Source: Seiridium cupressi
Lineage: Eukaryota > Ascomycota > Sordariomycetes > Amphisphaeriales > Sporocadaceae
NCBI GenBank assembly: GCA_036674765.1
Contig: JARVKI010000055.1
Coordinates: forward strand, 186,001 to 250,000
Length of the DNA: 64,000 nucleotides
Direction of reading: 5' to 3'
Shown here: positions 1 to 64,000 of the stretch, in pieces
How the letters are laid out: each line of letters begins with the position of its first letter
Numbering within the stretch: position 1 is the first letter of the stretch
Translations under genes and position numbers: made by a program
The notes under the pieces: model-generated
Databases searched by the model: none
Told to the model about the DNA's origin: nothing
Seen by the model: only the letters and a program-made list of their open reading frames with translations

Positions 1-1
1 G

Positions 2-103
2 AGGGAAGGCAAACACCTGAAGGTCAAGCCATTCGTTCCAGACTGGATGCGACAGAAACTGGCGCAGAATACCTCCCATTCTCAGCCAACCCAGCCGCAA
101 TGA
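2..103 (+). CDS. possible 3' end of a protein-coding gene cut by the window edge
   Basis: Frame 2 is open from the window edge to a TGA at 101-103. The roughly 33-residue tail is basic and then Gln/Pro/Ser-rich, starting REGKHLKVKPFVPDWM. The composition looks like a real protein terminus, but I do not recognise a family, and frame 1 is also open here. The rest of the gene lies to the left of the window. Confidence 0.3.
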   Translation, partial: REGKHLKVKPFVPDWMRQKLAQNTSHSQPTQPQ

Positions 104-1758
104 ACGATAAGATATCTTGTACAATGCCATATATTATTATCATAACAATGTATACTATGAAAAGATCGGCCCGACTCTACTTAGAGCTGATCTTATGATC
201 AATGCTAAGTCTCATAGGGCATTTCCAATGTACCTATGGCCGTCCCCCAGCTCTTGCTTTTGCGTCGTGGAATTTTTTGCAGATGGCGTGGTTGTTCTTT
301 TCATATGCCACCTATTGTTGGCTATCATGCTAGACTATAGATGACGAGTCTCGATCTTTGCCAGCAGCGTGGCTTTCGACATTCTGGAGTGGCTCATTGC
401 CCCCCACCTTGAAAGCTGGAATGGCTGAGGCTTGACGAAGCTGTGACCAGCGAGGCAAACGTCAATTCTATCTAAATATTCACATCGGTTCGCTCATCGA
501 CCATTGTTTTGCAACTCGAACTGTACGTATGGGTGAACCCCTATAGAGCCACGGCTTCTGGAAGACACTGCTCTGAGAGCATATCGCTGGGGGGAAAATG
601 TGCAGTCACTGGTTACATGTAAGCATAGATCAATCCATGTATATACATACATCAAACTACATTGTTCGTGTCGAATTCTGATAAGGCAGCTGCCTTATAC
701 TTTACTGAGTTACAAAGTATCTGCGTGATATCTATTCTGTCATTGGTGATGACTAACCTAGTGCTTTAGAACTGCCTGTAAAGTGTGGGATGAGTATGTT
801 CCAATAATCCTTAGTAACGGGCCCTCGGAAGGGATGAACAGAGTCGCCGCAACTTCCAGTGACGATTTGGTATCATATTGGACGAAAGGTTTCTTTTTAC
901 GTCCTTAATATCAACCGAAGCCGGAACTGAGGCATGCCATTTTGGATCTAGTATTAATTGATAAATAATAGGACGACAAATGGACTAGTCTTATATCACG
1001 ATCGAGCTTAATTCAATATTTAAGATGCCGGATTATTATTTTTGTAATTATACATGCTGCTAGAACTGGTCCAAGTGTGTTGGTCTTAGTTAAGGGCTCG
1101 AGCTGCCCGTCCTCTCTAATATTGATCAATGGCCTCGACTAAACAGCCCAAGGTGAGTCATCCCTCAGGGTACAAGACGTTCCAGTGACAATTACTTTAC
1201 TAGGCTACACATTACATAAGTTATCTTCGATTGTCCCATATTACTCCCATAACAACCCTTGAACACTCCAGGCGGATTTGGTTCCATTCCTACCGTTTTC
1301 TCATTCATTGAAAATCGTGGAATCCATTGATGGGTAGTGTGGCGAGCTATAGAGATAAAAGCATCTGAAATCCATCGTACCTTTGCTGCGTTAGGAGTGG
1401 CTACGCAAAACCAAAGCTGGAGAAATAGCCATGACTAACTCGCCGAAGGAAATCACAGTACTAGTTCAGATCATTTTACGAAACTTCTTCAGTAAAGATA
1501 CATAGCGAAGCCTCACGGCTTGGAACCGGCTGTATAGTTGGGTTCTTGGCAAGTTTCACCAACTCCGATCAAAATCCCCGCACCTCTTACCCCTGCCACC
1601 GGAATCCTGAAGCCTAAAATCCTATAAAACGCTGGAGCTAGGACTGATAAGAGACTTGGATTTTCGTTTACGTGGCCTAGTATTTTTATTCTACTCTGGA
1701 GACATACTAGATATCCGGAACTCCTAAATACCCCAATAATTGTGATCGATAGACGAAA
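104..1758. other. intergenic, no gene recognised
   Basis: AT-rich sequence with only short, unconvincing reading frames. I see no RNA gene, repeat array or transposon signature. Its right end is the presumed promoter of the peptidase-like gene starting at 1759. Confidence 0.5.
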
Positions 1759-2895
1759 ATGACCAAGGCTCACGACATCAATGTGCTTATCACGGGCATG
1801 GGTGTGGGTTATCGCTCATTTAAGCCAACATTATAACACTGACTCTTAGTTATAGCCGTACCCTAACGGTATTGGAGGGCATATCGACGTTAATACGTCC
1901 CATCTTATTACGACTCGTGGGCAATTTCCGAAGTTATCTTATGCCCTTTCTCGCCTGTTTGAGGAGTGACCGTTTCCTATTTAAGCGTTTCTGCTAGACT
2001 ACTGGTCATTTGTCAAGCCCATTCAAAGGAGAAATCGCTGACCTTGGGTATCGCAGTGCTTCCGCCGACTCTCGAGCCTAATACGGCACAGAATCCATTG
2101 TCTACACGCGTCAATATCATGACGCTACCTGACCCCGTCAAATCCGAGTATAAATATGTCCGCGACTTCTGCAAGGAGCTACACGACAAACACGCCGACG
2201 ATGTGGACCTATTTATTCACCTTGGAGAGGCCCGCGGCTGGGACTGGCTCACAATTGAGCGCGTAGCATATAAGCAGGGCAGTACGTGATCCCGAGTCTT
2301 CTATCCCTCCATGACCAACCATGAAAGAGGGAGAAACCATTTGGAATTTTTCATGTTTTCAAATGCATAAGCTGCAGCTTGGTAATGAGCAAATCATAGC
2401 TGGAGCAGGTCACTAATTCCACGTGCTGTAGTGAGTAGTACCTGGTGGCAGCCTGGGGAGAGAAAAGATTACTACACAATCCCAGACAATGCCGGCCTTA
2501 CGATTGATGATATTGGACCGTGTCCGTGGGATGGTGTCCCGATCGGCCTGCATAGTCAGCTGGATGTGGAAAAGATTGCTGACAGTGCGAGCGCGATATT
2601 GGAGAGTCTTGAAACCGCAACTCAGGATAGTGGCACGCCAATACAGATAAAACTACACAACGAAGGCGGGCCCTTCCTATGTGGGTTCATCAGCTACGAA
2701 AGCCTTGCGAACCGCTATGTTAGGCAGCTGAGGCCGAACGTGCTATTCTGTCATATGCCAGGCGAAGCTGATGCGAAAAGCCTGGCCCGCGCTGGGAACG
2801 GGATCCTGGCCATTGCTGTTTCGGCAGTAAACGAGGTCTTGCACCAGCGGAAGCAAGCTCCGGTATTCTTGAATAGCAATGGAAAGCTTGTGTGA
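1759..2895 (+). CDS. pyroglutamyl-peptidase I-like cysteine peptidase (family C15), four exons
   Basis: The exon model is 1759-1803, 1856-1916, 2057-2281 and 2432-2895, giving 264 residues with all phases consistent. Introns start GTGGGT, GTGGGC and GTACGT and end TAG, CAG and TAG. The N-terminus (INVLITGMG followed by PYP) matches the opening VLVTGFGPF strand of pyrrolidone carboxyl peptidases. C15 enzymes use Glu, Cys and His. The plausible equivalents are the Glu of IERVAYKQG (about residue 107), the Cys of GGPFLCGF (about residue 194) and the His of LFCHMPG. C15 enzymes remove N-terminal pyroglutamate from peptides, and a cytosolic location is inferred from the lack of a signal peptide. 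The C-terminal half (2432-2895) is very well supported. The two small N-terminal exons are inferred from phase and family fit. Fungal C15 homologues are diverged, so the substrate is uncertain. Confidence 0.72.
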
Positions 2896-5245
2896 GGAGA
2901 CTGGGAGCACTTGCAACTGTTATCCCGAGAGCTACCAGATTGGCGACACTCTTCATGTGTATATCCACCATTTCGAATATGAAAACGCTTGAAGGTTCTG
3001 TTAAGCAACTGAAAAGTGTAAGCGAAATTTCAGGTCGTTAAAAAAAAAAAAAAAAAAAAGAAAAGAAAGTAGGTCTTCGTCTGAATTGAACGCAAAGAAA
3101 AGGGTGGGCAAGGCCAGTCTCTCTCTCTCTCTACTCCGGGGGCACCATTGCTGCAAGCTGTGGCAATCAAATGGAAGAGGAGTAGGTCTAAAGCCCGTTA
3201 AGCCAACATGCTCGTTGTTGGTTGGTAAACAATCGCTGCTATCTCTATTCAAATACTGCACATTCAAGCTGGTGTCTACGTCTACATGGTCGGAAGACTC
3301 AAAGACGTGGGGCTTTATAACAAATGACCCCAAAATATCTTTGGTGCTAGGGATACTCTGATCTTTGAACAATAAATAGTCTTCTTCAGCTAATTCGTAC
3401 TTGAGGACATGTGAAGCAACATATTTCATCTGGATAGCGGCTAAGCTTCACAATCGGCGTACTTAATTGGGTTGATATGATTCTTCTCAGCGTCCCATTA
3501 AAAAGCAGAGGGGACTTTCCTTTCCCACAAGAGGAAAAGACCCAACTTTCATTACGATATCTAAGAGTATCAGACCTTGTAGGGTCATCTCACGCCAGTA
3601 GGTCCCATCCAAGGATGATTTTGACACTGTTAGGGCTGGCTTCGAATTTTGCACCCGGCATCTTCTTTCACACCACATTATACACCACTTCGAATGTCGA
3701 TGGGGACGGCGGTAAAAACATTCATTATTCAAAAAAATCAGTGCTTACCCCACGTAGCAGGAAAACTAGCAAAGATAGGCGCGCCTATCGAACCCGATTA
3801 GTCAAACCAAACGCGTCAGTGTTTGGATCTTTGCTTGAAAGGCTCATACCCACCCCGGGCACGACAAACGATCGTCCATCTTTGGGGATACAGGGCTTCA
3901 TCCATAAGGAGAGATGTTCGAAGCACCATGTTGATCACGTACTCTTGTGGCCGCTAACTGTGGACCGACCCAGAGATGGCAAAATTTACTATTTCTGGCA
4001 TGTAAATAGCATTGTTATTCTATCAAGTCTCCAAAACGTTTTCAGACCAATCTAAAGAATCCCATGGCAACGTTCGTGACAACTGGTCATGTATGGGATA
4101 GCTTCCAAGAAAGGAACCATTGTACTAGCCAGATATGTATTCCTGATTGCGCCCAGCAGAATAGCCGTAGATTCAGAAACATCTTGGTACAGTTATTCTG
4201 TATTAATACCAAGTTTGTCTGCTCATCGGTTGAAGATCTCGTGCCAGGGTCGGTGACATCGGTAGCTTGGAAAGATTGTCTTGATCAAATCGCTTTGGCT
4301 GGTGCCGCCCATCATGATCCGCAACCATTCAACGTTTGCGGATCAGGGCATTTTGTTGCTTCCCCAGTTTGCTCTGTGTTATGTTCCTCATGACCAAAGG
4401 GCTGAGAAATCAAGCCGGGAGCGAGGAGGACTGCAATAGGACTCAATTTCGATACCACTTTCTCCATTTGCCCTCTGTAGGGAAATGAAAGTGAGTCTGC
4501 CCGGATGGTTGATATTACTCGATGGCTTCGGCTTCACTTGCGCAAGACGGGGATCCGCTGCAGTAGAACGACCAAAGCATTTTCGGTCCTCAATTTAGGT
4601 GTTAGAATTTGCTGGAAGAGTCAGATAAATCCCCCAGGCACATTGGTAAGATATAGGAGCAAACCAAGGATACATTCCCTCTGTGCTCTGACTATGGTCG
4701 ATAGTGCACATTCATTAAAACAGTCGCCTTCGACTGATGCCCCAGCAAGCATAGTGTGAACTATATTTTCCCATGTCCTTACGCCCTTAACATTGAGATA
4801 TTGGAGGCTGGTTAAGGCTGCCCTCTGAAGATATGCTCGTGAACGGCGATTCGAATGGCTGCATATTCCACGCTCACTTCACTAGCAATTAACGAAGTGA
4901 CTTGAGATCACAACGGTAAAATACGCTGGGTAATGTTTGATTTCAGCAACTACAGTAGAATCTAGTTGCGATCTGTGGGCAAGGGTAGAGACTTCATTAA
5001 CTCCCAGATCGGGTCCAACGATGAACCCGCATAACTCCAGCAACATGCACCCTGACCTCTGACACAAAAATCAAGTTCAATAATTGCCACTCAATTGGAA
5101 AGCCTTGTCAGAATTACGGCCACGATGACTCTCTGGGCCCCAAGTCGACCAACGACGCTTTGCACAAGCCACTATCGGCAAAAGGCTTTGACCAGTCCAA
5201 AGAGACCACGCCACGTAACGAACAGCACCCCGGCGAAGCGTCTTG
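2896..5245. other. intergenic, no gene recognised
   Basis: This stretch contains a poly-A run at about 3040-3060 followed by a CT microsatellite near 3118-3132. It also contains a 192-codon plus-strand frame at 3477-4055 and a shorter one at 4064-4393. Neither resembles a family I know, and neither shows splice structure linking it to other frames. The right end is the 3' flank of the minus-strand stress-protein gene. Confidence 0.45.
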
Positions 5246-7758
5246 TTACCGTTTCTCTGTTTTGGCACCGCCCTCTCCCTCATCAGACTCCTCGATTGAT
5301 TCTTCGCTTTGTTTTCGTTGCATCTCTTTCAAAACAGCACCTTCATTGGATTCCATCTTGTGTAGCCGCTCCTTCTTAAGGGCCTGCTCGCCAGTCGAGA
5401 CCTCGAAGTCCTCCTCATACTCAGACTCGGATTCGTCACCATTTGGGTCCGGCTCGGCAGGCAGTCTACCGGTTGCAGCCAATGCCACGGCTTCGGCGGT
5501 TGGTGGTTCCATGGCGGCAGACAGGGGCGACTTGTTGCTATGGCGAACAAGAGCATCGGTGTCTAGTGGCTTCAGGGTCGGGTCATACTTGGCGGGAAGA
5601 CCATTGGCAATGGCGACCCGATGAGCTTCCTCGGCAGCGCTGATATTGGGCTCTAGTTCGTATATACTGCTGCTCTCGCTGTCGGCTTCATGCTTCTGAC
5701 CAGGCAACATCTGGATGTAGCTCTGCCGCGCAGGATCTTGCGCTCGCTTAAGCCGCTTCTTTTCGCGCTTCTCAGTAGGACGCACGACAACCACGGGGAC
5801 CGGCGAGTACTGCAGGCAGTACTTCGAAAAAGAGCTTCTGTTGAAGAAGGCATTCGATACGCTGTCCAGGCTGCGCCCTTTTGTGCCGACTATCAGCATC
5901 GAGGGCTGGTATATCTTGATCTGTACTTGACATGTCAGCCTTCCACTTCACCAGTCTCACGGGGCTTGGATTATGTATGCTTACCAGGTGTTGAAAGGTG
6001 TTATGTAGTTTACCAACGGCATACTCAAGAACCAGGGAAATGGCAAGATTCTTCTTGTTCTTAGCTTGGATGTTGTCCATCAAAGCCTGTGCTGCCTCCT
6101 GATACGCAGTGTTGGTCAATCGCATTTGTGTCTCGATCACTCGTACACAGACAACCTCGTCACCGTCATCGACCAACTCGCTTAATAGCCATTGCAAAGC
6201 GTGATCCGAGTATGCGTTGTCGTCAACTCCCACCATAAAAGTGCGACTCCTTCTAGTTGACTGGTAACCATCATGCTTCGCGTTGAGAGTAAACGCAATT
6301 GGGTTGTAATCGGTCGACTCGCCCAAGGGGATGTTGTCGAATGCGACATGCGACTGAAACCTGTGGTCAGGGGACTCGGTCAGTGTTCTTGCCGCCATGA
6401 ATAAAAGTTTGGCACTGTCTGGCTCGGCCAGCAACGACGTGATAGGCGCACAAAAATTAATGGAGGGGGAAAGGGGTAGAAATGGTATGGTATGCCACAA
6501 GAGAGCTGGTCTCTGCGCGATTTTGGGGGGTTGAGATGAGTGAAGTCAAATCGCACGACGATGATGGACATCGGCAGCCCAGCCAGCCGCGCCATCATCC
6601 TCGAGCTACTGTATCTCGGTGGGCAGGGAATATCCCCTCGGGCCTCACTGTCTGCGCTGACTCAACACAGGTGGGGCTCTGGAGATGGCGGGGAAACAGC
6701 AGCGCTCCAGCCAAAACGACAGCTTTGTCGTCAGGGAGGTAACCCAGCTTGGCACAAGCAAGGTGCCCCAGCGCCGGACCATTCTGTGGCATTGAACCTC
6801 GTGCTGGGCCTTCTCATCGGATCCATTGGTAGTAGGGCCCGTCTCCAATGCAATCTAGAGAATAGACGCGCCTCAAGCACTGCGGTCCACTCACACTCAC
6901 TCTATGGGGCATGGCTAATGCCTGACTTGGCGAGTAGAGCAGAGCATGTGATGACCCCTCACGCGATCATCTCTGCAGAGAACTAGATGCGACAGCAGGT
7001 ACCCCGGGTTAATCTTGGAGGCTTTCCCATCTCCAGAACCTAAGCCGCAGCGGCCCGCGATGCATCTCTGGGGTAGCCTCCGGCCATGGGTGCCATCCCG
7101 CGTGGCCATTGCAATCCGACCACCTCGCTTGAGGATCACTGGGCAAAACAGAGCCTCAAAGGTGACTCCCGCATGGACCCCGTGAAACAAATCGTAGCGC
7201 GTAACCGTGAAGTGACGTAAAGGGAGGGCACGGGTCACCCGAAGAACTCTATTAAGAGAGAGAGAGAGAAAAAAAAAAAAAAAAAAAGGAATAAAAAATT
7301 CAATCAAGATTTTCCTGGACTCACCTGCGATGTGGTGGAGATGCAGCTCTTCTCCTAATGGCATCCAGCGGCTTTTTCTTCAATCCTTGCGGCAGCGACG
7401 GGTTGGACGGCTGTCGGAAGGTAACAGAAGAAATGGACATCTTCCTCGACGGTGGTTCGCTGTTACTGCCAGGACTAGGAGCAGTGTCACAAGGTGTGGT
7501 CGCGCTCGCATTGCTGTCGTTGTCAGGCTCGTCGCGTTTACCATCTCCTTCGAGGACCGGGAACTTATCACCCGGAGTGATTTCAATTATCTGAGCGCCA
7601 TTCTCGGTTCGAGCCGGCAGCTCTGAGATATTGTCGCTTGTAGCAGTTTCTTGCTTGTGCTCGTCGGGGAAATATTCATTCTGCTTGGGCGTAGGCTGCT
7701 GCGCCTTTGGCGAGATAGAGCTATCGGGCGTTTGCGGCAGGGTCTGATGATCGGCCAT
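5246..7758 (-). CDS. universal stress protein (UspA-domain) family protein, three exons
   Basis: Exons on the minus strand are 7758-7325, 6360-5985 and 5920-5246, giving 494 residues in consistent phase. Residues 1-145 are a low-complexity Ser/Pro/Thr/Asp-rich region ending in a basic segment (RKMSISSVTF, then KKPLDAIRRRAASPP) that is common in fungal homologues. The UspA fold spans roughly residues 165-310: RTFMVGVDDNAYSDHALQWL opens it, and IYQPSMLIVGTKGRS, with SKYCLQYSPVPVVVV, carries the nucleotide-loop and last strand. A long acidic, Ser-rich tail follows. Family members are cytosolic ATP- or AMP-binding stress proteins, and the specific role is unknown. Intron 2 (5984-5921, 64 nt) is ordinary. 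Intron 1 (7324-6361) is 964 nt, very long for this genome. An in-frame upstream extension to 7806 begins with TTG, so ATG 7758 is preferred as start. Confidence 0.85.
6361..7324 (-). other. 964-nt intron of the universal stress protein gene
   Basis: The donor is gcag|gtgagt ending the exon at 7325, and the acceptor is ccacag|gtttc starting the exon at 6360. The junction codon restores the family-like reading of a basic tail followed by FQSHVAFDNIP. The intron holds a GA/poly-A microsatellite at 7255-7287 and a Met codon just inside the acceptor side (MAARTL, in frame with exon 2), so a shorter isoform from an internal promoter is possible. Confidence 0.65.
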
Positions 7759-7806
7759 GGTAGGCGTTCCGTGTAATCCAGTGGTGTTTCCCGTTAAAAA
7801 AGACAA

Positions 7807-10800
7807 CCGCGGTACGAATGCTTAAAACCTGACTCACGTTGCCTCAGGGAGAGGGCGGAGGAGGCAGCTTCGTATCGTCCAACATCTGGTGTGAGGACGG
7901 GCCACTCAGAGCTCAGAGTTGAGCCGCAAGCTACCTGACGCGAGGTAGAATGAGTCGATACGAGCCTGTTGGAAGTAGGTTCGGTTCGTTCTGTTCGATC
8001 GTGTCGTTCTGCAACGTGAAGGGAGAATTGGCGCGGTCGCAAAAGTTCAAGTCGGCCGGGCGACGGTAGGAGGAGTGTCTGGTAAAAGTGGAAAATTGAT
8101 GTGGAGGGCTTGGTTGGTCTGAGTAGAATTTCTGCCTGTTAATGCTATATTGGATAGCAAAGCTCTGGGACCTGCAAGATGCCGGGAAACTGTAAAGTCG
8201 CGGTGAGAAGAATGTGATGTTCTCTTTTTCTTATCAAGACGGACGATCCAGTCAGATGCGTCGAGCCGGCCACGTTCCGGGCGTGGCAGCGCTTCCCAAG
8301 CTCAGGGCGCAGGAAGGCTCGATAGGATGGTTCGACGGCTGTTAAGGCAACAACTCAGGTACCAGGACGGCAACCTCCCCGGTATGGGAGACTATGTAGC
8401 TTGCAGCTCTGCGCAGCAAGCACGGAATTATGTGTATGTGCTTGGCAGCGGCACCCGGGTTTGAGCTCCAAGCTCCAAGAGGCGGATGGATCAGGAAGGC
8501 GCAAGGGCTGTGACACCACGTACGGGGGTGTGAAATGGTAGACGGCGGGCGTGGGCTGATGCGACAACAAGGTACCTCACTTCGCAGACTGCCTTCGGAA
8601 GAAGGAGCGAAGGGGGCGGGAGAAAGGTGCGAAGGGGCTCACATCTTGAATGAAATGGGCTTTAGGGGACCGAAGGGAAGTAAGAAGCCAGCCAAGAAAC
8701 TAAAAGCTGGCGGCAGATGGATGGGGCCCCCTTCGACCTGCTACTGACAGAGGCTGCATTTGAGTGAGGCAGGATATGTCCATCATGACCCAAGTTTGGT
8801 CTAGACCAACCGAAGATCTAAGATACGTACTTCCAGGGTTCAAATTTAAATGTCATCTTGTTCCCTTCCGCCTAAAACGGGCAGCGTACCGTACTCGTGG
8901 AAACATGGCTCTTTCACTTTCTGCCCAACCCGCGTCTCTGCTCACCCCTCTGGCTCCTCCGCTTACCCAGCACTGGCGCACGCATGGCCGAACAAGAATT
9001 CAATCGACAGAGCGCGGCCCGGGGGGAGTGTTTCGGTCCAACACCTAAGATTACCATACGGCGAGTCAAACGTGCATCGCGGAAACGACCCAAGAAATAC
9101 CCAAGACCGGGGAAGTGTGCTCCACGAGATTCAGCAGCACATTGAGCGACGACGGTCGGGGAGACGCATTTTTGGAGATCTTGGCGAGCTTGGCGACTGC
9201 TGCCAAGGTCATAAGACTGCGTCTCGTAGCCTGCCACCAGGGAGTTTCTTTGCGTGATGTGTAGCCGCGGACAGTGACAAAGCGCAATGCGACGCGAGCC
9301 CGGAGAGATCGATCCTTGCCTACCCGACCAGCGTGAGAATAGATGATGCCACCACAGCCACCCCTTAGTTGAGATGTCGCGATGCCAGCTTCTGGCGGCG
9401 TGGGATGTGAGTCGCGACACACGCGACGCACCGACGCTAAACGAGCTTAAGCCGGCCGTCGGCTTTTATGGATATGACGACACGGCTGTATCCGCGTCTG
9501 CCCCGCCATACCTCCAGCAAGCTCAGCATTGCAGGCCGCTGACAAGCTCGAGGTTGTGCCAGCCGTTATCTTCTAAGGCTGATCTTTCCGGCAGGTTCAA
9601 CAACATACCTATGCCGCCGTTTTCTGTTGCCGCTCTCCGTCATCCTGCCAGACAGTCCTTGCCGCTCAAGCGTCGCATTTGGTGGCTGCCAATGGTATGA
9701 CAGGAATGCACGGAGAGGGGTCCCTGGACCGTCATAGCCGGTCATGGTGGACATCGAGATGCCGTTTTCGAGAGCGCCAGTCCCGGCAGCGACTCGTCAC
9801 CTAAGTCTACATTCTACATATCCCTTGAATATGTTAGTTAAAGCCTCGTCGGGCTTCACCGAAGCCCGACATTGGCTATGCGAATCTCGAAGGAACACGT
9901 CTGTCTCAACGCCCTGATGTCATGGGGGCCCCCAGAAGTTCCAGCCTATCACGTAGAACTTCTTGCGCAAACGCATGTTGTCGTTCGCAGCAGTTGCAGA
10001 CTTAAAACCGTCCACATACAGCTTTGACATGTACAGGCAAGTGTCGAATACATACTTCATTACGGAGACTATTCTCAAACATCCCCTCTCTGAAACATCT
10101 GACTAGACTGGCGACATCGTGCGATATCTGTACACGGAGACCGCTGAGGAAGCAAAGGAGCCATGTGATTCGCCTTGTATCTACCTGACTAGAAGAAAAA
10201 GAAAGTAGCACCGCAAACGCTGCATATCGCGCCCATGAATTTTTTTTTATTTAAATTCTTTTTTTATTTAGTTTAAAAAAAATTTTTTTAAATTTTTTTT
10301 AAATTTTTTATATATATATATTTTTATATATATTTTTATATATATTTTTATATATATTTTTATATATATTTTTATATATATTTTTATTACCATGTCGCGC
10401 AGCATTCGTAGTACAAGCTTTTAGCACGCCGAGTAGGGAGGTCTTGGCACGCTGCAGCCTCCATGGTAGGATTTGTGACCACTCGAGCTTTATGAATTAC
10501 ATACTTCTCTCATGTCAATGATATCTCGTCCGGTGCGGTTGAGATATACCAGCATGGTTCGACAAACCAAGTGACGCCAAAACCTCCTCTCACGGTCTAC
10601 AATATTACAAGAAGCGACCTGTCATATCCATCCCTGACGTGCATTCATAAGCTTGGCTGTCGTGTCACCCCAGTTCATAAGCTATGCTAACGCCAGTATC
10701 GCAGAAGACTGCATCATAGTATCTATGGCTGAAAAGGCTGTCATTGCTTATCTGCAGTATCTTGGGACGAGTCGCCGAAGCCATATGGATGTATCAGATG

Positions 10801-11206
10801 CACAATAATAGCCCAAAAAAGGTTGCTACGATATCGTGTACAGAGCATTGAGAGTCAAGGTTCGGGACCGACAGAGAAAAGACGTGGTGGTCGAAGTGCT
10901 CATTATTATCATCTCTACGTTATCTGTAGAATCTATTTCTGGCTGCGACCGAAATCGTTGGGCGATTTTCGTGGCCAGTAATTTTTGCCGGATGACCCTC
11001 AGATCATCCAACCCTTTCAATTCCCCCCTGACGCCTTTGCAATGCAAACAGAAACAGAGGGACAGATGCCACTGCGTTCCCGTATCCCATTTATCCGTCG
11101 CTCCTGGACCGGATTGTCGCAATACTACGGTCACTGTCGGCTCTCTACTCGGCAGACGGTCTCTTTCCACCTCAAGTCATGAATCGGCATTCGCAGATCG
11201 GCTGTT
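7807..11206. other. intergenic, no gene recognised
   Basis: About 3.4 kb between the stress-protein promoter (left) and the 3' end of eIF3l (right). It has GC-rich stretches at 8200-9500 with overlapping short frames on both strands, none with family features. An extremely AT-rich block with a 12-bp tandem repeat lies at 10235-10386. Confidence 0.5.
10321..10380. repeat. perfect 12-bp AT minisatellite, five units
   Basis: Five exact tandem copies of TTTTTATATATA. They are preceded by about 80 bp of degenerate A/T-only sequence (10235-10320) containing inverted A- and T-runs. No coding potential. Confidence 0.95.
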
Positions 11207-12823
11207 TCAGTTGTACGTCCTCGACAAGTTGCGCAGATACCAGTCCACCAGCTTTCGTCCTACCTTCGCCTCAGATATGTGAATCAAGTCCTGCAGGTGT
11301 GCGTTAGTATTACTTGACACAAAAAGCTTGACTGTGACACATCAAAGCTTGAAATTCGGCTAAGGGGGTTTAATAAAGGAAGGGAAAAAAAAAAAAAAAA
11401 CCTACTCCTTGCAGGGCATAATCCAGGTCGCTGACATTGACCCATTCACCATCCAACAGGCCCTGGTCGGCCCACCGTAGCTGCTTGGTGCGCTGCTTGT
11501 TGACCAAAAGGTACGAGCGAAGCTCCTCCGGCTGCACGTCGAGGAAACCCGCCAGTTTTTTCAAATCCATAGTCGTATACAAGCGGAGGTATGATCGGAC
11601 AGTCGGGTTGAACATGTTGGTCTTGACCTCGTCCATGAAGATAGAAAGGTGATGGTCAATAGGATCGACATTGGCCTCAGGGTTCTCGAAATCCGGGGGA
11701 ACGGGAGAGATGAACTTGGGGCAGGCAGTCTTGAAGAGCTCCTCGAAGATAGGAAGCGACTCGGGACCGCCGCGCTGCAGCTTCAGGAGCTGGTCGCCGT
11801 ACTTCTCGCGAAGGGCAGTGTGGATGGTGTCATCGAGACGAGTGGGGTGGAACGCAACACAGATGGCGATCAAGGCGTACATCTGATCATTCTTCTTCGT
11901 GATCGAGTCGTACTGGGCATTCTTCTGAAAGTTCTTCGTCCGCGAGACGTACACGAGAATGTGGCTGAACATGCGAATAGCATCGGCATATCGGTGCATC
12001 ATCATGTAAGAGAAACCGACGTAATAGTAGGTCGTGAAGTGAGCCGCCATGACACGGGCGAACATTGCCTTCTTGTTCAACTCGATGTCGTCGAGTGTCT
12101 TGAGCGCGAGGCTGAAATCTCCGAGGAGACAGTGGACTCGCAGGAGACCAATGATGGAGAAGTATCCCAGCATTTTGTAGAGGTTCTTGTCACCGTACTC
12201 GCCGGCAACCGCCTTGGGATCCTCATTACGCTTCATGGCTGCCAGTTGCTCGACAATCTGCGAGCGCTGGATCAAAGAGTATAGCACGTTCAGCACGCTG
12301 TAGCAGCCCCATGTGTTCGGATTCTCCTTAAGAATCTGGCGCTCCTCCTCGTTGTCTCTGGGCTGGCGGGCGAGCCTCATCCTGTAGGACGAGAATGAGT
12401 TGAACTGGTAAATGAATTCATCGATGACGTCCCACGCCCAATAGTACTAATTTCACGTGTGTCAGCATATCTCCGTCTAGAAAGACTGAAATATTACGGG
12501 CCACTCACGGAGGGCGGCTCCAGGTCGACGGGGCCTTCGGAGTTCAGGATGAAGTGGAAAAGGTTGCAGTAGGAGTCGTAGCTCTGGAACTTGACCTCGA
12601 GCGGTGCCGAGAAGTCCAGCGGCTGTGCGGCAGCGACGAGTCTCGACTGAATATCGTCGGCCTGCTGGGCCATGTTCAAGGAGCTGACACGCTCCAGCTC
12701 CTCGCCCATGCCGTCCTCATATTGAACCTGCTCCTTGTAGTCGTTGACCAGGGCCTCCTCCTCGACATCGCTGTCGTCCTCCATGGACCGGATCGGTCGC
12801 TCGCCGTTCTGGAAGGCGCTCAT
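11207..12823 (-). CDS. eukaryotic translation initiation factor 3 subunit L
   Basis: Exons on the minus strand are 12823-12509, 12446-11406 and 11290-11207, giving 479 residues. The intron donors are GTGAGT and GTAGGT, and the second intron contains a poly-T tract. The protein matches eIF3l over its whole length: an acidic N-terminus (SMEDDSDVEEEALVNDYKEQ), the SYDSYCNLFHFILNSE block, a helical TPR-like central part (GCYSVLNVLYSLIQRSQIVE, KMLGYFSIIGLLRVHCLLGD), then a C-terminal PCI region (TMDLKKLAGFLDVQPEEL) and the conserved end HISEAKVGRKLVDWYLRNL. eIF3l is a cytosolic subunit of the eIF3 complex that helps load the 40S ribosome. It is absent from budding yeast but present in filamentous fungi. 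ATG 12823 is chosen because the upstream in-frame extension lacks family similarity and a proper start. The gene diverges from EFL1, another translation-linked gene. Confidence 0.97.
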
Positions 12824-13691
12824 GGTGACGGGGTCGATGATCGCAATGTGTTGACAATGAACGGTGGTCAGTTGAGCCAAAATCGCTTAAACGGCCCCGC
12901 TTGTAGATAATTTTCGCGAGGGGCTGCGGCTGCGGGCGCTATCACGGTGATGCGAAATTTGCCAGGCGAAGCAGCAACAGCGACTGGGTTCGCCGAAGTT
13001 TTGGCGGCCTAAAAAAGTTAGGGTTTTGTGGCCCCTCAGTAAAGCAGGTTGCGACTCTAACTACGTTGTATGCTGCCCAGGCGAATTCGACGCTTAGAGC
13101 GGGGTGTTGCCCCGCGTCTACCTCACTCTGGGTCAGTTTAAGATACGTAGGAATCGCGACCGGACGCGTCAACGATGGCCAGTGAGGTTTGATCTAGAAT
13201 TACTCGCTGTGAATCTCCGCGGTGCACCATAGTGTCTACGAAAGCCCTGTCCTGCTGCGTACGGGCAAGCTGAACATAGAGAATGACCCTGATGCAGTCT
13301 GATAGTGCATCATTCTGAACCATAGAGGTGGGGCAAACGTCACTGCCCAATTGCGGGTGGAAAAGCTGCCATAGCTAACCGCCTATTAGTCACCAGGCGA
13401 AGAAGATTCATACATGTAGTTGAGGCAATCGTCATTCTGGATATCTGACAGATATTTCCGTCGCGTTCATACCCCGTCCTTGTGTTCTTCCAACAACCGT
13501 CTGCCCATCGTCGCTGGGGATCAGAACTACCATTTCTGTTTGTTAGATCCAAAGTCTGCTTTCTATGCTACTTCCCTGAAGGCCCTGGATTACTTGTATG
13601 GCTTTTGTTGAGACTTCAAAAAGGCAACATACCTCAAGGACCGCAAAGAAGTACACCGCAAAAACAAGGACAAAATCAAATACGACACGCA
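12824..13691. promoter_or_regulatory. divergent intergenic promoter region between eIF3l and EFL1
   Basis: These 868 bp separate two outward-transcribed translation or ribosome genes, so both promoters should lie here. I could not identify a convincing TATA box or a named factor site. Short frames in this stretch are not gene-like. Confidence 0.6.
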
Positions 13692-16600
13692 ATGCCTGTT
13701 GTCAGCCCAGAAAAGCTCGTCGGGCTTCAGTCAAAGTCGGACGACGTCCGGAATGTATAACACCCTCACTGGGTCATATCGAAGAACCCAAGCTAATCGC
13801 CTTCAGATATGCATTTTGGCACACGTCGATCATGGCAAGACCTCCTTGACAGACGCGCTTATTGCCACAAATGGCATCATTTCACCCAAGATGGCCGGGA
13901 AGATCCGGTACTTGGATTCGAGACCAGACGAGCAGCTTAGGGGCATCACTATGGAGTCGTCAGCTATCTCATTATACTTCTCCATGCTGAGGAGGTCAAC
14001 ACCAGATGCTACCCCAGCCCCAAAGGAGTACCTCATCAACTTGATTGACTCGCCAGGCCACATTGATTTCAGCAGTGAAGTATCTACGGCGTCGAGACTG
14101 TGCGATGGGGCCATCGTCCTGGTGGACGCTGTTGAGGGCGTCTGCAGTCAGACCGTCACAGTGCTGCGGCAAACTTGGGAAGAAAAGCTGAAGCCCCTTC
14201 TCATCATCAACAAAATGGATCGACTCGTGACAGAACTGAAGATGACGCCAGGCGAGGCATACCTCCATCTCAGCAAATTGTTAGAGCAGGTCAATGCTGT
14301 ACTAGGAAGTTTCTTCCAGGGAGAGCGTATGGAGGAAGACCTGAACTGGCGCGAGCATATGGACAAGCGCGTAGCTGCCGCTGCCGCCAAAGAAGCCGAA
14401 CTAGCTAGTCAGGCAAGCGAAAGCGACGAGTTGCAATTCCAAGAGCGAGATGATGAGGAGATCTACTTCGCCCCTGAGAAGAACAACGTCATATTTAGCA
14501 GCGCCATCGATGGTTGGGCATTTACTGTTCGCCAATTTGCGAGCTTATACGAAAAGAAGCTTGGCATCAAGAGGAATATTATGGAAAAAGTGCTGTGGGG
14601 GGATTTCTATCTGGACCCAAAAACTAAGAAGGTCCTTGGTCGCAAGCATCTCAAGGGCCGAAACCTGAAGCCTATGTTCGTGCAGCTTGTGCTGGAGCAG
14701 GTCTGGGCCGTCTATGCGGCAACTACTGGCGGTGATAATGGGAAAGGGTATGTAGGCCTTCATGCCTCATGTAACTGAACCCGGCTAATCTTTTCAGCGA
14801 TCCCGCAATGTTGGAGAAGATCACAAAGTCTCTGAATATCACCATTCCTCCTCATGTCGCTCGATCAAGAGACCCACGCCTTCTTCAGAGTACTGTTTTC
14901 GCTTCCTGGCTCCCGTTATCGACAGCTCTTCTCGTGTCCGTAATAGAGTCACTGCCGTCGCCCAAAGCAGCACAGGCGGAACGGCTCCCAGAGCTGCTCG
15001 AGGACTCTCCAGGTTCCAGCCATATCGATCCTATTGTCAAGGATGCCATGATACAATTCAAGACATCCAAGTCAGATCCTGTAGTGGCCTATGTGAGCAA
15101 AATAGTATCGATCCCGGCGAGCGAATTGCCCCAAAACAAACGGAAAGCCGGTCAGCTTAGCCCTGAAGAGGCACGTGAACTTGCGAGGAAGAAGCGTGCC
15201 GAGCTAGCCCGAGCCCAGCAGGCCGAGACGAATGGAATGAACGACCTGACACAAGCCCTCGAAGACGTATCAATAGATGATATAGTAAAGGAGCCAGAAG
15301 AGAAAGAGATTGATCCGGAACATCTCATTGGATTCGCAAGGATGTACTCTGGTACTCTCTCTGTTGGTGACGAGCTCTACGTTCTTCCGCCGAAATTCTC
15401 TCCCGCACAGCCCCATGCAACGCCTGAGCCGAAGAAGACCACAGTCACGGCTCTATATATGCTGATGGGCAGGAACTTGGAGTCACTTGATTCTGTCCCA
15501 GCAGGCGTGGTGTTTGGTATCGGCGGTCTTGAGGGACAAATTCTCAAGTCCGGAACGCTGTGTAGCCAATTGGAGGGATCCGTCAATCTAGCGGGTGTCA
15601 ACATGGCAGGCAAACCAATTGTCCGGGTGGCTTTAGAGCCTGCTTGGCCCGGTGACCTCGACAAAATGATCAATGGTCTCAAGCTGCTGGTACAGAGCGA
15701 TCCATGCGCCGAATACGAGCACTTTGGTAGTGGTGAGCACGTGCTGTTGACAGCTGGCGAACTTCACCTGGAACGGTGCTTGACAGATCTGAAGGAAAGA
15801 TTTGCTCGATGCGATATCCAGGCAGGCGAGCCAATTGTGCCGTACAGAGAGACTACCGTTCGTGCGGATGAGATGAAGCCACCAGTGAACAAGGAGCGTG
15901 GTCGCGGTGCTGTAGTTGGTGTGACGAACTCGAAGCAAGTGAGCATTACTTTACGCGTGCGCCCGTTACCAGAAAACGTTACAGCTTTCCTCCTCAAGAA
16001 TTCCGGTGCTATCACGAAACTGTATTCTGAGCGGATGGGTAAGGATGAGGATCTCAACGGAGTAGCATATCAGGAGGCTATCGAGACCGACAATGACATC
16101 CTCGAAGGAAAAGGCTTGTCTTATGAAGACCTCAAGACACAGCTTCAAGCAGTCCTAGAGAATGGCAAGGGACGCGAGGCATGGAAGGGCTCTATCGACA
16201 AGATCTCCGCCTTTGGTCCACGCAGAATAGGGCCGAATATCCTCCTCGACGCAACCAAAGACGGCTGCCTTACAAAGGTCTTCGGAGCGAACAGTACTGG
16301 TGATGCACCTACAATCGACGAAAAACTAACTGCGGGACACCTGGGTGACAAGATAACCTATGCTTTCCAACTTGCTACTAACCAAGGTCCACTTTGCCAC
16401 GAACCTGTGCAGGGTATCGCTGTTATTATCGAAGATGTCACCATTTCTCCCACTGACGAGGAAGCATCAGCAAGGGATAGCTTGGGTAGGCTCACGGGCG
16501 AGGTCATCAAGACAGTTCAGAACTCCATTCGTCAGGGTTTCTTAGATTGGTCCCCACGTCTCATGCTCGCCATGTACTCCTGCGAGATCCAAGCAAGCAG

Positions 16601-17039
16601 TAAGTCCCCAATATCCTTTGTTTCTCGCACCGAATAGCTCCTGACACTACATATAGCTGAGGTATTGGGTCGTGTCTACGATGTTCTCACACGTCGCCGC
16701 GGCCGAGTGACCGCCGAGGCTATGAATGAAGGCACGCCCTTCTTTACGATCTCCTCGGTCCTGCCAGTTGCAGAGTCATTCGGTTTCGCAGATGACATGC
16801 GTAAGCGTACGTCGGGTGCTGCGCAGCCACAACTCATCTTCACAGGATACGAGATTCTGGACCAAGATCCGTTCTGGCAACCTTTTACGGAGGATGACCT
16901 GGAAGACCTTGGTGAGTTGGCGGATAAGGAGAATGTGGCGAAAAGGTATATGGATGGAGTACGGAGAAAGAAGGGACTCCTGGTAGAGGGAAGAGCAGAG
17001 AAGAGTGAGGGCAGCAAGCAAAAGACTTTAAAGAGGTAG
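13692..17039 (+). CDS. RIA1: elongation factor-like GTPase 1 (60S ribosome maturation, eIF6 release)
   Basis: Exons are 13692-13754, 13807-14747, 14798-16599 and 16657-17039, giving 1062 residues, the usual EFL1 length. Introns of 50-57 nt have clean GT-AG ends. EF-2-type GTPase motifs are visible: G1 AHVDHGKT (about residue 26), the switch-like [15 protein letters not shown]3 DSPGH and G4 NKMD. A long, charged insertion typical of EFL1 follows (residues about 180-260 and 420-510). The EF-G domain IV/V part includes the [12 protein letters not shown] and [14 protein letters not shown] segments. In yeast, Efl1/Ria1 works with Sdo1/SBDS in the cytoplasm to release Tif6/eIF6 from nascent 60S subunits by GTP hydrolysis. 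The start was chosen because exon 1 supplies [13 protein letters not shown], joined in phase to [11 protein letters not shown]. All exons are open, with no lesions. Confidence 0.97.
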
Positions 17040-18532
17040 GAAGGAAATAATAAAGATACAGATTGAATATTTGATATGGTACATTCCTCCTCACTTACAC
17101 ATGCATATTACTTTATCCGCGGACGAAGAATGACTCTAGATATATGTAGATCGTATTGGCACAGTTGACACAAGTTCCTACCTAAAAATTACATCTCTTA
17201 GCTCACTTTGTAAGACCAAGGCTCACGAGTATAGGGATAAAAAGTGAAGAAAAACTGCAAGAGCGATATCCAAAGATCGCAACCAAGGACAAACCACTTG
17301 CTTTTTCCGTATTTATGCCCTCAACACGCCAACACCCACTGTCATCAATGCTCCAGCCATTTCTCAGGCAAGCTCTGTACAGCCACTTGACGAAATTTTA
17401 TGCGATTCAGGTGTTTGGAAGTAATGGAAGTCTTTGCGCTGTCTACGGAAGTTGACAGTCTCGAAATGCTCTCAACTACGAAGTTCTCTTCGGCCAAAAA
17501 TGGGACTGATCATCATTGTGATGACCGTGATGACACTAGGCAGAGCGAGGAGGGTGCTGTACAAGCCATAGAACTGTATGGTGCTATCGTTGGCTGAAGG
17601 ATTGTAAAAACACAGTCCTCGAGTGTTTGCACGAGGGTGGGCGGATTCGGGAGGACCTCATCACCACAGTGTATCGTGGCCAACGGGCAGCTATCCGAGC
17701 GGATAGAAGTACAGCCAGCGGAACGTGCTCCGGAACAAAGAGCCGTCTCCGTCAGCAAGGATTTTCGGTCACCGCGTGGATTTGATGGCGACCTATCATA
17801 TCTACCGAGCAAGGACAAGGACTTGAGCTATAGCAGCTGACAAGCTCATCCCGGTCATTTCCCTTGCCGCGGTTGATTTCGTGCCCGTTGAGCAAGTAGC
17901 TCAGACTGACATTCAGTCCACTACTGACCAAGTTTAATATCTCAGCAAACAAATTATAGGGTACATTCATTGTTCCGCAAGTGTTGGAGAGTAAGAATTC
18001 TCACTTTCACGGACTCACTCCGGGTCCTCAGCTCTCTAGACCTGGGGCGAAGGGAACGTGGTTCAAAGTCCGGGTAACCCCTGCATGCCGATGGGTATTA
18101 CGAGCTGTTTCGGATCCGTTCACCGGTCCCTTAGTGGGAGGTCGCATGCCGACTTATTTAGAGCCAACAACACTCCTTACCACATTGACCGACGTTGCAT
18201 AGATCAAGGGCAATATGTTCAGACTTGCTTCCGGGTGGCCAGGGGAATACGGAAGCCAAGCGAGCCGGAACTCAGAATAGACAGGGCACCAATGAACGGC
18301 CGACCTGCAGACATTAATGTACCCAAGTGGAAATCGGGGGCCTCAGATCTCGGTCGCTGGCTTATCGGCCGCTCTATAACTTCGGCGGGCCCCCGATAGC
18401 GGGGGCTGCTGGCGTTCCCTATATACTGCTTCCAACGAGCAGCATACACCCTATGATGTAATTGCCCATTCGAGAAGTCCCGAACAGATAGTCCCCAATA
18501 CGATATAATACACCGAGGGATAACCACTTACT
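17040..18532. other. intergenic, no gene recognised
   Basis: About 1.5 kb between EFL1 and the hydrolase gene. It has short frames at 17400-18400 without family features. A tRNA B-box-like string near 18060 has no cloverleaf around it. Confidence 0.5.
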
Positions 18533-19728
18533 ATGCCGCCTTCCCAGTCCTCAAAACCTCCGATTATCATCGAGCAGCCTCTTATCAATAGCATCCCACC
18601 GGAACTTGCAGCCCACTTCGATCCTGTCTTCGTGGAGTACTACTGCAAGTACAGTGCCGGCCGTATAGCTACCCATCAAATACCCATTGAACATTATCGC
18701 CGGGACCCGCTGAAATACACGACTGCCTATGGGAGGGAGATTGTGGATACCGGGAGCCTTATCATCACCGACGAGAAATGCCCGGTCGAAGACGGCGAGA
18801 TAACGATCCGCATATATCAGCCGGCCCCCGTCAGCACGGGTCAAAAGCCGCGGCCTGTCTATGTCAATTACCACGGCGGCGGTTGGGTTTTTGGAGGACT
18901 CGCCAACGACGAAGATTTCTGTAAGAGGCTAGCACACGAGACGGGCTGTGTCGCTTTCGATGTCGATTACCGGCTCTCCCCAGAGTATAAATTCCCCATA
19001 CCAGTGGACGACAGCTGGGCAGCTCTAAACTGGGTCAGTATACCTAGCAAGTCGTCTCGACGCACGCACTACTAAAGGATGATATACAGGTCCGCAATGA
19101 AAAGGCGACAGAATACAATCTAGACCTAGACAAGGTGGCAATTGGGGGTGCATCGGCGGGGGCACACCTCGCCGCAGTTGTTGCACACATGTGCCGGGAG
19201 GAGGGGACGCCCCTGGCGTTTCAGCTCCTGGGTGTTCCGGTCTGTGACCTGCACGTTTTCACACCCGCGGGAGAGCTAAGGCCGGACTGCCCATACGAGT
19301 CGCAGCGGGCGTTGTACCATACGCAGCCGCTGTCATCGGAGAGGATGCAGTACTTCCATGGACATTTCCTCGGCGGCCCCAGGCCAGCAGAACTCGAGAA
19401 CGTAAGTGGCATTTCTCACGTCCAGCTCGATGGAGATGCCGGGTGCTGACTGACGATTTGACGTTGCTAGAGCTGGAAAGTATCTCCCATCAAAGCTCCC
19501 AGCTTTGCCGGCCTCGCGCCTGCGCTGATCTTGACCGCCGAAATGGACCTGCTGCGAGACGAGGGCGAGGCCTACGGGAGGAAGATGAACGAGGCCGGAT
19601 CCAAAGCCGAGGTCATCCGCGTGAAAGGCGTACCACATAACTTCATGCAGATGGACGCCATTCTAGAGGGGGGCAAGCAGTACAACAGGGAGGCCGTAAG
19701 GGCACTGCGCGAAATCTTCGGCCGTTAG
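18533..19728 (+). CDS. alpha/beta hydrolase-3 (hormone-sensitive-lipase-like esterase)
   Basis: Exons are 18533-19033, 19090-19401 and 19471-19728, giving 356 residues, normal for the family. Introns of 56 and 69 nt have GTCAGT and GTAAGT donors. The HSL/bacterial-HSL signatures are present in order: the oxyanion-hole motif YHGGGWVFGG (about residue 117), the nucleophile elbow GGASAG (about residue 189), the catalytic Asp in AEMDLLRDEGE and the catalytic His in GVPHNFMQM. No signal peptide is seen, so an intracellular ester hydrolase is likely. The physiological substrate cannot be read from sequence. The gene lies apart from the polyketide locus and shows no lesions. Confidence 0.92.
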
Positions 19729-21120
19729 GCGTTATCTCGGATTCAGAAACCTCAGGTTGAAACAAGGAAAGAACTATAGAACCAGATGCATATACACACC
19801 TGCAGAGATGCTGTGACCACACGGCGGTATCATCTGCATGAATCGAGCTCCACGGCAGAAGCCCTCTAGCCGTGGAACATTTGAGATGCTTTCAGCTCGT
19901 GGTTGAACTGCACATGTACTGAAAAAGAAAACCCCCCAGTAAACACTAATCAGGTGGAAACCCACTCAACATTTGGGCTTCATCCGTGACATTTGGACAA
20001 ATTTAGAGATACCCGCGCCCAAGCTAGCTACAAGCTCAACACAAGTAACTCAACTCAAGTAACTCAACTCAAGTAACTCAACCCCACCAAGCAAAAGAAC
20101 AACCTCTTAGCAGTAGCCAAGCGCCCCGGCATGACGTTAACTCCAACGGGGCATCGTGGTTCGCATTGGACTTCACCATGTTTTTGGTTCTGGCAGGGGT
20201 GGTGCCAAATAGCTCCGTGGCGGTGACGCCTATCATGACTAGACACAAGAAAGAGGCGTAACACAGTCACCCATGATGGGAGCCCTGGTGGATGCAAAAA
20301 AGCATCGTCGAGGTAGTCAAAAGTATGAAACGGAGCTCTTGGCGGCCCTTTCTCTACCAAAACCAAACTACTTACTGTATGCGTCAAACTCTAACGCGAA
20401 GTATTCTAGTCTATACTTTTCAAGCTTCGAACTTGGCACAGTATTACAAATGTGCTCCATGGCATCACGTTACTCAAAGAGAATCCCATGGTATGGACAT
20501 GGCAAAACGTATCCCCGCCTGCGAGCTTGCGCTTCCAGCATTATGTAAGCCAAAAGTAGACAATGCCAAGAACACGACCTCGTCAAAATCCTGGATCACT
20601 ACGTCATGTTGCCAGTTCGCAAAATGATTGCTCAAGCACACAGGTAAAATAGATGTGATCTTCCCGAATCATCGGGTATAATCAATTATGCCACGGTCAT
20701 TGCTGACTAGCCCTCTATCTCATGTTTTGAGTATCTAGTATAATCCTCTCCCCCGTTTGTCGGGCTGGAGAAGTCGGTGGCATTGTCACTCTAAAAGCCC
20801 CACTTCATCTTACACTCTGCACCTGCTTTTCGCCCGCTCAAACCACAAGCTCCCGACAACCTGCAATCCTATTTTGCGGGTATTTCCGAGGCCATGCCTG
20901 GCCGTTCCCTAAACGCCTAAAGATGCTGATAGTAATGCAATACCGAACTGCCGGAAATAACGCTGTATTATCGCTAATGACCTCTTCCTGAACGCCAACG
21001 AGCATGCAATATAAATAATGAACAATGTCTGGGAGACAAAAGGGAGGGAAAGAAAAAAGGAAAATTTGCCGTCCAGATATGCTACCGATTGCGGGTTCGG
21101 ACTGGCACGTATCCTGTATA
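19729..21120. other. intergenic, no gene recognised
   Basis: Convergent 3' flanks of the hydrolase and the cyclin gene. It contains the small 14-bp tandem repeat at 20042-20083 and otherwise only short frames. Confidence 0.5.
20042..20083. repeat. three tandem copies of a 14-bp unit
   Basis: The unit CAAGTAACTCAACT is repeated about three times with near-perfect identity, the last copy ending in CAACCC. No evident function. Confidence 0.8.
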
Positions 21121-23334
21121 CTAAGCAGGATAATGCTGAGACGGAGCCTGAGACATGGGTATAGGTGTTGGCCGGCCAGAGCCAATGGTGGGCAGGAACT
21201 CTGGAACAATTCCCGTTCGCACATTGCGGCGGCCCAATGGTTGATAGTGCATCTGAGCCGAGCCCAAGTGGTATTCTGAGAGGGGAATTGACGGCGGCGG
21301 GTAGTTCAGCGTGTTCACCGGCCTCACTGGCTTGTAGGGACTGTTTCGCTGCTGCAAGTACACCAAAGGCGAGTTGGACATTGGCGTGTGCGTTGCGAAA
21401 GGCTCTGGCAGAGGAGACGAGGTGTACACGGCTAGACTACCAGGACTGTGGCGTTTGCTAGGCGTACCGAAATGTGTCGACGCTGGGTATGACGGTGTCT
21501 GTGGTCCGCAGGTAGCCAGGACGGCAGCCTGAGACGCCCAAGTGGTGGCATGGGGATACACAGTGGACATGGCACGCATGCCTCCGCCAAGAGGAGGCAA
21601 CGAGACGGGAGCCTGGGCGTAGTTCGCGTTGGCAGGATAAGCCGGAGACATTGCCTGGCTCGTATCCAGCGTGAGGTGTGGCACCGAGAGCCTCCCCGTC
21701 TCGGAACCATTGTTGAATTGCCGCGTTGCGGGAGGATTGGCAGCCGGAGCTGGTCTTGTCGTTCGTTTTGGGGCAGGCTCTGTCACCTCCGAATCCTCGA
21801 TGCTTCGTTTCCTGCTATTGGGCTGGAATACCAGATTTGGTTTGGCTGCCAATGGGGACAACGCCGGTGTTGGCTGGTACGAGCCATGCCAATTCGAGTT
21901 CGAGTTGTAGACGGCGGCATTCGGCGAGTATGCTGCTAGCGAAGCCGGGCTTGGCTGCATGCTGGAAGGCAGGATGTTGGTGGGAGATGGTAGCGGAGAA
22001 CTGAATCCGTGGTGAGTAGGGGATGTCATATTGAGCGGCACCACTTGTTGCGCACGCTGTCTCCGAGCTGCCGCCGCCATCTCTGCTGCCTTCTCGCTCA
22101 AGTCAGCTCTTTCGCAGTACTCGTGAAAGCAAGCTAGCTTCTTGAGCCACTCCTGCCACTGTTCCTTGGACACCAAGAGGCCATATCGCATGTTGCTCAG
22201 AAATTCCACCTCCATAACATGAATCTCTTTGACGGCGATTCCCGACACCTCGGCCCAGGTCTTATTCGTGTAGGTATTATCATCCAGAACTGTTATTGTT
22301 AGCACAATGTGGCAGCACAAGGGGGAAAAGAGCAACTTACATTTGTTTCCGAGCATGAGTGCCACTGTGAGTAATCTGTATTCACTGCCCGGGCTGCCGT
22401 TCACCTTGGCGTTCCTGCTCTTCAGTCTATAAACAAAAAGCAGTGCTAGGAGGATGACGTTTTGAGTAACTTGTGTTGTTGTCAAAATGCTGTTGACCCA
22501 TTTCTTGTACGCAGTACCTGGGCGCGTGTACGACGATAGAGCAGGGACAGGGGTATTCGGCGAGCGGTCTTTAATTTGCTCTGCAGCTTGTATTGTCTCC
22601 ATGTTCTCGAACCAGAAAAAGCAGGTCATCTGTGAACTCGGTCAGTAACTCTGACGGAAATGGAAAGAGGGCTTTCCAGCATTCTCCCAGCAACCTACCA
22701 GAGAAGCAAAGTCATCCAGGTTGCCTCCTTTGGGAGATATACAACTAGGCAGCTGGAGACTATGCATAACCATGGTCGAATCCCTTCTTGACACAGTTCC
22801 CTCGAACTGAGAATGTACCGTTGACGTAGCTGAGGAGGGTGTAGATGGTCGAGTAGAGTGGCGAGAGGTATCGGTATAGGACATGGAGGTCCCCGCGGTA
22901 GGGTTGGAGTTGTAGTAGGATTGTTGTGGTTGTGATTGGTACTCGGGCTGCTGCTGGTGTTGCTGCATCTGAGATTGTTGCTGTGCTTGACTTCTACCGA
23001 TGTGGCCGACAGTGGCATCGCAGAGAACAGAACCCCCGCGACTCATCTGTCCCAAGCCAGCGGGCTGTCTTGCCATACCAACATGGCTGTTATACGTCGA
23101 GGAAAGAGTCGAGTTGCGTGGGTGGTATGCGGTACTCATGTTGACCTCTGCTGGCGGCGTCTGAAGACCACCCGTTTGTAAGGAAGCTTCGTTGGCCAGA
23201 GAAGTGTGGTATATCTGCTTCAGGGCCACGGAGGGAATCTGCCGTTGGGATTGCCAATATCCTCTGGGCTCTGCAGGAGAAGGAAGATGTGGAAATAGTG
23301 TCGGCTGGACGGCGTTGGAAATGGTCGAAGACAT
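21121..23334 (-). CDS. Clg1/Pho80-type cyclin, glutamine- and proline-rich
   Basis: Exons on the minus strand are 23334-22699, 22629-22341 and 22289-21121, giving 697 residues with consistent phase and introns of 69 and 51 nt. The first about 210 residues are Ser/Gln-rich with a Q/H-rich run. The cyclin box covers roughly residues 225-370: YKKWVNSILTTTQVTQNVIL, LALLFVYRLK and then LGNKFLDDNTYTNKTWAEVS, which is the hallmark of Pho80/Pcl-class cyclins, followed by EVEFLSNMRYGLLVS. The remaining half is low-complexity Pro/Ser/Ala. Cyclins of this class bind Pho85-type kinases, and Clg1 is the closest fit because of the long disordered flanks. Partner and process (phosphate, autophagy, polarity) cannot be told from sequence. 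ATG 23334 is used, since the upstream in-frame start at 23364 is GTG. Confidence 0.9.
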
Positions 23335-26300
23335 GAGGATTATTGTTGGGCGTGTGAGAGGCACAACTAGGCAATCAAACTACAATTTAAACCTCGAAAA
23401 GTCTCGTGAGGGAATGACCCGGTGGTAAGGCCAGGGTGGGAGACGGGCGAGGAGGATGTGATGTGAAGTTGTCGCCGGAATTGCTGAGCCATTCGTTCAG
23501 TCGGACGTGGTTGATTCACCATTACACACCCAGAATGTGGTCGTTACGTGTGACCAAAGAAAGAAGGAACAAGTAGTAGAATCAGTCCGGCAGGTTGACA
23601 GTCAATCACCAGTGAGCCATTTCTGTCAGACCAAACTCTCTTGCAGGTTGGCGGGAGATTCCAATGTGCGCAGTGGCTTGGTGGGGTTGGTGTGTCGTTG
23701 CTCGGAGCACATATACGGATATCGTCAGTCGGTTTCGAGGGCGAGGCCGTTGGGAGACCAGTGTGCGTGCCGGAGCAGTGAGGACAATAGAAATAGCAAG
23801 CAGCGGAATCAGAGGCCGTCTTGGAATTCCCGAGGCAGCTGATCAACAGAGACAACTTCCAAAGTCCTCCCCTTCCAAGTTCCTGGGGTTTCTGGAGCTA
23901 CTGGGCTGGAGACGGAGATTCAATTGGAACCTGGGCGCCTTCCGAATAATATACAATCAACCGTTAAGTTACGTATTGTTCTAGGTATCGGCCGGATTGA
24001 GACTGGCGTTGATTGGCCCTGTCTGGTGAGAGCGACGTGGGCTTGGCTTAGGGTGCTTAGAGCGGTGCGGATTGGCTTCCAGCGGTGCTAGGGGTGGGCT
24101 TGCAGGCGTGTGGGAGCGGATTAGGGGGGGCGTGTGCTAGGGTGGGGCAGGGGGGCAGCGCAAGCAAAATTGGGAGAAAGAGAATTGGGAATGGGCAGCG
24201 CTGGGGACGGCAGTGCGTGGCATGCACCTTGTCTTGTCTTGTCTAGAGACGACCTGAACCATGATCGTGGGCGCAGAACAGGGGTGAGACTAGAGTGCTA
24301 AATTCTCAGTGCCCCGTTTCCATTTTCCCTCCCCCGCCGCAACTCTCAACCACAGGGAGGGGCGCAAAACGAGCCAGCAGCCGGAAATACGTACTGCATG
24401 CATCCACCCTCGGCGAGGCAGGCTAGGGGGGTTGCGGTGCCTCTTCTTTCGTGTTGCTTTTCTCGTGCCTTGCTTCGGCTTTGTCGCCCCGCTGGTACTG
24501 CTGGTGCTGCTGGTCCTGTTGCTCTCGCAGTGCTGCTTGTGCTGCTGCAGCAGATATGACCGGCAGCATGGCAGCGCGGGACATGGACAGAAAGGATTGC
24601 ACGCTTGATGATAGGTCAGTTTGGCACAGCAAACCCAAAAGAAAAAAAAAGTGCTTGCCAGTGCGTCGAGAGCATGGATCACTGGCCCAAGTGGTGCCAT
24701 GGCCCTGGGTTGGCGCACTAGTCAAAGTCAGGCCACGGTCCATAGATGCGCTGTGGACGGGCTACGACATACTAAGTAGTAGTGGTAGGATACGGTGCGG
24801 CACGGCGCAGGACTGCACTGTGCCGGACTAGGTGTGGCCAGGGCAGGGCAGGGTTATTGCAATCGTCGGTCGGGTCAATCAGGCTGGACACCTGCAGTGT
24901 AGTGTGTTAGCCCGGAAAGGAGTAAACGCCAGACCAACACAGTACGTCAGATCAAGTGGTGCACATTGAAAGGAAAGTTTCCTGCCGCGACTCTACACTA
25001 GTGACTCCTCCCTGGCCGTGCGCCATTCGCTGCGCGCTGCGGGCCCGCCCCGGAAAGTGCCCCAAGTTGCACCGTGGTCCGCTTTTGGCTGTGTCACGGC
25101 GTGATGCTCCAGCGTGATGCTCCTCCCATTGCTTGCGACAGTTTGTTCTGACCAGCTCCTTGTCGTACCCAATCAGGGAACAGCAAGATGAAAGGACGGT
25201 CCTAGGGCTTGGGCCTGAAGCGAAGTCACAGGCCCGGACCAAGCCTCGAACTGCACCTCCTCACAATTGCCGCTCTTAGGCCAGGTCAGCCAGCATGTTT
25301 CGAACGTGATGAGCACCAGGGCCAGACAAGCCCGGGTTCCATTCGTGTGTAGGGTGTGTGTGTGTGTGTGTGATGAGTGCAGAGATGTACTCTAGGTATT
25401 GAGTGTGCATGTGTAGGCGTGTGCTTGCGTTACATTGGCACTGTACGCAAATAGCATTCGAGGCTGCGTCGTGGTTTTGGCCGGGCTCTCATCAGGATCA
25501 TCGTCCGGCCACCCAGCTCTTGCTTTGTGGCTCATCAGGTTGCTGCAGGTCCAGGGATACAGTACCTGTAACCTAGCAAGTCGCCGGGCAGTGTTTCCGC
25601 GAGCACCAAGCACCAAGCACCAGGCACTTGATTTTAAATAGTCGTCAGACGGTCATGGCTTAGGCGAAAGTTGACGGAGTCATGTCCCACCTGATTGTGG
25701 AACACAACCGCTCGGCTTTGAGCAGTACAGAGAGGCTTGAGGCATAATGCGTTTGAAACTGCCATGTCCGGATGGGACGGTGCAATCGCCGAAAAGTGAC
25801 AATCCCCCTCGTCTCCGCTGGCCCTGATGGGATGGAATAGGTAGCCAGCGTGCCGTGCGATGTTATGATACGGTCAATGTCTCTCATGCAGAATGCAGTG
25901 CAGGCACTCAATAAGGTTCGCCACATTTTGATTGCCATGTCTCGAGTGCATAAATGTGAAATGTGAAAAAGAAGAACAGTGAGCACATCACAACATGTCA
26001 TGAAAAAATGTTGGAGCGCGCTATATGCCGAGTTACAGGTTGCGAATGCATACACCTACCACCCTAGACAGGCAAATTTTGGGCAGCAGACTGGCGTTAA
26101 TTCATTGCCTCCGCAACCCGTGCTAATTAATTAAACCCATGCGTCAGGCGTAATCCGAGTCCGCGACGGCGAAAGCGTCCAGTCCACAGATGGGGGACAG
26201 ATCCGGGTACGATCAGCTGCGTACATACGACAGGAATGTTCGCTTCCTTGGTTCACGTCCTTCCCGACTAGAAGAGCTAATCATCACGAAAATTCCACTT

Positions 26301-29300
26301 TGGCGAGCCGGCTCTGCAATACATACTGGTGTTGGTGTCAGATGGGAATGTGGATCTTGGAATGAAGAGCTGACGGTGAGCGGGCTCTGCCACTGCAAAG
26401 AACCATGGCCCATGGGAATGAAGCACGACATACAGTTTGGACTGTGCTGTGCAGTCCATGATTAGATTGTATCAAATCATGTCCAAGCGAGGGCAATGAC
26501 GGCAGGGTAGCACCAGCGACGATAGACTCAGGGTCAGCTGACCGGGGCGTAGGAATGGGTGAGGGAATGCCTAGCGTACGCTGCTACTGTATGTCCGCCC
26601 ATGGTGGCCCTTGACCGCCAATCGAAATTGACGAATCTCATGATCCACGAAGTATTCGATAAACGTCAATGAATGACAAGGCAGGGCACGGGCAGGGCAC
26701 CTGGACCTCCCAGGTTGAGACATATTAGTGGAGTGCCTCCTGGAATCCTGCATGCGCGCACGCCCAGTACCAGCACAAGCCGAATCCGATACCGTCTGCA
26801 GCGTCGTGCCTAGGGGAAGGGGGGGGGGGGGGGGGGGTTGAGAATGGGCCTCGCGCAGAGCATCTCCTAGGTTGGATTTGTTCGAAAAGGAACAACCCGA
26901 GGCCGGTTGGCGGGGAAGGGCGTCCGGCCTATCGAATCCTGCGGTTGAACGCTACTTATTGTTCAGGGATCGCAACCTTTGCACTGGAATCTCGAGGTAC
27001 CGTAGGCGGCCACGCGGTCAAACTCTCACTTCAGGTGGGTATGAGAAGATTGCAGAGTGCTAATCACGCGTGCCAAAAAGATCCTTTGGAGGCGTGGGAA
27101 CCGCTGATCGCCGGAAGAACCTGTTAATACCCTGCATGTTCGGTGCATTCTCCTGTATAGTTCTTCGGTCTAGTCGGCATCCCTTGCCCCCCCTAAATGA
27201 ACGCTTGTTCCCTTGAGACGAGGCTGCGATCCACGGACAACATGCCATGCGCGCGACAATAATGGCCTCGCCGGCTCATTGGCTATTAGAGATGCCGCTG
27301 TTGAGTGGGTTGCTGGTGATGCCACTAGTTAGGTTGGCTTTGGGAGATTCAAACTCATTTGACAAGTCATTCGCCCAGTACATACGTCGTACAAGGAACT
27401 GGTCTTCCCAGCATTGGGAAGCTGGGGTCCGAACCTCGTTAGCACAGGCACCGACGATAAATGGAAATGGATCCAGAACTCTTAGGCAGTTATAACTCGA
27501 CGGAACTGGCAATTGAAAGTAAAATCCCGGTCTCTCGGGTCGGGCTTGGTGTCTGTGTTCCGGGTATGCTTTGTTGGGTCGTAAGCTTGCGACGTGGTGA
27601 TTAAGTATGGCATTACCCCCAGCGGTAGTCCCATTGGTTCAGCCGTGCACCCGGCCGGGCATGGCTGCTATGGACGTCTTGGCCCAATTCGCAAACACGA
27701 GACAGCAAGGGGTGGGACAAACACCCGCAGCCGCAACAGTGGCGAAACCATCCAGGATGCCGTGTCCATAATCGTAATCATGGCTGGTCGTCAGTTGTGT
27801 CAGCATCACAGCGATTACATGCCGCTACAGCCTGGATCAAAAGCTGGTGCCGCCAGGGAAAACAAGCGGCTTGCCCTGGGAGATGTGAGACCGACGGAGG
27901 ATGAACCAATTAAGAGGAAGTCGAGCCGTCAGAGAAGGGTGCCATGAGCGGCCACTCATTGCGCCGCCATACCCTGCCTTCATGCAGCCCAGATAGTACA
28001 TAGCAGGCGGCAGCAGGATAAGCTCCAGTTCAGCTCGCCCTCTGCCTCATGTACAGTATGTAGGTATTTCGCTTGGATTGGCGTGTTCAACCGATCTTCC
28101 GGTGCACGCCAACAAGATCCCGGATCCATCCAGATATGACTGACCAGTGATCTCCCCGGCTCGTCCACTGCAGTGATCACGCATTAAAGGCACCTATATT
28201 GCATATTGCCTGTGACATACGTTTTTATTCAGTAACCGACTGTGCAGTACTGTGTAGGACTTCTGACGTTTGGTCATGTCGTGACGGAGCAAGTGACTTG
28301 ACTCGCCCCGGTCCGAGAACGCCGCGGCCCAGGCTCCGTCAATGTCCTTGAATTTTCAGATCCCCGGTATAATATCAACCTAGTGGTCGGCAAACTGTCA
28401 GAAACCGGGATATACCTAGACATCAGGTGTTGTCCAGACGAAAGGCGAGATACCTAATTGCCGAAGTGGTTCTTCTGGGCCAGTCGTTGTACATGATGAC
28501 CTGCCGCCGTTTTTGATGCCTACCTGCCACATCAGAGCGACAGGGTGAGAAGCTCCATTTGCTGATCATATCCATGGTAGCGCAATTATGTTGCTATACT
28601 CGGTGGGCAGGAGGTTACTGCACATCGTTGGTTTCACCCAGACACCAGTCATAAGACCCGGAGGTGCGCGGCGTGTATTTCTAAACGCCTAATCGAAATA
28701 GGGGATGTGGCCATCGTCCTATTTGGGGAGCACTTGAACTCGAAGGAATGACCTACCGCCATACGTTTGTATGTATGTAGCAGGATTACGGAGTGCGGCG
28801 TAGGATCCAAAGCCAGTGTAATCCTGGTCATGCCATGAGGTTTGGTGCTATTTGGAGCCCAATACATGTACCCCTCCGCTGCCTCTACAGGGAACGCTAT
28901 CAACACTAGCCACATGCGTGGATTCGATCAATCAAGGGTGAGATGGATTTTTCAAGGGAGGTGCCTCACGCTTTGCATCATCTTTAACGGTCCGAGGACA
29001 GAGATAGATATTGGTTCAGAAAGAGTAACTCTATCAATAGGGCGTGCAAACGGGACATACATTTACAAACCTCTCTGTTCAAGGCTTGCGTGCTCTCCCG
29101 GGCTTTGAGGCGCTCTCGGTGGGTGCCGCCACGGGATACAACATTAGGAACTCATAGCAGGACGACTTTCTATTTTCTAGATTCCAGTATCATCTCCGAA
29201 GCAGAGTAACAGTGTGGCGCTCTCAGCCGGGCTTCCAGGGGCTCTGGCTGGAAGGCGGGGAAGAAGGATGGATGCGCTCGACTATTAGGTCCTTGCTTTC

Positions 29301-32300
29301 TCCACTTGTATGCAAGCACTCACTCAAACATCCACACAAACCTTCCAACTATCGTTCTAGTCGGCAGCTGTCGGGTACTTCCACGATTTATGCTTCGTCA
29401 AGAAAAGCACTCATAACAGCTTTGCTCCTTAGTCGATCGTCGGAACATAGCGTAATTCGGCCCTCGCAGTCGCAGGTCTCACTACATACCGGATAGGATG
29501 ACATGCTCCTTCCGGCACGACACCATCTTAGGCTTAAGTACTACTGGTGCAATCTTTTTTTTTCTTCTGCCCATGTAGACCTTGTTGCACAGCCGGGATT
29601 GTCATCAACGCTTTACTCTATCACCCCCCTCTGAACACAAAAATATCACCCTCCATTGCCGATTGCAGTACAGAGCAGTGCATTCCATAATGCTACCTGC
29701 TTTTCCGGAAACTATACATGGCGTATATGCGTCGGATTTTCGGCGGAGCTCGATTGAGGGTTCCACGCTCTACATAGCACGTCGCAAGACGCTGGCTGCC
29801 CCTCGTGTATCATGCCTTCAGCGAACAGACAGACCCACCCTACTCAACAGACGTCACCAGATGGACCAGATTTTTGTTCCGCTCAACGAATGTGTATGAC
29901 TTGCTAATGACCCGAGTCCAATAAAACCATGCAGCCTGGTACTGACGCCTTTAGCTATTTGACGGCATGGCTGTCGCCAAAAAATTGCGCTACACCTCTT
30001 CCCTGCCCTGACCACTGGCATCTAGGTAGGTACATTTCGATTGGTCTACACTCCGCACGCATGGACAGTATCAATACACCTCGGCTTCCCGTCATGAGGT
30101 AGTGAGCGTGGCACAGCATCAAGTACAAGTTGGTCTGAGTCGTGTCGGCATCAAAAAAAAAAAAAAAAAAAAGAAAACCCTCCCCCGATTTTCATTTGAA
30201 TTTTTGTTTGTTTCTCGTTCCCACAGTTGCATAGATTTTACAACTGGGGGATTTTCTCGATCGCCTATCCAACCATGTCTCCAGCGGTTCTGAAGCCGAG
30301 CAGCCAACGCCTAGTGCTTCCGAGACTGCAACTTTTTAATGGAGCTATTCCACGGTCTATTCAGCTGTGCTTGGCCGCCGCGACTTCATAGGTAGTTAGG
30401 CTTTTCTGGCATTCCTAGTTACATTCCGTTTTGAGGTGAAAGTGCGGCTTTAATTCCACTAGTGAAATGCCGCAAGATGGTTACATCTATACAGGCACAA
30501 ATCTATAGCAAGCTACCCAGTCAGGTTAAAACGTGCAATATGTCTTAAATAGGACCGTGTTTGCGGCAGCCGACATGTGTATTTGTTGAGGCATGCCAGC
30601 TAAATCAGTGTCAATAATCACCGTATATACACCGTTCCGGCGATATGGCATTCATTATATGGTTGCGGTATGTGTGCTACCGCATTTGACATGGTAACAA
30701 TTCCGCCATGACCATATCGGTATTACCACGGTTCGAAGGCATTCGCCGATCAACCTGAACCTGCTACCAGGGCGACCTGGTTTCAAAGGATATTTCGGTC
30801 AGCTTCTCATACTAATGGCTAGAGATTGATTGTACATGAAGGGTCTGACCAGCCAACGCTCACGAGGGCCAAATGATGCCTTAACTTCGTAGACGCAATC
30901 TCTTCTTCCTGCCTATCCTAAAGCTCGTCCCCGTGCACCAATCCTAGGTCCCGTCATGTTTGAGTGGCGCGTTACGCTTCGTCTATCTGGACAAGTTACC
31001 CGACATGTTGAACCCCCTTGCACTGTAAGGATTCTGGGCAACAAATAATACATCATACAAGCATCAATGATATACTACTCGACGGAGCTTAGGTTCGAGT
31101 CGAGTCGCAGCTGCAAATCGCAAAACCTTGCTCTTATCATTAGCGACACGCCCCCTGGTTGTGCTAGTCCTGTTGCGGTCTATCCTACCCTATCTTGGGC
31201 GGCAGCTCAGTTTCGTACCGTTGCTAGAGTTGCACTGTGGTCCTCGGCCCACCGTGCCCAGACCGTCGCCCACCCCAGCGAACACGGTCAACATGAGGGA
31301 TCGGACCCCACCAAATCTCCGCCCTCCACGCACAGTTTCGTATGCGAGAATGCACGCGCGCTCTCAGCTTGCCCAGATGTCCATCCCTCTTTGCCATGGG
31401 TGGGCCCGGCCAATTGCCTCGACCAATACATGATCAAGTCATCCTGCGAGCCTGTTCTTTCGCCATCACTTGCTAATCTTCTTCCCAGCGCTGGAAGAGG
31501 GAAACGAAACGAACACGAGAGTCGCCTAGTCAGGCTGGCCCTTTTGATCGACAACCCCCCAACTAACAATATGTCAAGGCACATAGGTCGGGCGCTATCT
31601 CTTTGGCTAATGGCCATCCGTTGGTTCCGGCTACATCAGCCTGCCCTTCCTACGTATACCCGACGTATGATGCACTGCCAGGCAATCAATTAGTCCCTCT
31701 AGGTGTCACGGCGGCAGTCATGATGCGAGCGCGGGCTTGCCCTTGCTGGAAGTGGCAGATCCTTCGAGGAAGCAAAGACAGTGTTGATGTCTGATGACGC
31801 GCGCCCGAGTATGACTGACGACGCCAGCATTGCTCAGCCTGGCAGCGACTCCTCTCAGCCAGCTCGCGTTCATTCGAACGCTCCAGGTCGGAAACATGGC
31901 TAAGCAGGCTCTAACGACGGCTCCACGACTCGTCTACAAATTCACTCCAGCTATGTATGTGTAGTATCTCTACGCTACTACTTCCGAGACACTTATGGCC
32001 TGCACCTCAATGTCTCGCCATTTGCCCTATTGAGACTCTGATAAACACTCATGCCACCGCCCCTTCTGTAGAGACAACCTTTGAGTCATGACGAACCCCG
32101 ATCCTGGTATCCCGAAGATGGATGGCACTTACACCACATGCCGCCAAGGTCTGCAATGAAGTCCTCAATGCCCCGACTCCATGGCTTGCAAACTATGTCC
32201 ACACAATGCGTAGAATCAGGTCTTTTACGAGGCGAGGCTCTCGTCATGACAAGCGCCGTGTGATCTGCTATCGTCGGCAAGCGGTATTAAGATGCCAGCC

Positions 32301-32695
32301 ATCAGACGGTGCTATGGACGGCCATTTATTAAAACCCACGGATTTCATGGTGTCTTGCTGCGCGTACCTCGTGCCACTGCCGAGCCGCACTTATATACGG
32401 CTGGCCAACACAGGATAACGTCGTCTTCACTGCCGCATGTAAATTTTGAGTTGCTATGTTAGACGGAATTAGGCCCGCACGACTGTGTATGTACCTAGGT
32501 ATGGATCTGTTGCAACACCCCACCGCGGTGCATCGTCGGCCAAGGTGGGAAATGGATACAGGCGAGCACGCGGGCATGCACGCACAAAACCACGATGCAA
32601 TATGTGACTCACTGCTCGTTATCCCTCATCCTCCCCATATGTCCGTTGGACTTGACAGCCGATAAGTCGGCAATTCTTTCAACAATCCAAGGCAA
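23335..32695. other. long gene-poor stretch (9.4 kb)
   Basis: I could not support a protein gene here. Frames of up to about 208 codons occur (for example 31067-31693) but have no family features, splice continuity or plausible composition. The left part, about 1.5 kb upstream of the cyclin gene, is GC- and G-rich and may be its promoter or leader. Microsatellites present are CTG/GCTG-like runs near 24480-24560, TG repeats at 25353-25372, 19 consecutive G at 26819-26837 and poly-A at 30153-30171. Confidence 0.5.
26819..26837. repeat. G19 homopolymer
   Basis: An uninterrupted run of 19 G on the plus strand. Such runs are unstable and prone to sequencing error. Confidence 0.9.
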
Positions 32696-32717
32696 AGCAC
32701 CTTGGCGCAGCGGAAGC

Positions 32718-32778
32718 GTAAGTCAAACTTAAGAAACAAAAAAACACATCTCGTAGCATGAATACTAACATTCAATAG
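32718..32778 (+). other. intron 1 of initiator tRNA gene, mRNA-type (61 nt)
   Basis: The donor is a perfect GTAAGT, the branch site a perfect TACTAAC at 32763-32769, and the 3' end CAATAG, 10 nt after the branch adenosine. It splits the 3' strand of the D-stem between tRNA nucleotides 22 and 23. Protein-gene introns in this window are similar in length and signals. It contains no run of four or more T. Confidence 0.85.
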
Positions 32779-32801
32779 GCGCCGGGCTCATAACCCGGAG
32801 G

Positions 32802-32858
32802 GTAATTCTCACCACATCCCACGTTCAACCTTGAATATAGTAACTAACAAATCTTCAG
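32802..32858 (+). other. intron 2 of initiator tRNA gene, mRNA-type (57 nt)
   Basis: The donor is GTAATT (weaker than intron 1), the branch-like site is CTAAC at 32844-32848, and the 3' end is CTTCAG, 11 nt after the branch adenosine. It lies in the variable loop between tRNA nucleotides 45 and 46. It contains no run of four or more T. Confidence 0.8.
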
Positions 32859-32892
32859 TCCTCGGATCGAAACCGAGAGGTGCTAGGATTTC

Positions 32893-32907
32893 TTTTTTTC
32901 TTTTTTT
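32893..32907 (+). terminator. RNA polymerase III oligo-T terminator of the tRNA gene
   Basis: Two runs of seven T separated by one C begin 8 nt after the tRNA discriminator base. This is the expected Pol III termination signal, and its presence indicates the split tRNA gene is a functional transcription unit. Confidence 0.88.
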
Positions 32908-34667
32908 CCGACTTTACAACAAAAATTAATTTTAACTTTTGGGGGAGGGGGGCCCTTTTCTTTTGTCCTCCTTTCTTTTCGTCTTGCTCCTTGGACCACA
33001 TTATTCTCTAATATCCCAATCCCACTTCCATCATCGTTCCTCCTCGTTGCATCCGATGTGTTCACCTGTTCACAACACAACAACACAATATTGTTCCATC
33101 TCTATCTCCATATTGAACGCCTTACTGCCTCTTGCACCAACCCAAGTCGTTGACATATGCCCCTCAGACTGAGCCAGGATACCAGCCCATGGTTGACTTG
33201 AACGTTCCACAAGACCATGACCATGGTTGCAGTCTCCGAATACATTGCATGTACTGGCACTAGCTAGGGTTCTATGAGCTTCTGTCTTTTACTAGCCCCG
33301 TGCTCGCCTTGAAGCGGAGGCTGGGCCCGGCAAAGATCGTGCTCGGGATTGCGTGCTTGTAGAGGCGCGAAAGGATGAAGCAAACCGGGGTTGCGAGCGT
33401 CGCCATGAATCCATATCTTATCTCGAGCCACAAATTTCGTAGAACCTCGAAGTATCTAGTAGTCATGTCTACCGTCTGGTTGTCATTGTTGAGGCTTCAG
33501 ATACACCTGACCCTCCAACTTTGGGCCGAGGTGACATGCTGTGGAGCTACTACCCATGGTTTGCTATTATGCCGTATCAAGAGAGCATGACCGATTCTAG
33601 GCGTATGGATGCTTCGTTGCTTTACGGGGCACATCGTGGCTGGACTCACATGGGTGCAATAATAGGTGCGAGTATCATGTGCCGCAAGGACTGAGCCAAA
33701 AACACTATGCCCGACCTCGCTCTCGGCTAGAATAGCATTGGCAAGATTAAATCTACCTGTCGGTACGGCCTTTGCGATTTGATAGCCTGGTCCGTCCCAT
33801 CAACTCAGTAGCATATGTGCCAAGAAAGATTTTGTTTCTCCCTTCCTGGTAGTATCGCTTGTTTCTTCTGCTCTGCGCCTGTCCAGACCCGTGATTCGGT
33901 CAGCCTCTTCTGGAGTCACGTGCTGAATGCGTGCATCTTTGTGTTGTCGCTCCTCTTCCATCATGTCTCACAATTTCTGTTTCAGTGACTTGCTGTTCTC
34001 TGGGCTGCCGCGCGTCCGCCAGTGTGTGTATTTGGTTCTCTTTCTGTGGACTCGAGATCGGCCTCGTTGGACCGATGGACAGTGTATCATAGGATGGTGG
34101 CTCAAGATCAGGAACTGGGGGCCTGCCCCATTGGATGGGCATCGAGGATCCTGCTGTCAACCAGCATCTTGCGACATACCCTTTGTTATTGGTAAAAATA
34201 ATTACCTGAGTAATCACTCATGATATCGACATGGAGCTCTCACAATTTGGACGTTATACGGATAGAAAAAGGGGAGCACGAAGTGATTCATTGCAAAGAG
34301 GTAGACTAAAATTTGAGTTAACGAAAGGCTCGTTATTTATGCCAAGATTGGTCTGCAGTGGCCGTGAATTCCAATGACAGCACCACCGTTCCTCATAGTG
34401 GTGCGTGCCGCCAAATGCAATAAGGAATGTGGCGTCAGGTCATGGCAAACCACATAGTGAGCTGACAACAACTTTCTGCTCCCCCACGTAACAAGAATTA
34501 CGCCGTGCCGCTAATGCGGCTGAACATAGACTGCAAGGGTACTCTTCGTTACCATACGCCGAGAAACCAGATGCATCAAGGAATAGAAGACGTATCGTAG
34601 TATTAATATATACCTAATTGTTTGGACAATTATTTGAGCGTGTGATCAAGCACACACAGTATTGAAT
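32908..34667. other. intergenic, no gene recognised
   Basis: Only short frames. A minus-strand frame at 33900-34217 encodes a Pro-rich, PPSYDTL-containing segment reminiscent of a cytoplasmic tail, but nothing around it supports a gene. Confidence 0.4.
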
Positions 34668-35221
34668 CTATACCTTTGTGAAAGGATCATCAAAATACAG
34701 ACGGGATCGCCAGATGGCTCACCCTCGACCTGGCTAAGTCTGTTGCCCATGAATTGGAATATGTTCCCCGTCCAATAATCTATCCTATAATCCTCCCATC
34801 GCACGTTTTTAAGCAATTCGGACCAGTGTAATCGTGAGCCTGGGTATACGGCAGTCACGGGTCCATGCATTTTACCATTCTTGAACCAAGAGCGGCAACC
34901 TAGAGCACGATTAGATATATTTAGCAGTACCAGGAGGTGCAGATGTTCTTACGAGAAGAAAAGGCGAGGCGCTTCACTATAAGCGATCCCCCCAGGCATG
35001 TTCAGCGAGTTTTGAATGGTTGAAGCTCGTGGCTTTAAAGCAGAATTGACCAAGTAGGAAGTGATTGCTCTAGAAGAGGCCCAAAGGGAATGGAACGATG
35101 CCGAAAATTGCTTACTGTGTTCATGGGTGTGATTGTAGAAGTCTTTTACTGCCTGTGACTTGGATTCGAAAGCCTTGATGTTATCCGTTTGGGCTTTCAT
35201 AACCGTTTGGAAGATATACAC
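34668..35221 (-). pseudogene. C-terminal remnant of a flavin-binding (Baeyer-Villiger-type) monooxygenase
   Basis: Two minus-strand segments match the C-terminal end of fungal Baeyer-Villiger-like monooxygenases. The first, 35221 to about 35110, reads VYIFQTVMKAQTDNIKAFES and DFYNHTHEHSKQF. The second starts after an acceptor-like ctctag near 34905 and reads CRSWFKNGKMHGPVTAVYPG and LHWSELLKN. Between them about 150 nt of extra in-frame sequence does not fit the family. Near the end the frame is lost by one base around 34697-34699; the family-like ending is found in another frame, closing at TAG 34670-34668. The FAD- and NADPH-binding N-terminal two-thirds are absent upstream. This is therefore a truncated, frameshifted relic. 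Intact relatives insert oxygen next to ketones in secondary metabolism. Confidence 0.72.
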
Positions 35222-35863
35222 CTAATGCCCCCCACTCGAGTACCGGCCAGGCGGGATCGTCATTCCCTCTTGTGACAGCAACACCTTTAGCGTAGACTAA
35301 TTGGCCTGATACAACAGCCGTAACTATGGTACCGATGATAGTCTTGGTACCGTAGGATACACTTGAGACTATCAGGGTGATCTGAGAGGAGAAGACCGTA
35401 TAGCACGCGTAGATCTCATCCAGTGCACTAGAACCCCGAACGCCAACACGTGAGTATGAACTTTCAGTATCCAGGGGCACATTAGCCGCGTTTGACCTGT
35501 ACCAACGGAGCGTCACAATGGAATATTTACTGACCTGGGGTACCCTAAACCTTATGAACATGGGAAGTTGCATGATATGACATAAAAGCTGTTGGCTCTT
35601 TGTAATGATATAATGGAGGATTCTATGCACTGTCTTAGCCTTGTCTTCACTAGTAAGCCCGTAGCAGACACCCTGGCCCAAACGGTACAGTAAGAGAGTT
35701 GATTGACAACAGCCAGTGTGACTTTTAGGACACCACGACAATGAGCACTAAAGATCATGGGAAACTTTCGCTGGTAGACATTACGCCGTCTTCTACCCGA
35801 CAGCCTCTGTGTAATGAAAGTTCTTCCCCCTATGCGTAATTTATATGAAGGATACCTCTCCAT
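35222..35863 (-). other. unassigned minus-strand reading frames
   Basis: Overlapping frames of 103 and 186 codons lie directly upstream of the monooxygenase relic. I do not recognise them, and they do not provide the missing monooxygenase N-terminus. They may be decayed sequence. Confidence 0.25.
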
Positions 35864-35954
35864 TACGAGCTTTAAATGTTTTTCACTATTATAGGAAGTT
35901 AGGAAAGTCTTACTTTCTCATTAAATATCATTGCCTGTCATTTATGGCGCAGCA

Positions 35955-36892
35955 TTAGCTCATTTCACGCCGAAGGTTAACGCCCGGAAGTTCTTCTGGA
36001 CTAGTGATTGACGACAGCTCGTGGTGCGGGTTGCCACTATACGCATATTTCTGGGGATGCTTTTCTGTATCCCACGTCCCTTTAAGTCGTTGTTCCGATG
36101 GCGACGTCGACGGACTGCGTTTCCGGAAAAATAACGCTGCAGCAATGCATATCATGCCAACACCCAAGCTAGCCCCGATCACTACGCCAGCAATCATGCC
36201 GCCATTGAGGCCCGTGGTCTCTGAACCATTCTGGGTTGGGGAGCTGGTTGCTGATGCGAGTGTTGTGTCTGCTGTGGTAAGTCCCAATGTGCTTGGCGTG
36301 CCGCCGCTCGGGGAGGTGACCACTTGTGTAGTCGTTGAATTCGAAACATAGCTTATTCCGGGTCCAACTTGTTATCCCTGGATAGCGTACTCGCCTTTGT
36401 GATCGTTGCAGCAGTGATACTGAAACGCGCCGCAGCAGAATTTGCCGTTCATGCACGACGTGAGTATTGCCTATTTAGAAATCAGTTTGACATTTTGCCC
36501 CGAGTTATAAGGAGTATATTTCAACTTACACCTCCAACAGACGGCGAAATCGCGTCAGCATTGTGCCGACATCATGGACTTCAATTCGTTATGACCCACG
36601 TCGGATCCGTACAGTATTGCCTTCTCACCGTCGGTTGTCCCCCATTCAGATTATAGCACAAGCCATCGGAATGGCAGAAGTCGCTTTCGGCGCAGCAGCT
36701 CGAAAACCCGTCGGTGCCTGCTGGACATGCGTAGAGGAGAGATCCCTCGCTGACTGACGAGTACTCAACCGCCGTCCCATTTGGGGCGTAGCACTGTGTT
36801 GCTGTAACAAAAGCCACGCCGAGCAGATTCGTGAAGGTAGAGAGGAGGAACTGCCTCCGGCTCGATTGTATCGACGTTGTTATATTGAGCAT
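35955..36892 (-). pseudogene. broken gene for a cysteine-rich single-pass membrane protein
   Basis: The first segment (ATG at 36892 down to about 36595) encodes a signal peptide (FLLSTFTNLLGVAFVTATQC) and a Cys-rich ectodomain with ACPAGTDGFSSCCAESDFC, LCYNLNGGQ and YCTDPTW. The middle segment (about 36470-36375) reads CMNGKFCCGAFQYHCCND. The last segment (to 35955) has a Ser/Thr-rich stalk, a transmembrane helix (GGMIAGVVIGASLGVGMICI) followed by FFRKR, and a cytoplasmic tail. This layout is typical of fungal sensor-like surface proteins. The first segment runs out of frame after PTW. An in-frame TAA at 36374-36372 separates the middle segment from the stalk. No intron removes the TAA. Two lesions make a pseudogene the best reading. 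Confidence 0.62.
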
Positions 36893-38023
36893 GGCACAGT
36901 CAAAGAGCCCAGCTCGAGGTCAATTGCTTCATTCTCGGAGCGTAGAGAAAAAATGTTGGTGGGGAGATGTTCAACCGTGAGAAAGGCCACGGGCGCCTGT
37001 AGGATTGCCAAGCACATAATATCATGCAGGTGAGTTGTCTCCCATGTTTTGTTACGCGCGCGGATATTCTCACGGGTCAAGTGGGGTCTTTGGCGACATT
37101 TATAGTGAGTGATTGGTTGTTGACTTGTCAGTAGTCGGTGTGTTGCGCCACGATCAGAGTCGGGTTGTCACTGTCGTCCGGTATAGTATGCTGCACACGA
37201 CCGAAGAGGCCATAATCCGAGTTATTGCTGGAGATACACCTCGGCCCACACCATCCGGCTGCCGTCCATGGTCATCCGCGCTCCCTATAACATACAAGAG
37301 TGGCACATTACAAATATTTGTGCCCTTGTATGCAAGTCTTCATCTTTGGAAAGAACTTCCCGCTCGCCTCCTCCGATAGCAGGCTGCTGAACTGTATTTG
37401 ACTGCGTAGAGCGTACCTTGATCGCCGTCCAAGGGCGCGATTGGAAAACGCACACCAAGTCAGTCACCTTTCTGTCATCACTTTGCAGGTATGTTTTAGT
37501 GGGTTTGCACCGTTGAGCAGGGCCCCTCGAATGTTCTCTAACACGATTTTTTTACAAGAAAGACAACATCCCGTATGACCGAGAAGTTATCCCATACACT
37601 GACGAAGGTCTCCTAATCATTGATAGCTACCCAGCCATTTCCCGGATCTCCAGCCGGGCCCGTTTCTTCCAACCTGTCTCCACCCTTTCGTTGACAAGCT
37701 AGGGTGCCAAGGACAATGAAACGGACAGAAATATTAATGTCTGGCTTGATCTGAGAATTTCGGCGCACATCCGACTTCCGCACTACTACTTCTGCCGCAC
37801 ACTTCTTGAAGGGCGCTCGTATCCACTACGCGCCCTTCTACTCACCGTGTTGGGGAATGCAATGGCAATAATTGTGGGGACGGACCGCCTTTCTCGCGCG
37901 ACCTCCGGCCATACCGAGTGACGATGTTTTAGGTGAGAATGGGTTCATATACGGCACTGGAGTTTCGCCAGGTGCCAGACGGCATTGTTTCTTCCATCTC
38001 ATTTCAGCCACGGATTCCCAGCA
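36893..38023. other. intergenic, no gene recognised
   Basis: This is the divergent region between the broken membrane-protein gene and the FAD oxidase gene. It has no recognisable gene or repeat. Confidence 0.5.
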
Positions 38024-39388
38024 ATGACCACCAGAAAGCCAGCCAGCAAGGATGAACATGTGCTCATTGTCGGCGCAGGGGTTTTTGGATTATCCACCGC
38101 CCTGGAATTGAAGAAGCGCGGCTATCATCGTGTCACTGTCTTGGACCGCTATCTTCCACCAGTCTTGGACGGGAGCAGTGTGGATATTTCAAGAGTGATT
38201 CGCACCGATTATGCGGATCCTTTTTATGGGAAGATGGCTAGAGAGGCGTACGAGGGCTGGGTTGGCGAGTATAGGAACTACTATCATCACTCAGGTTTTG
38301 TAATGTTAGCGAATCAACGGGGAAATTCCTACATTGAGAAGAGTAAAGAGGTCAGTGAAGCTGTTGGGTCGGAACTAGAAGAGTTTGAAGATGGTAACGA
38401 AGTCCGTCGCATCTATCCGAATATACCGGCCAATTCAGGGGGTCTCAAAGCTTACCACAATCCTCAAGGTGGTTGGGCCGACGCAGCAACCAGTATTCAA
38501 CATATGAGTTTCGAATGCACTCGACGTGGGGTGGCTTTTGTGACCGGTTCCCGAGGCACGGTCTTATCGCTGAAGTATACCGGAAAGCGAGTGGTTGGTG
38601 TCAACGTCGCTGAAGGCGAGCCGATCCTAGCAGCTCAGATTATACTCGCCACTGGTGCTTGGTCAAACACACTGATTCCCATCACGGACGCCATGTCTGC
38701 GTCTGGGCAACCGGTAGGATTTATCCAGCTGACTAGGAAAGAAGCAGAAGAACTGAAAGATATTCCGGTCATTATCAATCTCAGCACCGGCGTATTCTGC
38801 TTCCCTCCTACGCCGCAAAGTAACATTCTCAAGATTGCACGGCATGGATACGGCTGGGCGACGCAGATGGAGGGTGGAAAAGATAAATCAGGAACGTCGC
38901 AAACGAAAATTGTTTCTGCCCCTAAGCGTGACGGAAATAATGTGGACGCATCCTACCTTCCGGATGATGCCGAGGAGGCTTTGAGAGAGGGCTTGAGGCA
39001 ACTGCTACCGCAATTTGCGAATCATTCATGGATGAATCGCCGACTATGCTGGTACTCAGATACCCCACAAGGGGATTTCATTATTGATCACCATCCCAAG
39101 ATTGAAGGGCTGTTCTTAGCTACCGGTGGAGCAGGACAGTAAGTTACACTGATTTATGCCTTTTTATTTTGATACCTGCTAACAATATCATTTGGTGCTT
39201 TCAAGTTCCTCCCAGTCTTGGGTCATTACATCGTGGAGTGCTATGAGAGTACTGCCTCTCTAGAAGTCAGAAACAGGTGGAGGCTCACGGTAGGAGAAGG
39301 CTTGGATGCCATTACAATGGCAGGAGATGGAAGTCGCGGTGGGCCCCCTCTGAGAGTCTTGGATCGTATAGAGCAGGCCAAAATATAA
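38024..39388 (+). pseudogene. FAD-dependent amine/sugar-amine oxidase (DAO family) with a destroyed 3' splice site
   Basis: Exon 1 (38024-39138) is open and encodes the DAO fold: a dinucleotide motif VLIVGAGVFGLSTALEL near the N-terminus, VTVLDR, ISRVIRTDYADPFYGKMA, a GGWADAATS segment, ATGAWSN and a C-terminal GDFIIDHHP ... LFLATGGAG. This pattern is that of sarcosine-oxidase and fructosyl-amino-acid-oxidase relatives, which oxidise secondary amines with FAD and release H2O2. A perfect GTAAGT donor follows at 39139. The family's next residues (AFKFLPVLGHYIVE) are encoded from 39197 to a TAA at 39386-39388, giving a normal 435-residue protein. However, the bases where the acceptor must lie (39194-39195) are GG, not AG. 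The only nearby AG (39205-39206) gives the wrong frame and a stop after about 20 codons. Start ATG 38024 is used because the upstream extension is non-ATG. Confidence 0.8.
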
Positions 39389-39497
39389 TATAGTGGGTTA
39401 GACCCGGATTATATTACTCTTCATCAACCGCATTTATTTATTATGATGCATATCAATCGTGAAAGGCAGTTGTAAATGTTCTGCATTTCAGTAACTC

Positions 39498-40000
39498 TTA
39501 ACTGAACATCAAATTTTTATACCAATTGACATTAGATTGCCAAAGGCTCGTAAGGGGTCCGTCCTTGCCATAAACTGGGTCAAAATTGGGTAGTTCCACA
39601 TTATGAATGGTGTCCACGAACGTCTCGATCGGCTTTTCCCCAACTTCGTTACTCCAACGTGGACAATCCTACCAGACTAGCATATGCCATAGATATGAAA
39701 ACAGATAGTAAATTTAGGTTTGGGTAGACACCAATATGCCGATAGTCTGGAGAATTGTCCCATCGACGAATGTGCCGTGCCAGCAGGAAGTACGACGACA
39801 TCACCTGCCTCGACAGGTACTCTCAAGCTGGTGTTCCCATCAAGGTTAATACTTCTAAGCAGCAGAATTGAAGATCCCTGAATATGCCTTGAAATCGATC
39901 AGTCGTGCCTGTCGTTCGCGCAATGCTGACATTGTGCCGTAGCATTCGTGGCTGTTGTGGTGGAAATGTCGGATCGCTGTGTGACCCCACGCCCCCCGAG
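39498..40000 (-). pseudogene. cupin (YjlB-like) pseudogene
   Basis: Pieces of a small cupin are found in three frames. They are FHHNSHECYGTMSA (near 39975-39935), then LRVPVEAGDVVVLPAGTAHS (near 39830-39770), then DYRHIGVYPN in another frame (near 39750-39720). After an acceptor-like ggtag comes RWSNEVGEKPIETF ... NFDPVYGKDGPLTSLW, ending at TAA 39500-39498. The two HxH-type cupin metal motifs are recognisable, but at least two frame changes and an internal stop (TAG after FNSAA) break the gene. It is convergent with the FAD oxidase gene. Confidence 0.7.
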
Positions 40001-40392
40001 AACCACCAATGAATCAGTCGTATTATATGTGGTCCGAGAGTTCAGAGCATGCATTCGAGAAATCGAATCGAGTCAATCGGGTCCTTACCATCAGCTTTTA
40101 TTAGTATTCTACACTCTATGAAGAAAACTCGTCGATTGAACGCATTTGAGCCCGATACCAGAGCCCTCGGTTTCCCAGAAACAGGCAACTAGTGAATAGG
40201 TCAATTTAGCCATTACTGTGACCGGTTTTGGTATAACGCCGCCAAACACTAATCCTGGTTGTTGTTTTAGAGTCCTCACTGGACCACGGCGTCGGATGTC
40301 TCTGGGTGGTGAAGGAGCATCTTTTTGCTTGAATTTCTGGACTTCCGTCACCAAATAAGATAATCGTGTTATGCTCGTGTAATTACCAGTAT

Positions 40393-41873
40393 TTAATACT
40401 TGTGATTGGGTCCATGAAGGATATGATTCCACTCTACGCTTTCGACCCAGCCGGAATTGTATGTCTCCGTTAGACATGGATTTGCAGCCTGTGGAAAGAA
40501 GTGCGCACTCAAAAGGTCATTAGCCCGGTGTAGAATATATGCAAACAGGTGTTTGCGTGAGTCGATAAGGTCCAAGCCACAGGCAATGACCTCGTCATGG
40601 GTAACTCGCAAGCTGTTTTACATGTCAAAAACACACCCCTCACAATGGGCCATTAAGGACTCACTCCTCATCCGAGAGACTGGTCGGCAGTAGCAGAAGT
40701 ATTCCACAGCCAAATCGCTGGATCATCTGCGCCCATTTCTTGCCAATCTTCCTCCACATCTGTATCTTTGCGATTTTTCTCTTCGCATCATCGCCGTTAT
40801 CAAAGGGGCGAGCCAAGCACATTTCACCCCGATGCTCAGCCCGAGAAAAGATCAACTCGGCAAAGCGATGTTGCGCGACTGACTTGGTACCACCTTTGGG
40901 CAGCATCGAGTTACACTGCACCCCCTGGTCGTCGCACCACGAAAGAAATAGCTCTGGGTTGTTTTGGGCCAGTGTGTACGCGTGATAAAAGTGTGCAAGT
41001 GCGATTCTCTTCCGAATTCTTGAGTTTTGCTCTCCAAAAATGCTACTCTCGATAGCCAAGCCCAGGTTCGTAATCAAGCGCAGGAAGTCTGACATGTCGG
41101 TGATCTGCGACATATTTGAAAACCGATGGGCATTTGGAAGCGTATTCTCGGATTCTGGTGTTTTCATCTGCGCGGCATACTCTGCGACATGGATTCTAGC
41201 TTCATGGTTACCAATCAGCAGCAACTTTGTAGTTAGCTTTGCATCGCCTCTGGGCCTATCAGAGGAACGGCCTGCGCGGCTACCGGATTTATCGTGGCGG
41301 CCGTCACTTCTAGCTTGAGCCTCCTACATAATGATAAGCGCACTGGCGTAGGATGGCTCTATAAACGTAGTTTACATGCACAATTTCCTGCTGTGGACCT
41401 GGACTCACCTTTGGTGTATGAGGTATCGATGCGTTTGTAGACTTGGGGCGCGTAGGTTGCGAGACACGCCGTTTCTTCTTACCGCCGTCGCGCCTCGGGT
41501 CCAAGCCGGGTGCCCACGTAGATGGGATCACGCATGACCCTGAATTCAACGTGATCGCGCTCTCCAAAACCTTGAGTTTGTCGACAACCTTGCGGTTTTG
41601 CTCTTTTATCTGACCTAGTCGTGATGGCGTGCGGCCAGATAATTTTGCTGCCACCTGGTCTATACAGTTATGCAATTCTGTGTATAGTCGCTCGATGTCG
41701 TCTGAATAACGATCATAGCTAGGACTTATTGTAGGCAGCTCGGGAAACGCTGACATGGACCAATAGTCAAGGCCTTGGTGAATATTTCCATCGTAGTAGC
41801 TCGCCGGCTGAAATCCAAGGGCATTATCGTCCTCAATACTTGTCATGTTTATAAGTAGTGAGGAGGTGTTCAT
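40393..41873 (-). CDS. unrecognised protein, three exons, possibly nuclear
   Basis: Exons on the minus strand are 41873-41409, 41323-40665 and 40612-40393, giving 447 residues in consistent phase; the GTGAGT donors and TAG/CAG acceptors are good. Two Met codons (41873 and 41846) could start it. Residues 60-100 are predicted helical and polar. A basic cluster (GGKKKRRVSQPTRPK, about residue 135) could be a nuclear localisation signal. The second half is helical with conserved-looking blocks (DMSDFLRLITNLGLAIESSI, KIAKIQMWRKIGKKWAQMIQ). I do not recognise the family. The 3' end is uncertain: a different frame from 40477 to 40109 encodes 122 further residues (SNGDIQFRLGRKRRVESYPS) that also look protein-like, so a last exon may be misassigned or shifted. 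Its place between decayed metabolic genes suggests a cluster-associated role, perhaps regulatory, but this is inference. Confidence 0.55.
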
Positions 41874-42196
41874 AGAGTCTCTTGGTTCAACTTCAAGTGA
41901 AACAAGCTAGCTTTTCGAACTGGGGCGTGGGGTAACATACTGGTTCTCCTGTTGGTGTGGCAGAGTCTGACACTGTTGTTACACAAACTATGACGCGGCG
42001 GCTTACATGCAGGGCAAGGAACATGCGAGTCTGCACCTCGAATTTGATGCATACTCATATATGTATGCATGCAGTCCTAGGGTCCAACCCGTCTCAATAT
42101 ATTGATACATGTTGTTACGCGTAGTGAAACTCCACTCACGTTGAATCAAAGTTTAATACGGGATAAGAAAACCATCGTATGATATTGCATTATATG

Positions 42197-42206
42197 TGTA
42201 TATAAA
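42197..42206 (+). promoter_or_regulatory. probable TATA box of the methyltransferase gene
   Basis: The sequence tgtatataaa lies about 90 bp upstream of ATG 42294, with a pyrimidine-rich stretch between, as is typical for fungal promoters. Confidence 0.45.
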
Positions 42207-42293
42207 CTTTTTTTTATTCTAATGTGTACATTTCTGCGAACACTTTCTCCTTACGTCCATTCTACCTCCTCTCTTTCTTCTGCGTTCCCCGCT

Positions 42294-43272
42294 ATGGCTT
42301 CTGCACCTAGCGATTCAAAGAACTTTTGGCGTTTGGATGAATACGATAAGCTCTATTGGGAGAATTACCTCGCGGCACGGCCTGATTACACTCCCAGCAA
42401 CTTCTATGATACGCTGTATTCATATCACGACTCACACAGCGTGCTATGACGTGGCCCATGACATAGGAGCAGGACCAGGTCAGGTTGCCAATGTCATTGC
42501 CTCCCGTTTCAATCATGTCATAGCCTCAGATGCCAATGAGACGCATTTGGCCGCCGCGAGGCATCACAATAGCGTCAGATCGAATATAGAATTCATGCTC
42601 TGTCCCGGCGAGGAAGTGGCAGCCAGCGTCCCACGAGCATCCTGTGACGCTATCTTCTGCGCGGAAGCGATTCCCCTCATGGATAAGGAGAGGGCAATCA
42701 CTGGGTTTGCCAAGATGCTGAAACCGAACGGTACATTGGCAGTCTGGTTCTACGGACGGCCGTTGTTCACAGACGGCAACAGGGAGGCGTGTCAGGCCAT
42801 CTACGCCAAAGTCTTCAACACGAAGGCTGCAAAGATGCTCCAGGGCAACAGCCCCGAGTTCAGGGCGGGCTGGAAGCATGGGATTGACACGATAGCCAGC
42901 TGGCTCGATAACGTCGAATTTCCAGCTGAGACGTGGAAGGATGTGGAGCGCCGGAAGTGGAACACCCACACTAAGATAGAATTCAACGATCAGGAGGCGA
43001 TGCTCGGCCTTCCTATCGAGGTAGCGTCGAACATAGACCATAAACGGGAGAGAATTATGGAGATCCGAGACGAGAAGTTCTGGGCCAGGAGTTGGAACGT
43101 GGATGAGGTGTGCAACTTCATTGAGGCATTGTTGCCCACCAACCACGCTGAGTTGGACCAGGATCCGGAGATACAGGGACGGTTCAAAGAGCTAAGCGAG
43201 GCAATGGGCGGGGAGGAAGCCAGGCGTGCTATCAGCTGGCCTGCCGTGCTTTTGCTTGCGACTAAGAAATAA
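42294..43272 (+). pseudogene. class I SAM-dependent methyltransferase with a frameshift
   Basis: From ATG 42294 the frame encodes the N-terminus (FWRLDEYDKLYWENYLAARP, YSYHDSHS) and runs into TGA at 42447-42449. The rest is open in another frame from about 42445 to TAA 43270-43272 and starts YDVAHDIGAGPGQVANV, which is SAM motif I. It continues with VIASDANETHL, PCDAIFCAEA-like motif II/III (SCDAIFCAEAIPLMD) and LKPNGTLAVWFYG. The family is that of the yeast trans-aconitate methyltransferase-like (Tmt1/Crg1) proteins, about 310 residues. Four bases lie between the two conserved blocks where a multiple of three is needed (about 42441-42444). A 26-nt GT..AG candidate there is too short for an intron. 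As read, the gene makes only about 51 residues. Confidence 0.78.
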
Positions 43273-45970
43273 GCAGTTTGATAGGCCGGGGGCCAGCGAG
43301 AATGTCCACTCTGGGCCATGATTTCGAAATGTCACTCGGCTGTATAGATTAGGTATAGCCCCAGGTAATCTTTCAACATGATGCCGACCTTTTGATTTCA
43401 TAACTCACTTTAGTCAGCCCATAAAATAACTGATATCGGACGATAAGAAAGGAACCTCGGACACCTGCAGATGGACCACAACATAATATCGAAATCGAAG
43501 AAGAACACTCAAAGAAACCGCGCCAAAATCTCATAATGTATGCATTGTCGTCGCACAGACCATAGATTCAGACTCGGCTTGGACTAGAGTTTCCCGAAAA
43601 CCGATATATTTGTAGAAGCGTCTTGAAACAAATGACCGGTTATTTCGCGGGTCAATAAGAGAGTTCTTTCGACCGGTACACTCGCCATCATGTAAAGGAT
43701 CTCCGCCAAGATTCCGGAATCCTTTCCGCCTAGGCCGGTTCTTTAGCATTTGAAGTTTCATCCAAGATCGCCCAGATGTAGACAGCCCTTGACCTTTCGG
43801 TCCTTAGTGGTGGTCCGACCTATCCAATAAGGTTTACAAGGCGCTTATCACGAATGCGCCGAAAAGTCTGTATGACCCGAAAATTAATGGAACAAGGATC
43901 CCAGTAATATTTACAACGCGAAACAGGTATCGTATGCGCTACACCCAGTATTAGGTTGCGGTGCGGCCCGTTACCGTAAGCCCGAAGACTACGTTTGTAT
44001 ACATTTAGCTTATGCTCTACCTGAACGCTTATCTTAGCTCATCGTGCTCAATTGAATCAATTAATCACCCTTAAATATGAACGTGGCCCTTTGGTGTGAT
44101 GGTCCAGAATGTGACAACTTTCATCCAAAGGGCTTAACAAAAGGCAAAGCAGCAAGAAAGTGCGAGGTGGCATAGCATTGCCTTACGTGGACAGGCTGGG
44201 GGGCACACACTGGCAGACTGGGATCTCCTGTTGTGGGTGCCTCAAGACAGACCCCGCAAGCTGACAGAGATAGAAACGTCCCGATGGAGGAAGTAGCCCT
44301 CTGTAGCTTCAGGTTCCTTTTTTTTTTTTTTTTTTTCATTCTAGGGAATGTAGCCCTATATGACAGCTTAGGCTCGCATTTCGACCATTGCCGCAGAATG
44401 ATCATACGATGGAATTTATCATGCAAACGAGTCGCCTGTATGGTGGGTGGTAACCCGGATTGGACCGGGCCGCACCTAACCTAAAGTCTCACGCATACAT
44501 TCGATTACACTGGTGAAGGCTTGATCAGCATTGGTCAGAGATATGAGTTACGAAGACAAAATTCGCGAAAGGTGCAGAAATACGACTAGTTGCACCTATC
44601 CCCGTCCAGATTCTGGAGTTGGAGCCAACTCCCAATGCAGCTCCTGATGCTTCGAAATCAATTTCTATTCGCAAAATGATCGACAGGACTGTCTACGATT
44701 CCGAATATGTGAGGTCTGACTGTGATGTCCAGAGGAGACTAGCTTCATCATTGAGGTATGAGGCGTTAATGCATCTCATTACGTGCAAGTCCTGAATCTA
44801 ACGGGCATATTTTTTGAATGACAAGAACTGAGTTTCATTGAGATCGTTGCAGCATCCCTAGTTCACTCCTCTTTAATCATTGCGCTTTCTTGATGCATAA
44901 CTCGATTGACTTCAAGGGTTTCTGATGTGGATCTTCTTTCTACATGGACAAGATTGACCTTGGGATGGGCCTTGCAGTCATCACATATGAGCGACTAAGC
45001 TGGTCATGTTCTTGAGACAAAATGATTGCCTTGTTTTGTAAGGCTGACCACAATGACCACCCACTTCAGTTGTTAGTAGTCATGGAAAGGATCGGCAAGA
45101 GGCGGAAAGTCAACACGGACATAACCCCCTCAATCTCGTTGGGGTTCCTGCCTGTATATCTCGATACTGTATAGACTGTTTAGAGAAAGTCATCCACAAC
45201 CTACTCATGCCTCGCTAAATAAACAAGAGGCAATGCACAAGTATTGGAGCCGACTACTCAAGCCCATCATGATTGAATATCTGTTCTAGCGAGAGTAGAG
45301 GCCGAAGAGTCGGCCAAATCTCCCACCAAGTAATTTATCTGATCGGCATTCTTGGTTGAAGCTGACGAGATCACAGAAAGTAGTATATGGCTGTTTCTAC
45401 TTGTCGGCTCATGTCAGCCGAGACCGGAACGGATGAGACCTCACCCCAGCTGACCAAGAAAACCCCCTATAAGATGCTTATTAACGTAGGCTATTGTTGA
45501 GCTTCAAAGGGCCGAAGGATTTCGGAGGCCAAACCTCCGGAGCTCCTTTTCTCCAACTAGCTCAGGAATTCAGTGATATGTGGACCTATTGACCAAGCAA
45601 CTAATGGGGTTCATGCCTCTGGTTGAGAAAGATTATATAAAGTTAATGCTTATGACTACTTGAATCAAGTGTGGTTAGCCGATAGGTCACGGAGATTCGA
45701 GAACGGGACTTGGTCATCTTGACCTACATCGTTACAAGGCTGGCGTCATATCTCACCTCATCCATGTAAGCGATACGATGCATTTGCGGGTTGAACACAC
45801 AAGTAGACATATAAGGCTTCGTTTCGTCTTGCCTTTCTGAACCCAATTTTATTCGATGATCCAGTCCATAAAAGCATAGGCCATTTTACAACTAGCTTAA
45901 CAGTTATTTCAGCTTGTTAGAGTGCACTGGTCTGCCAACGCATACACATCCGTGGTTCACTGCTTCACCA
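43273..45970. other. intergenic, no gene recognised
   Basis: About 2.7 kb upstream of the PKS start with no supported gene. A poly-T tract lies at 44319-44336. The sequence just before 45971 is the presumed PKS promoter. Confidence 0.5.
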
Positions 45971-48900
45971 ATGTCGTCTTTAGCCGTAGACAGTCTTTCC
46001 TCACTCCTGGTTTTCGGCCACCAGACCGAATTTCCTCCGGAGAAAGTCCTTCAAGACTTCCGCCTAGAGCTCATCAGCAGTTCTCGGTTGTCTGCTCTCA
46101 GAGACGCCGTGAATGAGTTGCCTCACTTCTGGCAGAGTCTGATCGAGTTCGATCCTAGTCTGCGCCAGGTACCCGGCGATGGGTATCTCAGTAAGCTGAA
46201 GCAGTGGATTCAGGGCGGCGGTCCATCCCGTCATCGGGAGATCAATCCACCTAACCATTATGCTCTTGCTTTTTCTGTTTTGTTACACGTCGCACAGTAT
46301 AGCCGCTACCTTGACCTTCTAGGCAAGGACTCGCATCGCAAGGTCCTCGACAGCGTCAAGGACGGGGGAATCCAGGGCTTTTGCGTCGGGTTCCTTAGTG
46401 CTGTTGCTGTGGCTTTATCAGAGAGCGAAGATGACCTCGGCCCCTCTGCTGATATTGCGCTTCGCCTTGCCGTATGCATTGGGGCCTACGTCGACCGAGA
46501 TGGGAAATATTCTCCTGCAGCCACAGAATACTCAGCTATTGCTCTACGATGGAGGGAGGGGAACGCGGATGATAAGACAGAGGTCGCCAGGATCATCGAA
46601 TCAATCCCCAGCGTAAGCCACCATTATTCTTCCATGTGGGAAGAGACGTTTATGAGCTGAACTCTTTCACCAGGCATACATTTCCAGCATCAACGACGAT
46701 GCCAGTGCCACTATCACCATTCGGTCGGTCGATCTTAGTAGCCTAACGAAAAGAGCTCACGATAGAAACCTGCGAACTAAGGCTGTCCATATTTCCGGTC
46801 GTTTCCACACCCCTGATCACTCAAATGCAGTAGATAAGCTTTTGAAGCTGGCCTCGCTCTCTAAGGGGCTAGCGTTCCCGGATGCGAAGGAGCTGAAAGT
46901 TCCACTGCGCGACACTACCGACGGCGAGAATATTTCTGGGGGTTCATTCACTCGGGTCGCCCTGGAGAACACCTTGACGAACGCCGCAGACTGGTTCTCG
47001 ACACTAAAGTCTTCCATCCAACAGCTACCCATGGGCAAGCAGACCATTGCATTGCTGGGTTCGGTAACTTTATCCCAGCATCCCTATTGAGGAGTTCAAG
47101 CCTCCAAATACTTGCTCTAGGTGATTTTGGAGGCCCGAAACCGATACTAGAAGAAGCGCCCAATGGTCACGTGAACGGGCATATGGACGTTCATGTCAAT
47201 GGTGTCAATGGTGTCAATGGCATCCACGGTCCTCAGGAGTCTCTGGACCTTTCTCAGTACCCTTCTCATTCCATTGCCGTTGTCGGTATGGCCGGTAGGT
47301 TCCCAGGTGCTGAAACGGTCGATGAGCTTTGGGACCTGATCTTGGAGGGCAAGACTATGGTTGAACGTGCTCCTGTTGAACGACTGGGGCTGCCCCAAAC
47401 CGCGGAACACGCAGATACAAAGTGGTGGGGGAACTTCTTGAAAGATCCAGATGCTTTTGATCACAAATTTTTCAAAAAGCCATCTCGCGAAGCTCTTGCC
47501 TGGGATCCACAGCAGAGGATATTGCTCGAAGTCGTTTATGAGGCATTGGAATCGGCGGGTTATTTCGGTGCCTCGGCTACCCCTGAAACACTTGATTATG
47601 GCTGTTACATCGGTGCCGTCATGAGTGACTATTACGACAACCTCTCGTGCCATCCTAGCACCGCATATGCCACAGTTGGAACTTCTAGGGCATTCGTTAG
47701 CGGCTGAATGAGCCATTACTTTGGGTGGACAGGTCCCTCTCTAAGCATCGATACCGCTTGCTCGTCATCTCTTGTCGCCATCAATACGGCCTGTCACGCG
47801 ATATGGTCGGGCGAATGTTCCCGGGCAGTTGCAGGCGGCACTAACGTCATTTCCAGTCCCTTCGACCATATAAACCTGGCCGCTGCCGGTTTTCTCAATC
47901 CCTCAGGGCAGTGTAAGCCTTTTGACGCTGATGCTGATGGGTACTGCCGCGGTGAAGCGGTAGCCGTGGTCGTTCTCAAACCCCTAAAGGATGCGATCCA
48001 GGAAAATGACAATATTCTCGGCGTCATTACTGGGTCTGCTGTCAATCAGAGTCGTAACTTCGGCCACATTGCTGCCCCGAATTCGGATTCTCAAACCGAC
48101 CTTTACCGAAAGGTGATGAAGTTGGGCGGTGTGGAGCCAGATTCTATAACATATGTCGAGGCGCATGGGCCCGGAAGTGAGTATCATGAGACTTTTCCTT
48201 CTCTATTGCGTTGGAATTAGGATGCCCGAGCCAAAGAGGGCCTTTGCAGACCATGCCTGGAGGCATAATTTTCTACGCTCTCTGATGAGTGTCAAGCCCT
48301 TCTAGGATTTCACTACTGACGTTCCCAAACAGCGGGAGTTGGTGATCCCATAGAGGTCCGTAGTATCCGCGACGCTTTCGGTGGGCCCCAAAGAGACTCT
48401 CTTGTTCATTTTGGTAGCATCAAAGGCAATATCGGCCACACCGAAGCCACTGCCGGGATCGCTGGTCTGATCAAGATTCTGTTAATGATGAGACATGGGA
48501 TGATAATCTGAACAAGCGAGCCACAAACGTCTGAACCCCAAGATCCCCGCCTTCGACCAGCATCAGATGGCTATCTCTCGAGCCACGATACCCTGGCAGG
48601 CTCCTTCTCTTTTGGCATGTGTCAATAGCTATGGTGCAGCCGGTAGTAATTCGGCTGTCATTGTTCGCCAGAAGCCGTCCTACAGCAACACGCGAGCTCC
48701 GGTAGAGCTCTCCAAGTATCCGCTATTTATATCAGCTGGGTCCGCCAACAGTCTATCCCGGTACAGTAAGAAGCTGCTGGATTGGCTAAAAGACGCCAAG
48801 GCAGAGGATCGCTCGAAGTCACTTTCATCGGTGATTTTCAATCTTACTGATAGGGGTAATCATTCTCTGCCTCACAATTTTGCCACAACTGTGAGCAGTG

Positions 48901-51900
48901 TTCAAGATCTTCAGGCCAAGCTCGAGATGACGGCAGCTGGTTCAGGCCCGGTCATAACCCCGGCCCAAGAGCCGAAACCTGTCGTGCTCGTGTTGGGGGG
49001 GCAGGAAAGCGACCTCATTGGTCTTTCTGAGAATGTGTACCAGTCCTCGAAGTTGTTCCGTAAACACCTTGATTCAGTCAACGATCTCTTGGTTCCTTCT
49101 GGGTTAGAGAGCTTTTATCCCTCTATATTCAAGTCGAGCCCGATCAGAAACCTGGTGACATTACATTCGGCCCTATCCGCTGTCCAGTATACTTCCGCCA
49201 AGACCTGGATAGACTGTGGGCTGAAAGTAAGCGCAATTGTCGGTCACAGTTTTGGTCAGCTCACGGCATTTTGTATCACTGGCACCCTTTCACTCCCCGA
49301 CGCGTTGAAATTGGTCTCGGGCAGAGCTCTGCTGATGCAAAAGTACTGGGGCTCTGAGCCAGGGTCCATGCTGTTTTTGCGAGCTAACCTCACGACGGTT
49401 CAAGAAATTCTTCGATCCCTTAATGGCCTTTATGCCGAGATCGCATGTCTTAACAGCCCCGAGAGCCACGTTATTGTGGGTTCTTCAGAGGCCATACAAT
49501 TCTTACAGCAGCATAATTGCCAATAACTCGCATCTTCGTAAATCAGTCAGCGTCAAAAAACTCAACGTCACGAACGGCTTCCACTCCAAGTTCACTGAGC
49601 CGATGCTACCGCATCTCACATCCTTAGCCATGCAATTGGAATGGAAATACCCAGACATCCATCTCGAAACAACTGATGAGCACGAAAGCAATACTAAACC
49701 GGACTTCAGTATTGTTTCTGAGCACACCAGACGTCCGGTATTCTTTCAGCGAGCGATCGAAAGACTCACTACCAAGTATTCAGAGTGCACGTGGATTGAG
49801 GCAGGCCGTGGGTCCTCAGTTATGCAGCTCGTCAAGCTCTCCGTGGCAGAGTCGCAGGGGCATGCATTCCATTCCCCTCAACTCACCTCTGTCAATGCAC
49901 AAGACTCACTCACAGACATTACAGTTGATCTCTGGAAGAGCGGGCATGCCACGCAATACTGGCCATTCCACAGAAGTCAAAAACTGGACTACAAGTATTT
50001 GAGCCTGCCTCCTATCCAATTTGAGAAAACACGCCACTGGCTTGGCTTCACAGGAAGAGGTTCTTTGAAAGACGATGGCTGGGAGGCTGGGAAGAAAGAC
50101 ACGGAAGAAACCCACGAGCTCTTCTCTTTCCTTGATTTCAGAGATGGGGCCAAGAAGGGAGCAGTTTTCCGAATCGATCCGCAGGCCGACCGGTTCAAGA
50201 AAATGTTGGGCGGCCACGTTATGGGCGGCCAGTCACTCGCCCCAGCGTCCCTATACTTCGAGGTCGTAGCTCGCGCCGCTATGTTCCTTGAGAACGATAC
50301 TCAGGCGACGACGTATGTGCCAATAGTCGGTGATCTAGTGATGAAGTCTCCGATTGGCCAAGACACCAACAAGAAGATCTCGCTTGTATTAGAGAAACTC
50401 GATGACCGCAATCCTTTGTGGTCATTCTCCATCACCATCCAGGACACTGGATTCCTCAGGGCAGAAGCATTTGAGGTCTCCACTGGCAGAGTCTCCCTCA
50501 AGAAGCGTGATGATGCGTCGTCGGCACGGAAATTCGAACGCTTTGAGACTCTCGCAGGCCATCGACGATGCCATGAGGTGATGGAGCACCCCGACGCCGA
50601 AAAGATGCAGGGCAAACATATCTACCGCGCCTTCAATACTGTCGTATGTTATGGCGAACCTTTCCACGGCATCAAGAAAATAGCTTGTGTAGGTCTAGAA
50701 TCAGCTGGAACGGTAAAGGTTACACCGGCTCTGGAAGATGCTGCCGATCAACGACTCTGCGATACCCCCATGACGGATAGTTTTATGCAATTTGCCGGGT
50801 TGATGGTAAACTACTTCAATAATCACAGCTTCCAAGACGTGTTTGTCTGCGGCAATATCGAACACATCGAGTTGGGTGGAGCCTTTGATCCTGATGCAGG
50901 AGAATGGCTTGTCTATGCAACCATGAGCGAGAACAGTGAAACCGAAGTGTCGGCAGACGCATACGTGTTCGATGCCAGAACCAAGAAGATGGTAATGGCG
51001 GTATTCGGCCTCCGTTTCTCCAAGATGTCCCAGTCATTGCTCACCCGGATGCTGAAAAGCGTGAACAAGTCTGCGAACGTCAGAGCAGAAGCGAAAGAAG
51101 AGAGATCGGTCAATGACACCTCTCCATATCCCATTGAGCAACAGTTGGTCACTCCTGCGGCAAAAGTATCCAGCGGAAAGCGCGCAGAACTCCTTCAGAT
51201 ACTGTCTAATGTCACGGACATCCCTCTTGAAGACATCAAAGACGAGACGACGCTGGATGACCTCTCAGTGGATTCACTGATGGCTACCGAGGTGCTCAAC
51301 GACATTCGGTCAGTCTTGGGTGTCACGATTGACTTGTCAAGCTTCCTCTTCTTCCAAAATATACGTGCCCTCATATCCCACGTGAACGACAAGCTGGGTG
51401 TTGGTGGTGGAAAAGAAGATGGTCCGTTGGATTCCGTAGGCTTGAACACGGATACACCCAACAATAATTCCGGAACGGCTACGCCTGAAACGACCACCAG
51501 CGACGATTCAAAGTGGAATACGACTGCAGAGCGACCTACTATCATCTCAGCCTTTGATGCCTTCGAAGAGACGCGGCTCAATTATGACAAACTAGCCGAA
51601 ACAACACAGGCTGTGAACTTTTGGAGAAAGGCATACCCCCACCAGGCACGACTTGTCCTGGCCTACGTCGTCGAAGCATTTGCCGATCTGGGTTGCGACT
51701 TGAGACAGCTTCGGTCTGGCGATTCTGTGCCCCAGGTCAAGACTCTCGACAAACACCGGCGGCTTGTGCGTCAACTCTACCGCGTGCTTGAGAATGGGGG
51801 CCTCGTTACGCCGTCCAAGGGCCAAGGAACAGGTTTCAATCGGACGGACAACCCAATAGACTCTACGCCTGCTGAGTCAATATATCACCAGATTATTGAC

Positions 51901-53788
51901 CTGTATCCGCAGCATGCCCGCGAAAACAAGCTAGTGCGGGCGGTCGGATCGGAGATGGAACCTTGCTTGCGCGGTGACAAGGAGGCCCTCCAGGTGATCT
52001 TTGGTGATCGACAACACAAGAAGACGCTGGAAGAACTATATGAGTTTTCGCCCTTGTTCAGAGCCCCCACGCTTGTTCTTGGCGATTTCCTGGCCAAGGC
52101 CTTCACCACTAAAGCAACAGGTAAGGGAAAATTTCGTCTTCTCGAGATCGGAGCAGGGACAGGAGGAACAACGCGGTACCTCATCAACCACCTCAGGAGC
52201 CTCGGTATCGACTTCGAGTATGTCTTCACCGATATAAGTGCGTCACTTGTCAGCACGGCGGAGAAGCAGTTCAAGGGCACAGAGGGCTTGTTCTTCGATG
52301 TTCTGGATGTCGAGAAACCACCCAAGCCCGAATTCCAGGGTGCGTTCCACTGTGTGATTGCATCGAACACCATCCACGCCACGAGAGATCTCGACGTGTC
52401 TTTAAGGAACATTCGACAGCTGCTGCGCGAAGATGGTTCTCTGGCGCTGATCGAAATCACCAAACAGATGTTCTGGTTAGACATCGTTTTCGGTCTCCTT
52501 GAAGGCTGGTGGTTATTTGAGGACGGCCGTCGCGACCACGCGTTGGTCGATGAGAGGTATTGGGAACGCAGAATGAAGGCGGCGGGCTTTGAAGCCGTGT
52601 CATGGAGCGACGGCGCTACACCCGAATCCAAGACAATCCGTGTCGTAGCCGCATTTCCAACAGGGGGCACAGCTGTATCCGAGAAAACGGTCAAGGCTGC
52701 ACTGGAGACGGTCGTGTACAAGAAGATTGGAGACCTTGAAATCCATGCGGACGTCTACTACCCAGTCGAGGGTGAATTGCTCCCCGAAAGGAGAATGCCT
52801 GTCGGTACGTGACGAACTTTCTCCTATTCGACTCCACGGTTTTTGTCTCTGATAACACACAGCTTTGATGATCCACTGGGGCAGCCACATGCTATTCAGC
52901 AGAGAGGATGTGAGACCTGCTCAAACACGTCTATTGCTGAGAAAGGGTTTCCTGCCTGTCAGTCTGGATTACCGGCTTTGCCCAGAGGCCACCCTAATGG
53001 AGGGACCCATGGTAGATGTGTGCGACGCTCTCGACTGGGCCCGAAATCAACTGCCGATGACCCAACTTCCAAATTCCGGACTCCGGATCGATGGCGAGAA
53101 TGTGGTGGTGGTAGGCTGGTCATCGGGCGGGCAACTCGCAATGTCATTAGCTTGGACAGCGCCGCAGCGTGGGTTACGTCCACCGGAGGCAATTCTCTCC
53201 TTTTATGCCCTTACCGATTATGAGGATGAGTGGTGGCAACACCCGATCGAGCCCAATGGCGCCCCATACACCGGCCAGCAGTATGACCTCCTCGAAGGTA
53301 TCCAGGACCAGCCAATCACCAACTACGAAATGGTGGGCGCTTGGGAAGAGCCGCTCTCAGACCCGAGCAGTCACAACGACCCGCGCACCCGCATCGTGCT
53401 GCACATCAACGGGAAGGCTCAGACCTTGCCCATAATTCTAGGGGGCCTACCCAGCCGTAAGAAGGCCGCGGCCGAGCACCCGACTATCGACTGGAATGCC
53501 CTTCCGCAACCCAAGCTCGAAACTATCAGGGCAGCCAGCCCGCGTGCACATATACATCAGGGCACATACAGCGTGCCAACCTTTTTCATCCACGGCACCG
53601 CAGATGACCTGATTCCGTGGCAGCAGAGCCACGGTACATACCGCACAATGAAAGACAATGGTATCGAAACTGATCTAGTACTCATTGAGGGAGCTCTGCA
53701 TATCTGCGACCTGAGCAGCGATCCTAAATCGGAGGGTTGGAAAGCAGTTCTGAAGGGGTACGACTTCATTTGTTCGTATGTTCTCTAA
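45971..53788 (+). pseudogene. non-reducing polyketide synthase SAT-KS-AT-PT-ACP-CMeT-TE, disrupted
   Basis: Four exons are 45971-46612, 46674-48176, 48333-52804 and 52863-53788. The SAT domain (to about 47050) has the GFCVG nucleophile motif and a GRFH histidine. KS (about 47270-48620) has DTACSSS, EAHGPG and GNIGHTEA. AT (about 48960-49960) has GHSFGQ. PT (about 50110-51040) has the His of GGHVMGGQ and the Asp of DTPMTDSFMQF. ACP (about 51190-51390) has VDSLMATE. CMeT (about 51540-52660) has LEIGAGTGGTT. The esterase-like TE (about 52690-53788) has GWSSGG, HGTADD and EGALH. This architecture is known for synthases of C-methylated orsellinic acids (5-methyl- or 3,5-dimethylorsellinate), precursors of meroterpenoids and phthalides. 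The product here is not determinable. Lesions are frameshifts near 47050, 48505 and 49515 and an in-frame TGA at 47705-47707. From 49520 on the frame is open to the end except for the regular last intron. Confidence 0.92.
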
Positions 53789-55452
53789 GATAGACGTTGT
53801 CGTACGGTCGCATTACAAGTTCATTTCTTGGACATGAGCCTCCGGTGTAAGCATCGATGAATGTTCCGCCAGAATGGTCTGTCATACAACATGTGCATAA
53901 GGCCAAAATGGAACCCACCGTATTCGGTAGAATGAGCCTTTCGATCAGAGGGGTCCCTCCAATGTCATCCTAATAGTGAGAATCGTAAATTTCTTTTATT
54001 TTTATTTTTTTTTAAATGTTTTTTATTTTTTCAGATTCAGTAGGGTCTCCGTGGCGCTAGCAATGTCCGTAGCATGCTGGGATGGTGGCTATCTGATGGT
54101 AAGCACCCCATTGCACGATGACCTCTGCTGACGCTGGTCTGTCGGAATGTGCCAAGCTCAGAGGAATACCGGTAGGTCCGACCAGAGTTTCCAGGAATAT
54201 ATTCCTCGTCTGTAATGTGTCACATAAAAACGCTCTGCTTATGTGTTGGTACAATTTTATGGATTATCAACATTTTGACCAAGTTGCGCGATCGATACCC
54301 TTAGACCAGCGTGGCTATGGGCCAGTTGCTAAGTCAATGATCCAGGAGCAAGCCACTGATTCGTTTTGGACGTTCGCGACACTAGCTTGCCCTGACAAAA
54401 TAGAATGCTAACTATACTTTATTCACAAAGATCGATATCAAAAATCACTAACGTCTATATATCACTTCGCATACGTCGGCCGCCCCACTCAGCTAGTGGC
54501 CTCCAGTTCATGTTTCGTGATATAAAAAAAGCCAACCCAATAGCGAGGTATGCAACTTGTACTAATCCAGCCGTTGAAGGGTTGATCTATATGCTTTAGT
54601 GCTGCTTATTCTGGGCAACTTCGTCTTTAAAAAGGGAGGCATTACATCTAACACTTAATATAAATGCATTCAACCGAATAGAATTGCTTAAGATCTTTGA
54701 TGAGTTGTTAAGAAGCCCTTATCATATAGAACGTGTGACGGTTGGCGAACGACTGCGCCAGAGGCACAAAAGTGTCGGGAAGACCCTCCACACTATCATG
54801 CAGTATGGGGAGCAACGCTCTTAAGATGAGTATAGCTGTATATGGTCTGTCTCCGACAGTATATAGCAGTCCGCCCTCGTACGAAAGCTACATAGTCTGC
54901 CTTGGACTACATGTAGTGTCTGACACCAAGTGCACGAGTTGGAAAGATGGCGCAGTAATGGGAAGCAATGCTGTGTGGACGAAGCTAGCTTGATCTAGCT
55001 CATTGCCGACAGCATATGGCAGTACGAAGGTCCTCCCTCGCGCGAGAGCTAGACTGTTTTAGATTAGTAGTCGACACTGAGTGCACGTCCGTCCAAGGTT
55101 TGAAAGATTACAAGGACATTCAAGGATGTCTGGTATATTCAGAAGCTGAATTAGGACCCCTAGGAAAAACAGAACCCCGATCTGAGTTATGTTAGGAGGA
55201 ATGGATTGTGGAACTGGCTAAAGCGCCTGTGGGCTTGGAGGCGTAGCGGGGCCGCTTTGGCGGCATGTTGACCGTCCTTCGGGGAAGACTCTGAGCGAAT
55301 GTGGACCGCTGTGCGGAGAAGGCGACCCATTACATTATTTATGACCACCTACCTCTGATCTCTCGTCAACACGAAAACACTGTTCATCGTCGGAAATATA
55401 CACTCGTGTTATTCTACTACTACCGCTGTTTAGCAATATTTCCAGAGCCAAC
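53789..55452. other. intergenic, no gene recognised, with a degenerate tandem repeat
   Basis: Contains a T-rich tract at 53990-54032 and the 152-bp repeat pair described separately. No supported gene. Confidence 0.5.
54800..55109. repeat. two diverged tandem copies of a ~152-bp unit
   Basis: Copy 1 (54800-54951) and copy 2 (54952-55109) align along most of their length. Shared landmarks in the same order are gcagta.tggg.agcaa.gct, ccgacag.atat.gcagt, ccctcg..cga.agcta, acac..agtgcacg and gaaagat. Many differences are transitions. No coding capacity is evident. Confidence 0.75.
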
Positions 55453-56740
55453 ATGAGTAGCAGAAAAATTGGAGTGGGGGTCATCGGTGCAGGGGTAAGT
55501 TCGTTTATCCCCCTAAGTGGAAGGGAAATAGTCATCCAAAACATGAATTCTAAACACAGATGAAGGAAGCGCAAGATAAGTGCCTAATGCTGATTTCTCC
55601 CGCATCTAGGAGGTTTTCCAAGTCTGCCATGGGCCGTGTCTGCAGCTCATGTCGCACCTCTACACTGTAGAGTCGGTATGCGACATTTCGCCCACCAACA
55701 CCGAATATTGTGCTTCCAAGTTCAACATTCCACACAAAACCACGATACCAGACGAGGTCCTGAGCAATCCCAAGGTGAAACTGGTTCTCATACTCACGTC
55801 GGATGACAGCCATGCCCCATTGGCCATCGCTGCGATCAAAGCGGGCAAGTTCGTCATGGTTGAGAAGCCTTTAACGCTGTCCCTGCCTTCGGCACAGGCC
55901 ATTGTTGATGCTGAGAAGGCTGCTGGTGGCGCGCGCGTCTTCGTAGGGTACATGCGGCGATATGCACCTTCGTATTTACAAGCATTCAAACGAGAAGTGG
56001 CGTCCATCCCTAAGATTCTGTACGCCCGTGTACGAGACTTCTCAGGACCCAACGCCAATTTCGTCAGTCAGAGCGGTACCTTCCCCATCAAGCCGAATGA
56101 TATGCCTCCTAATAGCGGCGCGGAACGTGAGGCGCGTCTGGAACAGCTCTACGCGGAGGCCTTCCCCGGCATGACCGTAACAGATACGCATCGCAAGTAC
56201 TGCCGGTTTCTAGGCAGTCTGGGCTCACATGATCTGTCTCTGATGCGCGAAACACTTGGCGTGCCCGAAAAGGTTATCGGGGTGTCAGTGAACGACCCGT
56301 TCTACAGTTCAATCATGTCGTTCCGAAACAAAGACGGTTCACCGTTCTCAGTCACCTACGAAAGTGGCATCGATGGCGTTCCCGTGTTCGATGCGCACCT
56401 CAGCGTCTACGGTGAGAAAAAGCGTGTCACCATCAAGGTAAGCAGGTTCCACCGGACAAGGCCACAGAGAGATTCTCACAAAAGTTCCCTACAGTATGAC
56501 AGCCCATATGTGAAGGGCTTACCAATCACTGTCGTTGTCGATGAGGTGAATGAGGACGGTGAGGTCCAGCGGAAGGAAATGCTGTCGTCATATGAGGATG
56601 CGTACACCGCCGAATTGCAAGAGCTCTACGAATGTGTAGTCAGTGGGAAGACGGTAAAGACAACGGCGGAAGATGCCATGCAAGACATTGCTTTATACGA
56701 CAGGATGTACAAGGTTTGGGCCACTTCGAAGTCGGAATAA
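55453..56740 (+). CDS. Gfo/Idh/MocA-family NAD(P)-dependent oxidoreductase
   Basis: Exons are 55453-55494, 55610-56437 and 56495-56740, giving 371 residues, usual for the family. Donors are GTAAGT and GTAAGC, and acceptors TAG and CAG. The N-terminal Rossmann motif VGVIGAGEVF is built across the first intron. The family's EKP signature is present as MVEKPLTLSLPSA (about residue 100). The C-terminal beta-sheet domain follows, with a DTHRKYCRFLGSLGSHDLSLM stretch around the usual catalytic His region. Members oxidise or reduce sugars, inositols and related polyols with NAD(P). The substrate is not evident. It lies 1.7 kb downstream of the PKS in the same orientation, but whether it belonged to that pathway is unknown. 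No lesions were found, in contrast with its left neighbours. Confidence 0.9.
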
Positions 56741-57088
56741 TCTCTTCGATTTACTGCATAATATTTTATATGACACCATCGAATCCCATTGCTTTTAGTG
56801 CACCTGCCTGGTCCGGAATCTATAGAGTTACCTTTTCTCACAGAGACCCCGCCCTTTGTGGTCATAGTTACATTCTTCCTATATGTACCCTGACAGCCAC
56901 GCTGTGTACCTTGTATGGGTTCTCACCAACCTTTCGACACACTAATATAAAACTTTGGAAAACTTTATTTTAGGATGTTATGTATGTGATGATTAGAAAA
57001 ACTGAAGAGTTAAAATTTATTTGCACGTAACCTATTTTTGATATAATCAGCTGTCTAGAGCCAAGCAGAGGGAAGAAACGAAATCAGG

Positions 57089-57823
57089 TCAACCCTGCTG
57101 CCAAGATGCTATATAAGGCGCGTAGCTGTCTCCACTAGTTATATCTCGCCAACCGCCATGGGCAGCTAGACTGAGAGGTGTGTCGCCATTGTTATCGACC
57201 CTTTCCACCATAACTCGAGAACATTTGAGGAACTTGATAATGGCAATGCACCCTGTAGCAGCTGCTATATGGAATGCCGTTCGACCGATTTCGTTCGTTA
57301 CTTGGATATCAATACCACATCGAAGTAGCGTCCCAACCATTTGCAATCTGTCTTGCTGCTCGTCATGGTCTCTGCCATATCTCATCGCTAGGTTTATTAG
57401 TGTTATCTTATCCCACTCTAATAGCCTAGTTGCAAGACTAAGACCCCCCTGCTCAAGTGCCAAGCACAGAGGTGTCTTCCCGTCTTTGTCAGCATGGTTG
57501 ACCTGCGCACCGTATAAGAGCAAGATTTCTGCCAGCACTTTGGAGAACACCTTCGACTTGGTGGCGTAGAAGAGTGGTGTTCGACCGAACATATCTTTTG
57601 CTTCTGTATATCGCATGATGAGATAAGTAAGCATTAATGTCCGCACCACTTGATCTAGCTTCACGGCCCAATGGAGTGCGGTTCTCATGCGATTGTCACG
57701 TTCTGTTACTATCACTGCAGAACTTTGATCTGAATTCAGTACGTTTTCCAGCATAGACGAGTTGTTCTCCTTGACGGCGGTAATGAGTTTAGTTCTCCGG
57801 TTCCGCTTAGAAGATCTGATCAA
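57089..57823 (-). CDS. ankyrin-repeat protein, 5' end unresolved
   Basis: An open minus-strand frame of 244 codons ends at TGA 57091-57089. Ankyrin repeats are clear: MRTALHWAVKLDQVV, FGRTPLFYATKSKVF ... LLLYGAQVNH, DGKTPLCLALEQGGLSLATRLLEW, IGRTAFHIAAATGCIAIIKFL and NGDTPLSLAAHGG. The frame begins with TTG after an in-frame TAG. An acceptor-like tgtag sits there, so an upstream exon is possible, but I could not find one that joins cleanly. Ankyrin proteins mediate protein-protein contacts and nothing more specific can be said. It may be a fragment of a larger ankyrin or NLR-like protein. Confidence 0.6.
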   Translation of the reverse strand: MIRSSKRNRRTKLITAVKENNSSMLENVLNSDQSSAVIVTERDNRMRTALHWAVKLDQVVRTLMLTYLIMRYTEAKDMFGRTPLFYATKSKVFSKVLAEILLLYGAQVNHADKDGKTPLCLALEQGGLSLATRLLEWDKITLINLAMRYGRDHDEQQDRLQMVGTLLRCGIDIQVTNEIGRTAFHIAAATGCIAIIKFLKCSRVMVERVDNNGDTPLSLAAHGGWRDITSGDSYAPYIASWQQG

Positions 57824-57832
57824 TAACTACAT

Positions 57833-58568
57833 TAGCAAGCAGCCACCGCTATCACTGCCGTTTCCACAGGTCTCATGCTAGTTGCAGAAGTCTTTTCTTC
57901 CTATGGTGACCATGTCTAGTCATTGTGCTTCGCAACATATTGGGTTACTTCGGAATGACATCTAAGACATCCGAATTGCTCTAGTTTCCAAAGAGTGGCG
58001 ATAGAAGATTGACATTCTCGGGATTTTCGTGAGGGGATGAGGTCGAATTGCTCACCTGCATATCAACGTCAGACTTGATTGGCCAACCTTCTTCTCACAA
58101 CAACAAACGGGCGTGATAAACTTGCAAATAAATGAGATAAGCGCCCCAGAACAGGCCCAGTGAACGCGGCCGTGTGATTGTGGAGGTATAGGAAGTCGAA
58201 GTGCATAGTACTCAATATGCACATAGTATGAGTCCGACTAGTTTGAGCTCTGAGTGTCTTCGCACAATATAGAAAAAGAATCATATAATCTATTAATGAT
58301 TGTCAACAACGGCCCCAAAGGCGTCTATGGCTGCGTTGTGGTATATGTCCAAATCCTTCAAGAAACGTAAGTCGTTAATAGCCAAGTATCTGACACTGGT
58401 TCCATGCATAAGTAGCAGAGGTAATCAGAGAAAACATGAAGGCAATTGGTGATGCTTCATTGATTCATATCCATGTGACTGGTTCCTCAGTCTTGACCAG
58501 CTCCAGATACGCCATGGGTATTCTAAGCCACCTCCTTTGAATGACTCATTAAGCAAGCATGACTCCTG
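57833..58568. other. intergenic, no gene recognised
   Basis: Only short frames. It could contain a first exon of the ankyrin gene, not resolved. Confidence 0.4.
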
Positions 58569-60076
58569 TCATTCATTATCATACTGTATAGATGTTTCTC
58601 TCGTGACTGTGATTCCACGCTCGTTTATCGGTCTTGGGCTTGCCGCAGCAGCCCGCACATTGTATACAAACCCATCGCCCCTCATTTCCTCGGAATTTGA
58701 ATTGGCTGTACCCATGGTTGGCCTCGAAGCTACGACAGCCGTCTTCTCGAGTCCCTCCTCCTCTTTGCTCGACGTGTGCCACAGCTGGATACCGTCTTCG
58801 TCGTAGGAGAAATTGCGCCCGTGCTTGGTCGATCCGTCTATCGAGGATAGCTTGATGGACTCGCTCTGCATTCTACACCGTCTCCGGTTCTGCTCTACCA
58901 CAGAGTTGGTGCTGTATGTGCCGCGGGGGTAGGAGCTACGCCCGGATCCTTTGCGAGACCGGAGCCGCGCCGGCAGGCAATGAATGAAAAGTGGCTTTAG
59001 TGCTGGGACGGAGGCACACAGAATTCCAGCGTTTATCTCTGCATAAGAGTAGAGGTAGTCATCGACTGCAGTCCATGATTGATCCCTCGATGCGAAGAGG
59101 TTTGGTATGAAGGCTGTTCGGCGGATTGTGATCCCACAAACACTGAAATGATCATTAGTCGCAAAGAACTTACAGAACACTTTAGGTATGTAGAGGTGAC
59201 TCACAATGCGCCAGCCGCAAATAACAATAGTAGCGATAATTTGCGCTTCCTATCCATCTGTAATGGCAGGACAACCGGTATCGGAAGGACCAGTATGCAT
59301 ACATCCATTAAGACATTCAAGACACTCAACGCCCAGTACGACGAAAACGGATCCAGGCAAGTAGATGCTTGAATTGTATAATCCCAGGTTGCTTGAATGG
59401 GTCTGCATGGAAACAGATTCAGAAAAAGAAATGTGACCGAGTATATGATGCTGGCAGAGATCAGGGCGTATGTACACCAACGAAACCACGTTTGAGGGGA
59501 CAGCCGGAGATAGAAGAAAAGGATCGAAAGTTTGGAAAACATGATGCTTAGAGCATATGTTCCGGTACCCGTGATGTTATACTAGTGCAACATTGTTAGT
59601 GACATACAAAGACGCGCCATTGAGGGGTACCCACAACCGTGTACCAGATATTGAAGTCTGTGAAAAGGATGTCCCACTGGTGATAAGACAATCCATAGTC
59701 CGTTTCTATGGTAAATCAGCATGCGTGTGGAAATGCACGCTTCGGATGACTTACGCTTGATTGTGAGGACTACTGTGGCTATTGAGAATATCAATGCAGC
59801 CACGACCATATCTGGCGAACTCGTCAGTCACAAATATTCCCATAAAGTAGCAATACGTATAGTCTCACAGTCGTCGATACTAATACGTTCCCGAACGATG
59901 GCTATTCTTGTGAAAAGTCTCAACCCGACCGTCGCAGCAGCAATGAATGTTGTAGGGACAGCCATAGCAATCAACTCCCATCGCCTTGAAGGTCCATCAT
60001 CCATGCCATGTCGGATCTGCCCTTCCGGTACGCTCCCCATATATAACAGCCCCGAGCTGGTGCTGGCGGTCCTCAT
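58569..60076 (-). CDS. fungal rhodopsin-domain (PTH11/SAT4-like) integral membrane protein
   Basis: Five exons on the minus strand are 60076-59869, 59811-59755, 59705-59638, 59581-59205 and 59142-58569, giving 427 residues, with phases closing at every junction and introns of 49-62 nt. Hydrophobic segments include WELIAMAVPTTFIAAATVGL, MVVAALIFSIATVVLTI, a helix after TGTYALSIMFSKLSILFFYL, ALISASIIYSVTFLFLNLFP, SVLNVLMDVCILVLPIPVVL and LLLLFAAGALFVCGI, about seven helices in all. The family-typical motifs CRPIQATWD, SKLSILFFYLRL and WTAVDDYLYSYAEINAGILC are present. The C-terminal about 150 residues are polar and Ser-rich, a cytosolic tail. Relatives are plasma-membrane proteins of mostly unknown function, and some are PTH11-type receptors. 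Donor 3 is GTTGTG, unusual but supported by phase. Confidence 0.9.
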
Positions 60077-62020
60077 GCTTGCCAGATATTCTTAAAGACA
60101 GCTCTGATAGACTGGGCGCATTTCAACGAGGAATACCCGTAGATCTCAAGCCTTCTGGCAGTGACCAAGCATGGAGCAATAATCTCCAGCGTTTCAAGAG
60201 CTTTCTCGTAAGACAGTCTGCAGGATGGTTGGATTGCAGTCCGCGCGAGTTTGGGCAAACCACAGCCTATATAGAGTGGATCATAGAACCATGACCGGAG
60301 GCAAGCAGATAAGCGATGGCCGTAGTAGTAACTTACAAGCCAGGGAGTGGGATAATGACCTGTCTTCGCGAGAATGAAATTCGGTTCCCGGTAGACATCT
60401 CCAAGACGGGCACTCCTAGCTGACGGGCTGATCAAGTCCTATATGGACGAGAGACGTCCAGTTGGAGCATCGCCAAGCCAGAAGTAACCATGATGTTGCC
60501 AGATCTGTCATGCACACCCTCGTGGCCATAATGGTACCATGGCCCAAAGCTAGACTACCACGGTGCGGCACAACTTGTAAAATCGCCTCCTTCATCTATT
60601 CTCAACACCAATGCGCTGCAGCATGCTTGTCCTGAGCCTACAAAAAACATTCATCGCGGCATCATGATAATGTGATTGAGCAAAAGCAGACGGAAGCCTC
60701 CACAGTCTAGGGGTCATCCGCCGGATCAAGCCTTCTAGAAAAGCAGGAGGTTCCAGCACGCCATGCCCTTGACCTTCCGGATCCAGGGGCATCCCACGAG
60801 GGCCGACAGGGGTCATGCAATCAAGACGATTATGCAGTGCACAACGTGGAAATATCCTGCGGCTCCGAGCCGAGCCTGGTCGCACGAAAGCTTTCGAACA
60901 TTGCTGTTCCAGACATATTTTCGCACTGCCTGAGGCCGAGAAAGATCAGGCAAAGCCACAGATAAGCTTCTTCCGCCCAATGTTGGGGTTAGAAGTTTCG
61001 GACGAGCTTGGCCCCTCCTATCGCGGGGTATACTGGCAGTACCTAGTATAGAATTACGAATGCGACGGTTTTTATTGAGGGGCATCTTCAAGAACTACGA
61101 GTAACGGTGATTTTCAACCATAGCCGCCACGGATAATATCTTTTGGGTATCATTTAGACTCCATACAGACGGTTGAGCCCGGTGGCTTCCCGAACGTGTC
61201 CGATCAACCATTCGGGAAATCTGGCGCATGATTCGCCCACAGGTATCACTAGGCCGGGTTTCGGCCCATAGCTCGCGTGGAGGTGGATCAAAGACAATGC
61301 TGGTATCCTGCGAAGTAACCCTAGGAATTATTCAAATTTGAGTTGTATAGTTGCATGTGCTCGCTTCTTGGAGGAGTGCTTTTGCTGATCGGCGCCTCCA
61401 GATTCATAAGTCGAATGAGTAATAGGCTTATTATCTTTCGCCATGCTAGAACCCAGGTCTTATACACACATCGCGGCTCGGCTAGGCGCAGATACTCGAG
61501 GCATGTGGCTCGAGGTGCTTTAGAAAGTACGATACATGCGATGTGATTCTGGTATGTCCTTATCCAGGCCCTAAGGCGGTCGTTTACGTTCATGTTGATT
61601 GGCACGCTTTGAATTGTTACTCCAGATGCGACTCGGTCCTCCCGAAGATGCACCTCGCGATCACGACTATTTGACATTACCGAACCAAGACGTAACTGCT
61701 ACGAGCTGATTAGACAAACCTGTATCTGAGCCTTGGTGGATATTTAACGTCTTATGCAATCGCGATTAGGAAGTCGTGATTCTGGCAAAGGGTTCATAGT
61801 TCACACATAAGCCGAGTATTAATGATGCATTGGGTATGTGTTGATTGTATCATGACTCTAGTTGAAATTCGAAGCTTTACGGAGCGCAATTACTCATTTC
61901 GAATTCCATCCGCCTCCCAAACATTGTTCGTTCACCAAGCTTATGCTAATATTGACACGGTGACTTCCATGCGCTCGCTGGCCAATAGTGTCATAGCTTC
62001 AATTCGCTTCCTTTGTCGAG
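60077..62020. other. intergenic, no gene recognised
   Basis: Several overlapping frames of up to about 120 codons without family features. The last part is the 3' flank of the glutaredoxin gene. Confidence 0.45.
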
Positions 62021-62453
62021 TCACACAGCACCAGCGCTCTTCAACAGCTGCGGCAGGTTGCCCTTCTGGGATTGCAGGTCGCTGTTGCCACCAATGTGCT
62101 GCTTGGCGATGTAGATGTTGGGTACAGAGCGCTGGCCGCTGATCTCCTCGAGAGCATCCTGGATGGCACTGCCGTCCTCGACTTGGTCCAGCTCGATGGT
62201 GTAGAACTTGGCGTCTAGGGAAGAGAGGAGCTGCTTGGAGGCCTTGCAGTAGGGGCAGTAGGACTTGGAGAAGACCGCTGTGCGAACGATGGGTTAGTCC
62301 AGTGATTCCCCTCAAGGGGCGATCTGTTGGAGGGGGGCACAACAACTTACCGACAGCATTGTCGTCGATGATCTTTTGGGCCTTTTGCTTTGCGGATGCC
62401 ATTGCTTCTGGTGACGCGGCTGATGATGTGAAAAAACGACGCAGGAATGACAT
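62021..62453 (-). CDS. dithiol glutaredoxin
   Basis: Exons on the minus strand are 62453-62351 and 62277-62021, giving 119 residues. The 73-nt intron has a GTAAGT donor and a CAG acceptor. The active site SYCPYCK (about residue 40) is that of class I dithiol glutaredoxins. The GSH-binding elements are also present: the cis-Pro motif SVPNIYI and the IGGNSDL segment near the C-terminus. It reduces protein disulfides and glutathionylated proteins with GSH. The first 17 residues (MSFLRRFFTSSAASPEA) are basic and hydroxylated, which may be a short mitochondrial presequence. A second Met at 62402 (MASAKQKAQ) would give the cytosolic form, so dual targeting from two starts is plausible but inferred. 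Confidence 0.95.
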
Positions 62454-64000
62454 ATAGTCAGTAGTGATGTAGACAGGCTGGGAATGGGTTAGGGCGGGGC
62501 AAGGAGAATGTTTATATAGAAGCGAGGTCGCGGAGCCGAAAAAGAGTGAAAGGGCGATCGTCGTGATTTGTCAGACGCAATGGCGCAAGCGGTTTTGTGA
62601 GCAATGAGATCCACTATTGAAACAGTCTACAGTAACGAGGTTGTGTGGGCAGCAAAGCGACGGATTAAACCAAGCGGATTATGGATGCGCATATGCCGAT
62701 GAGGAATCTTCTGTCTCTATGCAGAATTCCCTGGATTTGCTAAGCACCGGCCGGCATAGGAATGCGGGCTGCCGACCCGCAACCAAGGGTTTGTCACAAG
62801 AGGGCAAATGCAGCATGCATGACGCAACAATGGCAATCGCGTCATGGTTCTTCTTATCAGCGATAAGTACAGTAGCTGCTACGGCATCATCTCATGAAGT
62901 TATTGAAGGATGCACCTGCGGTCTCCCTTTGGCTTGTGTTATGTTAGCACAGATCTCACTGTGACTGATTGCAAACTCCTCCTCTGCATTCATGCATGTC
63001 AGCGCCGCAAATCCCTTTGCCAAGAAAACTGAGGGCTCATGTGATGCTGTGTCATGGCAATCTTGGTCTTCATCCATCGGCAACATCCATGAGATTGACC
63101 GAGAAATGGGGTTCAGCAATGACTAAATACAAGGAGCCCTGGACCCTGCTCCTGCATCCTGCCACCGCCTTGCCCAATGTGGCTGGACAGTCCTAAGCCA
63201 ATTGATGGGCCATTGGCAGAAGTGAAGCTGTATGATCTGCTCCTCTAGCAATCCTGATATGGCCAGATCTCCTCCACAACTAGGCCCATTAGTGTCACAA
63301 ACTCATCTGGCATTATATTGCTAGACTGTCGGATTCGGCAGGGACCAGTCGATCATCTGTCGTGGTAAGTCTACACGCGGCTCTGTCTCGGGTGGTACGC
63401 AGTGCTATTGTTTGGAAAAGTGCAGTTCTCTGCTTGCCCGCCAGCCTGCTCACCGCACTGCCACGGCCGTCGGCTCTGCTAAGGATTTGTGGAACTTGTG
63501 CTTTGTTTCCGACCAATCACGAGAGATAGGCCAGAAGTCTCGTTGCTCAACAGCCACCTGCAGTCGCTGAATCCCAACTCCGTCCCCCAACTCTCCTCGC
63601 GAATCATACCTGCACTCTGGCTGCAGTAGCTGACCGGAGTTGCAGTGGCCAGCACATCACCGAAGACGCCCTGATCCAAGCGAGAAGCCAACTGCAGTTC
63701 GCGCGTGGAACCATCTGCAGAACAAAGTTTCGCAGATCTTTCGACAGTGCACCGAAAGGAGGCTACATCACATCTGCAGGCCGAATCTCAACCAAGATTA
63801 ACGGAGCGGCCCCACAACGGCCGTCTAGAGACACGAATTCTCTTCCACTGACGACCACACCACGTCCGCTGACAGGACGCCGTCGTGCCGACTCCACAAT
63901 CTCCGTTCCCCTCCTTTGTATTCAACTTTTTTGTAAATACTTCACCTGGGTGTGTCCTCATTTTTGAGGGCATCCCACTCTCCTTCAAAGTGGCTTCGAA
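62454..64000. other. no gene recognised to the window end
   Basis: The first few hundred bases should contain the glutaredoxin promoter. Further right, short frames overlap and scattered ctgcag motifs recur at 63545-63780. A gene beginning beyond 64000 may have its promoter here. Confidence 0.45.

Follow-up and report, generated by a model that had tools for sequence, protein, structure and literature searches.

The split initiator tRNA gene of the window

Can a nuclear initiator tRNA be matured by the spliceosome? The question is raised by a locus in a 64-kb stretch of the Seiridium cupressi genome (64,000 nt of contig JARVKI010000055.1, hereafter the window), where a tRNA-Met(CAU) gene was predicted to be interrupted twice by inserts of spliceosomal type. 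The EFL1 protein encoded in the window is identical to its S. cupressi counterpart across the aligned 97% of the query. The host belongs to the Amphisphaeriales (Sordariomycetes), and the Eurotiales were wrongly named as its relatives.

The double interruption is confirmed. The gene (32696-32885) is composed of three pieces of 22, 23 and 27 nt (Table 1), and removal of inserts of 61 and 57 nt leaves a 72-nt initiator tRNA-Met in which 21 of 21 cloverleaf pairs form. The spliced product carries the hallmarks of eukaryotic cytosolic initiators: CAU, A1:U72, three G:C pairs closing the anticodon loop, A54 and A60. The product includes both GGGCTCATAACCC and GGATCGAAACC, and has 64 of its 72 positions in common with the initiator tRNA of yeast. 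After addition of CCA, the joined exons are identified by ARAGORN as tRNA-Met(cat). The same program detected no tRNA when given the unspliced locus or the whole window, nor does the window contain any Rfam match at the gathering cut-off. An excerpt of PMC3978253 also gives A54U55C56 as an initiator feature.

The predicted insert positions, 22/23 and 45/46, hold as linear counts. In Sprinzl numbering, counted by hand, they correspond to 23/24 and 46/47. The boundaries are not defined by pairing alone, since 1195 of 90,860 solutions enumerated without an anticodon requirement reach at least 20 pairs. Enumeration of all two-insert excisions leaving 72 nt gave 139,830 solutions, 28 of which retain the anticodon, the required universal positions and 21 pairs. 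The insert lengths are 61 and 57 nt in all 28, and a single one of these solutions gives GT-AG ends to both inserts.

Table 1. Features of the split initiator tRNA gene (coordinates of the window)
Feature	Position	Strand	Description
tRNAi-Met exon 1	32696..32717	+	acceptor 5' strand, A box, D stem 5' strand, D loop, half of D stem 3' strand
A box	32703..32713	+	positions 8-19, unbroken within exon 1
Insert 1, spliceosomal-type intron	32718..32778	+	61 nt, Sprinzl 23/24, GTAAGT...TACTAAC...TAG
Insert 1 branch-site motif TACTAAC	32763..32769	+	9 nt before 3' end
tRNAi-Met exon 2	32779..32801	+	23 nt: remaining D stem, anticodon arm with CAT, start of variable loop
Insert 2, spliceosomal-type intron	32802..32858	+	57 nt, Sprinzl 46/47, GTAATT...CTAAC...CAG
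Insert 2 branch-site motif CTAAC	32844..32848	+	10 nt before 3' end
tRNAi-Met exon 3	32859..32885	+	T arm, acceptor 3' strand, discriminator A
B box GGATCGAAACC	32864..32874	+	initiator-type A54/A60, unbroken within exon 3
T7 run, likely Pol III terminator	32893..32899	+	second T7 at 32901-32907

Initiator genes across the assembly

Two initiator genes were found in the 45.4-Mb assembly (228 contigs): the window copy and a second one on contig C22 (71222-71348). The latter carries a 55-nt insert at the same D-stem site (GTAAGT...TTAAC...CAG) and is devoid of the second insert. The original prediction considered that every copy might be split in the same way. This is true of the D-stem insert, present in both genes, and not of the variable-loop insert, which is restricted to the window copy. 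Since insert 2 is absent from the C22 copy, only insert 1 is a candidate for being indispensable.

Different parts of the molecule were used as probes. The anticodon arm is found at 3 places, the T arm at 12 (up to 2 mismatches) and the B-box core GGATCGAAACC at 29, while the anticodon-loop pattern alone occurs at 268 places in the genome. The whole spliced tRNA gave a single match, the C22 copy, and did not reach the broken-up window copy. Among the 29 GGATCGAAACC places, a fully paired T stem (5 of 5) occurs together with an initiator context at the two initiator genes only. At six further places, 4 of 5 T-stem pairs form and the upstream stretch (about 100 nt read for some) shows no initiator context. 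A third place with GGGCTCATAACCC, on contig C26, was rejected as an initiator gene: there is no tRNA there. The uninterrupted initiator D arm (up to 3 mismatches) is found at 20 places. Reading all 20 showed the split C22 gene, three sites inside other tRNAs (two Ala, one Trp) and 16 sites without a tRNA. An intact intronless initiator gene, which would contradict a need for splicing, was sought and none was found in the assembly; these searches would miss a gene that lies outside the assembly or whose B-box core differs.

Split D-arm relatives gave 0 matches in viral contigs. A scan of bacterial and archaeal contigs gave 24 matches, all bacterial, none of which has the initiator anticodon loop and the B box together.

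Elongator tRNA-Met and other tRNA genes

Three elongator tRNA-Met genes were found (contigs C13, C20 and C185), each with a canonical 37/38 intron. The C13 gene (124207-124363) has an additional 52-nt insert at 46/47 (GTTCGT...TACTAAC...TAG), which is the variable-loop site of insert 2 in the window. The C20 and C185 genes are uninterrupted there, and the insert has therefore been gained or lost between close paralogues. Since the C13 gene carries both kinds of intron, its precursor would need two splicing systems.

A tRNA family search, in which 63 of 1321 candidates were scored, gave 65 matches, 18 of them on contig C174. Among the other 47, the C13 gene (157 nt) alone could accommodate an insert of at least 45 nt. 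Neither split initiator gene was found by this search. A separate search identified three Asp-like genes with about 10 additional nt. A tRNA-Trp gene (positions 72-188 of C123:108500-108780) has a 45-nt intron at 37 according to ARAGORN, located in the anticodon loop and not starting with GT; it is long for this genome. A human-type Gly(GCC) tRNA query gave no match. C174 is a 42-kb contig with a dense tRNA cluster and is probably the mitochondrial genome: 26 tRNAs were counted in four stretches (code 4; positions 10001-20000 lie outside the count), including second copies of tRNA-Arg, Val and Pro.

Splice signals of the inserts

The GT start, AG end and branch site predicted for both window inserts were confirmed, and resemble those of protein-gene introns of the window. 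The four tRNA inserts (insert 1, insert 2 and those of the C22 and C13 genes) range from 52 to 61 nt. They start with GTAAGT, GTAATT, GTAAGT and GTTCGT respectively, end with TAG or CAG, and exhibit CTAAC or TTAAC 9-11 nt before their end. Insert 2 thus departs from GTAAGT, and the 5' splice site of the elongator insert is weak, both points against spliceosomal removal. Five protein-gene introns of the window (two in eIF3L, three in EFL1), whose boundaries were set by visual comparison with homologous proteins, measure 50-115 nt and have similar types of signals. The U2-type signals (5' splice site, branch site and 3' AG) are found in the four inserts as in the five protein introns. The combination of a GT start, an AG end and a branch A lying 6-25 nt upstream of that end is present in 219 of 511,550 window segments (52-61 nt) in a fixed register, and in 657 of 511,534 if a shift of one is allowed.

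A sixth protein intron of the window, in a DAO (FAD oxidoreductase) gene, was excluded from this comparison because its 3' end is not AG. This intron (39139-39194) has GTAAGT and TGCTAAC and, by protein alignment, ends in TTTGG, which may correspond to a variant splice site, damage or a sequencing error. The second eIF3L intron (11291-11405, 115 nt) includes 16 consecutive T close to its 5' end, whereas no T run in the tRNA inserts is longer than 2. Further along the window (45896-52809), polyketide synthase-like frames match SAT, KS, AT, DH, ACP and methyltransferase domains. The KS domain runs across an in-frame stop (47705-47707), which reflects an intron or else a break.

The only match to insert 1 in the genome is insert 1 itself, and for this insert a multi-copy introner was rejected for lack of further copies. 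Self-splicing introns were also rejected, the inserts being too short for them.

Transcription signals

The window gene has the features of a type 2 Pol III gene: an A box before insert 1, a B box after insert 2, a T-run and no internal terminator. By coordinates, the gap from A to B box is 150 nt. Both boxes are also unbroken in the C22 copy. None of the three split genes contains an internal TTTT, and runs of T7, T6 and T4 are found downstream, those of the two initiator genes (T7, T6) beginning at most 8 nt past the gene. Together, the A box, the B box, the terminal T-runs and the lack of internal TTTT make Pol III transcription of the split genes likely. The base composition of the four inserts is less informative: the absence of TTT has a joint chance of 0.08, weak evidence of a Pol III constraint, and that of TTTT a chance of 0.51, which is no evidence of such a constraint.

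A further point against spliceosomal removal is that transcripts of Pol III have no cap, and the cap normally aids recognition of the first intron. Spliceosomal splicing is normally coupled to RNA polymerase II, and the inserts could be spliced within a Pol II read-through transcript rather than a Pol III transcript. We consider this unlikely, given the unbroken A and B boxes and the T-runs that closely follow both initiator genes. Moreover, Pfam gave no match for four long frames located up to about 4 kb from the window gene (31049-31690, 35184-35747, 35955-36371 and 36581-36919), and there is therefore no evident host gene at this locus.

Spliceosome or tRNA endonuclease

The inserts might also be ectopic introns that the tRNA splicing endonuclease (Sen complex) removes, their GT...AG ends being coincidental. 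The genome contains many tRNA introns near 37/38, from which the positions 23/24 and 46/47 of the inserts differ. According to an excerpt of PMC3978253, archaea have D-arm and variable-arm introns, Cyanidioschyzon merolae has ectopic and multiple tRNA introns, and the Guillardia nucleomorph has many ectopic introns without a defined bulge-helix-bulge. In one register, the first pair of the central helix forms at both D-stem inserts. However, out of 10 possible bulge-helix-bulge pairs the four inserts form 2-4 over the allowed registers, as many as random pairing gives (mean about 3.7), and their outer helix has at most 1 of its 3 pairs. This test is blunt: seven hand-bounded 37/38 controls form 3-7 of 10 pairs, overlapping random, and some of their hand-set boundaries may be off. 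The endonuclease would also leave to coincidence the presence of GT, branch site and AG in all four inserts, a combination found in about 0.04-0.13% of window segments. Cleavage by the endonuclease thus appears very improbable.

Paralogue comparison and selection

Comparison of the two spliced initiator tRNAs shows 8 substitutions over 72 nt, six of which make up three compensatory T-stem pairs; the other two are in the D loop, the only difference within exon 1, and in the variable loop. All 21 pairs also form in the spliced C22 product. The D-stem inserts are identical over their first ten bases, while their cores are at chance similarity (687 of 1000 shuffles score as high). Conservation of the product and of the splice signals, with intron bodies free to vary, suggests that the inserts are removed and that the joined exons are under selection. 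The compensatory T-stem changes point to selection on the joined product after the common D-stem insert arose. Both initiator copies look functional, with their inserts removed. Pairing kept by compensatory change is unexpected for decaying genes, and a pseudogene reading was rejected on this comparison.

The fragmentation of the assembly into 228 contigs, the 63 of 1321 candidates covered by the family search, and the possibility that unsplit copies explain tolerance of the inserts (as could hold for the elongator gene) would suit two dead or dying, intron-invaded genes with the true intronless initiator gene missing from the assembly, but this is hardly credible in view of the complete pairing of both products with compensatory T-stem differences, of the A box, B box and following T-runs present in both genes, and of splice signals kept while the bodies of the first introns drifted.

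Other pairings of the inserts show no similarity past the motifs: 461 of 1000 shuffles score as high for insert 2 against the elongator insert, 959 for insert 1 against insert 2, and 602 for insert 1 against the elongator insert.

Proposed processing and its significance

The reading that we favor, with a probability of roughly 0.85, is that this is a working initiator gene, transcribed by Pol III, whose two GT-AG introns are removed by the spliceosome. RNA polymerase III would transcribe the window gene from its internal A and B boxes, and the spliceosome would excise two ordinary fungal GT-AG introns from the precursor. If the introns were retained, the D arm could not form. The D-stem intron is probably the older, since it is common to both initiator genes found. 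The variable-loop intron may be a later gain, or may have been lost later from the C22 copy. The elongator insert, which occupies the same variable-loop site, has no detectable similarity to window insert 2. The case is strengthened because both initiator genes share the D-stem insert and because the paralogues show selection on the joined product.

A broader proposal seems reasonably probable, with somewhat less confidence. Every cytosolic initiator tRNA would pass through the spliceosome, so that translation initiation would depend on the splicing of a Pol III transcript. tRNA genes would actively gain such introns, as suggested by two sites and three inserts without detectable mutual similarity, and one elongator precursor would require both the endonuclease and the spliceosome.

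If this is true, a spliceosome-dependent initiator breaks the rule for tRNAs in the one tRNA that every protein needs. Two core machines would be tied together, a link unexpected for tRNAs, and uncapped Pol III transcripts with exons of 22-27 nt could be spliced. The empty sites of the paralogues also provide a clear example of an intron recently gained or lost, in a gene with an exactly known product. Split tRNA genes are easily missed, since ARAGORN found neither split initiator gene and, according to an excerpt of PMC6108506, one Aspergillus niger annotation dropped 14 tRNA models with introns longer than 100 nt.

Comparison with known systems

No earlier description of spliceosomal introns in nuclear tRNA genes was found in titles and abstracts of the open-licence literature, and an earlier one may exist in a subscription journal. 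Within the reach of these searches, spliceosomal introns in a tRNA are new, the precedent among Pol III transcripts being U6.

A bacterial self-splicing intron is likewise located in an initiator tRNA gene (from a title cited in PMC3978253), but a group I core would not fit into the 52-61 nt of the inserts described here. Cyanidioschyzon merolae, the Guillardia nucleomorph and archaea also have introns outside 37/38, in some cases more than one in the same tRNA. In the same excerpt of PMC3978253 these are discussed in terms of the bulge-helix-bulge and the tRNA endonuclease, whereas the present inserts bear spliceosomal signals.

Canonical 37/38 introns likewise reside in nuclear tRNA genes and are present in this genome, where the C13 gene has both kinds. 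The inserts differ from them by their positions (23/24 and 46/47), their length (52-61 nt) and their GT...CTAAC...AG signals.

A close parallel is provided by the U6 snRNA introns of some fungi, which are likewise GT-AG introns with branch sites in a short gene transcribed by Pol III. U6 is itself a part of the spliceosome. Here, in contrast, the host is a tRNA, with two introns in a gene for a 72-nt product, one of which is present in both initiator copies found.
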